From assembly GCF_004321985.1 (NCBI RefSeq), contig NZ_SCQN01000007.1, positions 1 through 53,654 of the forward strand: a stretch of 53,654 bases of DNA, read 5' to 3'. The translations under genes and the position numbers were made by a program. Within the stretch, counting starts at the first letter, position 1. Each line of letters begins with the position of its first letter. Shown piece after piece: positions 1 through 53,654 of the stretch. Source of the DNA: Castellaniella sp. GTDB taxonomy: Bacteria; Pseudomonadota; Gammaproteobacteria; Burkholderiales; Burkholderiaceae_B. The notes below the pieces were generated by a model. That model did no database searches, was not told where the DNA came from, and worked only from the letters and a program-made list of their open reading frames with translations.

Positions 1-129
1 GACAGCGATCTCGTCAAACGGATTCATGGACATCTTGACGTTGGCGGTGTCCACACCAGTGTGATCGGACTTGACGCGAACCTTGACGTTGAAGTCAACG
101 ACGCGCTTGACCGGTACCAGGACCTTCAT
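1..129 (-). CDS. etfB: Electron transfer flavoprotein beta subunit, N-terminal part (cut by window edge)
   Basis: The first 43 codons read [20 protein letters not shown] and continue to NPFDEIAV, which is the conserved opening of the EtfB subunit. EtfB with EtfA binds FAD and AMP and carries electrons from acyl-CoA and other dehydrogenases to ETF-ubiquinone oxidoreductase. The rest lies beyond the left edge. A GGAG lies 8 bases before the ATG. The gene follows the deacetylase-like gene in the same direction after 81 bases, so co-transcription is possible but not shown. Identification rests on the N-terminus only, which is very characteristic. Confidence 0.9.
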
Positions 130-210
130 CGGGTTTACTCCAGATTGGGAAGAAAAAAATTGACGCCTGAAAAGTTGAGGCATGGCGTGCCGATCGGTTC
201 ATGGGCACCC

Positions 211-1134
211 CTAGTAGCATCCTAACGCACGCACATGCGCCACCACGCTGCGCCCCAGTGCCGACATCGCATAGCCACCCTCGAGGAAGCTGACGATGCG
301 CCCCTGGGCGTAGTCCTCGGCCAGTTCGACCAGACGGTCCGTGATCCAGGCATAGTCAGCCTCCACGAGCCTCAGATTGCCCATGTCGTCCTCCCGGTGT
401 GCATCGAACCCGGCCGAAACCAGGATGAGCTCGGGGCGGAAGCGTCGCAGAGCGGGCAGCCACTGCTGACTGACGATCCCGCGAATCACGTCTCCCCCCG
501 AATACGCCTCCACGGGTACGTTGATCATGTTGGGCCCCAGATCGGCGACGTGCAGATCGGGGAAAAACGGATGCTGATAAAAGCTGCACATCATGACACG
601 GTCTTCGTGCAGGAAGGCTTCTTCGGTGCCATTCCCATGGTGTACATCGAAATCCACGATGGCCACCCGCGACACCCCATGATGATCCAGGGCATAGCGG
701 GCAGCCACCGCAACGTTGTTGAAAAAACAGAAGCCTATCGCCTGAGCCGCCCGGGCATGATGCCCCGGCGGGCGGATGGCGCAAAACGCCGTGCGCGCCC
801 GCCCTGACAGGATCTGGTCCAGCGCAGTCAGGCCCGCGCCAGCCGCAGCATATGCGGCTTGCAGCGTATCCGGATTCATGATGGTATCCGAATCGATCGG
901 GAAATAGTCCTGGGTGGGGGCGTGCCGACACAAGTAATCCAGGTATTCCGGCGCATGCACGCGCAACAGGTCTTCGGAAGACGCCAACCGCGCCTCGCAA
1001 GGCACCAGATAATTCATCAGACCGCTGGCGACGAGCTGATCACTGATGGCATCCAGTCGCCGCGGCGATTCGGGGTGCCAGGTGCCCATCTCGTGCAGGC
1101 GGCATGACGGATGGGTAATATAGAGCGTCTCCAT
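211..1134 (-). CDS. Histone deacetylase family protein (acetylpolyamine amidohydrolase / HDAC-like)
   Basis: The 307-residue product has the arginase/deacetylase fold signatures in order: RPPGHHA at 121-127 (two active-site His), DFDVHHGNGT at 161-170 (Asp163 and His165 as zinc ligands), AGFDAH at 241-246 (Asp244, third ligand) and EGGY at 285-288. All catalytic residues are present, so it should be an active zinc deacetylase. Bacterial members remove acetyl groups from polyamines, small amides or lysines; the substrate here cannot be told from sequence. The start chosen gives METLYITHPSC, typical of the family; an in-frame upstream extension has no family character. It points towards etfB, a pairing I recall from Burkholderiales genomes. 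Confidence 0.9.
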   Translation of the reverse strand: METLYITHPSCRLHEMGTWHPESPRRLDAISDQLVASGLMNYLVPCEARLASSEDLLRVHAPEYLDYLCRHAPTQDYFPIDSDTIMNPDTLQAAYAAAGAGLTALDQILSGRARTAFCAIRPPGHHARAAQAIGFCFFNNVAVAARYALDHHGVSRVAIVDFDVHHGNGTEEAFLHEDRVMMCSFYQHPFFPDLHVADLGPNMINVPVEAYSGGDVIRGIVSQQWLPALRRFRPELILVSAGFDAHREDDMGNLRLVEADYAWITDRLVELAEDYAQGRIVSFLEGGYAMSALGRSVVAHVRALGCY

Positions 1135-1144
1135 AAGGGCGATT

Positions 1145-2326
1145 ATGTTCAGACCCACCCGTATTTTGCAAGTTGCCGTAACGTCGCTTTTTCTGTCCGG
1201 CTGCGCCGCCACGGGCGGGGGCCAGAGCGCCACATCTCAGAATCCGCTTCCGCCTTCAAGCAGCCCAATCTCGACGGGTATGAATACCGGGGCGAGTGAA
1301 TCGGCACGGGGGGATTTCCTGCAGCCCGACGGCCAGCTCCTGCCCGAGCTGCAGCACTTCGCCCAGGAAACGGCACAGGCCCAGTCCATCCCCTTGGACG
1401 AAATCGTTGCCCTGCTGAGCTCCGCCCGCTACAACGCACAGGCCGTCCGGCTGATGACACCTCCGGCCACTCCGCAACGCCGGCTGCGCCGCGCCTGGAC
1501 CAGCTATCGCAAGCGCCACGTGGATCCCGTGCGCATCCGTCGCGGCGTTACCTTCTGGCAGGACAACCGGATCAGCCTGGACGCGGCCAGCGCACGCACC
1601 GGAGTCCCTCCGTCCATCCTCGTGGCCATCGTGGGAATAGAGACGGTCTATGGCAGCTTCACCGGCAACCATCGGGTGCTGGACACGCTGACCACGCTGG
1701 GGTTCCGCTTTCCAGACCCGACCCGGCCCCAGCGCCAGCAGATGTTCCGCGATCAGCTCGTGGACCTGCTGGTGCTGAACCACGAGGGCAAGCTCAACGC
1801 CCGCACAGTCGAGGGTTCTTTTGCGGGCGCCATCGGGCTACCCCAGTTCATGCCGGGAAGCATCATGCGCTATGCGGTGAATGCGCAAGGCAACAGCGAT
1901 GGCCAAATCGACCTGGAACACAGTCCCGCCGACGCGATTGCCTCGGTCGCGGCCTTCCTGCAGGCCCACGGCTGGGTGCGCGGCGTGCCTGTCTTCGCGC
2001 CAATCCGCTTGCCGGCGAACCCGGCGAGACTCGTGCAGGATGGCCTGCAGCCGCTGAGCAACTGGCCGACATTGCAGGCCGCCGGCGGACAGGCCCTGCC
2101 TGGTGCGGAAACCGTCTGGCAAAGCCAGCCGCTCGGAGTCATCGATCTTCAGGACGAAATCCTGGGGACCCACGATTACCGCACTGCGACGCCGAACTTC
2201 TTCGCCATCACACACTACAACCACAGCTACTTCTATGCGGCTTCCGTGGCCGACCTGGCACATGAAATCGCTGTCCGGGTCGGCTACGGAGACCCGAATC
2301 AGCCGAATACGCCGGTGGACAAGTAG
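1145..2326 (+). CDS. mltB: Membrane-bound lytic murein transglycosylase B
   Basis: This 393-residue lipoprotein cleaves the MurNAc-GlcNAc bond of peptidoglycan without water, forming 1,6-anhydro-MurNAc. It has a signal peptide with lipobox LSGC (lipidated Cys20), a low-complexity linker to about residue 55, then a GH103 (Slt35-type) domain. The catalytic glutamate is Glu166 in VGIETVYGSF, and GLPQFMPGS later in the domain is also family-typical. The start lies only 10 bases from the divergent HDAC-like gene, so the two must share a very short promoter region. Its 3' end overlaps the converging cysM by 28 bases. Confidence 0.93.
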   Translation: MFRPTRILQVAVTSLFLSGCAATGGGQSATSQNPLPPSSSPISTGMNTGASESARGDFLQPDGQLLPELQHFAQETAQAQSIPLDEIVALLSSARYNAQAVRLMTPPATPQRRLRRAWTSYRKRHVDPVRIRRGVTFWQDNRISLDAASARTGVPPSILVAIVGIETVYGSFTGNHRVLDTLTTLGFRFPDPTRPQRQQMFRDQLVDLLVLNHEGKLNARTVEGSFAGAIGLPQFMPGSIMRYAVNAQGNSDGQIDLEHSPADAIASVAAFLQAHGWVRGVPVFAPIRLPANPARLVQDGLQPLSNWPTLQAAGGQALPGAETVWQSQPLGVIDLQDEILGTHDYRTATPNFFAITHYNHSYFYAASVADLAHEIAVRVGYGDPNQPNTPVDK

Positions 2327-3204
2327 CGGTCGCCGCGATCGCAGATGATGAAGACGATGGTCGCGTCGCGCACCGTGGCAGCAACCCGCAATGCGGCCAC
2401 TGCGGCGCCCGCCGACGAGATCCCGGCGAAGATGCCTTCCTCGGCGGCCAATCTGCGGGCCATGGTTTCCGCCTGTTCCTGCGTGATGGGTTCGAACGCG
2501 TCCACCGCCGACGGATCATAGATGCTTGGCTGGTAGGCTTCCGGCCATTTGCGGATCCCCGGAATGTGGGCGCCGTCGGCCGGCTGCGCCCCGATCACGC
2601 GGATCGCGGGATTGCGCTCTCGCAGGAAGGCGCCGACCCCCATGATGGTACCAGTCGTTCCCATGGCGCTCACGAAATGAGTGACCCGTCCATCGGTCTG
2701 GGTCCAGATCTCCGGACCCGTGCCGTCATGGTGGGCACGCGGATTGTCCGGATTGGAGAACTGATCCAGCACCGTGCCGCGACCTTCGGCCTGCATGCGC
2801 AGCGCCAGATCCCGAGCGTATTCCATCCCGCCCTGATCCGCCGGTGTCAGGATCAGCTCTGCACCATAGGCTTTCATGGCCGCGCAGCGTTCCTGGGAGG
2901 AATTGTCTGGCATGAGCAGGATCATCCGGTAGCCGCGCACGGCCGCGAACATCGCCAGCGCGATACCGGTATTGCCGCTGGTGGCCTCGATGAGCGTATC
3001 GCCGGGCTTGATCGCACCCCGCAGCTCGGCCTGACGGACCATGCTCGCGGCCGTACGGTCTTTCACCGATCCGGCAGGATTGTTGCCTTCCAGCTTGGCC
3101 AGGATCGTATTGCCGCGAGCAGCACCGGAATCCCCCGGCAGGCGCTGCAGGCGCACCAGGGGAGTTGAACCAATGACGTCTTCGATGGTGGGGTATGTTT
3201 TCAT
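2299..3204 (-). CDS. cysM: Cysteine synthase B (O-acetylserine sulfhydrylase)
   Basis: This PLP enzyme makes cysteine from O-acetylserine and sulfide or thiosulfate. The N-terminus MKTYPTIEDVIGSTPLVRLQ is characteristic of CysM rather than CysK. The PLP lysine is Lys48 in NPAGSVKDR, and the phosphate-binding loop is in EATSGNTGIALA. At 301 residues it has the usual length. I chose the ATG at 3204 because it matches family N-termini; another ATG at 3216 would add four residues. It follows the ComEA-like gene by 45 bases and converges on mltB with a 28-base overlap of coding ends. Confidence 0.93.
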   Translation of the reverse strand: MKTYPTIEDVIGSTPLVRLQRLPGDSGAARGNTILAKLEGNNPAGSVKDRTAASMVRQAELRGAIKPGDTLIEATSGNTGIALAMFAAVRGYRMILLMPDNSSQERCAAMKAYGAELILTPADQGGMEYARDLALRMQAEGRGTVLDQFSNPDNPRAHHDGTGPEIWTQTDGRVTHFVSAMGTTGTIMGVGAFLRERNPAIRVIGAQPADGAHIPGIRKWPEAYQPSIYDPSAVDAFEPITQEQAETMARRLAAEEGIFAGISSAGAAVAALRVAATVRDATIVFIICDRGDRYLSTGVFG

Positions 3205-3249
3205 GAGCAAAATCATACACCCGGATTCCGACCCGGCTGCGGCACCACC

Positions 3250-3672
3250 CTATCGGGTGCGCGGGCTCGCAGTGGCCGCAGGCCGGCCCGGCGGGGAAGC
3301 CGCGGCAGCCGTTGGCGAAGCAGCCCGCCGCGCCGATTCGCCTTGGCCCGAAACCCGCAACCCGCCACCATCGATGGTCAGCCCGGCGGACTGCAAGGTC
3401 TGGGCCCGCTTGGGACCAATGCCGCGTACCCGGTCCGACAGATCAGCAAACGACACATAACGCCCCCCGCGTTCCCGTTCCTGCAGAATGATCTGGGCCG
3501 TCTTGGGTCCGATACCGCGCACACCGCGCAGCTGATCCAGCGTGGCCGTGTTCAGGTCGACGGCGCCCGCCGCACCGGCCCAGGTCAGCGCCGCCAGGCC
3601 TGCGACCCGCAGGACGCGGGGCCAGCCCGAACGCCCGGGCAACGCAATCGTCGAAGAAAGGAAGGGGTTCAT
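3250..3672 (-). CDS. ComEA-like helix-hairpin-helix DNA-binding protein
   Basis: The product has 140 residues. A basic, hydrophobic N-terminus ending near AGAAGA looks like a signal peptide or anchor. It is followed by VDLNTATLDQLRGVRGIGPK and RVRGIGPKRAQTL, two helix-hairpin-helix turns of the ComEA type. Such proteins bind double-stranded DNA in the periplasm during natural uptake, although short homologues occur in species not known to be competent. The C-terminal 35 residues are Ala/Pro/Ser/Arg-rich and probably unstructured. The start is set by an AGGAG seven bases before the ATG; a GTG two codons upstream would leave only one base of spacing. It sits between hldD and cysM. Confidence 0.85.
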   Translation of the reverse strand: MNPFLSSTIALPGRSGWPRVLRVAGLAALTWAGAAGAVDLNTATLDQLRGVRGIGPKTAQIILQERERGGRYVSFADLSDRVRGIGPKRAQTLQSAGLTIDGGGLRVSGQGESARRAASPTAAAASPPGRPAATASPRTR

Positions 3673-3679
3673 GAGCACA

Positions 3680-3684
3680 CTCCT
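3680..3684 (-). promoter_or_regulatory. Ribosome binding site deciding the ComEA-like start
   Basis: AGGAG on the minus strand lies seven bases before the ATG at 3672. The in-frame GTG at 3678 would be only one base away, so the ATG is the functional start. Confidence 0.75.
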
Positions 3685-3782
3685 GTCAAGGGGAAAGGTG
3701 TGCCCATGATGCGGGTGAGTCGGCCCCGGCGGCCGATGCCGTGCCGGGATTTATCCCAGCGGGACAACCCGCACGGACGAAT

Positions 3783-4781
3783 TCAGGACAGCCGGCCAGC
3801 CTCCAGCAGGCTGGTGGCATAGGCGGCCACGCCGGTCTGCACATCGCAAAACGGCGCGGTATAGCCGGCCGCACGCAACTGCGTCAGATCCGCCTGGGTG
3901 TGGCTCTGGTACCGACCCTTCAGGTCATCCGGAAACGGGACGTAACGCAAATGCTGCCCCGCCACCAGATGATCCAGCGACAACGCTGGCAGCCCCTCGC
4001 TCAGGCGCAAGGTGTTGACGACGGTCTGTGCTACGTCGTTGAAAGGCTGGGCCCGCCCGGTCCCGCAGTTGAAGATGCCTGAAATCCCGGGGTGATCCAG
4101 GAAGAACAGATTGACCTTCACCACGTCGTCGACGAATACGAAGTCACGCTGCTGACCGCCATCCGGGTACCCATCCCAGCCGCCAAACAGGCGAACGTTT
4201 TGCTCGCGGCGGTACTGATTCATGTTGTGGAAGGCCACCGACGCCATGCGGCCCTTGTGCTGCTCGCGCGGGCCGTAGACGTTGAAGTAGCGCAACCCCA
4301 CGACCTGGGATTTCAAGCTGCTCATGCGACGGCGCAAGACCTGGTCGAACAACAGCTTGGAATAGCCATAGACGTTCAGCGGGGCCTCGAACCTGGGGTC
4401 TTCGACGTAATACGGACCCGCACCGTAGACGGCAGCGGACGAGGCGTACAGCAGGGGGACTTCCCGCGCCTGGCAATACTCCAGCAGTTCCAGTGTGACG
4501 CGGAAGTTGTTGTCCATCATGAACTGACCATTACGTTCCGTGGTGTCCGAGCAGGCGCCCTGGTGCAGGACAGCATCGGGCCGAGGCAATTCGCCCGACA
4601 GCACCCGGCGGCGGAATTCGTCCTTGTGCTGGTAGTCCGCAATACTCAGGTCCGCCAGATTGCGAAACTTGTCGCCGTCCGTCAGATCATCAACCGCCAG
4701 GATGTCGGTCACACCACGCGCGTTGAGCCCGCGGACCAGATTGCTGCCAATGAACCCTGCGGCACCCGTGACGACGATCAT
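3783..4781 (-). CDS. hldD: ADP-L-glycero-D-manno-heptose 6-epimerase
   Basis: Last step of ADP-heptose synthesis for the LPS inner core. The 332-residue protein begins [20 protein letters not shown], a Rossmann NADP-binding GxxGxxG. The short-chain dehydrogenase catalytic pair is Tyr138 and Lys142 in NVYGYSK, and [16 protein letters not shown] follows in the substrate region. The start codon overlaps the hldE stop by four bases (ATGA), so translation of the two is probably coupled. The ORF extends further upstream, but that part lies inside hldE and has no family character. Confidence 0.95.
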
Positions 4782-5713
4782 GATGACAATTCCTCTGCGG
4801 TAACGATGGATGTGCCCAGCTTGCCCACGACGATGCCGCCAGCCCGGTTGGCCCACTGCATGCACTCGAACCAGCCCAGGCCCGTCGCGCGCGTGACCGC
4901 CAATGTAGCAAGGACCGTATCCCCGGCGCCCGACACGTCGAAGACCTCGTGCGCCTGGGCATCGACATGCTGGCGGCCAGTCTCCAGATAAAGCGTCATG
5001 CCCTGCTCGGAGCGGGTGATCAGCAAGGCCTCCAGGCCGAGCTCCCGGCGCAGATTCTGGGCCCGGCGGGTCAGGTCGTCTTCGTCGGCCCAACGGCCCA
5101 CGGCGTCCTGCATTTCACTGCGATTGGGCGTCACCAGCGCAGCGCCCTGATAGCGCTGGTAACGATGCCCCTTGGGGTCCACCAGCACCGGCACGCCCAG
5201 CGCCCGGGCCGCAGCGATCAGGCGCTCTACCCGGCCCAGCGCGCCCTTGGCGTAATCGGATAGCACCAGCAGGTCATGTTCCGCAAGGATGGCCTGCAGG
5301 GAAGCATCCAGCGCGTCCAGAGCCGCGTCACCCGGGCCCTGCTCGAAATCCACGCGCAGCAGCTGCTGCTGGCGGCCCAGCACACGCATCTTCAGCGTGG
5401 TGTCCATGCCGCCCGCGTCTTCGACCAGGCAATCGCGGATGCCGGCCTCACGCGCCAACAAACGGACTTTCGCGCCGGCCTCGTCTGCCCCCACGACCCC
5501 GAGCAGGCTTGCGTGGGCACCCAGCGCCACGATATTGCGTGCCACATTGGCAGCGCCCCCCAGGCGGTCTTCGCGACGGGCCACCCGTACAACCGGCACG
5601 GGCGCTTCCGGAGAAATACGATCGACTTCGCCAAACCAGTAGCGATCCAGCATGATGTCGCCCACGACCAGTATCCTGGCAGCCTGCACCGCCTGCAACG
5701 GATACGGTTTCAT
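4778..5713 (-). CDS. hldE: D-glycero-beta-D-manno-heptose-7-phosphate kinase (RfaE domain I only)
   Basis: This PfkB/ribokinase-family kinase phosphorylates heptose-7-phosphate at C1 in ADP-heptose synthesis. In 311 residues it has [20 protein letters not shown] near the N-terminus, GGAANVARN at 52-60, and DVSGAGDTV with catalytic Asp265. E. coli HldE is a fusion with a C-terminal adenylyltransferase; here the protein ends after the kinase domain, so a separate adenylyltransferase (RfaE2/HldC-like) must be encoded outside this window. Its start overlaps the lapB stop and its stop overlaps the hldD start, each by four bases. Confidence 0.92.
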
Positions 5714-6924
5714 CGAATTTCCTCCAGCCGGCGGGGGCGATAGGTTTCCCAGGCATTGCAGCCCGGACACTGCCAGTAATAGCGGCGGGCCTCGAAGCCG
5801 CACTGGCTGCAGGCATAACGATCCAGCCGCTGGGAATGCTTGTGGATCATGCTGCGCAGCAGCCCCAGGTCGGCATCCGGAACCAGGGCGTCGCCGGTCG
5901 GCGCACCGTCCGCAGCGTGAGAGAGTTCGACTTCGAGCAGGCGGTCCAGCCCAAGCAGCGACGGATGCGCCCGCAGCGCATCACGCGCGAATGCCCAGGC
6001 CGGCTTGGAGCCGCTACTCGTTCGCAACGCCCGGAAGATCGCGTTGAACAGATCCAGCGTCGGAGTCTGCGCATAATGAGCCCGCAACAGCGCCAGACCC
6101 TCTTCGCCGCGTCCCAGCGCCTGATGACACTGCAGCAGGGCGTCGGCCACCAGACCCGCGTATTCCGGCGCAGTGGTCAGCACGTCTCGCAGATGCGCGC
6201 ACTGCCCCTCGACATCACCCCGCAGCCCGCACCACTGGGCGCGCAACATCCTGACCCGCGTTTCGGACGCAGGCGAACCGCCATTTTGCCGAATCGCGTT
6301 CTCGGCGGCCTCGAGCGCCTGAGCGGCGCCGTCCGGATCTGCGGGCTGCGCGGCCAGGCAGACCAGTGCCCGCTCGCAGTGATAGTGCGCCAGCTGCGGG
6401 ACGGGCTCATCGATGCGGCCCCGCAACTGCTGCACGGCTTCGATCGCACGGGGCCAGTCATGCTCCGACTCGTAGATCCGGATCAGTGCGCGCAAGGCAT
6501 CCAGCGCATGCCGCGTATGCAAGACAGCCTGAAAGCCGTGTTCCGCGCGGTCCAGCAGGCCAGCCTTGAAAAAGTCCTGGGCGAGTTCGAGCTGCGCGTT
6601 TTCACGATCCGCCAGCGGCAGGTCTTCACGCTGCAGCAGGCTTTGATGGACGCGGATGGCCCGCTCGACCTCACCACGGCGCCGGAACAGGCTACCCAAC
6701 GCAAAATGCAGCTCCGTCGTTTCAGGATCCAGCTTCGCCACCTCGATGAACGCGTCGATGGCGCGGTCAGGTTCCTCGTTGAGCAGGAAATTCAGGCCCT
6801 TGAAGTACGAATCGGGCAGATTGCGGCTCTCGGACAGCATCTGCCGGAAATCAAAACGCGCAGCCACCCACCCCAGGCCGAACAGCACGGGAACGATGAT
6901 GAGCCACCAGGGTTCGAAATTCAC
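5710..6924 (-). CDS. lapB: Lipopolysaccharide assembly protein B (LapB/YciM)
   Basis: A 404-residue inner-membrane protein. An N-terminal membrane anchor (about residues 5-22) is followed by FDFRQMLSESRNLPDSYFKG, then tetratricopeptide repeats such as LDPETTELHFALGSLFRRRG. The protein ends in a rubredoxin-like metal knuckle with Cys372, Cys375, Cys386 and Cys389. LapB works with FtsH to control turnover of LpxC and so the amount of LPS. It lies between lapA (13 bases upstream) and hldE (four-base overlap), linking LPS control to heptose synthesis in one transcription unit. Confidence 0.94.
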   Translation of the reverse strand: MNFEPWWLIIVPVLFGLGWVAARFDFRQMLSESRNLPDSYFKGLNFLLNEEPDRAIDAFIEVAKLDPETTELHFALGSLFRRRGEVERAIRVHQSLLQREDLPLADRENAQLELAQDFFKAGLLDRAEHGFQAVLHTRHALDALRALIRIYESEHDWPRAIEAVQQLRGRIDEPVPQLAHYHCERALVCLAAQPADPDGAAQALEAAENAIRQNGGSPASETRVRMLRAQWCGLRGDVEGQCAHLRDVLTTAPEYAGLVADALLQCHQALGRGEEGLALLRAHYAQTPTLDLFNAIFRALRTSSGSKPAWAFARDALRAHPSLLGLDRLLEVELSHAADGAPTGDALVPDADLGLLRSMIHKHSQRLDRYACSQCGFEARRYYWQCPGCNAWETYRPRRLEEIR

Positions 6925-6937
6925 ACGGACCCGCGCA

Positions 6938-7261
6938 TCACAGAGGAGCCAGCGGAGTCGCTGTCTCCGGAATCACGGGCTGAGGCACCACCCGCGCCTT
7001 CGGCAAGGCTTCCTGTGCCCGCGCCAGCTCGCGCCGCAGGCGGTTGATCTCACGCCGACGCTTGAGCATCGCGGTTGCCGCAACCAGCAGGCCGAAAGCC
7101 AGCCCGAGCACGAAAGCCACCAGCATCACGACGATGAGCGGCACTTGTTGGACAATGTGGCCGCCAAAGAAGCCCACGTCCACCGGTGCCGTGTTCTTCA
7201 GGGCAAAAAGCAGCACGATGATGAAAATCACCAGCCGCAATATCCAGACCAGGTAGCGCAT
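6938..7261 (-). CDS. lapA: LapA family inner-membrane protein
   Basis: This 107-residue protein has two predicted membrane helices (about residues 4-18 and 40-65), KNTAPVDVGFF between them and a basic coiled segment MLKRRREINRLRRELARAQ. This matches LapA (YciS, DUF1049), the partner of LapB in LPS assembly. I chose the start MRYLVWILRLVIF; the upstream in-frame extension has no family character. It lies between ihfB and lapB, the usual order. Confidence 0.9.
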   Translation of the reverse strand: MRYLVWILRLVIFIIVLLFALKNTAPVDVGFFGGHIVQQVPLIVVMLVAFVLGLAFGLLVAATAMLKRRREINRLRRELARAQEALPKARVVPQPVIPETATPLAPL

Positions 7262-7400
7262 TCTTCCAGCTCCGAGGGGGAACCCCGTCATTGTACGGTG
7301 AAAAATCTGCCCGTCCGCCCGCAAAAAGCGAACCGGCCCTTGCGGGCCGGCCGGTGTGACATCAGATTGCCTGGGTGGGCGGCTCACGCCCCGAGCCACG

Positions 7401-7763
7401 TTACTGATTTATCAGGCGACCCTGATAGAGATCGGCCACGGTGGCCGGCTCGTCATCGACGTCGCCGCCATCAGGGCCCTGATCCACGCGCTCGCGGAGT
7501 TCCTTGCCGGGCTTGAAGTGCGGCACCAGCTTGGCCGGTACGTGCACTCTTTCGCCCGATTTTGGATTGCGCCCTACCCTGGGCTGACGCCGCGAAAGGG
7601 AAAAGCTGCCAAAACCGCGAATCTCGATACGCTGCCCCTGGGCCAGGGCCTCGGACATCGCATCAAGCACGGTCTTGACCGCAAGATCCATGTCGCGAGC
7701 CGCCAACTGCGGATAGCGGTTCGCCAGGGCAGCGATCAGCTCGGACTTGGTCAGACCGGGCAT
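7401..7763 (-). CDS. ihfB: Integration host factor beta subunit
   Basis: This DNA-bending protein forms a heterodimer with IHF-alpha. [40 protein letters not shown] and [20 protein letters not shown] are the HU/IHF hallmarks. At 120 residues it is longer than the roughly 94 residues of E. coli because of an acidic tail after [12 protein letters not shown]. The ATG shares one base with the rpsA stop (TGATG); a GTG one codon upstream is the alternative. Linkage to rpsA is conserved in proteobacteria. Confidence 0.95.
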
Positions 7764-9475
7764 CACTCGTCGCGCTGTTGGTCGAGCTTGGCCTTCAGCA
7801 GGGCGCCGAGATTGGTAGTCCCCGAAGAAGCGCTGGCTTCCGTCATGCGCTGGATGGTCTCGGCAGTCTCGGCGTTGTCACGCGCCTTGATCGAGAGCTG
7901 GATGGACCGCGCCTTCCGGTCGATGTTGACGATCATGGCTTCCACCGAATCGCCCGCATGCAGCACGGTACCAGCGTCTTCCACACGGCCTGCAGAGATT
8001 TCCGAAGCACGCAAGTAGCCGTCCACATCCACCGACAGGGTCACCACGGCGCCCTTGGGTTCGACGGACTTTACGGTACCAGACACAACGGCGCCCTTGT
8101 CGTAGGTCGCAACGAAGTTGTTGAACGGATCGCCTTCCATCTGTTTGATACCCAGCGAGATGCGTTCCTTTTCGGTATCGATGCCCAGCACCACGGCGTC
8201 GATCTCGTCGCCCTTCTTGAAGTTGCGCACGGCCTCTTCGCCGGATTCCGTCCAGGAAATGTCGGACAGGTGCACCAGACCGTCGATGCCGCCGGGCAGG
8301 CCGACGAACACGCCGAAGTCGGTGATGGATTTGATCGCGCCGTTGACCTTGTCGCCGCGCTTGAAGTTGGCAGCGAAGTCTTCCCAGGGGTTCGGACGGC
8401 ACTGCTTCATGCCCAGCGAAATGCGGCGGCGGTCCTCGTCGATTTCCAGGACCATGACCTCGACTTCCTCGCCCAGGGTCACGACCTTGCGCGGATCGAC
8501 GTTCTTGTTGGTCCAGTCCATTTCGGACACGTGCACCAGACCTTCGATGCCGGCTTCGACTTCGACGAACGCACCGTAGTCGGTCAGGTTCGTGACCTTG
8601 CCGAACAGGCGGGTGCCTTGCGGGTAACGACGACCCAGGCCGATCCAGGGATCTTCGCCCAGTTGCTTGACACCCAGCGACACGCGGCACTTTTCCTGGT
8701 CGAACTTGAGGACCTTGGCTTCGATGTCCTGGCCCACCTGGAGCACCTCGGACGGGTGGCGGACACGGCGCCAGGCCATGTCGGTGATGTGCAGCAGGCC
8801 GTCGATGCCGCCCAGGTCGATGAACGCACCGTAATCGGTGATGTTCTTGACCACGCCCTTGACGATGGCGCCTTCGTGCAGCGTCTCGAGCAGCTTTTCG
8901 CGTTCCTCACCCATGCTGGCCTCGAGCACGGCGCGACGCGACAACACAACGTTGTTGCGCTTGCGGTCGAGCTTGATGACCTTGAATTCCATGGTCTTGC
9001 CCTCGAAGGGCGTGGTGTCCTTGACCGGACGCAGGTCAACCAGCGAACCCGGCAGGAAGGCGCGGATGCCATTGGTCATGACCGTCAGGCCGCCCTTCAC
9101 CTTGCCGGTGATGGTGCCGGTCACCAACTCGCCGGACTCGAGGGCCTGTTCGAGCTGCAGCCAAGCGGACAGGCGCTTGGCGCGGTCGCGCGACAGAATG
9201 GTGTCGCCATAGCCGTTTTCCAGAGAGTCGATGGCAACGGAAACGAAGTCGCCGGACTGGACTTCGAGGTCACCCTGGTCATTCAGGAATTCTTCCAGGG
9301 GAATGTAGGCTTCGGACTTGAGACCGGCATTGACGACGACGAAATTATGATCGACACGTACGACTTCGGCGGAGATGACCTCGCCGGAGCGCATGTTCTG
9401 ATCCTTGATGCTTGCGGCAAACAGGTCGGCGAAGTTTTCGCCGCCGATTGCGGCTTCAGTGGAAAGGGTGGACAT
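7763..9475 (-). CDS. rpsA: 30S ribosomal protein S1
   Basis: S1 brings mRNA to the 30S subunit and unfolds it. The 570-residue product shows six S1 (OB-fold) domains, visible as repeated motifs: [82 protein letters not shown] and [12 protein letters not shown]. coli S1 has 557 residues. The start [20 protein letters not shown] matches betaproteobacterial homologues. It lies between cmk and ihfB. The C-terminus is polar, ending in LDQQRDE. Confidence 0.97.
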
Positions 9476-9559
9476 GAACGATTGATCCGTAACGCCCCAA
9501 GGGGCGATCATGACACGCCGGGACCATACCCGGCGGAGTGAACAAATCCCGCAAAAGAA

Positions 9560-10270
9560 CTATCGGCCTGACCGATACCCCAACGCGGGCCCGCGTGCCG
9601 ACCAGAGGTCGAGCACCCTGGCGACGGTCTCATCAATCCCGATCCGGGAAGAATCCACCGTCACGGCGTCATGCGCCGCTACAAGCGGTGCATGCACCCG
9701 ATCCCGATCCCGTGCATCACGGGCGCGAAGATCGTCCAAAAGGTCGGATAGCTTAGCAGGAAAGCCTTTTCCGATCAACTGCTTATGACGCCGATGGGCA
9801 CGGACTTCAACGTCCGCATCCAGAAAGATCTTGAGCGGCGCATCGGGGAACACCACCGTTCCCATGTCGCGGCCATCAGCCACCAGCCCGGGCGCCCGAC
9901 GAAAGTCCCGCTGGCGCGCGAGCAGAGCGGCCCGCACGGCCGGCCAGGCTGCGACCCTGGAGGCAAGATTGCCGACCGCCTCGAGACGGATCCGATCCGT
10001 GACATCCTCGTTCCCCAGCCGGATCAGACCCGGCTCGAATCGCACATCCAGGGCTCGCGCCAGATCGGCTGCCTGGGCCTCATCCGAGCCATCGCCGCCC
10101 GCCCGGAGCACCGCTAGCGCAGTGAGCCGATACAGAGCGCCACTGTCGAGTGCGTGCCACCCCAGCGACTGGGCCACCCGCTGGGCAATCGTTCCCTTGC
10201 CGGAGGCCGTCGGTCCGTCGACCGTGATGACTGGAACCACCCCGCCTCCGCTCGCGAAATCCGCCGTCAT
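9560..10270 (-). CDS. cmk: Cytidylate kinase
   Basis: Phosphorylates CMP and dCMP with ATP. The 236-residue product has the P-loop [10 protein letters not shown] at about 18-27, LDSGALYR in the CMP-binding region and the family motif [15 protein letters not shown]. The start [20 protein letters not shown] puts the P-loop at the usual distance. It is placed 32 bases after aroA and 84 bases before rpsA, in the conserved aroA-cmk-rpsA order. Confidence 0.95.
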
Positions 10271-10302
10271 GTTTTCCGTCCCCGATACCGCATGTCGTAC
10301 GC

Positions 10303-11631
10303 TCAAGACCGTAGCAAGCGTTGGAAATCTGCAAAATAGTCCGGATAGGTCTTGCTCACGCACCCCGGGTCCAGAATCGTGACCGCCACGGGGCCGAACG
10401 CGGCCAGCGAAAAACACATGGCCATCCGGTGATCATCGTAGGTCTGGATCTCCGCCGCCCGCCACTGACCGTTCTGCACCGGATGCACCGTCAGGCTGTC
10501 GTCCGTGGCATCGACGCACGCACCCAGACGGCCCAGTTCCGCCTGCATGGCGGCAATGCGATCGGTTTCCTTCACGCGCCAGCTCGCAATGTTGCGCAAG
10601 CGGCAGGGTCCGTCTGCATACAGGGCCAGTACGGCTGCCGTCATGGCTGCATCCGGGATCAGGTTGAAATCCTGGTCGAACGCCCGCAACCGTCCGCCCT
10701 GCGCCACGCAGGGGCCCTCGACGACCAGGGCCTGGGACTCGCGCACGACCCGCGCACCCATGGCCTGCACGACGTCGGCAAAGGCAATGTCGCCCTGGAT
10801 GCTGTCGCCGCCCACTCCCTGGATGCGCACCGGACCGCCCGCGATCGCGCCCAACCCCAGAAAATACGAGGCAGACGAGGCATCGCCCTCGACCGGAAAC
10901 AGGCCGGGGCTGCGGTAGCGTGAATCCGCCGCCACGGTGAAGCGATCCCAGCCATCGTGTTGCACGACCACGCCGAAACGCGCCATCAGGGCCAGCGTGA
11001 TCCCAATATAGGGCTTGGAGATCAGTGGCCCATCCAGCTCAATGACGATATCCCCGCCCGTACGCGCCGACGCCAGTGGAGCGGCCATCAGCAGCGCCGT
11101 GAGGAACTGGCTGGACACCGAACCGCGCACCCGCACCACCCGGCCACCAGCCAGATCGCCCGTGGTCAGATGCAGCGGCGGATAGCCCGCGCGCCCCTCG
11201 TAGGCGACGCCGCAACCCAGAGACCGTAGCGCATCCACCAGGTCACCAATAGGACGCTCGTGCATGCGCGGCACGCCCGACAGGCGATAGTCGCCGCCCA
11301 TCACCGCCAGCGCCGCCGTCAGCGGGCGGAAGGCCGTTCCCGCATTGCCCAGAAACAGCTCCGCACGCGTTTGTGGCCAGCGCGACGACCCCGACATCAG
11401 GACCCGATGCGGCTCGGGCTGCTCGAGCGGCACCCCTAGCGTTCGCAGCGCCGCAATCATGACCCGCGTATCGTCGGAATCGAGCAGCCCCGTCAGCTCG
11501 GTGCGGCCGTCGGCCAGCGCCGCCAGCAGCAGCGCACGATTGGAAATACTCTTGGACCCCGGCAAAGTGACGGTACCCGACGCATGGGTGGCAGGCGCCA
11601 GCGTCAGGGGGGCGGACGATTCGGCAGTCAT
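10303..11631 (-). CDS. aroA: 3-phosphoshikimate 1-carboxyvinyltransferase (EPSP synthase)
   Basis: Sixth step of the shikimate pathway, joining PEP to shikimate-3-phosphate. The 442-residue product has [20 protein letters not shown] (Lys27), [20 protein letters not shown] and [25 protein letters not shown] has Ala where the glyphosate-contact Gly lies in many enzymes only if the alignment is shifted, so I make no claim on inhibitor sensitivity. The ATG at 11631 overlaps the tyrA stop by four bases. Confidence 0.96.
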
Positions 11632-12521
11632 GACATGGTGTCCCGGCCGCCCCAAAACCTGCGCGCCAGGGCAGCCTGCTCCAGCAGGGCTTCCAGCCCG
11701 GCCGGGTCGGTATCGGCCTCCAGCGTCGCACGCAGCGTCTGCAGCACGCGATCGAAGTCGTCCAGTTCGCGGAGCACGGCCTCGCGGTTGGACAGGAAGA
11801 TATCCCGCCAGACTTCGGCCGATCCCGCCGCGATCCGCGTGAAATCCCGGAAACCCGTGCCCGCCAGGCTAAGGCGCACATCGGCATCCGCCGCCTGGAC
11901 GACCTGGGCCATATAGGCCGCCGCCAGGAAATGCGGAACATGACTGACCGAGGCCAGCGCCCGATCGTGTGCCGCCGGGTCCATGATCTGGACCCGTCCG
12001 CCACATGCCTCCCAGATGCGAATCAGCCGATGCAGGGCTGTACCGGGCGTTTCCTCAAAAGGGGTCAGCACGACCTTGCGCCCGTGATACAGCATGGGAT
12101 CCGCCGCCTCGGGCCCGGTCATCTCGGACCCGGCAATCGGGTGTCCGGGGATGAACTGGCTGCATTGATCACCCAGCAGGTCACGTGCCATGCGCGCCAC
12201 ATCCGACTTGGTGCTGCCGGCATCCGTGATCAGGGTCTGCGGGCGCAGCAGCGGCGCGAGCGCCTGCAATGCCGCCGGCATCGCGCCCACCGGCGTCGCG
12301 AGCAGGATCAGGTCGGCCTGTTCAGCCGCCTGGTAAAAGTCGGCGATCTCATCGATCAGACCCAGATCCCGAGCGCGCTGCAGCGATGCGGGGCGGCGTC
12401 CGACCCCCAGCACCCGGCCGACCTGGCCCACCCGACGCAACGCTGCCGCGAAGGAACCTCCGATGAGCCCGATGCCGACCACAGCCAGCACCGGAACCAG
12501 GGGAGTCGGATGATCGTTCAT
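11628..12521 (-). CDS. tyrA: Prephenate dehydrogenase
   Basis: Oxidative decarboxylation of prephenate to 4-hydroxyphenylpyruvate for tyrosine. In 297 residues, [19 protein letters not shown] near the N-terminus is the NAD-binding loop (GIGLIGG at 16-22), and the central [20 protein letters not shown] holds the conserved catalytic His region. No chorismate mutase or ACT domain is fused. It overlaps hisC upstream and aroA downstream by four bases each (ATGA). Confidence 0.94.
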
Positions 12522-13630
12522 TCCGCCAGGATGCCGGCCAGGGCCTGCAGGAGCCGTTCGTTCTCGGCCGGCAGACCGATCGTGACCCGCAAGTGATGCG
12601 GCAACCCGTCGCCAGCAACCGGGCGCACGATGATCCCGCGCCGCAGCAGCTGTTCATTCACGGCCGCCGCATCGCCCACCCGAACCAGCACGAAGTTGGT
12701 ATGACTGGGCACATAATCCAGGCTCAGACGGGCGAAGCCGTCCTGAAGCTGCGCTCTGCCCCGCCGGTTCAACGCATGCGTCTGAGCCAGAAAATCGGTG
12801 TCCTTCAGTGCTACGCGGGCGGCAAGCTGAGCCAGCACCCCGACGTTGAAGGGCTGGCGGACCCGGTTGAGCAGGTCCGTGAGCGCCGGCTGGGCCAGCG
12901 CATAGCCCACGCGCAGCCCCGCCAGGCCATAGGCCTTGGAGAAAGTACGCGTCACGATCAAGTTCGGAAATTCGCGCACCCATCCGGCATAATCGGCACG
13001 TTCCGCCGGATCCAGATATTCGTCATAGGCCACATCCAGCAGCACCGTGACGCGGTCGTCGTACCGATCCCGGACCTGGCCCAGAAACGCATGAACGTCA
13101 GCCGCCGGCAGATGAGTGCCCGTCGGATTATTGGGATTGGCGATGAACACCAGGCGGGTATCGTCGGCAATCGCATCCAGCATGGCCGACAGGTCATGGC
13201 CGTAATCCCGGGCGGGAACCATGATGTGCCGTGCCCCGCGCGCCTGCGTGCTGAGCTGGTAGACCACGAAGGCGTGCTCCGCGTACACCGCCGACAAGCC
13301 AGCATCCAGCAGGGCCAGCGAAGCCAGCTCCAGCAGATCGTTCGAGCCATTGCCCAGGGTGATCCAGTTCATCGGGACATCCTGAAACGCCGCCAGATCA
13401 GCCTTCAGATCGAAGCCATTGGCATCCGGATACCGCCCCGGCAGATCGGCAGCCGCCTGCGCCAGGGCTTCGCGCACTCGCCTCGAACACCCCAGCGGGT
13501 TCTCATTGGAAGCCAGCTTGATGATGCTGGCCGGGTCCAGCCCATATTCACGGGCAAGCTCCTCGATGGGCTTGCCAGCCTGATAGGGTGCGATGGCCCG
13601 GATGTGGGCAGGGGCGGATGATTGCGGCAT
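12518..13630 (-). CDS. hisC: Histidinol-phosphate aminotransferase (or aromatic/histidinol-phosphate type)
   Basis: A fold-type I PLP transaminase of 370 residues. KLASNENPLG, FIANPNNPTGT and the PLP lysine Lys232 in RTFSKAYGLAGLRVGYAL are characteristic of the HisC family. It sits between pheA and tyrA. In this context it may serve as the aromatic aminotransferase that aminates phenylpyruvate and 4-hydroxyphenylpyruvate, with or instead of histidine synthesis; a second hisC within a his operon elsewhere would support that. The start MPQSSAPAHIRAIAPYQAGK is the usual opening. Confidence 0.92.
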   Translation of the reverse strand: MPQSSAPAHIRAIAPYQAGKPIEELAREYGLDPASIIKLASNENPLGCSRRVREALAQAAADLPGRYPDANGFDLKADLAAFQDVPMNWITLGNGSNDLLELASLALLDAGLSAVYAEHAFVVYQLSTQARGARHIMVPARDYGHDLSAMLDAIADDTRLVFIANPNNPTGTHLPAADVHAFLGQVRDRYDDRVTVLLDVAYDEYLDPAERADYAGWVREFPNLIVTRTFSKAYGLAGLRVGYALAQPALTDLLNRVRQPFNVGVLAQLAARVALKDTDFLAQTHALNRRGRAQLQDGFARLSLDYVPSHTNFVLVRVGDAAAVNEQLLRRGIIVRPVAGDGLPHHLRVTIGLPAENERLLQALAGILAE

Positions 13631-13640
13631 GAATGGTCTC

Positions 13641-14729
13641 TTACTGCCTGGGGTAGGATCCCAGCACCTTGAAGAAGGCAACCTGCTGGCGCAATTCGGC
13701 CAGCGCCTGGCTGACTGACGCATCTTCGCGATGGCCCAGCAGATCCACATAGAAATAGTATTCCCACTGCCCGGTGCGGGCCGGCCGGGACTCAAAGCGT
13801 GTCATGGACACACCATGCGCCGAGAGCGGCGCGAGCATCTCGTAAACCGCCCCGGCGCGATTGGGCACGGCCAGAATCAGGCTGGTCTTGTCGTAGCCGG
13901 TGGGTCCCGCATCCTGAGGCCCCACAGCTAGGAACCGGGTCTGATTCTGCGGGTCGTCCTGAATGCCGCTGGCCACGGCGCTCAGGCCCCAGGCGGCCGC
14001 AGCCGCATCGCCCGCGATCGCTGCACAAGCGGGATCTTCGGAGGCCAGGCGCGCTGCCTCCGCATTGCTGGCGACCGGAACCCGCTCCAGGCGCGGATGA
14101 TTGCGACTCAACCATGCCTGGCATTGCGCCAACGCCTGCGGATGCCCCAGGACCCTTGAAACGTCCTCGAGCCCACCGGTACGCGTCAGCAGATTATGGT
14201 GAATGCGGATCGTGCGCTCGCCCAGTACCTTGAGGGACGAATTCAACAGCAGATCCAGACTCCGGTTGACAGCGCCCTCGGTGGAGTTCTCCACCGGCAC
14301 CATGCCCACACCGGCCTGGCCGGCCTCGACAGCACGAAAGACCTCGTCAAAGGACTCACAGCGCAGGCCGTTGATCGCATGACCAAAGTGCTCGAACGCG
14401 GCCTGCTCCGAAAACGAACCCTGCGGACCCAGGAAGGCGACCGTCAGAACGCTTTCCAGGCCCCGGCAGGTGGAGATGATCTGGCCCCAGATCGCCGCCA
14501 CCGCAGATTCCGGGATCGGCCCATAATTGGCCCGCTGCAGGCGGCGAACAATCGCCGCCTCGCGATCGGGTTTGAGGATCGGTCCCTCGGTATCGAGCCG
14601 CTTCTTGATGTCGCCGACCTGCAGAGCCGCCTGTGCCCGCTGGTTGAGCAGCGTCAGAATCTGCTCGTCGAGCGTATCGATGCGTTCGCGCAGTGGCGCA
14701 AGCTGCGATTGCAGCGCTTCTTCAGCCAT
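13641..14729 (-). CDS. pheA: Bifunctional chorismate mutase / prephenate dehydratase (P-protein)
   Basis: Turns chorismate into phenylpyruvate. Residues 1-90 form an AroQ-type mutase ([31 protein letters not shown]). Residues 95-275 form the dehydratase, with [30 protein letters not shown] and the catalytic TRF at 264-266. A C-terminal ACT domain carries the phenylalanine-binding ESRP at 313-316, so feedback inhibition is expected. It has 362 residues. Its first eight bases overlap the end of serC. Confidence 0.96.
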
Positions 14730-15852
14730 GGCGCGCCTCGAAGTCACGCATGAAATCGACCAGGGCCAGCACGCCTTCCAGAGGCATGGCGTTGTAGAGC
14801 GACGCCCGCATGCCGCCCACCGACTTATGGCCTTTGAGCGCCAGCAGACCGGCGGCCTCGGACTCAGCCAGGAAGCTTGCATTCAGGGACTCGTCGCGCA
14901 GCAGGAACGGCACGTTCATGCGCGAACGCCGCGCCGGATCGACCCGGTTCTCGTAAATATCAGAGCTGTCGATGTACCCGTACAGCGTCTGCGATTTGCG
15001 CTGGCTGGCGGCTGCCATCGCCGCGACCCCGCCATGTGCCAGCAGCCACTTGAACACCAGCCCGGCCATATAAATGGCATACGTCGGCGGCGTGTTGAAC
15101 ATGGACTGGGCCTTGGCCACGCTGGCGTAATCGAACACTGACGGGCAATGCGGCATCGCGTGGCCCAGCAGATCCTTGCGCACGAAGGCCAGGGTCACGC
15201 CGGCCGGGCCGGCATTTTTCTGGGCGCCGCCATAGACCACACCCAGCTGCGAAAAGTCGACGGGGCGCGTGAGGATATTGGACGACATGTCGGCCACGAC
15301 CGGCACGTCGGGAGCGCCCAGCGCCGCCATGTCCGGCATGACAGTCTGTTCGATCCCGCCAATGGTTTCATTGGCGCACAAATGCAGATAAGCCGCGTCC
15401 GGCCGGACATGCCAGCGGGACGTTTCCGGCAACCAGCACCAGGGACCATATGACCGCCCGTCGATCTCGGCCGGCGCCTCAGCGGTGGCGGCGACCGCAA
15501 TGTCGCCATAGCGCTGGGCCTCGGTCCATGACTTCCTGGCCCAGTGGCCGCTGAGCACATAATCGGCACGCCCGGATCCCGTACGATCGATCAGGTTCAG
15601 CGGCACGATGGCGTTCTGCGCCGATCCCCCGCCCTGCATGAACAGGACCTCGAAATCATCCGGGACGGCAAGCAGCGACCGCAGATCGGCTTCGGCCTCG
15701 TCGCGAATGCGGCCGAACTGCTTGCTGCGATGGCTCATTTCCATCACGGAGGTGCCGCTGCCATGCCAGTCGCACATCTCGGCGGCAGCCTGTTGCAGGA
15801 CTTCCAGCGGCAAGGTCGACGGACCGGCCGCAAAATTCCAGGGGCGATTCAT
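14722..15852 (-). CDS. serC: Phosphoserine aminotransferase
   Basis: A PLP enzyme converting 3-phosphohydroxypyruvate to phosphoserine, also used for pyridoxal synthesis. The 376-residue product starts [20 protein letters not shown] and has [21 protein letters not shown] and PLP Lys212 in [16 protein letters not shown]. It lies 34 bases after gyrA and overlaps pheA by eight bases. The gyrA-serC-pheA order is common in beta- and gammaproteobacteria. Confidence 0.96.
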
Positions 15853-15886
15853 GAAGGATCCCTGTCCTCGGTTAAGCGTTGCTCGG

Positions 15887-18568
<2,682 letters not shown>

Positions 18569-18960
18569 ATGGCGTATCCGCAAACCTTCAGGCATGTGTC
18601 GAAGCAGCCGTCTGCTCTCTTATAAAAGAGACGCACGACCAGCCGATGATTCTATCATTCTGCCGCAGCGACCAGCCGCGCATCGGCCTCAGCGGCGGAA
18701 ACCGGCATGGTTGGCCGGCCGTTGCAAAAATCCCACAGCCGGCCGCCTCATCCGCAGGAAATCGCGACAACTGCGTATGCCAATGGATTTGTACTTAACC
18801 GCCCGGGGGAAAATGCCTTAAGATTTCGCCTAACACGCATGAAACCCAGCACAACTCTGAGTTTTCGATCTGGACATTGCTATACTGCAGTTGTTCTATC
18901 GGGATGCGGCGGGGGTTCGCTGCGGTCACTTTCAAGCATTACGCTCAAACGAGGAGAAAC
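18569..18960. other. 392-base intergenic region between divergent gyrA and ompA
   Basis: No coding region of merit is seen here. It should hold the gyrA promoter (minus strand) and the ompA promoter (plus strand, near 18880). A small hairpin with 6-base arms lies at 18616-18631 upstream of gyrA, around an AT-rich TTATAA that could be a -10 element, but no good -35 matches it. A GGAG ribosome site for ompA lies at 18953-18956. Confidence 0.6.
18878..18886 (+). promoter_or_regulatory. Probable extended -10 promoter of ompA
   Basis: TGC followed directly by TATACT forms an extended -10 element, 75 bases before the ompA start. No clear TTGACA is found 16-18 bases upstream, which extended -10 promoters can tolerate. 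This is inferred from sequence only. Confidence 0.5.
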
Positions 18961-19527
18961 ATGAACAAACCCTCCAAACTCGCCATCGGGCTCGCCATCG
19001 CTGCCATGGCAGCCGCCGGCACCGCTTCTGCTTCTGACAATTGGACCAACGTCGACGGCCACGTCTGGAAAAACAGCTACGGCGACTGCTGGCGCGATGC
19101 TAACTGGACCCCTGCCACGGCTGCCACCGAATGCGGCAAGCCCGTCGCCCAGGCCCCTGTCGTCGCCCCGACCGCCAGCAAGGTTGTCCTGAACGCCGAT
19201 ACGTTCTTCGACTTCGACAAATCCAACATCAAACCCGAAGGCAAGCAGGTCCTCGACCAGGTCGCCCAACAAGCCACCTCGATCAATCTGGAAACGGTCA
19301 TCGCTACCGGCTACACCGATTCCATCGGCTCTGTTGCCTACAACCAAAAACTGTCCGAGCGTCGTGCCAACTCGGTCAAGAACTACCTGATCAGCAAGGG
19401 CGTCCCGGCTGACCACATCTACGCCGAAGGCAAGGGCAAGACCAACTTCGTCGCAACCAACAAGACCCGCGAAGGCCGCGCGAAGAATCGCCGCGTGGAA
19501 ATCGAAATCGTCGGTACGCGCAAGTAA
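18961..19527 (+). CDS. ompA: Short OmpA family outer-membrane/peptidoglycan-binding protein
   Basis: A 188-residue protein with a signal peptide ending near ASA-SDNWTNVDG. A short Trp/Cys-containing segment follows (WKNSYGDCWRDANW, residues about 38-51), then a full OmpA C-terminal domain (FFDFDKSNIKPEGKQVLDQV, GYTDSIGSVAYNQKLSERRA, GRAKNRRVEIEIVG). It lacks the eight-stranded barrel of E. coli OmpA, like the small OmpA of Bordetella-type bacteria, and probably ties the outer membrane to peptidoglycan. The ribosome site GAGGAG is strong, and a strong terminator follows, consistent with an abundant monocistronic transcript. Confidence 0.93.
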   Translation: MNKPSKLAIGLAIAAMAAAGTASASDNWTNVDGHVWKNSYGDCWRDANWTPATAATECGKPVAQAPVVAPTASKVVLNADTFFDFDKSNIKPEGKQVLDQVAQQATSINLETVIATGYTDSIGSVAYNQKLSERRANSVKNYLISKGVPADHIYAEGKGKTNFVATNKTREGRAKNRRVEIEIVGTRK

Positions 19528-19570
19528 TTACTCGCTGACCGCACCGCCATGCCCCGCGCATGGCGGATAC

Positions 19571-19606
19571 AATAGGGTTCCGCATTTGCGGAGCCCTATT
19601 TTTTTG
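19571..19606 (+). terminator. Intrinsic terminator of ompA
   Basis: Two 14-base arms (19571-19584 and 19587-19600) pair fully if one U-G wobble is allowed, and the right arm runs into a tract of seven T. It ends 44-79 bases after the ompA stop and just before the ubiG start. Confidence 0.92.
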
Positions 19607-19620
19607 GAGTCTTCCTCCCC

Positions 19621-20328
19621 ATGCCTGCGACTAACGCCAACCCGGCCGAACTCGACAAATTCAGCGCCCTGGCATCGGGCTGGTGGGACCCGCAGGGCGA
19701 ACTGAAGACCCTGCACGACATCAACCCGCTGCGCCTGGACTGGATCCGTACCCAGGCAGGTCCGCTGGGAAACCAAAGGGTGCTGGACGTCGGCTGCGGG
19801 GGCGGGTTGCTCTCCGAGGCGATGGCATTGGAAGGCGCACAGGTCACCGGCATCGACCTGGCCGACGATTCCCTGCAGATCGCCCGCCTGCACGGCCACG
19901 AATCGGGCGTGCAAGTGCACTATGAATGCATCAGCGCGGAAGACTTCGCGGAGCAGAATCCGGGCCAGTTCGACCTGGTCACCTGCATGGAACTGCTGGA
20001 GCACGTCCCCGATCCCGCGTCGGTGGTCCGCGCCTGCGGCCAGCTCGTCCGGCCGGGCGGGCTGGTGTGCTTCTCGACGCTGAACCGCAACCCCAAATCC
20101 TTCCTGCTGGCAATCGTCGCTGCCGAATACGTGCTGCGCCTGCTGCCGCGCGGAACCCATCAATACGAACACTTCATCACCCCCAGCGAGCTCGCAGCGG
20201 CCGCCCGGGCCGCGGGGCTGGAAGTCGCCGCCCTGTCCGGGCTGGGGTACCAGCCGCTGACGCGTCACTACCATCTCACGGCCGACACAGGGGTGAACTA
20301 CTTCCTCTCGGCACGCCGCCCGGACTGA
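19621..20328 (+). CDS. ubiG: Ubiquinone biosynthesis O-methyltransferase
   Basis: SAM-dependent methyltransferase acting on both O-methylation steps of ubiquinone synthesis. The 235-residue product has the family opening ELDKFSALASGWWDPQGELK, motif I VLDVGCGGGLLSEAMA, and FDLVTCMELLEHVPDP. It starts only 15 bases after the ompA terminator, so either some transcripts read through or a promoter lies inside the terminator region or the ompA end. It is followed by gph after three bases. Confidence 0.95.
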   Translation: MPATNANPAELDKFSALASGWWDPQGELKTLHDINPLRLDWIRTQAGPLGNQRVLDVGCGGGLLSEAMALEGAQVTGIDLADDSLQIARLHGHESGVQVHYECISAEDFAEQNPGQFDLVTCMELLEHVPDPASVVRACGQLVRPGGLVCFSTLNRNPKSFLLAIVAAEYVLRLLPRGTHQYEHFITPSELAAAARAAGLEVAALSGLGYQPLTRHYHLTADTGVNYFLSARRPD

Positions 20329-20331
20329 ACC

Positions 20332-21039
20332 ATGCAGGCCCTCGTCCTTTTCGACTTCGATGGCACGCTGGCCGACACCGCCTTCGACCTGGCGGCGGCC
20401 GCCAACCAGCAACGCAACTACCGCGGCCTGCCGCCCCTGCCCTACGACACACTCCGTCCCCATGCCTCGCACGGCGCCAGGGGGCTGCTGAAGGCCGCGC
20501 TGAATCTCGACGCGGAAAGCGAGGCCTACGAAGCCGTCCGTCAGCAATTCCTGCACGATTACGCGCAGATCATGAACGAACACACGCGGCTGTTCCCCGG
20601 CATCCGTGACCTGCTCAGCCGGCTGCAGACCCAGGGCTTCACCTGGGGGATCGTGACCAACAAGACCGAGGTCCTGACCTGGCCCATGGTCCGGTACCTG
20701 GGTCTGCAGACACACTGCCGCGTCGTGGTCTGCGGCGACACCACCCCGCACATCAAGCCCCACCCCGCGCCACTGCTACATGCGGCCAGCCAGGCGGGCC
20801 TCCCGCCCGGACACAGCCTCTACATCGGCGACGACCTGCGCGACATCCAGGCGGGCAAAGCGGCCGGCATGGCCACGGTCGCTGCCGGCTACGGTTATTG
20901 TTCGATGGACGACCCCGCTAACTGGGGCGCCAATGCAGTCGCACACACCCCCGACGAGCTCTGGCCGCTCATCCGGCACTGGTCCGAAACGATCCAGGAT
21001 CGTTCGGGCCAGCCGTCAGGCGGGACACCTGAAACCTGA
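20332..21039 (+). CDS. gph: Phosphoglycolate phosphatase (HAD superfamily)
   Basis: Removes phosphate from 2-phosphoglycolate formed in DNA repair. In 235 residues it has HAD motif I LFDFDGTLADT (Asp8, Asp10), motif II/III IVTNKTEVL and motif IV YIGDDLRDIQAGKAAGM. The ubiG-gph pairing, with three bases between genes, is common in Burkholderiales and Pseudomonas. Substrate specificity within the Gph/YieH-like HAD group cannot be fixed from motifs alone. Confidence 0.88.
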   Translation: MQALVLFDFDGTLADTAFDLAAAANQQRNYRGLPPLPYDTLRPHASHGARGLLKAALNLDAESEAYEAVRQQFLHDYAQIMNEHTRLFPGIRDLLSRLQTQGFTWGIVTNKTEVLTWPMVRYLGLQTHCRVVVCGDTTPHIKPHPAPLLHAASQAGLPPGHSLYIGDDLRDIQAGKAAGMATVAAGYGYCSMDDPANWGANAVAHTPDELWPLIRHWSETIQDRSGQPSGGTPET

Positions 21040-21053
21040 TACGAAGGAATCCC

Positions 21054-22043
21054 ATGACTTCCCATGTCATCCGCATCGGCATCGCCGGTTACGGCAATCT
21101 GGGGCGAGGCGTGCTGGCTGCCATCGCACAACAGCCGGACATGCAGCTGGTCAGCGTTTTCACGCGCCGCGACCCCGCCACGGTCAAGCTGCCCAACCCC
21201 GCCGTGCCCGTCAAACGCCTGCAGGACGCACAGGCACATCGCCTGGACATCGACGTGATGATTCTGTGCGGTGGCTCCAAAGACGACCTGCCTGTCCAGG
21301 GCCCCGAGCTGGCGCAATGGTTCAATACTGTCGACAGCTTCGACACCCACCCGAAAATCCCCCAGTACTTTCAGAAGATCGATGACGCGGCCCGCGCTGG
21401 CGGCAATCTGAGCCTGATTTCGGTGGGCTGGGATCCGGGACTGTTCTCGGTGAACCGCGTCATGGCCGAAGCCATCTTGCCACAGGGCACGCCCTATACC
21501 TTCTGGGGCAAAGGCGTCAGCCAGGGCCATTCGGATGCCATCCGGCACGTAGCCGGCGTGCGCAACGGCGTGCAGTACACGGTCCCGATCCAGGCAGCGC
21601 TGGACCGGGTCCGCGTAGGCGAAAACCCCCAACTGAGCACGCGCGAAAAACACACCCGCGAATGTTTCGTCGTACTGGAATCCGGCGCCGATCCGAAGAG
21701 AGTCGAACACGACATCGCCACCATGCCGGATTACTTCGCGGACTACGACACCACCGTGCACTTCATTTCCGAGGCCGAACTCAAACGCGACCACACCGGC
21801 ATGCCGCATGGCGGGTTCGCCATGCGCAGCGGCCAATCGGGCACGGGCGATCCACAAGTCGTGGAGTTCTCGCTGAAGCTCGCCAGCAACCCTGGTTTCA
21901 CCGCCAACGTACTGGTGGCCTACGCGCGCGCAGCCTGGCGCATGAAGGCCATGGGACAGACGGGGGCCTGCACGGTGCTCGACGTGGCACCAGGCTGGCT
22001 GTCGCCCAAACCAGCCGAGACGCTGCGCAAGGAACTGCTCTGA
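21054..22043 (+). CDS. ddh: meso-Diaminopimelate D-dehydrogenase
   Basis: NADPH enzyme that aminates tetrahydrodipicolinate to meso-diaminopimelate in one step, bypassing the succinylase route to lysine and peptidoglycan. The 329-residue protein has IGIAGYGNLGRGV at the N-terminus, SVFTRRDP, VSVGWDPGLFSVNRV, FWGKGVSQGHSDAIR and HTGMPHGG. All of these match the Corynebacterium-type enzyme, including the substrate-binding GWDPG and SQGHSD segments. Its stop overlaps the presumed CTG start of the next gene. Confidence 0.93.
   Translation: MTSHVIRIGIAGYGNLGRGVLAAIAQQPDMQLVSVFTRRDPATVKLPNPAVPVKRLQDAQAHRLDIDVMILCGGSKDDLPVQGPELAQWFNTVDSFDTHPKIPQYFQKIDDAARAGGNLSLISVGWDPGLFSVNRVMAEAILPQGTPYTFWGKGVSQGHSDAIRHVAGVRNGVQYTVPIQAALDRVRVGENPQLSTREKHTRECFVVLESGADPKRVEHDIATMPDYFADYDTTVHFISEAELKRDHTGMPHGGFAMRSGQSGTGDPQVVEFSLKLASNPGFTANVLVAYARAAWRMKAMGQTGACTVLDVAPGWLSPKPAETLRKELL
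22029..22033 (+). promoter_or_regulatory. Ribosome binding site supporting a CTG start
   Basis: AAGGA inside the end of ddh lies six bases before the CTG at 22040. It is the only start-like codon in the right frame near a ribosome site that keeps the first strand of the ABC domain. Confidence 0.5.
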
Positions 22044-23143
22044 GCGAACCGGCGCGCGCAGACGTCCACCTCGAGGACCTACGCAAAACCAGCAGCCCCC
22101 GGGCTGGGGCAACCGTGGTCCTGGATCGCTTCAACCTGACGATCCCGGCCGGGCAGATCGTCACGCTGCTGGGGCCGGCTGGTTGCGGCAAGACCACGCT
22201 GCTGCGCTGCATTGCCGGCCTGGACACGCCAGACTCCGGGACCATCCGGATCGGTGACCGAGTCCTCTGGTCAGACGGCCCGACAATCTCCGTACCTGCG
22301 GAAAAGCGCGAGCTGGGGCTGGTGATGTATCCCCCAATGCTCTGGCCACGCAAGTCCGTCCTGGAGAACATCGCCTTCGCCCTGCGTGTGCGCCACCTTC
22401 CAAAACCGGAGATCAACGCGCGCACCAGCCGGGTACTGGCGCTTGCCGGCCTGGAAAAATCAGCCGACAGCCTGGTCGGCAGCCTGGATACAGAATCACA
22501 GTGGTTCGTCGCACTCGCCCGGGCGCTCGTGAGCGAACCCCAGCTCGTGATTCTGGACGAACCCCTGGCGGACCTCTTTCACGAATCCCGCGAGGGACCG
22601 CGCCGGCGCCTGCGGCACTGCCTGAAGGAAGTTGGAGCAACCGCCCTCGTGGCAACCCGCAGCCGCACGGATGCGCTGGCGCAATCGGACATTCTGGCCG
22701 TCATGCGCGGCGGACGCGTCATCGAAATGGGCACACCCCAAGCCCTCTACTTCAACGCCACCAAGCCACTGGTCGCCGGCTATCTGGGCCACGCCAACCT
22801 GTTCGAGGCCACCGTGCGCGGCGTCGAGCAGGATTTCCTGTTGGCGCGCACCCCACTCGGCACCCTGCACTGTCAACGGCGCGACCTGAGCGAGGGCGCG
22901 CCCGGGGCGGTGAGCATCCAGCCTGAATTCATTCGGGTCAGCCGGCCCGGCTCGGGGCCCAGCTTCAACGTGATCGAAGGCCAGGTCCAGGCGCTGGAAT
23001 TCGCGGGCGAATTCTATGACGCGGACATTGTCGTGAACAACCGGGTGATCCGCACGCGGGCTGAGCCGGATCTGCAACTCACCGTCGGGGACGCCGTCGA
23101 AGTCTGGCTGGATCCCGCACGCTGCCGATTCCTGGACGCCTGA
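22040..23143 (+). CDS. Orphan ABC-type ATPase with degenerate catalytic motifs (MalK/PotA-like)
   Basis: A 367-residue protein, if translation begins at CTG 22040, overlapping the ddh stop by four bases. No ATG lies in frame within a sensible distance; a GTG at 22115 would remove the first strand. Walker A GPAGCGKTT (45-53) and Walker B LVILDEP (169-175, Glu174) are intact. Other motifs are not: the Q-loop has Tyr97 for Gln, the signature LSGGQ reads LDTES (149-153), the D-loop reads ADLF, and the H-loop His is Arg207. A C-terminal TOBE-like region (about 255-367) is kept, typical of importers of sugars, polyamines or iron. No permease or binding protein lies nearby. It may bind ATP but be a poor ATPase; its role is unknown. 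Confidence 0.75.
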   Translation: MSEPARADVHLEDLRKTSSPRAGATVVLDRFNLTIPAGQIVTLLGPAGCGKTTLLRCIAGLDTPDSGTIRIGDRVLWSDGPTISVPAEKRELGLVMYPPMLWPRKSVLENIAFALRVRHLPKPEINARTSRVLALAGLEKSADSLVGSLDTESQWFVALARALVSEPQLVILDEPLADLFHESREGPRRRLRHCLKEVGATALVATRSRTDALAQSDILAVMRGGRVIEMGTPQALYFNATKPLVAGYLGHANLFEATVRGVEQDFLLARTPLGTLHCQRRDLSEGAPGAVSIQPEFIRVSRPGSGPSFNVIEGQVQALEFAGEFYDADIVVNNRVIRTRAEPDLQLTVGDAVEVWLDPARCRFLDA

Positions 23144-23223
23144 ACACACCACTTCCACACGGGTGTGGCGGTCCATGCGAAACGGTGTACCGTGACAATC
23201 ACGTTCTCGACCGGACCACCGCC

Positions 23224-23787
23224 ATGACACAACCAGCCCCCCCTTCCCACCAGCCCACCTTCCATGCACCGTCGGTCGTCGCCTTCTGGCGCGATGCCGG
23301 ACCCGGACGCTGGTTCACCAAGGACCCCGACTTCGACATCGAATTTCGGACCCGCTTCCGGGACGCGCACTTTGCCGCAGCCCGCCAGGAACTCGAGGGC
23401 TGGCTCGACCAGCCGGTGTCGGCGCTGGCGCTGATCCTGCTGCTGGACCAGTACCCAAGAAACTCGTTTCGCAACACAGGACACATGTTTGCGACCGACG
23501 GTCTGGCCCTGCACTACGCCCGGCTGAGCCTGCATCACCTGGCCGCCATCGAACCGGAACTGCGCAACTTCATCTGTCTGCCCTTCATGCACACGGAAAG
23601 CCTGCCGGTGCAGGAAGAATCGGTCATGCTTTACCAGGCGCACGTTCCCGACTCACTGTACTGGGCCGTCGTGCACCGCGACATCATTGCGCAATTTGGC
23701 CGCTTCCCCCACCGCAACCACCTGCTGGGCCGCCAGACCACCCCCCAGGAACAGGCGTTTCTGGACAGCGGGGGATTCGCCGGCTAG
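23224..23787 (+). CDS. DUF924 family protein
   Basis: A 187-residue cytosolic protein with the family motifs VVAFWRDAGPGRWFTKDPDF, LILLLDQYPRNSFRNTG, MFATDGLA and ICLPFMHTES. DUF924 proteins are alpha-helical with a tetratricopeptide-like fold; their function is not established. The start ATG at 23224 precedes the first family motif by about 18 residues. It is preceded by 80 bases after the ABC-type gene. Confidence 0.88.
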   Translation: MTQPAPPSHQPTFHAPSVVAFWRDAGPGRWFTKDPDFDIEFRTRFRDAHFAAARQELEGWLDQPVSALALILLLDQYPRNSFRNTGHMFATDGLALHYARLSLHHLAAIEPELRNFICLPFMHTESLPVQEESVMLYQAHVPDSLYWAVVHRDIIAQFGRFPHRNHLLGRQTTPQEQAFLDSGGFAG

Positions 23788-23898
23788 TTTCGATACCCAC
23801 CCCGACACACCCCTGGCAGCGGCAGGGTTCTGCGGCCGCGCAAGCGCCGCAGGGCTATGATGGAACCATCTCACCCCACTACTCTCAGGAGGTTTTCC

Positions 23899-24240
23899 AT
23901 GGATTCACCGATGTACCCCCGTGCCTCTGGGGACCTTGCCAAACGCCGCGCGGAACTGGCACCCGAACCGCTGGCTGCCTTCAAGGCATTCAGCAAGGCG
24001 GTGTTCGCGCCCGGCGCGCTGGATGCCAAGACCAAGCAGCTGATTGCCGTCGCCGTGGCTCACGTCACCCAATGTCCCTATTGCATCAAGGGGCACACGG
24101 CAGGTGCGGCGCACGCGGGCGCCACGGACGCCGAAATCATGGAAGCCATCTGGGTGGCGGCAGAGATGAGAGCGGGCGGCGCCTATGCCCATTCGAATCT
24201 CGCCCTGCAGGTCCTGAACGACCTGCACGACGCGAAATAG
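23899..24240 (+). CDS. Carboxymuconolactone decarboxylase / AhpD-like family protein
   Basis: A 113-residue protein with the AhpD-like core TKQLIAVAVAHVTQCPYCIK, with Cys59 and Cys62 as a CxxC and His66 in KGHT. Small members of this family act as thiol-disulfide reductases for peroxide removal, or have no known role; the CxxC favours redox activity over decarboxylation. The start is set by CAGGAGG six bases before the ATG at 23899; an in-frame ATG upstream has no such site. It converges on the esterase gene. Confidence 0.88.
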   Translation: MDSPMYPRASGDLAKRRAELAPEPLAAFKAFSKAVFAPGALDAKTKQLIAVAVAHVTQCPYCIKGHTAGAAHAGATDAEIMEAIWVAAEMRAGGAYAHSNLALQVLNDLHDAK

Positions 24241-24293
24241 CCTTTGCCGTCAACGCTCAACGGCATACGGGGCCGCGTACGGCCGGCGAGGGA

Positions 24294-24317
24294 CCGCACC
24301 CTCAGTGCAGGGTGCGG
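24294..24317. terminator. Hairpin between convergent genes
   Basis: Perfect 9-base arms (CCGCACCCT and AGGGTGCGG) with a 6-base loop span the esterase stop, 54 bases after the CMD-family stop. There is no T tract on either side, so termination strength is uncertain; it could also act as a 3' RNA stabiliser. Confidence 0.45.
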
Positions 24318-25039
24318 GAGCCCGGCGGGTTCTTGCTGTCGGGATCGACGGCGCTGTACTCATCCACACGCGCATCGGGGGCGCCCATTGCCGCCTCCCA
24401 GCTCCGCAGCGGGACACAAGTCTGCAGCCTGACGATGGCCTGCTGGATCAACGCCGCGTGCAGATGGTGCCCGACGCCGGAGGCGATGTCCAGGGTGACG
24501 TCCGCATTCAGATCGGCAAATCGCGCATGCACCTGGCGCGCCTGATCCGCCGGAGCGACCGGGTCCTGCGCCCCATGCAGCAAGTGCAGGGTGGTCGCCG
24601 GAGGCGCCGATTCCGGCAGGGTCGCAAAGCGCGTGGAAAACAGTAGCGCCCGGCCGGCCAGCCCTGGTATCGAGCAGGCTTCCAGCGCCACGGCAGCACC
24701 CTCGGAAAACCCCACGATGGCCGTCTGCTCGCCGCGCAACCCATACTGGCGCTGCCAGGCACGGATTTCGCCCGCCAGCGACGCCGCTGCGTCTGCGACG
24801 AGCTGGACATAGCTTTCGGCATCCGGGGCAGCCTGTGCGATCCAGCGTCGTTCCTCCTGGTCCCCGAAGGGCGCATAGGGCTGGATGATCACGGCGGAAC
24901 TGAAGGCCTGCCGGATGGCCGCCACCACGTTCAGCAGTTGCGCCGGGTCCGCGGATTCGCCATGCAGGAGCACGAACAACTGCGCCGCCGGTGGGACGGC
25001 GGGCAGGATCAGCAAAGGTTCCGGTCTCATGGTCACCAT
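24302..25039 (-). CDS. Phospholipase/carboxylesterase family hydrolase (YpfH-like)
   Basis: An alpha/beta hydrolase of up to 245 residues. FVLLHGESAD near the N-terminus forms the oxyanion region; the nucleophile Ser lies in VGFSEGAAVALE; Asp is in LLHGAQDPVAPA and His in GVGHHLHAAL, completing the triad. The nearest match I recall is the small esterase YpfH. Two ATGs are possible (25039 and 25030); neither has a strong ribosome site. No signal peptide is seen. The C-terminal 40 residues extend past the usual domain end and are polar. Confidence 0.8.
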   Translation of the reverse strand: MVTMRPEPLLILPAVPPAAQLFVLLHGESADPAQLLNVVAAIRQAFSSAVIIQPYAPFGDQEERRWIAQAAPDAESYVQLVADAAASLAGEIRAWQRQYGLRGEQTAIVGFSEGAAVALEACSIPGLAGRALLFSTRFATLPESAPPATTLHLLHGAQDPVAPADQARQVHARFADLNADVTLDIASGVGHHLHAALIQQAIVRLQTCVPLRSWEAAMGAPDARVDEYSAVDPDSKNPPGSRTLH

Positions 25040-25086
25040 CCGTGAGTCATTTTCGTGCAGTTTAACTGCGGATCGAACCGGCCGCC

Positions 25087-26031
25087 TCAGGGCGTGGCAA
25101 CCGCCGGCCCAGTGCTACCCCCGGCATGCAGCGCCAGGATATCGCGTACTGCGCGGTTGGCGGGCGTTGCCACGCCAGCCTGCGCGCCCAGCGCCACCAC
25201 TGCGCCACTGAGCCACATGACTTCCAGCGGCTTGCCCTGTTCCAGGTCGTGGTACATCGAAGCTGTCATGGTCGGGGGAAATTTCTTCGTGAATTCCAGC
25301 CGGCTCTGGGCATAATCGTCAGGCAGCGCAACCCCGAGCGCTCGGCCGACCGCCGCGGTTTCCTGCATCAGATCCAACAGGAACTGGCGAGTCAGCGGAT
25401 TGTCGCGAATGGGTCCGACGGGCTTGCGCATCGCCGTCGTCGCTGCAGACAACCCCACCAGAAGCACGAACTTTTCCCATATCCGCCGGCGGATGTCCTC
25501 TGCCAGCTCCGCATCGAACCCCGCTCTCTGGCAAGCTTCCAGAAAAACCAGCGCACGCGGCGAACGGCTGCCATCGAATTCACCAAAAACCAGCCTGCCC
25601 ATGCCGCCCACATGGCGAACGACGCCGGGTCGATCGATGAACGCGGAGATGTAGGCGACCCCGCCCATCACAGCCTTCTCGCCGAACACCTGACGCAGAA
25701 GATCGTCCTTCTGGACGCCATTCTGGAGCGAGATGATGGCCGTCTCCGGTCCGAAGAGCGGACGCAGCATACGGGCGGCCGCCTCGGAATCTGGCAGCTT
25801 CACCGCGAAGAGCACCAGGTCCACCGGGCCTGCCTCGGCCGGATCGCTCGTCGCACGTACCGTCGCCAGATGGACGTTTTCCCCCTGGGTGTTTTCGATC
25901 AGCAGGCCGTGCTGTCGCAGGGCCGCCAGATGCGCCCCGCGCGCAATGAACACAACATCCGTACCCGACTGGGCCAACAGGGCTCCAAAGTAGCCGCCAA
26001 CCCCGCCGGCTCCTACGACTGCGATTTTCAT
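25087..26031 (-). CDS. panE: 2-Dehydropantoate 2-reductase family protein
   Basis: NADPH-dependent ketopantoate reductase fold of 314 residues: MKIAVVGAGGVGGYFGALLA (Rossmann loop), LVLFAVKLPDSEAA with the catalytic-type Lys, SLQNGVQKDD, and the C-terminal helical domain with TASMYHDLEQGKPLEVMWLS. These are family hallmarks. Genomes often carry several PanE paralogues, not all of which make pantoate, so the symbol is tentative. It is divergent from the TrmB-type regulator with 176 bases between them. Confidence 0.82.
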   Translation of the reverse strand: MKIAVVGAGGVGGYFGALLAQSGTDVVFIARGAHLAALRQHGLLIENTQGENVHLATVRATSDPAEAGPVDLVLFAVKLPDSEAAARMLRPLFGPETAIISLQNGVQKDDLLRQVFGEKAVMGGVAYISAFIDRPGVVRHVGGMGRLVFGEFDGSRSPRALVFLEACQRAGFDAELAEDIRRRIWEKFVLLVGLSAATTAMRKPVGPIRDNPLTRQFLLDLMQETAAVGRALGVALPDDYAQSRLEFTKKFPPTMTASMYHDLEQGKPLEVMWLSGAVVALGAQAGVATPANRAVRDILALHAGGSTGPAVATP

Positions 26032-26151
26032 GGACGAGCTCCAAAAAGAATTACGGCCATCATAGGACAACCCGGGTTGGACGCGTACGGCAAAAGCAAC
26101 GATCCCCTGCGGCTGACCGCGCACGGGACAAACTTTCACATGGTCGTGATC

Positions 26152-26179
26152 TTGACATCACTGATTCCTGAGCTATAGT
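26152..26179 (+). promoter_or_regulatory. Strong promoter of the TrmB-type regulator
   Basis: A perfect TTGACA at 26152-26157 and TATAGT at 26174-26179 are separated by 16 bases. A transcript would start near 26186, giving a leader of about 22 bases. This is the best sigma-70 promoter seen in the window, and its -10 is overlapped by an inverted repeat. Confidence 0.8.
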
Positions 26180-26199
26180 AGTCGCAACAACAACTACTA
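26176..26199 (+). promoter_or_regulatory. Candidate operator: perfect inverted repeat overlapping the -10
   Basis: TAGTAGT (26176-26182) and ACTACTA (26193-26199) form perfect 7-base arms around a 10-base spacer, covering part of the -10 element and the expected start site. A bound dimeric regulator would block transcription, so self-repression by the downstream TrmB-type protein is likely. This is inferred from position. Confidence 0.65.
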
Positions 26200-26207
26200 C
26201 CAGCCAC

Positions 26208-27041
26208 ATGGATACCATCACGGCACTGCAGCAGCTGGGCTTCTCCGAATACGAGGCACGCGCCTATGGGGCGCTGGTCGGCGCCGGCGAACTCAACGGC
26301 TATGGCTTGGCCAAGAAATCCGGGATCCCGCGCGCCAATGTCTACGCGGTGGCAGAAAAGCTGCTGGCGCGCGGTGCGCTGCTGCGGGTAGAGCACGAAA
26401 GCGGCCAACGATATGTAGCCGTGGCGCCTGAGCAACTCCTGCGCAAGCTCGCCACCGAACACAAACAGGCACTGGATGCAGCCCAACACACGCTGACGCA
26501 GGGCCTGACCAGACACGAGCCCGCCCCGGTCTTCAACCTGCGCGGTAATGAGCTTCTGGCGAAGGCAGCGGACATCATCGACGACTGTCATGATTCTCTG
26601 CTGGTCGCGATCCAGCCAGCCGACGCCTCCGCGTTGGCACAGGCCATGCACCGCGCCAGCGACCGCAACGTACGCATCACGACACTGTGCCTGCAGGCCT
26701 GCGAAGGCGTATGCGGCGGCTGCCAGGGCTCCGTCCACCGCTATGCCTTGGCACGAGGCGGCAGCTTGCGCTGGCTGGTGCTGGTCGCCGACCAGCAGAT
26801 TGCACTCGTGGGCCAGGTGGGCGACAACAGCGCCGAGGGCATGACGACCCGCCAGCAACTGGTCGTGGAACTGGCGGCAGACTTCATCCGCCAGAACCTC
26901 GGGCTGGCCGCGATCTGCCAGAGCCTGGGCCAACGCCTCAAAGAATTGCTGCCGCCACAGGTGCTGGCGCAATTGAACGATTTATACCCAGACGGGGGGT
27001 TCCCCGCCTATTTACAAGCCTTGGGGCGCCGGGCGGCCTGA
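26208..27041 (+). CDS. TrmB-type winged-helix transcriptional regulator with a four-cysteine cluster
   Basis: A 277-residue protein. The first 75 residues, ITALQQLGFSEYEARAYGAL to YGLAKKSGIPRANVYAVAEK, form the TrmB-like winged helix; a short helical linker (about 78-105) and an effector domain follow. The effector domain has Cys161, Cys165, Cys169 and Cys172 (CX3CX3CX2C) just before SVHRY, a spacing that could hold an Fe-S cluster or zinc. TrmB proteins are best known as archaeal sugar regulators; bacterial versions are little studied. No ribosome site is obvious before the ATG, but the promoter is strong. The secreted-protein gene follows after 42 bases and is a likely target. Confidence 0.8.
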   Translation: MDTITALQQLGFSEYEARAYGALVGAGELNGYGLAKKSGIPRANVYAVAEKLLARGALLRVEHESGQRYVAVAPEQLLRKLATEHKQALDAAQHTLTQGLTRHEPAPVFNLRGNELLAKAADIIDDCHDSLLVAIQPADASALAQAMHRASDRNVRITTLCLQACEGVCGGCQGSVHRYALARGGSLRWLVLVADQQIALVGQVGDNSAEGMTTRQQLVVELAADFIRQNLGLAAICQSLGQRLKELLPPQVLAQLNDLYPDGGFPAYLQALGRRAA

Positions 27042-27083
27042 AGCCGCCGACACACAAGGTCCCCCTCCTCAAAGGAACGCAAG

Positions 27084-27734
27084 ATGAAGATCTCCCACAA
27101 ATTCACGACCGCGCCAGTCGTACTCGCTGCGGCACTGGGTCTGGCCCTGGGCGGCGCCACGCTGACCGCCGACGCAGCACCGACTCAGACCCAGACCGCA
27201 TCCCACGCCATGAACTGGTTCGGCGGCCCAGCCTATGACGGCGCACCCGCACTGGAAGCAACCGCAGCACTGGTGAAGGCTGGCGGCGGCGCCCAACACT
27301 TCACCTTCGACAAGGCACTGGTGTCCATGCTGGGCGAAAAGACGGTCAATGCTGAAGTCGCCAAGCTAAACAAGCAATATGGCGAGAAGAACGTCAAGAA
27401 CTTCATCGGCGGCATGACCTTCGCCATCAACGATGGGCTGAAGCGCGCCACCGAAGCCGGCGTCAAACTGCCGGCGGCCCCCGCCGACCTCACGGGCACG
27501 AAGCTCGCCAAGACGCTGGTCACGGCCGGCACGGCGCCTGACGGCGCCTTCTGGGCCGGGTACCTGTTCGACAAGGCCATCTCGCACAAGCTGCACAACC
27601 AGGTGATGGCCGACATCGACGTCAAGTTCGGCCATGGGGCCGATGAAAACACGCACAAGATCCTGAACCAGGCCATGCACGACGTCGCGCAGGCTCTGGG
27701 CGACAAGAACGTGAAGCTGGCGTCCTTGCACTGA
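27084..27734 (+). CDS. Secreted or periplasmic protein of unknown function
   Basis: A 216-residue protein with a clear signal peptide (KISHKFTTAPVVLAAALGLA to about ADA-APTQT, cut near residue 31). The mature part is mostly alpha-helical by composition, with KALVSMLGEKTVNAEVAKLN, NFIGGMTFAINDGLKRA and a His-rich tail (FDKAISHKLHNQVMADIDVK, FGHGADENTHKIL). Only the start-of-signal residue is Met-initiated at 27084, with GGAACG upstream of the ATG. I do not recognise the family. It follows the TrmB-type regulator by 42 bases and is probably co-transcribed with it. No cysteine is present in the mature part. Confidence 0.8.
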   Translation: MKISHKFTTAPVVLAAALGLALGGATLTADAAPTQTQTASHAMNWFGGPAYDGAPALEATAALVKAGGGAQHFTFDKALVSMLGEKTVNAEVAKLNKQYGEKNVKNFIGGMTFAINDGLKRATEAGVKLPAAPADLTGTKLAKTLVTAGTAPDGAFWAGYLFDKAISHKLHNQVMADIDVKFGHGADENTHKILNQAMHDVAQALGDKNVKLASLH

Positions 27735-27796
27735 TTGATGCCACGGCGGCAACAGCGAGCCAGGCTCGCCCCGCGCCGCCAATGACCGACATCACA

Positions 27797-27828
27797 CTGG
27801 CTGACCGCACCACGCGGCCAGCCAGTTT
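27797..27828. terminator. Bidirectional terminator-like hairpin
   Basis: CTGGCTG (27797-27803) pairs with CAGCCAG (27819-27825), with an inner CCGC/GCGG pair and one mismatch; TTT follows on the plus strand. A second GC-rich hairpin (GCGAGCC/GGCTCGC, 27755-27769) lies just before it. Both are between the convergent secreted-protein gene and terC. Confidence 0.6.
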
Positions 27829-27838
27829 CGCATCTGGA

Positions 27839-28549
27839 TCAGGCGGCCTCGCGCGGCGCCGCCGCCGCACGGCGGCGCGCCAACAGACGACCTGCCGCGA
27901 TAACCAGGACGGCCCCCACAATCTCGGCACCGATCTTCAGGCCGGGCGGCGTACCCACAGTGTCGATGAACACCTGGTCCGTCACGAGCATGCCGCCCGC
28001 AATCCACCCCAACAGCCCGGCACCTGCCGTGACCACCATCGGGAACCGATCGATCAGCCGCAGTACCAGTGTGCTGCCCCAGACGATGATGGGCACGCTC
28101 AGGACCAGGCCAAACGCCACCAGACCCATCTGGTGCGCGTCATGGGCATTCTGGGCCGCCCCGGCAATGGCCACTACATTGTCCAGACTCATGACGAGAT
28201 CGGCGACGATGATGGTGCGAATGGCCGACAGCACCGTCGCGCTGGCATGCACATTGCCCTGAGTGTGATCATCCGGCAGCAGCAGCCGGACGCCGATCCA
28301 GAGCAGCAACAGGGCCCCCACGACCTTCAGGAAGGGGATCGCCAGCAGAGTCAGTGCGAAAGCGATCAAGACAATGCGCAAGGCAATGGCGCCCACCGTA
28401 CCCCACAGGATTCCCTGCAGCCGCTGCCGGTGCTCCAGCTTGCGGCAGGCCAGTGCAATCACGACCGCGTTGTCCCCTCCGAGCAGGACGTCGATCAACA
28501 CGATCTGAAAAACGGCGCCCCAGTGCAGGGTGTATAGAAATTCAAGCAT
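27839..28549 (-). CDS. TerC family membrane protein (probable manganese exporter)
   Basis: A 236-residue integral membrane protein with about seven helices. The acidic metal-binding motifs of TerC/Alx proteins are present: VLIDVLLGGDNAVVIALACR early and IIVADLVMSLDNVVAIAGA in the middle. A polybasic, Ala/Arg-rich tail follows the last helix. Bacterial TerC/Alx/MntP-like proteins export Mn2+, in some cases inserting metal into secreted enzymes. A yybP-ykoY riboswitch lies directly upstream, which strongly supports manganese-linked expression. The start ATG 28549 gives MLEFLYTLHWGAVFQIVLID. Confidence 0.9.
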   Translation of the reverse strand: MLEFLYTLHWGAVFQIVLIDVLLGGDNAVVIALACRKLEHRQRLQGILWGTVGAIALRIVLIAFALTLLAIPFLKVVGALLLLWIGVRLLLPDDHTQGNVHASATVLSAIRTIIVADLVMSLDNVVAIAGAAQNAHDAHQMGLVAFGLVLSVPIIVWGSTLVLRLIDRFPMVVTAGAGLLGWIAGGMLVTDQVFIDTVGTPPGLKIGAEIVGAVLVIAAGRLLARRRAAAAPREAA

Positions 28550-28640
28550 CAGTGCTCCTGTTGTCGAAATTGAGTGCTTCGACCCGAGCCAGTCCGCCCT
28601 ACTGGGCAGTGTGGCGACAGCAGACGCCATCGCCAGACAC

Positions 28641-28677
28641 AAAAATGACCTGGGCCCCTTCGGGGTTCAGGTCATTT
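28641..28677 (-). terminator. Riboswitch-linked intrinsic terminator before terC
   Basis: On the minus strand, AAATGACCTG and the following C-rich arm pair with GGGGCCCAGGTCATTT around a GAAG loop, and T residues follow. The hairpin starts right after the aptamer and ends about 90 bases before terC, as expected for a premature terminator that manganese binding prevents. Confidence 0.85.
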
Positions 28678-28799
28678 CCGGAGAGGAGACGCACCTTGCC
28701 ACGAAGGCAAGGTCTTGCTCGCAACCTGAGTTGCCCGCGCACCGAGTGCCTGTGAAGGCACTGTCTTGACGATGCAACGGAAAGTGAGCTACTCCCCTT
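28678..28799 (-). ncRNA. yybP-ykoY (manganese) riboswitch aptamer
   Basis: Read on the minus strand, the element opens with AAGGGGAGTAGCTC, the hallmark start of the yybP-ykoY class. It then has two helical regions (including GTGCCTTCACAGGCAC and CCTTGCCTTCGTGGCAAGG) and closes with GCGTCTCCTCTCC, which pairs back to the GGGGAG start. The class binds Mn2+ and turns on exporter genes by antitermination or by freeing a ribosome site. Its terC target and adjoining terminator fit the known type. Boundaries are approximate. Confidence 0.88.
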
Positions 28800-28809
28800 G
28801 ATTCAGCTA

Positions 28810-28815
28810 ATTATA
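28810..28815 (-). promoter_or_regulatory. -10 element for the riboswitch transcript
   Basis: A perfect TATAAT lies on the minus strand 11 bases before the conserved aptamer start, so transcription would begin almost at the riboswitch. No convincing -35 is seen at 16-18 bases; TTTGGA is present but only 13 bases away. Confidence 0.6.
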
Positions 28816-28838
28816 AGCGAAGAACGGTCCAAAGGGGC

Positions 28839-28860
28839 CGTACCGGTTCAAACCGGTACG
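28839..28860. repeat. 22-base inverted repeat (hairpin) after the YXWGXW gene
   Basis: CGTACCGGTT and AACCGGTACG are perfect 10-base arms around a 2-base centre, four bases after the stop of the minus-strand gene at 28865. With only a short CCCCTTT downstream, it may be a modest terminator of that gene or an operator next to the terC promoter, 23 bases away. Confidence 0.6.
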
Positions 28861-28864
28861 TTCC

Positions 28865-30232
28865 CTATTCGCCGCGGCGCCTGTCGTTGCCACGCTCCTG
28901 GCCACCGCCCCGGCGATCGGTCGGCTCCTGCACACGTGGTGCCGGGCGCGACTCAACTCGGGGAGCAGCCTCCGGACGAGGGGCCGGACGCTGCTCGAAC
29001 CGGGGTGGTTGTGGCGCTTCAGGACGCGACGGGCGTTGCTCGAACCGCTGCGGTTGTGGCGCTTCAGGACGCGACGGACGCTGCTCGAACCGCTGTGGCT
29101 GCGGCGCTTCAGGACGCGACGGACGCTGTTCGAACCGCTGTGGCTGCGGCGCTTCAGGACGTGATGGACGCTGCTCGAACTGTGGCGACGAAGGCTGCTG
29201 AACACCATGGCGGTTCATGGGTTGCTCCACACGCGGCGCCGACTGAGGCGTCACCGGGCGTTCCGCCGGGCCGCGCGGCGGCATGGCTGCATCCTGTGCA
29301 CCACCCCGCTCGAAACGAGGGGCCCCCGGGGCCGAAGGCTGCATGCCCGGCCGCTGCGTCTCTGGCCGCTGTATCTCCGGCCGATTCCGGCCCTGCGGCC
29401 TTTCGGTGGCCTGCGGGTCTGCCCCTGGCTGCCGGCCGCGGGACTCCGCGCCGGATCCCTGGGTCTGCGTCACACCAGGTTGCGGCCCATGGTTACTTGG
29501 CGATGCGGGCTGCAGTGGGCGGTCCCCAGAGAACCGGCTGCGGTTGGTGTCATAGCGCTGCGCCGGGTTGCGCATGGCCGCGTCCCGATGGTTGACCTGC
29601 TCCTGCGTGGCCTCGAACCGGCGCTGATTGGCAAACGCCCGCTGTTGCGCGCTGGGTTGGGCCTCAATCCCGCCCCGCCCACCGTTGTAGCTCACACGGT
29701 TGACGGTCACGTTGCGAATGACGGTCCTGTCGATGTAGGTATTGTGGATGTTGGTCACATCCACATGGCTCACGGCGGTGTTGTAGTAGAAGCGGTTGTT
29801 CATCCAATAGCCGCCGCCGTAGCCCACGCCGAAATAGCCGTAACCGTAGTTGATCCCGCCATAGAAGCCAACCTCGGGGCCCCAATAGCCAGGATGCCAG
29901 CGGTAGAAACCATCGAACCACCCCCACCAGCCGGGCGTCCAAAGCAGCCCGACCGTCGGCGGCAACACCCAAGCGCCGTCGACCCAGTAGAAGTAGCCAG
30001 CTGGAGACCAGGCCCAATAGCCGGGCGTCCAGATATACCCCTGGCCGGGAGCCAACGGCTGATCATAGACAGGCAACATCGGTGGCTCGGTGCTGATCGC
30101 AACTCCAGCGCTGAAATCGTTGCCGCTCACACCCACGCCCACGCTGACAGCTGCAGTTGCCACCGGTGAAACTGCCAGAGCCGGCAGCCCCATCAAGCCG
30201 GCCAGAAACACAGTCGACGCAATCCGCTTCAT
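28865..30232 (-). CDS. YXWGXW-type envelope protein with Pro/Gln/Arg-rich repeat tail
   Basis: A 455-residue secreted protein. After a signal peptide (MKRIASTVFLAGLMGLPALA), aromatic YXWxP-like repeats fill about residues 60-160: GYIWTPGYWAWSP, LLWTPGWWGWFDGFYRWHPG, then Gly/Tyr-rich GGINYGYGYFGVGYGGGYW. A polar region follows, ending in a low-complexity tail rich in Pro, Gln and Arg, with four copies of FEQRPSRPEAPQPQR (the last copy reads PQPPR). YXWGXW proteins are found at cell surfaces of proteobacteria; their function is unknown. The start fits the signal peptide; the longer in-frame ORF upstream has no support. Confidence 0.82.
   Translation of the reverse strand: MKRIASTVFLAGLMGLPALAVSPVATAAVSVGVGVSGNDFSAGVAISTEPPMLPVYDQPLAPGQGYIWTPGYWAWSPAGYFYWVDGAWVLPPTVGLLWTPGWWGWFDGFYRWHPGYWGPEVGFYGGINYGYGYFGVGYGGGYWMNNRFYYNTAVSHVDVTNIHNTYIDRTVIRNVTVNRVSYNGGRGGIEAQPSAQQRAFANQRRFEATQEQVNHRDAAMRNPAQRYDTNRSRFSGDRPLQPASPSNHGPQPGVTQTQGSGAESRGRQPGADPQATERPQGRNRPEIQRPETQRPGMQPSAPGAPRFERGGAQDAAMPPRGPAERPVTPQSAPRVEQPMNRHGVQQPSSPQFEQRPSRPEAPQPQRFEQRPSRPEAPQPQRFEQRPSRPEAPQPQRFEQRPSRPEAPQPPRFEQRPAPRPEAAPRVESRPAPRVQEPTDRRGGGQERGNDRRRGE
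28994..29173 (-). repeat. 45-bp coding tandem repeat, four units
   Basis: Units begin at 28994, 29039, 29084 and 29129, with exact 45-base spacing and few differences, each coding for a 15-residue FEQRPSRPEAPQPQR-like unit. A partial fifth unit begins at 29174. Because the period is a multiple of three, gain or loss of units would keep the frame. Confidence 0.92.
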
Positions 30233-30445
30233 GATCCTATCTCCAGCCCGCCGATTGGCTGAGCTCGAGGACATTGTAACGACGCCACCACCACACAACT
30301 CGGCCCAATCTGTACCGAATTCGTCACTTCTACTACCAAACCTGGCACAAACTGCTTTTGGAATCCACAATCTCCACAGTGCTGCCAGAAGTCTCCATCA
30401 CCCCGCAAATGCGGACAAAATGTGGAGCGTCCCCAGCCGACAGCA

Positions 30446-31378
30446 TCATCCGGAAATCTTGGTCTGGGTCCCCTCGACGATCTTGAAGGCAGTACTCACC
30501 ATCTTTGACAAATCACCCATGTCGGCCGGCACGATCATGACGTTCGACGCCTTGGCAATGCCGCCCCAGCGCGCGACGAAGTCCTGCGCGACCTGCATCC
30601 TCATGGCATCCAGGCCGCCCTTTTGCTGCAACGACTCGCCAACGGTCATGAGCGCCTTGGCGGTGGCCTCGGCGACCGTGAGGATAGCCTGTGCCTCACC
30701 TTCAGCACGCAATACCTGAGCCTGACGTTCACCCTCTGCCAGGTTGATGTGTTTCTGCCGGTCCCCCTCTGACACATTGATCGCCTGCTGCTTGTCGCCC
30801 TCTGATTTCGCGATGACGGCCCGCTTTTCCCGCTCGGCCGTGATCTGCAATTCCATTGCGCGCACCACCTCTTGGGGCGGTTCGATATTGCGGATCTCAT
30901 AGCGCAGGACCTTGACCCCCCAATTGACCGCCGCGTGATCCAGCTCGCTCACGATGGAAGCATTCAGCTCGCTTCGAGACGACAGGACCTCGTCCAGCTG
31001 CTTCTTGCCTACATCGGAGCGCATCACCGTCTGGGCGAGCTGCTCGACCGCCACCAGCGGATTGGAGGTCCCATAGGCTGCGGCCTTTGGATCCGTGATC
31101 TGCACATACAGCACGCCGTCGATCGAGATCTGCGTGTTGTCCTTGGTGATGCAGACCTGCTCGGCCACATCGATCGGCGTCTCGCGCAGGTCAAAACGGT
31201 AAGCGACCGTATCGATGACGGGGATGATCAGGTTGAGCCCCGGCTCAAGCGTCTTCTGGTAGCGTCCTAGACGTTCGACGATCCACGCGTGCTGCTGCGG
31301 CACGACACGCAGCCCCCGGCTCAACAGTACAAAGGCGAGGACGACGAGAACAACCACGATAACGAAGCTGATGTCCAT
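30446..31378 (-). CDS. qmcA: SPFH/Band 7 membrane protein (QmcA/stomatin-like)
   Basis: A 310-residue protein with one N-terminal helix (MDISFVIVVVLVVLAFVLLS) and a Band 7 domain (VPQQHAWIVERLGRYQKTLE, PGLNLIIPVIDTVAYRFDLR, RSELNASIVSELDHAAVNWG). A long Ala/Glu-rich coiled segment (about 175-245) and a conserved C-terminal tail follow. It belongs to the paraslipin/QmcA group, which assembles large membrane cages and affects FtsH or membrane-domain order. It lies 51 bases after the NfeD gene, the usual partner. Confidence 0.92.
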   Translation of the reverse strand: MDISFVIVVVLVVLAFVLLSRGLRVVPQQHAWIVERLGRYQKTLEPGLNLIIPVIDTVAYRFDLRETPIDVAEQVCITKDNTQISIDGVLYVQITDPKAAAYGTSNPLVAVEQLAQTVMRSDVGKKQLDEVLSSRSELNASIVSELDHAAVNWGVKVLRYEIRNIEPPQEVVRAMELQITAEREKRAVIAKSEGDKQQAINVSEGDRQKHINLAEGERQAQVLRAEGEAQAILTVAEATAKALMTVGESLQQKGGLDAMRMQVAQDFVARWGGIAKASNVMIVPADMGDLSKMVSTAFKIVEGTQTKISG

Positions 31379-31429
31379 GTTCGGAAAACTCCTTTCGTTT
31401 TTCTGACTTGAGCACTGATGAATCGAGCA

Positions 31430-31882
31430 CTACCGAACGGCTGGCGGCCCGATGAGCAACAGGTTGCCCTCGCGCCGCACGATCACATAGTGTTCACCAA
31501 CTTCCGGAATTCCCTGCTCCGCCGATTCCAGCCTGGCGTTCCAGGTCGTTCCGCGATAACTGACCCGCAGCACGCCGCTCGCCGAGTCCACCACCGTCAC
31601 CGGGCGCCCGATATCGTCATTCATGAGGTCGTCGGCGGCACGATTCCTCAGCTTGCCCCGCCACCAGTGTGCGACGGGCAAGCCCAGAGCGATCACAACG
31701 GCCAACGCCGCCAGGTCCGTCGTGAAGCTCGCGCCCGCCAGCGCGAGGCCCCCGGCCGCAAACAGCCCGGCGGCCACTGCAAGAAAATAGACAGTGAGAG
31801 AGTGGATCTCGGCCAGCACAGCCAAGCCGCCGGCGACCAGGAAGATCGCCCCGACGGCCTCATTTGAATCCATGAATGACAT
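31430..31882 (-). CDS. NfeD family membrane protein (partner of SPFH protein)
   Basis: A 150-residue protein with three to four membrane helices (about residues 6-80) and a C-terminal OB-fold (IGRPVTVVDSASGVLRVSYR, GEHYVIVRREGNLLLIGPP). This is the short NfeD1b-type that pairs with SPFH proteins. The start is ATG 31882, six bases after AGGAG. It transcribes into qmcA. It is divergent from the YkvA-like gene, with 161 bases between. Confidence 0.9.
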   Translation of the reverse strand: MSFMDSNEAVGAIFLVAGGLAVLAEIHSLTVYFLAVAAGLFAAGGLALAGASFTTDLAALAVVIALGLPVAHWWRGKLRNRAADDLMNDDIGRPVTVVDSASGVLRVSYRGTTWNARLESAEQGIPEVGEHYVIVRREGNLLLIGPPAVR

Positions 31883-32043
31883 CCCCCGCTCCTTTCGCAA
31901 ACGGCAGCCAGCCCCCACAACGATCCCGGAACATTACGTTGCGCCTGTGAGGCGCGCCGCGTGCGATTAAAGTATATGAGAAACGACCCTACACCTGATG
32001 CACAGGAATGAGGACCTATCGCAGATTGAGGATGGAGCATCAA

Positions 32044-32421
32044 ATGGATCGCCTGAAAGCATGGGCGCAAGCCCTGAAACGCGACGTGATGACGCTGTGG
32101 TTCGTGCTGAAGCACCCCGACACTCCATGGTACGCACGCGCCCTGGCGGCCATCATCACGGCCTACGCGCTCAGCCCCATCGATTTGATTCCAGACTTCA
32201 TTCCGGTGATCGGCTACCTGGACGACCTGATCATCGTTCCCGCAGGCGTCTGGCTGTTGCTGCGGATCGTTCCCGCGCAAGTACTCGCCGACAGCAGGGC
32301 CCAGTCGGAGCAATGGTTTCGCGACCAGAAGGAAAAGCCGCGAAGCTCGATCGGCCTGGCCATCATCCTTGCGCTATGGGGCGTCGCCGCCTGGGCAGCA
32401 TACAGGGCGATTGCCGACTGA
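32044..32421 (+). CDS. YkvA/DUF1232 family membrane protein
   Basis: A 125-residue protein with the DUF1232 signature: KHPDTPWYARALAAIITAYA, LSPIDLIPDFIPVIGYLDDL. A second helix lies at the C-terminus (SIGLAIILALWGVAAWAAYR). The family is widespread and of unknown function. The ATG at 32044 was chosen because GGAG ends six bases before it; two in-frame ATGs (32008, 32032) lie upstream without such a site. Confidence 0.88.
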   Translation: MDRLKAWAQALKRDVMTLWFVLKHPDTPWYARALAAIITAYALSPIDLIPDFIPVIGYLDDLIIVPAGVWLLLRIVPAQVLADSRAQSEQWFRDQKEKPRSSIGLAIILALWGVAAWAAYRAIAD

Positions 32422-32617
32422 CGCTGGCTTTTACAAGGCCGACAACGTCGAAGATAGCCGAGTAGTGAAAGCACGGATCGAAGTATCCTTCGGCGACCGT
32501 GGCCAAGACGCCGGTCTACCCGTATTGTTTATGATGTAGAGCCGTATTTTCAGTTGTAGCCTTTGTGACGGCTTCGTTGCCACCTTTCCGGATAAGAAGA
32601 CAAGCAAAGAGCCGCTC

Positions 32618-34393
32618 ATGTCCTTCCTGCCCGAGATTCTCGTTTTCCTCATTGCCGCCTGCGTGGCGGTACCGCTATCGCGCAAATCGGGGTTCGGTTC
32701 CGTCCTGGGCTATCTGATCGCCGGCGTTCTGATCGGGCCATGGGGATTGCAGCTCATCACTGGCGTGCACGCACTGCTGAGCCTCTCGCAAATCGGCGTC
32801 GTGCTCATGATGTTCATCATCGGGCTGGAGCTGCAGCCGTCCCGGTTGTGGGCGCTGCGGCGCACCGTCTTTGGCATCGGGGCGCTGCAGGTGGCGGCCA
32901 CGACCGCCCTGTTGCTGCTGGCCGCGCGTGCGCTGGGCGTGGCCTGGGTGCCCGCGCTGATTGTCGGGTTCGGGCTCTCGCTCTCTTCCACAGCCTTCGT
33001 CCTGCAGATGCTGGCCGAAAAAAAGCAGCTCACCACCCATCATGGCCGCGCGGCATTCGGCACGCTGCTGTTTCAGGATATCGCGGCCATACCGGTGCTC
33101 GCAGTGCTCAAAGTCTTCACGGGCATAGCGGGTGGCGAGTCAGGTGCCGGCCTCGCGCCGACGCTGGTGGTCGTCGCGATCGTCGTGGCCTTGCTGTTTC
33201 TGGGGGGCCGATACGCACTGCGCTGGATGTTCGGTTTCATCATGCGCTTTGGCACGCCGGAGATCTTCACCGCCCTGGCGCTGCTGATCGTCATCGGCGC
33301 GAGCCTGGCCGCCGAACGCATGGGTCTTTCCATGGGGCTAGGGGCATTCGTTGCCGGCATGCTGCTGGCCGATTCAAAGTACCGGCACGAGTTCGAAGCA
33401 GACATCGAGCCATTCAAGGGGCTGCTTCTGGGTCTGTTCTTCGTGGCTGTGGGCATGTCGGTGAATCTGGGTCTGCTCGCCGCCATTCCACTGCAGGTGC
33501 TGGGCGTCACGGCAGGTTTCCTGGCGGTGAAGGCGCTGGTGCTCTATGGCGTGGCGCGTGCCTTCGGGCTGCCGGCTCCGGCGCCACGCCACTTCGCCGT
33601 CGTGCTGGCGTTGGGCGGTGAATTCGCCTTCGTGATTTTCGCCACTGCGGCGGCATACCACGTGTTTCCGCAGCGAACGGCAGACCTGCTCAATCTGGCC
33701 GTGACGCTCTCCATGGTAGCGACGCCATTCATCGTGATGTTCAACGACCGGGTCCTGACCGTCCGCGCTCAGCGTCGGGCGGCGCCGGAATTCGACACCA
33801 TCACTGACAAGGGGACAGAGGTCGTCATCGCAGGGTTCGGCCGATTCGGTCAGATCGTCGGGCGTGTGCTGCGAATGCAGGATATTCCGTTCACGGCGCT
33901 GGACGCGGATCTGGACGAAGTCAACGCGATTCGCCGTTTCGGGAACAAGGTCTACTTCGGCGATGCATCACGGCTCGATCTGCTGCGCGCCGCACACCTG
34001 GCCAACGCGAAGATCTTCGTACTGGCGATCGATGACGTGCAGGACTCGGTTCACGTGGCGACGCTCGTGCATAATCACTTTCCGGGCGTGCAGATCTACG
34101 CGCGCGCCCGCAACCGGCATCATGACCACCTGCTGCGCGAACTGGGCGTGAAGTTCAGCGTGCGGGAAACGCTGTATTCAAGCCTGGAACTCACCAAGAG
34201 CGTGATGGAAGGACTGGGCCTGGCCGCGCACGAGACACGCGACGCACTCGAACGATTTCGACGCTACGACCAGGAGCTGCTGGATCGCCAGTACGCGGTT
34301 TTCCACGACGAGAAGCAACTGCAGCAGACCACGCGCGAAGTCGCCCAGGAGCTCGAGCATCTACTGTCCGAGGACACGCGAAAGGGGCGTTGA
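32618..34393 (+). CDS. Monovalent cation:proton antiporter-2 family protein (Kef-type K+ efflux)
   Basis: A 591-residue protein with an N-terminal CPA2 antiporter domain (about 1-375, roughly 12-13 helices; VLMMFIIGLELQPSRLWALR, LSSTAFVLQMLAEK, GAFVAGMLLADSKYRHEFEA). A cytosolic RCK/TrkA-N domain follows (VIAGFGRFGQIVGRVLRMQD, FGDASRLDLLRAA). These are the features of KefB/KefC, which release K+ in exchange for H+ during electrophile stress. No ancillary KefF/KefG quinone reductase lies next to it. The start MSFLPEILVFLIAACVAVPL is family-like. 196 bases precede it, in which I see no convincing promoter. Confidence 0.92.
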   Translation: MSFLPEILVFLIAACVAVPLSRKSGFGSVLGYLIAGVLIGPWGLQLITGVHALLSLSQIGVVLMMFIIGLELQPSRLWALRRTVFGIGALQVAATTALLLLAARALGVAWVPALIVGFGLSLSSTAFVLQMLAEKKQLTTHHGRAAFGTLLFQDIAAIPVLAVLKVFTGIAGGESGAGLAPTLVVVAIVVALLFLGGRYALRWMFGFIMRFGTPEIFTALALLIVIGASLAAERMGLSMGLGAFVAGMLLADSKYRHEFEADIEPFKGLLLGLFFVAVGMSVNLGLLAAIPLQVLGVTAGFLAVKALVLYGVARAFGLPAPAPRHFAVVLALGGEFAFVIFATAAAYHVFPQRTADLLNLAVTLSMVATPFIVMFNDRVLTVRAQRRAAPEFDTITDKGTEVVIAGFGRFGQIVGRVLRMQDIPFTALDADLDEVNAIRRFGNKVYFGDASRLDLLRAAHLANAKIFVLAIDDVQDSVHVATLVHNHFPGVQIYARARNRHHDHLLRELGVKFSVRETLYSSLELTKSVMEGLGLAAHETRDALERFRRYDQELLDRQYAVFHDEKQLQQTTREVAQELEHLLSEDTRKGR

Positions 34394-34489
34394 GCCCAAA
34401 GGCCTTCGGATGATTTCCGGGATCGGCACCGGGGGCGCCTTCTTGAGCGGGTTTATGCTGGGAAAAGACAGATTCCTGCGCATCCAAAA

Positions 34490-35779
34490 ATGAGTCTCAC
34501 TCCTCATATGAGTTCCAACACATCGAGTTCCACCACCCACTATGCGGTGATCGCGGGCGTCAGCGTCGGCCACATGCTGAACGACATCATGCAATCGCTG
34601 ATCGTCACCGTCTACCCGCTGCTCAGCGCGCAGTTTCACCTGAGCTACGTGCAGATCGGACTCATCACGCTGACATTCCAGCTGACGGCATCACTGCTGC
34701 AGCCCCTCGTGGGCGCGGTGACGGACCGATATCCGTTGCCATACGCGACCCTGGTGGGCATGTGCTTCACGCTGACAGGCGTCATCCTTCTGTCGGTGGC
34801 CCCTTCCTATCCCATACTGCTGGCCGCCGTGGCGCTGATCGGCTGCGGCTCTTCCATCTTCCACCCACAGTCGGCGCAGGTCGCCCGCACGGCCGCCGGT
34901 GGGCGCTACGGCCTGGCCCAGTCGCTCTTTCAGATCGGCGGCAATACGGGGCAAGCGCTGGGCCCGATCGTGGCGGGTGCCCTGGTGCTGCAATACGGTC
35001 TGCAGGGGCGCGCGCGCATTGCCTGGTTCACGCTCGCGGCCCTGATCGGGATTGTGATTCTGCTGCAGGTCAGCCGCTGGTACGCACACCACCTTGACCT
35101 ACGCAAATCCAAGCGGCAAGCCGGTGCACGCCGCTACCCCAAGCCGGTCGTGCGGCGGACGATCGGTGTGCTGTTCATCCTGATGGTGTCCAAATTCTTC
35201 TACCTCGCCAGCATCAACAGCTACTACGAGTTCTTTCTCATCCACCGCTTCGGGCTGTCCGACCACAATGCCGCGTATCTGCTGGGGGTGTTTCTTCTGG
35301 CGGTCGCCGGCGGTACGCTGATCGGCGGTCCGCTGGGCGACCGTGTCGGCCGCAAGTGGGTCATCTGGTTCTCGATCCTCGGCTGCGCACCCTTCACGCT
35401 GATGCTGCCCTATGTGGGGCTGGGCTGGACCGTCGCGCTCAGCATCATTATCGGCCTGGTGCTGGCGTCGGCGTACCCGGCCATCATCGTCTACGCACAG
35501 GACATGCTCACACACCGCATTGGCATGATCTCGGGGCTCTTCTACGGATTCAGCTTCGGTCTCGGTGGGCTGGGCGCCGCCTTGTTCGGCGCGGTGGCCG
35601 ATCGTTACGGCATTGATTTCGTCTATCAAATCAGCTCGTTTCTGCCACTGATCGGACTGCTGGCGATGTTCCTGCCAGACGTGCGCCCGCCCACCAGTGA
35701 GGACGCCGATGCGGGCGCGGAAAGGGGTGCGGGCGCAGCCAGCACCGTGCCGCTGGTGAACCCATCGGCGCACGCCTAG
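34490..35779 (+). CDS. fsr: MFS transporter, fosmidomycin-resistance (Fsr) type
   Basis: A 429-residue twelve-helix major-facilitator exporter. Fsr-type features are VSVGHMLNDIMQSLIVTVYP at helix 1, GCGSSIFHPQSAQVARTAAG, and ALFGAVADRYGIDFVYQISS near the C-terminus. Fsr of E. coli exports fosmidomycin; natural substrates are not known. Two starts are possible (34490, 34508), differing by six residues. A polar Ala/Asp/Glu tail follows the last helix. It lies 97 bases after the Kef gene in the same direction. Confidence 0.88.
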   Translation: MSLTPHMSSNTSSSTTHYAVIAGVSVGHMLNDIMQSLIVTVYPLLSAQFHLSYVQIGLITLTFQLTASLLQPLVGAVTDRYPLPYATLVGMCFTLTGVILLSVAPSYPILLAAVALIGCGSSIFHPQSAQVARTAAGGRYGLAQSLFQIGGNTGQALGPIVAGALVLQYGLQGRARIAWFTLAALIGIVILLQVSRWYAHHLDLRKSKRQAGARRYPKPVVRRTIGVLFILMVSKFFYLASINSYYEFFLIHRFGLSDHNAAYLLGVFLLAVAGGTLIGGPLGDRVGRKWVIWFSILGCAPFTLMLPYVGLGWTVALSIIIGLVLASAYPAIIVYAQDMLTHRIGMISGLFYGFSFGLGGLGAALFGAVADRYGIDFVYQISSFLPLIGLLAMFLPDVRPPTSEDADAGAERGAGAASTVPLVNPSAHA

Positions 35780-35789
35780 CAACATTTCT

Positions 35790-35802
35790 GTACCAAGGGT
35801 AC
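35790..35802 (+). promoter_or_regulatory. Short inverted repeat upstream of the LysR gene
   Basis: GTACC and GGTAC arms flank a 3-base centre, 39 bases before the LysR start; a second GGTAC is at 35831-35835. LysR-type proteins usually bind T-N11-A sites near their own promoters. This is a weak candidate. Confidence 0.3.
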
Positions 35803-35840
35803 GATCTCGATGACCCCGCGCGCGGATTACGGTACCGAAA

Positions 35841-36749
35841 ATGAACTTACGGCAGATCGAGGTGTTCAGGGCCATCATGATAACGGGCTCGGTCAGTGAT
35901 GCCGCCCGCCTGCTGCACGTATCGGTTCCGGCGGTGAGCCGGGTCCTATCCCACGCTGAAAGCCAGCTGGACTTCCCTCTCTTTGAAAGAATCAAGGGGC
36001 GGTTGCATCCCACCGAAGAAGCCCGGCATCTTTACCAGGAAATCGAACAGGTCTACCGAGGCGTGCAACGCATCGACCGCCTGACGCACGAGCTGGCAGA
36101 ACGACGCCACGGAATGCTGAGCATCGTCACCAGCCCCAGCATCGGGCATATTCTGATTCCGCTCGCACTTGCCAGGTTCCACCAGAAACACCCCGAAGTC
36201 CGCATACACTTCCGGTACCTGAGCTACCAGCTACTCAAAGAATACCTGCTCAGCCGCCAATCGGAGATAGGCGTATCGATCCTGCCGGTGGATCACCCCA
36301 ATCTGACCGCGGCGCCCATCGCCAAGGGCCGGCTTCTATGCATCTGTCCGCCGCATCATCCGCTGTCGTCACGAGAATCCATCACTCCCCGGGACCTGGG
36401 GCCATACCCGCTCATCACGTACCCGCCCGACACTCCTTTTGGGGCGCGCATCGAACAGCTGTTCATTAAGTCGCAAGAAACCTTGCAGGTGGCCATGGAA
36501 GTCGGGTCGCCGCAAAACGCCTGCTCACTGGTCGACGCAGGCGCGGGCATCGCGCTGGTGGATGAGTTTTCGCTGCAGGCCTGGCCGAAGGCTAGCTTCG
36601 TCGTCGCACCAGTGTCCAACGCACCAGCCATCATCGCCGATCTCGTCTACCTGAGGACGGAACCGTTGTCTTCTATGGCGACGTCCTTTGTCAAGGAACT
36701 CAACAACGTGCTGGCCGAGCGAGGCCTTGCTCCTCCTGCCGACACTTGA
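35841..36749 (+). CDS. LysR-type transcriptional regulator
   Basis: A 302-residue regulator. Residues 1-60 are the winged helix (MNLRQIEVFRAIMITGSVSD, AARLLHVSVPAVSRVLSHAE), followed by a helical linker and a periplasmic-binding-like effector domain (about 90-295). It faces the 3' end of the eleven-gene catabolic operon (85 bases between coding ends), which is not the usual divergent placement of a LysR for its target, but it is the only regulator adjoining the operon. Its effector is unknown. Confidence 0.92.
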   Translation: MNLRQIEVFRAIMITGSVSDAARLLHVSVPAVSRVLSHAESQLDFPLFERIKGRLHPTEEARHLYQEIEQVYRGVQRIDRLTHELAERRHGMLSIVTSPSIGHILIPLALARFHQKHPEVRIHFRYLSYQLLKEYLLSRQSEIGVSILPVDHPNLTAAPIAKGRLLCICPPHHPLSSRESITPRDLGPYPLITYPPDTPFGARIEQLFIKSQETLQVAMEVGSPQNACSLVDAGAGIALVDEFSLQAWPKASFVVAPVSNAPAIIADLVYLRTEPLSSMATSFVKELNNVLAERGLAPPADT

Positions 36750-36834
36750 GAGGCCTCGACTGTGGAAGACTGCCAGCGGCAGACCACCAAGCACGCTCAG
36801 ATGAGGCCTACCACTGTGTTGCTGGGGAACGCGC

Positions 36835-37779
36835 TCATGCCTGGCTCGGCTCCGACCCATCCCCGGGGACTATGCCAGGTGGCAGGGACTTCACGTGATC
36901 GGCAATCTGGCCGGGCGTCGCCATCCAGATCTCGCCTCGATGCTGGGCAATGTGGTCCATGACCTTGCGGAATTGCCGCAAGCGATAAGGCTGTCCCAGG
37001 ACGAAACTGTGGAGGACGATGCTCATGACGAGCGGCCGAGTTCGCGATTCTTCGAGCATCTCGTCAAACTGGTCGATCAGGTTGTCGCAGAACATCTGGG
37101 ACGGCGTGCGCCGCGACACGCACTCGATGGAATCGTTCAGATCATGCGAGTATGGGATGGATAAGATACGACCATGCTTGGTAGTGAACCATATCGGCTG
37201 ATCATCGATCGGCCAGTCCATCATGTATTCGTATCCATTCTCCTTGAGCAGTTCCAGCGACCGGCTCGTCTGGCATATGTACGGCGCCAGCCACCCCTTG
37301 GGGGACACCCCTTCGTGACTGCGCAGGGTCTCGGTCACCTCCGCGATGCATGCGATCTCTTCCTCTTCAGACATGTCGATCTGCCGTTCGGAGTCGGTGC
37401 GGCCATGCCCCACGATTTCGTGTCCTTTTTCGGAGAAACGCTCGATCAGCCCGGGGCAGTAGGCATACACATCGGAATTCACGAGCAGCCCGTATTTGAA
37501 GCCATAGGCATCGGCCAGGTCAAGCAGCCTCATCGCACCCACCCGGTTCCCATAGTCGCGCCAGCCGAAGCTCCGGATGTTGGGGTGAGGCTGAGAGACT
37601 GCGTAGTCATTGCCCAAACCCGCTCCAAAACGGAAATGCTCGATATTCAAGCTGAGATGTAGGGCGAGACGCTTGCCCTGCGGCCACTCATAAACCGGCC
37701 GATCACTGATGGCGGAATATTGATAGCGCCTGTGAGTATCCACCCGGGTCTTCTGATTCGCAGTCATGATCCTCATCAT
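36835..37779 (-). CDS. Polysaccharide-deacetylase-fold hydrolase (PuuE/imidase-like)
   Basis: A protein of up to 314 residues with a NodB-type fold: LALHLSLNIEHFRFG (strand 1 region), LLVNSDVYAYCPGLIERFSE, the HEIVGHGRTDSERQIDMSEE segment (His-x4-His pair for metal), GWLAPYICQTSRSLELLKEN and LVMSIVLHSFVLGQPYRLRQ. These resemble the cytosolic subgroup containing PuuE-type allantoinase; from memory a bacterial imidase also belongs here. No signal peptide is seen, so action on cell-wall glycans is unlikely. It is the last gene of the hydantoin-type operon, 24 bases after the asparaginase. ATGs at 37776 and 37767 are alternative starts. Confidence 0.78.
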   Translation of the reverse strand: MMRIMTANQKTRVDTHRRYQYSAISDRPVYEWPQGKRLALHLSLNIEHFRFGAGLGNDYAVSQPHPNIRSFGWRDYGNRVGAMRLLDLADAYGFKYGLLVNSDVYAYCPGLIERFSEKGHEIVGHGRTDSERQIDMSEEEEIACIAEVTETLRSHEGVSPKGWLAPYICQTSRSLELLKENGYEYMMDWPIDDQPIWFTTKHGRILSIPYSHDLNDSIECVSRRTPSQMFCDNLIDQFDEMLEESRTRPLVMSIVLHSFVLGQPYRLRQFRKVMDHIAQHRGEIWMATPGQIADHVKSLPPGIVPGDGSEPSQA

Positions 37780-37803
37780 CCATGAAAAATTGTTTTCGGG
37801 AAT

Positions 37804-38766
37804 TCACTCCCCCGACACAAACAACTCGGCGGGCGAAAGCCCGGCTGATAACCCGAATATCAGCCGCAGCCGGGCCTTGACCGCCGACAGGCTGCCGGCG
37901 GACACCAGGCCCGACGCCAACAAATGTATTTCTCCGCCTACTCCCCCGTAGGTTGCCCGAAGGACCTGCGCGCTGGCGCAACGACTGGCCAATACCACGG
38001 CCACCCCCCCTGTCGCCGCCTCTACGAGCGCCTCCGCCAGGGGCGGCGAAACGTGCCCTCCGCCAGCTCCCGCAATGACGAGGCCGTCGACCCGATCCTT
38101 GATCGCATTGACCACGAAGCCATCGGACCCGGCCGCGAACCAGAGCAGCTCGACCCGCTTGCAGGGGGCTACGGGACTGGGCAAACGATCCGAAAGCAGC
38201 GGACCGAAGAAGGGCACCGCCCTGCCCTCTATAACCATCCCGACGGGGCCGGCCGGAGGCGAGCCGAACGCAGCCACTCGGGTGCTGTGAACCTTAGCCA
38301 CCCAGCGGGCAAGGTGAATTTCATCCTGATGGACGACGACCGGCCCGTAAGCCGAGAACCGGGGCGTCGCGGCAACTGCGACGGCAGCCGCCAGGTTGGC
38401 GGGGCCATCCTCACCTGGAGAACCAGGCACCCGCATCGCACCGGTCAGGACGACCGGCACCGGGGTTCGTACCAGAAGGGACAGCGCATAGGCAGTTTCT
38501 TCAAGGGTGTCGGTGCCATGTGTGATCACGACTCCGTCGGAGCCGCCTCGGATCTCCTCCTCGACCGCACATGCCAGATCCCACATGCTTGCCGGCGTCA
38601 TGCTGCGGCTGGACAACCGCGACACATTCCGTGCGGAGATCAGGACCTCCCCGCCCGACTGCCGCGCGACAGCCGCCAGGACCTCCGCATCCAGCGCGGG
38701 GACCGCGCCGGTCCCGCTCTGCTTCGTGGAGATCGTCCCCCCCGTGGCGAGAAGGCTAATCCGCAT
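37804..38766 (-). CDS. Asparaginase family protein (type I/II, L-asparaginase fold)
   Basis: A 320-residue member of the AnsA/AnsB family. The first nucleophile Thr11 is in LLATGGTIS; Thr85-Asp86 lie in ITHGTDTLEETA; the conserved Lys follows in ARWVAKVHSTRVAAFGSP. No signal peptide, so cytosolic. In this operon it may hydrolyse a half-amide or acyl amide made by the imidase/hydantoinase rather than asparagine itself. It overlaps the MmgE/PrpD gene by 11 bases. Confidence 0.88.
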   Translation of the reverse strand: MRISLLATGGTISTKQSGTGAVPALDAEVLAAVARQSGGEVLISARNVSRLSSRSMTPASMWDLACAVEEEIRGGSDGVVITHGTDTLEETAYALSLLVRTPVPVVLTGAMRVPGSPGEDGPANLAAAVAVAATPRFSAYGPVVVHQDEIHLARWVAKVHSTRVAAFGSPPAGPVGMVIEGRAVPFFGPLLSDRLPSPVAPCKRVELLWFAAGSDGFVVNAIKDRVDGLVIAGAGGGHVSPPLAEALVEAATGGVAVVLASRCASAQVLRATYGGVGGEIHLLASGLVSAGSLSAVKARLRLIFGLSAGLSPAELFVSGE

Positions 38767-40093
38767 GGCTGCCCGCCTCCTGAAACAGGCGGGAACAATC
38801 CGGAACCCGGGACAAGTCGGCCAGCCGGTCCCACCAGGCCTTCGCCAGTGAATTGTCGTCGACGAGTTCGAAGAACTTTTGCCTGACCTCGGCCTCGGTC
38901 AGAGGATCGAGATAATGCCCATGGGGATTGTCGACCTGCGCCGTATAGGTTCTACCGCCCGAAGCGAGCACGGTAATGCGCGCCGGCGAGGCATCCGGCC
39001 ACTTTGCTTCCAGATCGTCGGTGACCTGCACGTCGATGCGTTCGGCAAGCTGCGCCGTCTCTGGCTCGAAGTGGAAGCTGTCCGCCCCCATCCCGCGACG
39101 CAGCACGGCGGCAGCCACCACGTACGGCAATGAGAACCGCGCAGACAAGTCATTGGGTTCCGCCTGTCGGTTGAGCTTCATGTTGTTGCTCACGGTTTCC
39201 ACCTGGATGCGCTCTATGTGCGCCAGATCGATCAGCGGTAATTTTCTGACGGCGTCGACGGCAGCATGGCTAAGGGCGCAGGCGCTATGCATCTTGAAGT
39301 AATTCCGGGTCACGCCCAACACCGAATAATCCAGCGGAGCCACCAGCGCATCGCGATCGACCAAGGTGCCCGCCAGCTTCCCGAACGACAGTTCCAGGCT
39401 GGTAGGCGAGCCGGTAAAGCCCGCCTCGGCGAGCGTCGACGATCTCACCGCCAACTCGGCGGCGGCACCCATCCAGGTATTCCTGGCCGTTGCACCTTCG
39501 AAGCAGGCGTCCCAGATCGACAGGATCGGGCTCGTCGCCGCAATCCGGGCCGCCTCAATGGGATCCCTGTCCAGCACCATGGCGACGGCGACGGCGCCGC
39601 CGACCGCCCCGAAGTGCCCGTGCGGATGCGTGGGATACGTGAGGCGGTACGCTGTGAACAATCGCGCGGTCACCTCATACCCCGCGATCACCGCGCGCAG
39701 CAGCGTCTGTCCATGGGCTTTTTCCGCTTCCGCCACCGCCACCGCCGGAATCACGACCTGCATCCCGGGGTGCCCGGTGGGGCGCATTCCCTCATCGAGC
39801 TCGACGAAGCTTCCCGCCGTGGCATTCAGGAATGCCGCCCATTCCGGGTCCGCCCGGACCATGGAGGGGCTGAACACGGTGGCGCCATAGCGCGGCCCTT
39901 CCGCCGTCCTCCCCCGATTGCGTTCGAGGCCACTCAGGCGAACCATCGGTTCCTGGCGCGCACCGGCGCGGCTGACCCCGATCGTATCCGCAATGATGTG
40001 TCCGGCACGCTTGAGCGACGCGTCCGGAACGCGAGCCAGATTGACGCCCGCCGCAATACTGACCGCCTGATCCAAAAGTGAAATGACCGACAC
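38756..40093 (-). CDS. MmgE/PrpD family protein
   Basis: A 445-residue protein of the 2-methylcitrate dehydratase/iminodisuccinate epimerase superfamily. ADTIGVSRAG, AGSFVELDEGMRPTGHPGMQ, AVIAGYEVTARLFTAYRLTY and THPHGHFGAVGGA are family features. Members dehydrate or epimerise small polar acids; the reaction here is unknown. I chose a GTG start (40093) because AGGGAGG lies five bases upstream; ATGs at 40108 and 40111 have no ribosome site. It overlaps the asparaginase gene and is 48 bases after livF. Confidence 0.85.
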   Translation of the reverse strand: MSVISLLDQAVSIAAGVNLARVPDASLKRAGHIIADTIGVSRAGARQEPMVRLSGLERNRGRTAEGPRYGATVFSPSMVRADPEWAAFLNATAGSFVELDEGMRPTGHPGMQVVIPAVAVAEAEKAHGQTLLRAVIAGYEVTARLFTAYRLTYPTHPHGHFGAVGGAVAVAMVLDRDPIEAARIAATSPILSIWDACFEGATARNTWMGAAAELAVRSSTLAEAGFTGSPTSLELSFGKLAGTLVDRDALVAPLDYSVLGVTRNYFKMHSACALSHAAVDAVRKLPLIDLAHIERIQVETVSNNMKLNRQAEPNDLSARFSLPYVVAAAVLRRGMGADSFHFEPETAQLAERIDVQVTDDLEAKWPDASPARITVLASGGRTYTAQVDNPHGHYLDPLTEAEVRQKFFELVDDNSLAKAWWDRLADLSRVPDCSRLFQEAGSHAD

Positions 40094-40098
40094 GCCAA

Positions 40099-40105
40099 CC
40101 TCCCT
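40099..40105 (-). promoter_or_regulatory. Ribosome binding site deciding the MmgE/PrpD start
   Basis: AGGGAGG on the minus strand, five bases before the GTG at 40093. The in-frame ATGs at 40108 and 40111 lie upstream of or over this site and have none of their own. Confidence 0.65.
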
Positions 40106-40141
40106 CATCATCAAGAAACCCAGCCACCCCGGAAGTGCGCT

Positions 40142-40849
40142 TCAAATCCCCAGATAGGCGCGCCTGATCTCCTCCTTGTTGCGAAGTTCCTCAGACAGCC
40201 CGCTCAGGATGATCCTGCCCCGCTCCATCACATAGGCCCGTGTGGAATACTTCAGTGCCGAGGTCGTGTTCTGTTCGACCAGAAGCACGCTGGTCCCCAG
40301 CTTGTGGACCTGCTTGAGCTGTTCATACATCTCGTTGACCAGCTTCGGCGCCAGGCCCTGTGACGGTTCGTCGAGCATGATCAGTTTCGGTCCCAGCATC
40401 AGCGCCCGTCCTACGGCAACCATTTGCTGCTCACCCCCCGACAGCGTGCCCGCCAACTGCGAGGAGCGCTCCTTGAGCCGCGGGAACAAGTCGTAGATCA
40501 GGCTCAACCTTTGCGACCGCTGATCATGATCCTTGACCAGCCAGGCCCCGATCATGAGATTGTCGAACACGCTCAGGCCGGGGAATATCTGCCGGCCCTC
40601 CGGGACGTGCGCGATTCTGCATTCGGGAATCTTGTGTGCAGGCATCTTCGTGAGCAGGTTGCCGTCAAATGAAATCGTTCCTCCGAAGACCTGCACCGTG
40701 CCGGAAATCGCCTTCAGGAGCGTCGACTTCCCGGCTCCGTTCGCGCCCACCACCGCCACGTAATCGCCGTCCTCGACCTTGAGGGAAATGCCATGCAGGG
40801 CTTCGATCTTTCCATAGCCAGCGTGCAACTCATTGATCTCCAGGCCCAT
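40142..40849 (-). CDS. livF: Branched-chain-amino-acid-type ABC transporter, ATP-binding protein LivF
   Basis: A 235-residue ATPase: Walker A GANGAGKSTLL, signature LSGGEQQMVAVGRALM, Walker B LIMLDEPSQGL, His-loop region VLLVEQNTTSALKYS, as in LivF (VEQN is the LivF form). All motifs are intact. It abuts livG (TGAATG). Together with the other Liv genes it forms one importer. Confidence 0.93.
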   Translation of the reverse strand: MGLEINELHAGYGKIEALHGISLKVEDGDYVAVVGANGAGKSTLLKAISGTVQVFGGTISFDGNLLTKMPAHKIPECRIAHVPEGRQIFPGLSVFDNLMIGAWLVKDHDQRSQRLSLIYDLFPRLKERSSQLAGTLSGGEQQMVAVGRALMLGPKLIMLDEPSQGLAPKLVNEMYEQLKQVHKLGTSVLLVEQNTTSALKYSTRAYVMERGRIILSGLSEELRNKEEIRRAYLGI

Positions 40850-41572
40850 TCACTCCACTCCCAGGTAAGCTTCAATCACCTGCTTATGGCGGCTCACCTC
40901 TTCAGGTTTGCCCACCGTCAGGACCGAACCGTAGTCAAGCGCAAGGATCCGCGATGAAATTTTCATCAACGCGCGCATATTGTGCTCGATGACCATCAGG
41001 CTCACGCCGCGTTCCCGGTTGATGCGCACCAGCCTGTCCAGAATGTCGTCCACCTCGATTTCGTTCAGGCCTGCCATGACTTCATCAACCAGGAGCACCT
41101 GGGGATGCAGCATCATGGCGCGCGCCAATTCCAGCAAGGACCGCTGGGCCAGGGGGAGATCCTGGGCCAAGGTGTCGGCATGCCCTTCCAACCCCCAGAA
41201 CTCGAGCTCTTCCTGCGCCGCCGCACGAGCTGCGGACACGGATTTCGCGGTCAGCAATGCCGCTACCGCCACGTTATCCCGCGCCGTCATTTCACCGAAT
41301 ACCTGAACGCTTTGCGAGGTCTTGGCGATACCCAGCTCCGCAATCCGATGGGTGGGCAGCCCGACGATATTCCTGTCCCTGAACCAGATGGCGCCGGAGA
41401 CCGGCGGCACCAGGCTGACGATCGCATTGAACAACGTCGACTTTCCAGCGCCATTCGGTCCGATGATGCCCAGAATCTCGCCCTCGATCAGTTCGAAGCT
41501 CACTCGTTTCAGGGCGTGCAGGCCGGAGAAGCGCTGGTCGACGTTCTCCACCTTGAGGATGGGCTGACTCAT
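40850..41572 (-). CDS. livG: Branched-chain-amino-acid-type ABC transporter, ATP-binding protein LivG
   Basis: A 240-residue ATPase: Walker A GPNGAGKSTLF, Walker B VLLVDEVMAGLN and His-loop VIEHNMRALM, all LivG-like. The signature is atypical: LPLAQRSLLELARAM replaces the usual LSYGQQRRLEIARAL, and Pro after the catalytic Glu is Val. Activity is still expected, as LivG variants differ here. Its start overlaps the livM stop by four bases. Confidence 0.9.
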   Translation of the reverse strand: MSQPILKVENVDQRFSGLHALKRVSFELIEGEILGIIGPNGAGKSTLFNAIVSLVPPVSGAIWFRDRNIVGLPTHRIAELGIAKTSQSVQVFGEMTARDNVAVAALLTAKSVSAARAAAQEELEFWGLEGHADTLAQDLPLAQRSLLELARAMMLHPQVLLVDEVMAGLNEIEVDDILDRLVRINRERGVSLMVIEHNMRALMKISSRILALDYGSVLTVGKPEEVSRHKQVIEAYLGVE

Positions 41573-42573
41573 TTCTCCACCCTCCGTTCAAGACGCTGGA
41601 ATCCCGCATGAAGCAAGCCTCCCAGGCCCCGCGGCTGAAAGATGACCAGCAAGAGAAGAATGACCCCATACGCCAGCGGCCCCAACGCTGCCAGATTGCC
41701 GCTCAACTGCAGCGAGGCATATTCGTTGATCGGAATCAGAATGGCCGCTCCAAGCAACGGCCCCCACCAGAACTGCAACCCACCCACGATGGCAAACAGC
41801 ACCAGATTCAACGTGGTGTCCCAGGAAAACGCCGTACGCGGATCGACATACTGAAGAAAGGCGCCGTACAAAGAGCCTGCGACGGCAACAATGGCGGCAC
41901 TGATGAGCAACGTCGTCATCTTCGACTGGAACTGGTTTACACCAGCCAGAGTAGAGGCCTCCGGATTCGACCGGATGGCGGCCAGGCGCATCCCCAGCGC
42001 CGAGAAGCGGACCATCCGCGCAATCACCAGCGCAACGACCAGAAAGACTGCCGCCACGTAGAAGAAAGGCTCCGGCGTATCGAACTGGAGCGTCGACAAC
42101 CCGGATGGGAGGATTGGGACGGAGATCCCTCTAGCGCCACCCGTCAAGCTGTCCCAGCCACTGGCGATCAGTTCGGATACGGGTAGAAGCGCCAGCGTGG
42201 CAAGGGCGAAATAGTGGCCGGACAACTGAAAGCTCGGCCACCCGATCAGCGCGGCGACCACAATCGACAACACCACCGCCACCGGAATGGCGAGCCAGGG
42301 GCTGAAGTGCAATGAGGACTGGAAGATCGCAACGGTATACATCCCGATTCCGAAGAACGTGATGTGGCCGAGCGAGATCTGATTCGCATAGCCGCCGAGA
42401 AGATTCCAGCCGACGGATGCGCCACCCAGCAGGCAGACGAGCACGGCGAGTCTCAGGTCGTATTCGCTGGTCAGATACACCGGAACCGTGAACAGGACGG
42501 CAAGGAGGACGATCCATCCGATGACTGCCGGAATACGGGAATTCACGGTACGAGTAGTCATATGCGTAGCCAT
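41569..42573 (-). CDS. livM: Branched-chain-amino-acid-type ABC transporter permease LivM
   Basis: A 334-residue integral membrane protein with about nine to ten helices. GWNLLGGYANQISLGHITFF and GMRLAAIRSNPEASTLAGVN (the cytosolic coupling loop) are characteristic of LivM. The ATG shares one base with the livH stop (TGATG); a second ATG (42561) is in frame. Confidence 0.92.
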   Translation of the reverse strand: MATHMTTRTVNSRIPAVIGWIVLLAVLFTVPVYLTSEYDLRLAVLVCLLGGASVGWNLLGGYANQISLGHITFFGIGMYTVAIFQSSLHFSPWLAIPVAVVLSIVVAALIGWPSFQLSGHYFALATLALLPVSELIASGWDSLTGGARGISVPILPSGLSTLQFDTPEPFFYVAAVFLVVALVIARMVRFSALGMRLAAIRSNPEASTLAGVNQFQSKMTTLLISAAIVAVAGSLYGAFLQYVDPRTAFSWDTTLNLVLFAIVGGLQFWWGPLLGAAILIPINEYASLQLSGNLAALGPLAYGVILLLLVIFQPRGLGGLLHAGFQRLERRVEK

Positions 42574-43454
42574 CAGCGTTGCCCCCCGCGACGAATGCGC
42601 TGCAGCACACCCCCCGGAATGAGCACCAGGGCAAAGAAGAACACGACAAACACCGGAAGATTCTGGATCTCGATCGGCAACACCAAGGTCGACATCGACT
42701 GGATCACCCCCACCACCAGGCCTGCAATGATGGCCCCTCGGACTGAACCCAACCCGCCCAGAACGACGACAGTGAACATGATGAGAATGAACTGCTGGCC
42801 TATGTACGGGTAAGTCAGCGTGTATGGCAATATCACGGCCCCCGCTATCATGGTCAATGCGGAACCTATTCCGAAGGCGAGCATGTACATCCAGCGAGGA
42901 TTGATACCCATCAACTGAACCGCTGACCGGTTCTGGGATGTGGCGCGCATGGCCTTCCCGTAGCGGGTCTTGTTCAGGAACAGGCTCAAAACGATCGCCA
43001 TGATCAACGCACAAACGGCCGCATACACGAAGCTGGCTGAGAACGACAGGCCCAACACATTGAAAGTCTGGCTCTGGTAGGACGTGGTCACGCTGAGAAA
43101 ATTGTTCCCGGCGATGAGGGCGACCCCATTGGCCAGCACCAGGCCCAGGCCGACCGTCGCAATGATCTGGGCGGACTGCGGCGCCTTGATGATGGGCTCT
43201 ATGACCAGGCGCTCACTGAGCATGCCGAACAGAAAGCCGACGACTCCGACGAGCGGAGCAACGGTGAGCGGGTCGAGTTGCAGAAACTTGCTCAAGAAAT
43301 AGGCGGCCATCATGCCTATCATCAGATACTCGCCTTGGGCGAAATTGACGATATTCATGACACCGAACATGAGCGTCAATCCGACCGAGATCAGCCCATA
43401 GACGCTTCCTATGAGGACCCCGTTCGCAACGGACTGCAAGATGAGATGCAGCAT
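42573..43454 (-). CDS. livH: Branched-chain-amino-acid-type ABC transporter permease LivH
   Basis: A 293-residue permease: GVLIGSVYGLISVGLTLMFG, VNFAQGEYLMIGMMAAYF, KTRYGKAMRATSQNRSAVQL and the coupling loop are LivH features. It lies 137 bases after livK, separated by repeated and hairpin sequences, and continues into livM. Confidence 0.92.
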   Translation of the reverse strand: MLHLILQSVANGVLIGSVYGLISVGLTLMFGVMNIVNFAQGEYLMIGMMAAYFLSKFLQLDPLTVAPLVGVVGFLFGMLSERLVIEPIIKAPQSAQIIATVGLGLVLANGVALIAGNNFLSVTTSYQSQTFNVLGLSFSASFVYAAVCALIMAIVLSLFLNKTRYGKAMRATSQNRSAVQLMGINPRWMYMLAFGIGSALTMIAGAVILPYTLTYPYIGQQFILIMFTVVVLGGLGSVRGAIIAGLVVGVIQSMSTLVLPIEIQNLPVFVVFFFALVLIPGGVLQRIRRGGQR

Positions 43455-43493
43455 ATCTTCTGGTTATCCTATGGTCGAACCTTCGACAATCGG

Positions 43494-43569
43494 CGATGAA
43501 TTTCGGCGATGAATCTCGTCTCTATTCATCGAGGCGGTCCCGCCGGGGCCCGATCGAGCAGCCCGGCGG
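43494..43569. repeat. Repeat cluster and hairpins between livK and livH
   Basis: The octamer CGATGAAT occurs at 43494-43501 and 43507-43514, and in inverted form (ATTCATCG) at 43524-43531, so the second and third copies form a perfect 8-base hairpin. A second perfect hairpin with arms CCGCCGGG (43540-43547) and CCCGGCGG (43562-43569) lies between it and the livK end. Placed after a binding-protein gene, such hairpins often protect the upstream mRNA and raise its level over the permease genes. Confidence 0.7.
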
Positions 43570-43591
43570 ATGACAGACCGATCGTGCGGAC

Positions 43592-44851
43592 TCAGTTCTT
43601 CGCGGCCGCTGGCCACTCAGGCTTGCCCTTGACCAGATTTCCCGGCCAGACCCCGACAAGCTTTTCGTTCTGCCACTGCACCATCAACGGCGCTGCATGG
43701 ATGTTGACGCCGGACGCATCGAATTCGACCACACCCCCGGGCATGGACCCCGCGGCGCTCCGGTTGAACTTGCCCTTGTGAAGGGTCTGGGCCAGTTCAA
43801 CCGGATTGGTCGTCGGATGCTCTTCCAGGGCCTGGGCAATCACGAATACGGCGGCTGCGTTGTCATGCGCCTCCTGGGGCATGAACATGCCGTATTTCTT
43901 CTGATAGGCTTCACCAATGGCGCCGTAATCATCCGGATTGGAAGTCGTGACGCTGAATACCCCATTTACCGTCGAACCCAGCACCTTCAGGAAATCCGGA
44001 GTCACGTACCCTCCTGTTCCACCGAACATCGGCAGGGTGCTGCCCGATGACTTCAAGGCGCGCATCAGCAACACGCCGTCGGTGACATAAGCAATGGAGA
44101 AAACGCTGTCCGCCCCCGAAGCCTTGATTTTGGCGACGACAGGATTCGCGTCGGTAATCTCGGGGGAATAGCCTTCGTACAGTGCGACATCGACACCGCT
44201 TTCCTGAGCCTGTTTCTTCAGAGCTGCGGCCTGGCTCGCACCGTACGCGTTATTCGCATACACGATGGCGACCTTCTTGAGCGGATGGCCATTGGCCTTT
44301 GCTACCTCCGAGGCATAGCGGAACTGGGCCGTGCCCATCTTCGACGCTGCGGCCGGCAGCTGGAAGAAGAATTTATAGCCCTGGTGGGTCAGGGTATCCG
44401 CGAACGATGTACTGAGCAGCGGGATTCGCGCCCGTTCCGTCACGCGCGCAATCGTCTCCGTGAGCCCGCTGGCATAGGCCCCGACCATGGCCAAGGGCTT
44501 TTTATTCTTGGAGAGGAAGTTGATCGCCGCGGACGCCGCCTTGGCCGGATCGCTGGTCGCATCGGCAACCGTCAGTTCCAGCTTCGCGCCGCCCATCGAC
44601 TTGATGCCGCCAGCCGCATTGATTTCTTCCACCGCCAGCTGGATCCCGCGAAGCGAGTTCTCGCCGTTCTGTGCGGTGGCCCCGGTAAGCGGCAAGATCG
44701 TCCCGAGGGTAATGCTTTTCGCTTGGGCCGAGCTACTCGCAGCCACGCTGGCAGCCGAATAGCCCATCAGCCCGGCCATGGCTACGATACTGGCCGCCGC
44801 AATTTTCAGCCTGTGCCCAAAATCGTCATACGTTCCGAATCTGGTTGTCAT
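43592..44851 (-). CDS. livK: Branched-chain-amino-acid-type ABC transporter substrate-binding protein LivK
   Basis: A 419-residue periplasmic binding protein. After a signal peptide (about 1-41, cut near VAA-SSSAQ), a type I binding fold follows: ITLGTILPLTGATAQNGENS, AVEEINAAGGIK, and later VAIVYANNAYGASQAAALKK. Substrate selectivity in this family cannot be told from sequence; here the neighbours suggest a cyclic ureide, imide or related N-acyl amino acid. AAGGAG eight bases before the ATG supports the start. Confidence 0.92.
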   Translation of the reverse strand: MTTRFGTYDDFGHRLKIAAASIVAMAGLMGYSAASVAASSSAQAKSITLGTILPLTGATAQNGENSLRGIQLAVEEINAAGGIKSMGGAKLELTVADATSDPAKAASAAINFLSKNKKPLAMVGAYASGLTETIARVTERARIPLLSTSFADTLTHQGYKFFFQLPAAASKMGTAQFRYASEVAKANGHPLKKVAIVYANNAYGASQAAALKKQAQESGVDVALYEGYSPEITDANPVVAKIKASGADSVFSIAYVTDGVLLMRALKSSGSTLPMFGGTGGYVTPDFLKVLGSTVNGVFSVTTSNPDDYGAIGEAYQKKYGMFMPQEAHDNAAAVFVIAQALEEHPTTNPVELAQTLHKGKFNRSAAGSMPGGVVEFDASGVNIHAAPLMVQWQNEKLVGVWPGNLVKGKPEWPAAAKN

Positions 44852-44959
44852 GATCCTGTCTCCTTTTTCATGCGAAAACCATCTTGATTGGATTGAATGC
44901 AATACTGCAATTTCCGCCGAGCCTCGATCGGCACATGTCGGCCGCTCGTGTACCGCAGG

Positions 44960-45916
44960 TCAGTGCGACAGCCGGATTCCCAGGCCCCGCTTCCGAGCCT
45001 GTTCTACGACGGCTGCGCCACACACGAGATCCTGCACGGCCAGCCCCTGGGATTCGAAAATGGTAATTTCGTCGCTGCGCAAACGACCCGGCATCCTGCC
45101 CAGGAGCAAGTCGCCCAGGGCCCCGATCCGAGACACATCCCACTGGTTCACAAGAAGATCACCGCACTCCTTCGCGGCCACCTCGAGGTCGTCGACGAGG
45201 ACCAGGCCGGCTCGTTCGAGAACCTCCTTGCCGATTTCTCTTTTTTTCGGATCATTCGACCCGATAGCATTGATATGCGTGCCGGGCCGCAACCACTCCG
45301 CCTCGAACAAAGGCGTCGCGCTATTGGTCGCCGTCACGATGACGTCGGCGGAGGATGCCGCCGACTTCGAATCGGCCGGCGAAAACCGCACACCGCCATG
45401 AGTGTCTGCCAGCCGCTGGATGAATGCATCCCGCCGCTGAGGATCCCGCCCCACCACCCGGACATCGGCAATCGTCGTCACAGAGTCCAGCAAGGCCCTG
45501 ACCTGGTATTCGGCCTGGAAGCCAGTCCCATAGACGGAAAGCACGACGGGATTCTCGTTGGCCATTGCACGGGTGGCAATCACCGTGGCCGCACCAGTAC
45601 GTATCTGACCCAGGCGATTCGCCTCCAGGAGCGCCACCATCTCGCCCGTCCCCATCGAATACAACATCAGTGCGAGAGCCGCTCCTCGGGTCACGCCGCG
45701 CCCCGCGGTCACGTAACTTTTGACGCCCATCATCCCGATGGCGGGCGCGCATGCCCACATGATGTTCATGACGGAGGAATCAGCAGCCATCCGCACCCTG
45801 ACCGCATTCGTCGCTTCGCCGCGCGCCAGGCTACGAAACGCCGCATCCACGCAGCGGACCGCTTCCGCAATGGACAACTGGCTCGCAACCACCTCGTCGT
45901 TCAGGTAAACCGCCAT
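44960..45916 (-). CDS. Ornithine cyclodeaminase / mu-crystallin family protein
   Basis: A 318-residue NAD(P)-dependent protein. MGVKSYVTAGRGVTRGAALA, LEANRLGQIRTGAATVIATR and VLSVYGTGFQAEYQVRALLD (Rossmann) are family motifs; SVYGTGFQAEYQ has Tyr and Thr where GAGAQA is usual. Members include ornithine cyclodeaminase, alanine dehydrogenase and ketimine reductases. In this operon it is more likely an amino-acid dehydrogenase or imine reductase acting on the released amino acid than a true ornithine enzyme. Confidence 0.85.
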   Translation of the reverse strand: MAVYLNDEVVASQLSIAEAVRCVDAAFRSLARGEATNAVRVRMAADSSVMNIMWACAPAIGMMGVKSYVTAGRGVTRGAALALMLYSMGTGEMVALLEANRLGQIRTGAATVIATRAMANENPVVLSVYGTGFQAEYQVRALLDSVTTIADVRVVGRDPQRRDAFIQRLADTHGGVRFSPADSKSAASSADVIVTATNSATPLFEAEWLRPGTHINAIGSNDPKKREIGKEVLERAGLVLVDDLEVAAKECGDLLVNQWDVSRIGALGDLLLGRMPGRLRSDEITIFESQGLAVQDLVCGAAVVEQARKRGLGIRLSH

Positions 45917-45984
45917 TCCACGACCCTCGTTCAGAGAGATACTGCACGAATGGGACAACACGAAAATTCGGAAAGCACGCCGCC

Positions 45985-47466
45985 TCAGGCGCTTTTGTCG
46001 CTGGCCAACGCCCTCGCCACCAGACCGGCCGGCCGCCGCGACGCGCCGGCACGGGGCTGGGGCCACTCAAAGCGCGGCGACCCTCGGCGCAAGTATTGGC
46101 CACTTCCTCGTTCGGCATGCAACACATTGTTCTCGACGACTACCCGCCCGCGAGAGACAACGACCTCTGGCCACCCCTTGATGACACGGCCCTCATAAGG
46201 CGTATAGCCGACTTCGTCATGAAGATCCGCATGCGCGATGCGGGTTTCCCGGTCAGGGTTCCAAATAGCAAGATCCGCGTCGGCGCCTATCGCGATCCGT
46301 CCTTTTCTGGGAGCGAGCCCATACAGATCCGCGTGATTCGAAGCGGTCAACCGGACAAACTGGTGAATGTCCATCCTGCCCTTGAGCACGCCCTCGCTGA
46401 ACAGAAGCGGCATGCGCAGTTCCAGCCCGGGAACGCCATTGGCCATGTCCTTGAAGGTCGTCTGTTCACCTTTCGGAAGCTTGCCGGTTTTGTCGAACCG
46501 ATACGGCGCATGATCAGATGAATACGTCTGCAAGGTGCCGTCCAGGAATCCCTGCCAGACTGATTCTTGAGATCCAGCATCGCGCGGCGGCGGCGAACAG
46601 CAGAACTTGGCGCCTTCCAGGCCGGCGCGGTCCAGATCCTCCGCCGTCAGGAACAGGTATTGGGGGCAGCTTTCCGCCAGCACGTGCGCCCCCAGATGGC
46701 GGGCGCCGCGAATCAGCTCGACGGTGTCGCCGCCGGCGACGTGCACGATGAGAATCGGCGCATCGAGAAGCCGCGAGAACGTGATGGCGCGATTCGCAGC
46801 CTCGGCTTCGGCCAGCGGGTCGTGCGCCACTGCGTGAAACTTTGGCGCGGTGTGTCCCCGTTCGAGCAGACGCTTCGCCAGCCACTTGATGATGTCGTTG
46901 TTCTCCGCGTGCACCATGACGAGCGCCCCCTGCTCGCGAGCCAATTCCAGCACATCCAGCAACTGGTAGTCGTCGAGCTTCAGGCTGTCATAAGTCATGT
47001 AGACCTTGAGTGACGAAATCCCGCCCCGGATGGCGTCGGGCAAATCGCGGGCCAGGGTCGGCTCGTCGGGATTGGCCAGAATGAGGTGGAACCCGTAATC
47101 GATGACAGCCTTGGTGCGCGCACGCTCGGCATAGTCACGGACGACCTCGGGGATGGACGTGCCGCGGTGCTGCGCCGCAAACGGGATGATAGTGGTGGTG
47201 CCGCCGAACGCCGCCGACACGGTCGCCGAGTAAAAATCGTCGGCGCTCATCACCCCCATTCCAGAGAGTTGCTCCACATGGCAATGGCTGTCGATTCCTC
47301 CGGGCAGCACCCACCGGCCGGCGGCATCGACGTCTCGCGTGCCAGGCGGCAGCTTCGCGGCGATGGCCGCAATACGGCCATCGCGTATTCCAACATCGCC
47401 CTCAATGATCGCGTCGTCGGTCACGATGCGCCCGCGGCGGACAGTCAGATCGAAGCCTTGTTCCAT
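45985..47466 (-). CDS. Dihydropyrimidinase / hydantoinase family amidohydrolase
   Basis: A 493-residue binuclear zinc amidohydrolase that opens hydantoin or dihydropyrimidine rings to N-carbamoyl amino acids. The ligands are present: His61 and His63 in GGIDSHCHVEQ, Lys154 (to be carboxylated) in SSLKVYMTYD, His186 in VHAENN, His242 in IVHVAGGD and Asp318 in YSSDHAPY. The DSHCHVEQ form is seen in dihydropyrimidinase-like enzymes. It lies 21 bases after the D-carbamoylase gene, so the two make the classical two-step hydantoinase pair. The ATG was chosen over a TTG five codons upstream. Confidence 0.92.
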   Translation of the reverse strand: MEQGFDLTVRRGRIVTDDAIIEGDVGIRDGRIAAIAAKLPPGTRDVDAAGRWVLPGGIDSHCHVEQLSGMGVMSADDFYSATVSAAFGGTTTIIPFAAQHRGTSIPEVVRDYAERARTKAVIDYGFHLILANPDEPTLARDLPDAIRGGISSLKVYMTYDSLKLDDYQLLDVLELAREQGALVMVHAENNDIIKWLAKRLLERGHTAPKFHAVAHDPLAEAEAANRAITFSRLLDAPILIVHVAGGDTVELIRGARHLGAHVLAESCPQYLFLTAEDLDRAGLEGAKFCCSPPPRDAGSQESVWQGFLDGTLQTYSSDHAPYRFDKTGKLPKGEQTTFKDMANGVPGLELRMPLLFSEGVLKGRMDIHQFVRLTASNHADLYGLAPRKGRIAIGADADLAIWNPDRETRIAHADLHDEVGYTPYEGRVIKGWPEVVVSRGRVVVENNVLHAERGSGQYLRRGSPRFEWPQPRAGASRRPAGLVARALASDKSA

Positions 47467-47487
47467 GAGTGCGTATCCCAAAAACCG

Positions 47488-48423
47488 CTACGGCAGAGGT
47501 TCGCCCGCCCCGACGCGATCCACGATGAGCCGATAAAATTCAGGCCGACGATGCTTGGCGAAATTGAATACGTGCTTGCGAAAATTCTCGCCAATCCGCA
47601 AATCGGCCTTGACCACGATCACCTCGTCGTCCTCAGTCAGGGCGCGGGCGACCAATTCACCGGTAGGCGCAACGATGACCGAACTGCCTATCATGTGGAA
47701 CCCGTCTTCAGAGCCGCACTTGGCGGCCGCGGCAACCCACAACGCATTCTGGTAGGCATTGGCCTGCAGCGAGATGAGGTGCGTGGTCGTGCGAAGATGG
47801 ACTGGCTCGTTCCAGTGAATATTGACCGAGGGCGTGTTGTAGCCCAGGACGACAATCTCGGCGCTTTGCAATGACAGGACCCTATAGGTTTCAGGCCAAC
47901 GCCTGTCGTTGCACAGGCACATGCCGAAACGCGTATCGTGCAAGTCGAATACCCGAAAACCGAGATCTCCCACCTCGAAATACTTCTTTTCCAGATGCTG
48001 GAACGGCGCCTCCAGCTTGTGGTCGGAATGGCCCGGCAAATGTATTTTGCGGTACTTGCCGATGATGTTCCCAGTTTTATCGACCAGAATGGAGGTATTG
48101 AAACGCCGGCCTTCGGGCGTGAGCTCGGCGTAGCCCAGATAAAAACCCAACCCGAGTTTTTTCGCTTCGTCGAAAAGTGGCTGGACCCGCGGATTCGGCA
48201 TGGTTTTCTCAAAAAACCTGTCCAGCTCACCCTCGTCTTCCATCCAGTAGCGTGGAAAAAAGGTGGTCAGGGCAAGTTCGGGAAATACAACGACTTCCGC
48301 GCCACGGCTTTTTGCCTCGCGCAACATTTCCAATAACCGGCGCACCACGGCCTCACGCGAATCCGCCAGATTTACTGGTCCCATCTGAGCGACGGCCAGT
48401 CCTATCGCGCGATTGCTATTCAT
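47488..48423 (-). CDS. N-carbamoyl-D-amino-acid hydrolase (nitrilase superfamily)
   Basis: A 311-residue nitrilase-fold amidohydrolase that turns N-carbamoyl-D-amino acids into D-amino acids, CO2 and ammonia. It closely resembles the Agrobacterium enzyme as I remember it: FPELALTTFFPRYW, GYAEL, RFNTSILVDKTGNIIGKYRK, KIHLPGH and CNDRRWPE. The catalytic triad is Glu49, Lys126 and Cys171. It is the first gene of the eleven-gene run. D-specificity is an inference from family resemblance. Confidence 0.9.
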   Translation of the reverse strand: MNSNRAIGLAVAQMGPVNLADSREAVVRRLLEMLREAKSRGAEVVVFPELALTTFFPRYWMEDEGELDRFFEKTMPNPRVQPLFDEAKKLGLGFYLGYAELTPEGRRFNTSILVDKTGNIIGKYRKIHLPGHSDHKLEAPFQHLEKKYFEVGDLGFRVFDLHDTRFGMCLCNDRRWPETYRVLSLQSAEIVVLGYNTPSVNIHWNEPVHLRTTTHLISLQANAYQNALWVAAAAKCGSEDGFHMIGSSVIVAPTGELVARALTEDDEVIVVKADLRIGENFRKHVFNFAKHRRPEFYRLIVDRVGAGEPLP

Positions 48424-48663
48424 ATAAACGCTTAGCCTCGAAAATGAGAAACGGGCTGACCACCGAGAATGAGCAATCCGAGAGATTCCGATTCCGGGCG
48501 CCCGCGAATGACGTAGTAGTCAATCATCAGCCAGAACCCCCCGGCTGCCAACTCACTTTTCGTTGCTCTGCATTAAGCCTCGGTTAAGGGCTCTCTGAAC
48601 ACGGCACGGCGCACTGAGGTTCAAAGCAAGGCGACGCGTGGTCGCTGGGCCATACGAGACCCA

Positions 48664-49569
48664 TCAGGTCGGCGTGGCCATCGTACCCAGCTTGGCGGCC
48701 AGCAGCAGCACGCCGCAGATCACGGCGGCCTCGACGGCAAGGACGTTGGCAAAGCCGCGCAGCGCACCCGGCCGGCCGGCATCCAGGCGCACCATCCAGG
48801 CCCAACGATTCCAACTGCCCAAGATCACGACCACGACGACCAGCACGAGTTTGGCCAGCAATACCCACAGGTACGGCGACTCCCAGACGTGATCTGCTCC
48901 GCCGAGCGCGCGAAAAGCATTCACGATGCCCGACGCCGCCGCCAGCGGAACGACAACGGTCGCGAGCGACGAGAGCCGATGAGCCAGCCGACTCTGCTCT
49001 GACGGCGCCCAGCTCTTCCAAAAGCACAAAAGGCGAACGGATACCAAGACCGCACCGACCCACAGGCACGCTGCGAAGACATGTACGGTATGCGCCAAGA
49101 CCGCGAAGCTGAAGAACCCATGGTCAGCCGCATGCCCCGTGGCGGCACGCGCATAGGCAAGCAGGGCCCCGCCGGAACCCCAAAGCACCAGTGCCCATAG
49201 GGGGAGGCCGTCCACCGCCCGCAGCGCGGCGTACCCTGGAAACGCAGCGAACATCAGCATTATCCAGGCGCAGGCCGCCACCCAGGCCATTGCGCCAAAG
49301 TCCGTCCCGGTGAGAACGACCCACAGATATCCGGCAAACTCGGCGGGGCCGGTATCGGTCATGGCCACCGTCGCCACGCTCAGGTAAGCGGCGAGCCCTA
49401 GCCCCAGCACCACGGCGGCAACGCGCAGGATAGCGAGCAGCGGCCGCCTGGCCCGTTGCGGAACCGCGCCAGACACCACCCACACGCCTACCACGACGGA
49501 AAGCGTGGCATCGACCCAGAACGAAAAAAACGGCTGTAACCAGTTGGCGGCCAGACTCACCATGCCCAT
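48664..49569 (-). CDS. copD: CopD family copper-resistance membrane protein
   Basis: A 301-residue integral membrane protein with about eight helices. FSFAVLAHTVHVFAACLWVG and AHRLSSLATVVVPLAAASGI are the CopD hallmarks, with membrane His residues that could pass copper. Directly downstream of copC (three bases between stop and start), the usual arrangement for copper uptake or resistance. ATG 49563 is an alternative start. No CopA/CopB is seen in the window. Confidence 0.9.
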   Translation of the reverse strand: MGMVSLAANWLQPFFSFWVDATLSVVVGVWVVSGAVPQRARRPLLAILRVAAVVLGLGLAAYLSVATVAMTDTGPAEFAGYLWVVLTGTDFGAMAWVAACAWIMLMFAAFPGYAALRAVDGLPLWALVLWGSGGALLAYARAATGHAADHGFFSFAVLAHTVHVFAACLWVGAVLVSVRLLCFWKSWAPSEQSRLAHRLSSLATVVVPLAAASGIVNAFRALGGADHVWESPYLWVLLAKLVLVVVVVILGSWNRWAWMVRLDAGRPGALRGFANVLAVEAAVICGVLLLAAKLGTMATPT

Positions 49570-49572
49570 CCG

Positions 49573-49947
49573 CTATTTGACGGTGAAGGTATAACCGCCG
49601 TGGGTGCGATGACCATCGTCCGCCACCGCGACCCACTGAACCTTGTATTGACCCGGAGACAGTTTCGGCAAAGCGACCTGCATCGACTTGTGGTCACTAT
49701 CCGTGAAATGGGCCTTTTCCGTGTTGACCTGCTTGCCCTGCGCATCCAGCACGTTCAGGCGGCTGAGGGCGGCTTCGATCGGCTCGGTATAGAGAATGGT
49801 GACCGCTGCTGGGGCACTGACGGTCGCATCTGGGGCAGGCGTCTGCTGCGCCGGTTGTGCATGCGCCCAGGCCTGGCCCACGCTTGCAAACAGAAGCAGT
49901 CCCGTGGCGGCCACGATGGAAATTGAAGTCCTGACAATGGGGTACAT
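49573..49947 (-). CDS. copC: CopC-type periplasmic copper-binding protein
   Basis: A 124-residue protein with a signal peptide (to about Ala28, AWA-HAQPAQQ). The mature N-terminus begins with His, as needed for the Cu(II) brace in CopC. VTILYTEPIEAALSRLNVLD and DDGHRTHGGYTFTVK supply the conserved core and the C-terminal His. Methionine-rich Cu(I) motifs are missing, so a Cu(II)-only type is likely. It is co-directional with copD. Confidence 0.9.
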   Translation of the reverse strand: MYPIVRTSISIVAATGLLLFASVGQAWAHAQPAQQTPAPDATVSAPAAVTILYTEPIEAALSRLNVLDAQGKQVNTEKAHFTDSDHKSMQVALPKLSPGQYKVQWVAVADDGHRTHGGYTFTVK

Positions 49948-50065
49948 GGTGATGCCTTATTGGGAAACGTGCTGACGACATTGGCGATCATATCGCGAAC
50001 GCGGCGAATCGACCTGAGACCCACAGACATCCACATGCCTCATTATGAGATGATGAGGATCTGTC

Positions 50066-51685
50066 ATGTGTACGAAGACCATGCAGCTATCCCATCACTC
50101 CGTGCGCAACCACATCGCTAGGTCCATGACGAGATTTGCGTCCATCGGCAGCGCGGCAGTCGTCTTGCTGCTTGCAGGCTGCGCTGGCCTGCCCAAGAAC
50201 GTACAGCGTCCGGTCTCGCATGCGCTCGCGCAACCCGAGAGCACACCGCTGGGACAACTCGTCGAACACAAGCGGCCAGACACGGTGCCACACGATCTGT
50301 CCGGCTTCACTTTGCTGCTCTCGCCCAACAAGGCCTACGCAGGCCGACTCGCAATCACCGAGCAGGCCAGCAAGACACTGGATATCCAGTATTACTCCGT
50401 TCACGTGGACCCCACCGTATCCAGTCTGCTGCGCGCTGTGCGTGCGGCGGCACAGCGCGGCGTACGGGTACGCATCCTGCTCGATGACTTCAATAGCGTT
50501 GGACACGATGCTCAAGTAATGCGCATGGCCAACGTGCACGGTGTGGAAATGCGCATGTTCAATCCGCTACCGGGCAACCGCCGATCCGGCACGTTGCGGG
50601 CGCTGGGATCCCTGGACGACTTCCGGCGCATCCAGCACCGTATGCACAACAAACTGTACATTGCCGACAATGCCTGGGGCATCGTGGGTGGGCGAAACCT
50701 GGGAGATGCATACTTCGGTACGGCCGACGGGCGCGACTTCGTCGACATGGACGTGCTGGCTGCCGGCCCCGTTGTCCGAAGCCTGTCCACGAGCTTTGAC
50801 CGCTATTGGAATAATCCGCTCGCATACCCTGTGGCCTCGCTCATCACGCCCGCTGAACTGGCCCGCCTGCGTGAACCCACCAAGCCTGCCCCCGAGGAAA
50901 CGCAGACCGCATCCCCAACTGCCCCCACCCCGACACCGGCATTGCCCTCTGCGCTGGATCTGGGGTCGCTACCGCTGGTCTGGGCCCCTGCGGGACTACT
51001 GGTGGATAGCCCTCTGAAGCTCGTACCCGAAAGCGATGACCCGCATGCCAATGGCGCCGTGATCGAGGGCCTCCTGTCATTGCTGCACACCGCACAGCGC
51101 GATGTGATCATCGTTTCGCCCTATTTCGTGCCGGGCCCGCAGATGATGGCGCTATTCGCAGATCTGAAAAAGCGTGGCGTTCGCGTTCAGGTACTCACCA
51201 ATTCTCTGTCGTCAACCGATGCGCTGCTGGCGCAGGTCGGCTACGCGCGCCACCGCAAGCAGCTTCTGAAGCTGAATGTGGGACTCTTCGAGATGCGTTC
51301 ACGCCAGCGCACGCGGCTACGCGATACGGTACTGGGCTCCGAGAACGTGGGTTCACGCGCTTCACTGCACGCAAAGCTGGTCATCGTGGATGGACACACC
51401 ATCGCGATTGGTTCCATGAACCTGGATCAGCGCTCCAAGCTGCAGAACACGGAAATTGCGCTTGTGATTCGCAACACGGCACTGGCGCAACAAGCCGCCG
51501 CCCAGGTACAGGCGGTCATCTCAGCGGGCGCATGGAAGGTCGAACTGACACCGGATGGCGCCTTGCGCTGGTACGAGCCGCCCGCCGATCACCCGCGCGT
51601 CGCGGACCATGATCCCGACACCAGTGCATGGCTGCGGCTGCTGGAGAAGGTGCTCACTCCTTTCACGCCGGACGAAATGCTGTAG
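50066..51685 (+). CDS. Phospholipase D-like / cardiolipin synthase-type lipoprotein
   Basis: A 539-residue protein with two HKD motifs: HNKLYIADNAWGIVGG (His194, Lys196, Asp201) and LHAKLVIVDGHTIAIGSMN (His435, Lys437, Asp442), so a complete phosphatidyltransferase site. A long basic N-terminus precedes a hydrophobic stretch with lipobox LLAGC (Cys39), suggesting a lipoprotein. The start at 50066 has GAGGA six bases upstream; ATG 50126 would give a more usual signal-peptide length. A proline-rich linker (about 271-297) separates the halves. Closest to ClsC/YmdC-type proteins in form. Confidence 0.87.
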   Translation: MCTKTMQLSHHSVRNHIARSMTRFASIGSAAVVLLLAGCAGLPKNVQRPVSHALAQPESTPLGQLVEHKRPDTVPHDLSGFTLLLSPNKAYAGRLAITEQASKTLDIQYYSVHVDPTVSSLLRAVRAAAQRGVRVRILLDDFNSVGHDAQVMRMANVHGVEMRMFNPLPGNRRSGTLRALGSLDDFRRIQHRMHNKLYIADNAWGIVGGRNLGDAYFGTADGRDFVDMDVLAAGPVVRSLSTSFDRYWNNPLAYPVASLITPAELARLREPTKPAPEETQTASPTAPTPTPALPSALDLGSLPLVWAPAGLLVDSPLKLVPESDDPHANGAVIEGLLSLLHTAQRDVIIVSPYFVPGPQMMALFADLKKRGVRVQVLTNSLSSTDALLAQVGYARHRKQLLKLNVGLFEMRSRQRTRLRDTVLGSENVGSRASLHAKLVIVDGHTIAIGSMNLDQRSKLQNTEIALVIRNTALAQQAAAQVQAVISAGAWKVELTPDGALRWYEPPADHPRVADHDPDTSAWLRLLEKVLTPFTPDEML

Positions 51686-51688
51686 ATG

Positions 51689-51724
51689 TAGAGGGAGAAG
51701 GGAGAATAGAGGGAGAAGGGAGAA
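51689..51724 (+). repeat. 18-bp tandem repeat (two units), G-run cluster
   Basis: Two exact copies of an 18-base unit (51689-51706 and 51707-51724) follow the phospholipase-like stop. Each unit carries two runs of GGG spaced by AGAA, giving four G-runs in 28 bases, which could form a G-quadruplex on the plus strand. Confidence 0.75.
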
Positions 51725-51760
51725 GCGCCCTCCCGGGAGCTAGTGCACGTCGCTGAATGG

Positions 51761-52243
51761 TCATGGCTTGTCGACATCAACCCTTGCCGTGCCCATCCGA
51801 AGCGCCTTCTGCAACAGCTTGTCCAGCGCGTTGGCAAATGCACGCCTGTCCGCTTGGCTAAGAACTGATGGCCCGCCCGTATCGACGCCAGCGCTCCGCA
51901 ACTCCTCCATCATGTCCCGCATCGTCAGCTGTTCGCTGATGCTGTCGGCGGTGTAGCACTCGCCGCGAGGGCTGAGTACCAGCGCCTCTTTGCGCAGGAC
52001 CTCGCTTGCCAGGGGGATATCTGCGGTAATGACCAGATCGCCGGAAGATGCATGTTCGACGATATAGCTGTCCGCCACATCGAATCCTTGTGGCACCTGG
52101 ACCGCCCGGATCAAAGGGGATGGCGGCGTGCGCAGCATTTGATTGGCTACCAGCGTCAGCGGTTGCTGCAATCGTTGCGCCGCCCGATACAGGATGTCCT
52201 TGATGACGACCGGACAGGCGTCGGCATCAACCCATATCTTCAT
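51761..52243 (-). CDS. YaiI/YqxD family protein (UPF0178, PIN-like fold)
   Basis: A 160-residue protein with the family motifs [38 protein letters not shown] and [17 protein letters not shown]. The acidic residues in VDADACP and ITADIPLA fit a PIN/NYN-like nuclease site. Function is not established. It starts three bases after the ribbon-helix-helix-like gene, so the two probably form one unit. Confidence 0.88.
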
Positions 52244-52246
52244 GAG

Positions 52247-52513
52247 CTAGCCCTTCAGGGCTTCGGTCAGCAGCGTGTTCACCAATTCGTTGACGCTGAT
52301 GTGTTCGGCCTGTGCCTTCGCGTTCAAGGCCGAAATCAGGGGCTGGTGCAGCTTGACGGGGAAGGACACCAGACCGGCGGCATGGTCCAGGCGCCGCTGT
52401 TCGCGACGATCCAGAGCAGGCGCGGCGCCCGCGTAGCGGCTCGGCGGGATCGCTGCATTGAGCTTGCCCATGAGTTTCAGGGCTTTTTGTTTTTCTAGAT
52501 CGGTTTTTTTCAT
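52247..52513 (-). CDS. Small ribbon-helix-helix-like hypothetical protein
   Basis: An 88-residue protein. The C-terminal half, LVSFPVKLHQPLISALNAKA then QAEHISVNELVNTLLTEALK, fits a ribbon-helix-helix DNA-binding unit (one strand, two helices with ISVNELVN at the second). The first 45 residues are basic and polar. I chose ATG 52513; a TTG at 52555 would add 14 residues. No name is known. The YaiI-type gene follows after three bases, as in toxin-antitoxin layouts. Confidence 0.6.
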   Translation of the reverse strand: MKKTDLEKQKALKLMGKLNAAIPPSRYAGAAPALDRREQRRLDHAAGLVSFPVKLHQPLISALNAKAQAEHISVNELVNTLLTEALKG

Positions 52514-52716
52514 GAAGGGCTCGATGCTGAAGTCGGTCGGTGGCAAATTTGCCAAGCCGCATCTTAGAGGATATCGAGGACGAGGACAGGGATTGCCAGA
52601 ATTTGTGCTTCTTGGGTCAGGCCACTTGTGGGCTGGACGGGCCGCGCCGTCTCGGACGTTGGCGTGGTGCAGTGTGAATTAAAATGACCCCTTTCAACCC
52701 ACGCCGGAGACCATCC

Positions 52717-52905
52717 ATGCGCCTGCTCATCGCCTTGCTCCTGCCATGGCTGGCTTTCTTCACCATCGGCCGCCCCCTGGCGGGGATCATCTGCTTGGTC
52801 CTACAGCTCACCTTGATCGGCTGGATCCCGGCGGCGATCTGGGCCGTGTATTCGCTTGGCCAGTACAACACTGATAAGAAGATCGAGAAGGCACTAGGGC
52901 GCTGA
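52717..52905 (+). CDS. YqaE/Pmp3 family membrane peptide
   Basis: A 62-residue protein of two membrane helices: MRLLIALLLPWLAFFTIGRP and AGIICLVLQLTLIGWIPAAI, followed by AVYSLGQYNTDKKIEKAL. It matches the Pmp3/UPF0057 family, linked to membrane potential and salt stress. The start is set by GGAG seven bases before ATG 52717, rather than ATG 52684 without a site. Confidence 0.85.
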   Translation: MRLLIALLLPWLAFFTIGRPLAGIICLVLQLTLIGWIPAAIWAVYSLGQYNTDKKIEKALGR

Positions 52906-53199
52906 GTTACGGGGTAGCTGGAACAGACCTGTCTCGATAGCTGGGCCTTGGGTATGAAGAACAGTTCCTGATGGCTACACCCAAGACTGCGGAAAATAGT
53001 AGAAAGACACGTCTAGGACAATCGTGTTGCACTTCTGGATAGCATTTACCACGACCCGGGTGCGGAAAAATCCACTGGATAATCCCATCTGGGCATCGAT
53101 ATTCGTCACGACCAGCTGCTTTCGGCCAGAAGTGGCCCTTCTGTTTGTATCTATGCGGTGCTGATTCACAATTTACTTTGATTCAGATGTTACGCATCA
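52906..53199. other. 294-base stretch without a convincing gene
   Basis: Base composition drops towards more A and T after about 52960. No tRNA, insertion-sequence end or clear attachment repeat is seen. An open frame of 64 codons on the minus strand (52975-53169) has no recognisable product or ribosome site. Confidence 0.5.
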
Positions 53200-53654
53200 A
53201 TGATCGAATCTCGCTACTGGAAGGAAGACCTCATAGCGCACGCAAGGCGACTGCGCTCATCTAAGAGTCCGCCTAGATGGAGCGAGGGGGCTGTTGTCAA
53301 TTTTGAAAAGGAGCTGATGATCTCCTTTTTCATGATTCGTGTATTGTTGGAGCACAAGAAGACGTCATCTAAATCTCAGAACTATCAGGTGCCGGTTCAC
53401 TGTGCTCCATGGAATGGCAAGCTAGTCACACAACTCAATTTCTGGGATGTTGACGAACTCTATCACTTCGAAAAAGAAGTCGAGAAAAGGGTATCGCTGC
53501 CATTTTTAGCAAACCAATTTATTCATTCTAAGATCATCTATACCTTGCGCGACACGACTCGAAACTGGTCGGAAGTGTTGCTTTGTTCTGATCTTGAGAT
53601 AAAGAAAGCAATCTATAGAATTTCAGTTGAGGAAATTCGCAAGGTATTTATCTT
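53200..53654 (+). CDS. Unknown protein, N-terminal part (cut by window edge)
   Basis: An open frame of 151 codons from ATG 53200 reaches the window end without a stop. It reads MIESRYWKEDLIAHARRLRS, then PPRWSEGAVVNFEKELMISF, NFWDVDELYHFEKEVEKRVS and TRDTTRNWSEVLL-like text near the end (TLRDTTRNWSEVLLCSDLE). Codons with A or T in the third place (TCT, AAA, TTA, ATA, AGA) are far more frequent than in the rest of the window, suggesting recent transfer. I do not recognise the family; from memory similar openings occur in unknown proteins of genomic islands. No ribosome site is clear. Confidence 0.6.
   Translation, partial: MIESRYWKEDLIAHARRLRSSKSPPRWSEGAVVNFEKELMISFFMIRVLLEHKKTSSKSQNYQVPVHCAPWNGKLVTQLNFWDVDELYHFEKEVEKRVSLPFLANQFIHSKIIYTLRDTTRNWSEVLLCSDLEIKKAIYRISVEEIRKVFI

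Follow-up and report, generated by a model that had tools for sequence, protein, structure and literature searches.

A LysR-linked gene island of Castellaniella sp. with a probable role in the uptake and ring opening of cyclic ureides or imides

D-Hydantoinase and D-carbamoylase genes are combined in hyu clusters, for example in Aminobacter DSM24754 and Ketogulonicigenium vulgare, where the D-carbamoylase gene lies upstream of the hydantoinase gene on one strand, as it does in the locus described here. This order is termed unusual in an earlier report (PMC3546935); of the 80 named D-carbamoylase loci, 8 show it at a distance of up to 2 kb. In Aspergillus nidulans, HxnM and HxnN carry out imidase and amidase steps of nicotinate use; the published account describes a cyclic imidase structurally close to the NodB-fold protein HpPgdA, followed by an amide hydrolase that releases ammonia (PMC9304392). 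A NodB fold with a metal-less E/H/Q pattern is found in the allantoinase PuuE, and in haloarchaea and alphaproteobacteria there are operons in which an MmgE/PrpD gene directly follows the genes of an ABC transporter. Finally, in a plasmid operon of Sulfitobacter sp. SK012 a NodB gene overlaps a D-carbamoylase gene, followed by a hydantoinase gene, with an ABC importer upstream.

We analysed a stretch of 53,654 nucleotides of Castellaniella sp. (contig NZ_SCQN01000007.1; hereafter the window), which contains eleven ORFs running in one direction on the minus strand from position 48423 to 36835 (Table 1). In contrast to the hyu clusters, they include a LIV-type transporter and OCD, MmgE/PrpD, asparaginase and NodB proteins, and they lack a racemase, which 49 of the 60 hydantoinase-bearing named loci have in the DNA examined. 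The HxnM/HxnN system differs in being fungal, in its substrate route, in an amidase of another fold and in having no hydantoinase. The Sulfitobacter operon has another type of ABC transporter and a racemase, and no annotated MmgE/PrpD, asparaginase or OCD gene. No published description of the full set was found in a literature search, in line with the first-pass annotation, which knew of no such operon; the separate parts are familiar, and their combination appears new to us.

Table 1. Positions in the window of the genes of the conserved block and the basis of their assignment
Gene product	Position	Strand	Basis
N-carbamoyl-D-amino-acid hydrolase (D-carbamoylase), first gene	47488..48423	-	phmmer 1fo6
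D-hydantoinase/dihydropyrimidinase	45985..47466	-	NF009941, TIGR02033
Ornithine-cyclodeaminase/mu-crystallin (OCD) family protein, imine reductase- or amino-acid dehydrogenase-like	44960..45916	-	PF02423
LivK-like periplasmic binding protein	43592..44848	-	PF13458
LivH-like permease	42573..43454	-	PF02653
LivM-like permease	41569..42573	-	PF02653; start chosen at MATHMTTR
LivG-like ATPase	40850..41572	-	Pfam and NCBIfam
LivF-like ATPase	40142..40849	-	NCBIfam
MmgE/PrpD family protein	38756..40111	-	PF03972 and PF19305; true start may be slightly later
Asparaginase-fold amidase	37804..38766	-	PF00710 and PF17763
NodB-fold hydrolase, PuuE/imidase-like	36835..37779	-	PF01522
LysR regulator, convergent	35841..36749	+	PF03466 and PF00126

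The earlier description of eleven co-directional genes, with spacings from overlap to at most 137 bases, agrees with the ORFs and with the Pfam and NCBIfam placements (CN_hydrolase, dihydropyrimidinase/D-hydantoinase, OCD_Mu_crystall, Peripla_BP_6, two BPD_transp_2, ABC ATPases, MmgE_PrpD N and C, Asparaginase, Polysacc_deac_1; Pfam covered ten of the eleven proteins, LivF being scanned with NCBIfam alone). Successive gaps in transcription order are 21, 68, 108, 137, 11, -4, 0, 30, -11 and 24 bases, values that depend on the chosen starts: the LivH/LivM gap is 11 bases, or -1 with the likelier LivM start, which overlaps the LivH stop as TGATG (the scripted call put it at 42561). Between 34500 and 51500, consensus promoter matches (4 versus 4.5 expected) and terminator matches (14 versus 11.9 expected) are at chance level. 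One weak terminator-like match on the minus strand (40133-40119, five pairs, three of them G-C) falls inside the 30-base gap between LivF and MmgE; the same scan gave none in the remaining operon gaps. The eleven genes may form a single transcript, and the convergent LysR gene may control it.

The same twelve genes were recovered in the same order in one other species of the genus (genome G006), with 71-90% identity (87% for the D-carbamoylase) and different flanks. The LysR gene occupies the same place there (80% identity) and is the twelfth gene of the conserved block, so that the gene set first proposed was right for the eleven genes and too narrow at this end. Among the other 40 called window genes, 39 have no match in G006 and one gives a 29% partial match onto LivF. 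As all eleven operon genes are kept while the flanks are not, their order is conserved beyond chance, which bears out the earlier view that they belong together, and as these twelve and no other full-length called window gene are common to both species, the block is a discrete island. The MFS genes adjoining LysR in the two species are not alike; a 73% identical MFS gene is present in G005, and copCD genes in G002 and G009, each in other surroundings. An empty site without the island was looked for within the genus, and none was found.

The island is rare. Of 268 family genomes, 2 gave a LivK ortholog (threshold 1e-120), as did 2 of 10 in the genus (1e-60); in a sample of the order, LivK was found in 2 of 399 genomes (1e-100), one match being in the own genome and the other a 43% paralog, and the asparaginase in 1 of 399 (1e-55), and in a sample of the phylum MmgE was found in 1 of 398 (1e-55), in both latter cases the own genome alone, although a miss is possible in these searches, which scored the top 4 to 6 candidates per genome when more existed. 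Comparative support for the whole set is thin, because among the genomes searched it was found in two only.

We consider it probable that the block is a LysR-linked catabolic island, which would import cyclic ureides and/or imides through the LIV-type ABC transporter, open their rings with two unrelated hydrolases and trim each product with an amidase of its own. In the ureide arm, the hydantoinase would yield an N-carbamoyl amino acid, which the D-carbamoylase would convert to a D-amino acid, CO2 and ammonia. In the imide arm, the substrate of the NodB-fold enzyme would be a cyclic imide, or else another type of ureide, which it would open to a half-amide; the asparaginase-fold amidase would then split this product into a dicarboxylic acid and ammonia. 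The OCD-family protein may link amino acid and imino or oxo acid, and MmgE/PrpD may epimerise, hydrate or dehydrate the acid; one or several substrates might be used. This reading is favoured by the twelve-gene synteny, the ureide-arm enzymes, the metal-less motif and recurrent neighbours of NodB, the HxnM/HxnN precedent (PMC9304392), the ABC-MmgE loci and the lack in LivK of the acidic residue present in two LIV-type chains. It is weakened by the missing hydantoin racemase, the pairing of NodB with the asparaginase by analogy, the restriction of the full set to two genomes, the absence of annotated NodB, MmgE and asparaginase genes from 11 other loci, the few genomes in which this hydantoinase adjoins NodB, the separate branch and general abundance of MmgE, and the weak terminator-like match between LivF and MmgE.

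Both enzymes of the ureide arm are close in sequence to characterised enzymes and retain the presumed catalytic motifs. The best PDB match of the D-carbamoylase is the D-carbamoylase 1fo6 (phmmer, E 3e-110), with VFPEL, KYRKIH and CNDRRWPE kept, which we take to hold the catalytic residues E, K and C. The hydantoinase exceeds the family cut-offs (NF009941, 750 versus 647 bits; TIGR02033, 520 versus 393) and carries HCHVE, SLKV, VHAEN, VHVAG and SSDH, presumably the metal-site motifs. Hydantoin racemase (PF01177) was absent from the ten operon proteins scanned with Pfam and is not expected in LivF, given its NCBIfam assignment; PF01177 matches of the own genome sit on other contigs. D-carbamoylase relatives show 66-82% identity across the 80 named loci that were retained from 183; a LysR-type cluster occurs in 49 of these loci and an SBP_bac_3 cluster in 37, with gene cluster 0, in which D-carbamoylase was merged with transporter genes, left out of the comparison.

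Alternatively, a plain hyu-type pathway from hydantoins or dihydropyrimidines to D-amino acids could have acquired an unrelated transporter and three unrelated enzymes, the second half being devoted to a different nutrient, for instance an amide or a branched dicarboxylate. These modules clearly recombine: D-carbamoylase/hydantoinase pairs are common, some with other transporters, and annotated NodB, MmgE/PrpD and asparaginase genes are absent up to 8 kb away in all 11 further plasmid loci read for D-carbamoylase or hydA. Each of four plasmid loci read has ABC genes (LIV-type by annotation in three) that lead into an MmgE/PrpD gene. None of the four carries an annotated gene for D-carbamoylase, asparaginase or NodB up to 7 kb away, and in three of them hydA is likewise unannotated over that distance; the Tistrella locus has an amidase and racemases, its MmgE after the transporter genes not being the matched copy, and the Neorhizobium locus has HyuA/HyuB. 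However, all twelve genes occur together in the second species in a different context, and NodB is again found beside hydantoinase and D-carbamoylase in three other lineages (L140, L073 and Sulfitobacter SK012). We regard such an assembly as possible but doubtful. A hydantoinase of this type is present in 12 of 14 genomes searched, and adjoins NodB in the window, G006 and G272 only.

The NodB protein looks, from its sequence, like a member of the small-ring branch. Its best PDB relatives are PuuE-type, it lacks the second metal His, and in 20 aligned sequences the residues E44, H122, E128 and Q130 do not vary. Since HpPgdA, to which HxnM is compared, binds metal, this metal-less motif fits PuuE better than the HxnM type. 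Yet the protein is far below the PuuE allantoinase cut-off (TIGR03212, 106.2 versus 424.6 bits), and the twelve genes include none for uric acid. In 7 of the 8 plasmid loci read, a hydrolase of amides or cyclic amides is encoded close to NodB, a count without background control. These relatives, motif and neighbours led us to reject a polysaccharide or peptidoglycan deacetylase of incidental presence, as the PF01522 label and the database name 'polysaccharide deacetylase' would have it; we consider that role highly improbable. Because NodB resembles the small-ring enzymes and recurs beside hydantoinase and D-carbamoylase, 'ureides or imides', as proposed initially, is a sound substrate class. 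Seventeen loci around NodB matches were compared (L137-L145, L147-L154; L145 and L152 were left out, having no NodB gene call). In L147-L151 and L153, NodB relatives with 62-64% identity adjoin a ketopantoate-reductase-like gene and a divergent transglutaminase/ATP-grasp block, with little bearing on ureides, and the L073 protein, 69% identical to the window NodB, has no Pfam match at 1e-6.

The putative partner of NodB has the Pfam asparaginase fold and is below the NCBIfam cut-offs (155 versus 314 bits for type II, 131 versus 260.5 for type I), with R where 6rue has Q. Other NodB loci carry an AS-family amidase in its place, so that the pairing rests on analogy.

For the transporter, LivK (106 bits, cut-off 477), LivH (112, 379), LivG (191, 362) and LivF (238, 441) are all below the cut-offs of the NCBIfam LIV models. 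LivK has GGTGG where 4n0q has GGEG and 3ip5 SGDG, that is, T in place of the E or D that we take to be the acidic ligand residue. This may argue against a plain leucine importer, but 8wch, the closest PDB entry and itself named a probable Leu/Ile/Val-binding protein, also lacks the acid. The OCD protein (PF02423, 181 bits) is most similar in the PDB to the alanine dehydrogenase 1omo (E 1e-39), with no NCBIfam equivalog above cut-off and no match in a PHROGs scan. The island might also serve the uptake and use of N-acyl or N-carbamoyl D-amino acids or D-amino-acid amides from cell-wall or peptide debris, with D-carbamoylase, hydantoinase and asparaginase deblocking and the OCD protein oxidising. 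D-carbamoylase loci elsewhere do contain an alanine racemase or, in one case, a D-amino-acid transaminase and a D-aminoacylase; this use is nevertheless unlikely, as it leaves the NodB motif and MmgE/PrpD unexplained, and as LivK lacks the acid present in two LIV-type chains.

The MmgE/PrpD protein has both Pfam domains above cut-off, and is related to cis-aconitate decarboxylase and more weakly to IDS-epimerase. For the decarboxylase, a published study gives His103 and His159 (PMC7347537). Both are kept in the window protein, with numbering matched by hand on alignments. Of the residues that we presume to complete the set, the Lys272 equivalent is kept, and R and K stand in place of Lys207 and Tyr318, so that the set is incomplete. 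In a tree whose deep part is weak (82/88), the window MmgE stands on its own deep branch, outside the clade of eight other NodB-adjacent MmgE proteins, which count as one event because they form one clade. A single inherited MmgE-NodB pair is thus rejected, and as MmgE genes abound (27 and 28 matches in two of the genomes searched) the adjacency may partly be chance. It is also conceivable, if improbable, that all the enzymes act on a single substrate, which would contain a ureide as well as an imide or amide and be opened in two steps; a cyclised and racemised derivative of aspartate or asparagine would be an example. MmgE/PrpD, as a distant relative of iminodisuccinate epimerase, would then be the epimerase of this pathway in place of the absent hydantoin racemase.

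If uptake and opening of cyclic ureides and/or imides is indeed its role, this compact gene set would join one dedicated importer to two unrelated ring-opening chemistries, that of a metal-dependent amidohydrolase and that of a metal-less NodB fold. It would suggest testable roles for NodB proteins labelled 'polysaccharide deacetylase' and for MmgE/PrpD proteins beside LIV-type transporters, two large and poorly assigned groups, and would be a source of new D-carbamoylases, hydantoinases and imidases for the production of D-amino acids and half-amides.

The eleven minus-strand genes that the first-pass annotation had described as an operon were all located at 36835-48423, and their gaps, claimed to range from overlap to 137 bases, measured -11 to 137 bases with the chosen starts (LivM start 42561; the likelier start, 42573, overlaps the LivH stop). 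The claimed families were likewise recovered: a D-carbamoylase (CN_hydrolase family; E 3e-110 against PDB chain 1fo6, phmmer), a hydantoinase exceeding the cut-offs of NF009941 and TIGR02033, an OCD/mu-crystallin protein, a five-gene LIV-type transporter, MmgE/PrpD, an asparaginase and a NodB-fold protein. Matches to the NCBIfam models that would confer the names asparaginase, LIV component, PuuE or OCD subfamily all fell under the cut-offs, so these names hold at fold level only. Promoter- and terminator-like sites around the operon occur at chance level (consensus scan), but the LivF-MmgE gap holds one weak terminator-like match; a single transcript is therefore likely only.

A search for the same gene order in other genomes, as had been proposed, found all eleven genes in order, with the LysR gene, in a second species of the genus (G006). 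Across about 58 kb around that locus, exactly 12 window genes have full-length, same-order counterparts (71-90% identity for the operon's genes); 39 of the remaining 40 lack a match at E 1e-10, and one aligns partially (29%) onto the G006 LivF region. The flanks thus differ, while the block including LysR is kept. An empty site was sought in other genus members and none was found; the window holds no tRNA. The operon's G+C content (58-66% in 2-kb steps), mostly slightly below that of the window's left part, is weakly consistent with acquisition. In searches that scored just the top few candidates of each genome, LivK was matched in two genomes out of 268 from the family (E 1e-120), two out of 10 from the genus (1e-60) and two out of 399 sampled evenly across the order (1e-100); in the order sample these are the window's own genome and a genome whose match is a 43% paralog. 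At 1e-55 only the own genome matched for asparaginase (1/399, order sample; it additionally carries a 44% paralog) and for MmgE (1/398, phylum sample). No description of the gene combination was found in the open-licence literature searched. The gene island is real, discrete and rare.

Locations of features and of gene arrangements (G, genomes, G000 being the window's own; L, loci fetched around matches; H, plasmid loci read)
Feature	Location	Observation
Eleven-gene operon	36835-48423	minus strand
LysR gene	35841-36749	80% identity to G006 counterpart
Second livKHMGF operon, own genome	L106 (G000:C1) 9358-19737	another MmgE/PrpD gene lies some 4.5 kb away
Hydantoinase paralog, own genome	G000:C57:2-1294	54% identical; at contig edge; match includes one TGA
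Sulfitobacter sp. SK012 plasmid operon	L189 (NZ_CP025805.1) 6947-12215	racemase, NodB, D-carbamoylase, hydA; a second gene named polysaccharide deacetylase
D-carbamoylase before hydantoinase	L017-L019, L021, L024, L035, L036, L038	
Amidase near plasmid NodB	H21-H24	
D-carbamoylase and hydA near plasmid NodB	H26	
Ring-opening amidohydrolase near plasmid NodB	H27	
Acetamidases and hydA near plasmid NodB	H29	

Among named genomes, the best 80 of 183 D-carbamoylase loci (66-82% identity; some end early at contig ends) include 60 with a hydantoinase at 55% or more, 49 of which also hold a gene from either of two clusters in which the representatives tested proved to be Asp/Glu/hydantoin racemases. 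A review describes the hydantoinase process as hydantoinase and carbamoylase with racemase added (PMC7431475). With partners counted at E 1e-20 and 60% length, OCD was matched in none of these 80 loci, LIV-type genes (27-30%) in three (L045, L057, L075), asparaginase (36%) in L023, NodB in L073 (69%) and L095 (29%), and MmgE in L073 (30%); L031 and L032 also hold an MmgE/PrpD gene (28%), under this threshold. D-carbamoylase before hydantoinase, an order termed unusual in 2012, K. vulgare being one example (PMC3546935), occurs within 2 kb in eight of the best 80, the opposite order being commoner, and on a Variovorax plasmid too. The D-carbamoylase was matched in 49 plasmid records at E 1e-60. 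In L194, L195 and L197, plasmids from Rhizobium, Martelella and Neorhizobium, the genes that follow it encode an XRE regulator, an adenine-deaminase C-terminal-domain protein and an alanine racemase. Window-type D-carbamoylases also occur in MAG records (L087, L095) whose titles, Klebsiella pneumoniae and Bordetella parapertussis, seem doubtful.

Parts of the set recur around NodB. In L073, NodB adjoins an AS amidase; a DHDPS-family gene, hydantoinase and D-carbamoylase diverge from NodB, and an MmgE lies two genes beyond. In a genome of another family (L140), MmgE-NodB lies one gene away from divergent hydantoinase (68%) and D-carbamoylase (65%). On the Sulfitobacter plasmid, NodB (46%) and D-carbamoylase overlap and hydA comes next; this operon is a simpler relative of the scheme proposed here. 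Counter to this recurrence, no NodB, MmgE/PrpD or asparaginase is annotated within 8 kb in any of 11 other plasmid D-carbamoylase/hydA loci (read from a plasmid gene table that has gaps), and window-type hydantoinase stands apart from NodB in 9 of the 12 genomes having it. An amide or cyclic-amide hydrolase lies near NodB in seven of eight plasmid loci read from the best 20 matches, a raw count; near the eighth (H25) none is annotated. In six further loci (L147-L151, L153), a NodB 62-64% identical to the window's has as neighbours a ketopantoate-reductase-like gene and, running divergently, a transglutaminase/ATP-grasp/Alpha-E block (family assignments from L148 alone).

Residues E44, H122, E128 and Q130 are invariant in 20 hand-picked NodB relatives, and the second histidine of the HpPgdA HGYSH stretch is absent from those aligned. 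The pattern LNxE plus HG......Q is common to NodB and the PuuE-type chain 1z7a; 3cl6 shares the HG......Q part, the sole part its alignment covers. Allantoinases formerly annotated as polysaccharide deacetylases are termed metal independent (PMC9863593). Small closed pockets are described for both HpPgdA and PuuE; HpPgdA binds a metal and lacks activity on allantoin (PMC3084791). In Aspergillus nidulans, opening of 3-hydroxypiperidine-2,6-dione is proposed for HxnM, which resembles HpPgdA in structure and shares 64% identity with a P. putida cyclic imide hydrolase homolog; the amidase HxnN then releases ammonia (PMC9304392). In the window, NodB neighbours an asparaginase-fold protein.

MmgE directly adjoins NodB in eight genomes (L137-L144), and in all but one of them the two genes overlap, by 4-7 bases. 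Since their MmgE proteins form one clade in the tree with the window's outside it, the adjacency evidently arose at least twice, though the family is very common (27 matches in genome G040, 28 in G047). In four of these loci (L138, L139, L143, L144), AS amidase, SDR, TctC-type binding protein and PhyH-family dioxygenase genes precede the pair (families tested in L138), resembling another uncharacterised degradation operon. ABC transporter genes lead directly into MmgE/PrpD in all four plasmid loci read of 20 listed (two haloarchaea, Tistrella, Neorhizobium), annotated as branched-chain type in three; in Tistrella two ATPase genes precede an MmgE copy that differs from the matched one. Of the cis-aconitate decarboxylase residues compared, the window MmgE keeps both histidines and one lysine and lacks Lys207 and Tyr318. 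The histidines are given as H103/H159 in PMC7347537.

In the asparaginase-fold protein the GGTI and HGTDT motifs and a lysine are intact, with R at the Q position of 6rue. In asparaginases this Q helps hold the amino-acid end of the substrate, so its replacement makes another substrate plausible, although the best PDB match, 9d91, likewise named asparaginase, has P there. The acidic residue of LIV proteins binds the ammonium of the ligand; LivK, in the window and in G006, reads GGTGG, versus GGEG in 4n0q and SGDG in 3ip5, but its best match, 8wch, also lacks the acidic residue.

We propose that LivKHMGF would import the substrate, that hydantoinase would open rings of cyclic ureides and NodB those of cyclic imides, that D-carbamoylase and the asparaginase-fold amidase would trim the opened products, and that OCD and MmgE/PrpD would convert the carbon skeleton, LysR controlling the island; we infer these activities from architecture and motifs, which alone were observed. 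A single compound may pass through both arms, or several may share one importer. Most likely the island is catabolic, a variant of hydantoin-utilisation systems that carries an added NodB/amidase arm rather than a new kind of system, and its chief interest is that it connects a testable pathway with two large protein groups whose members are poorly assigned.
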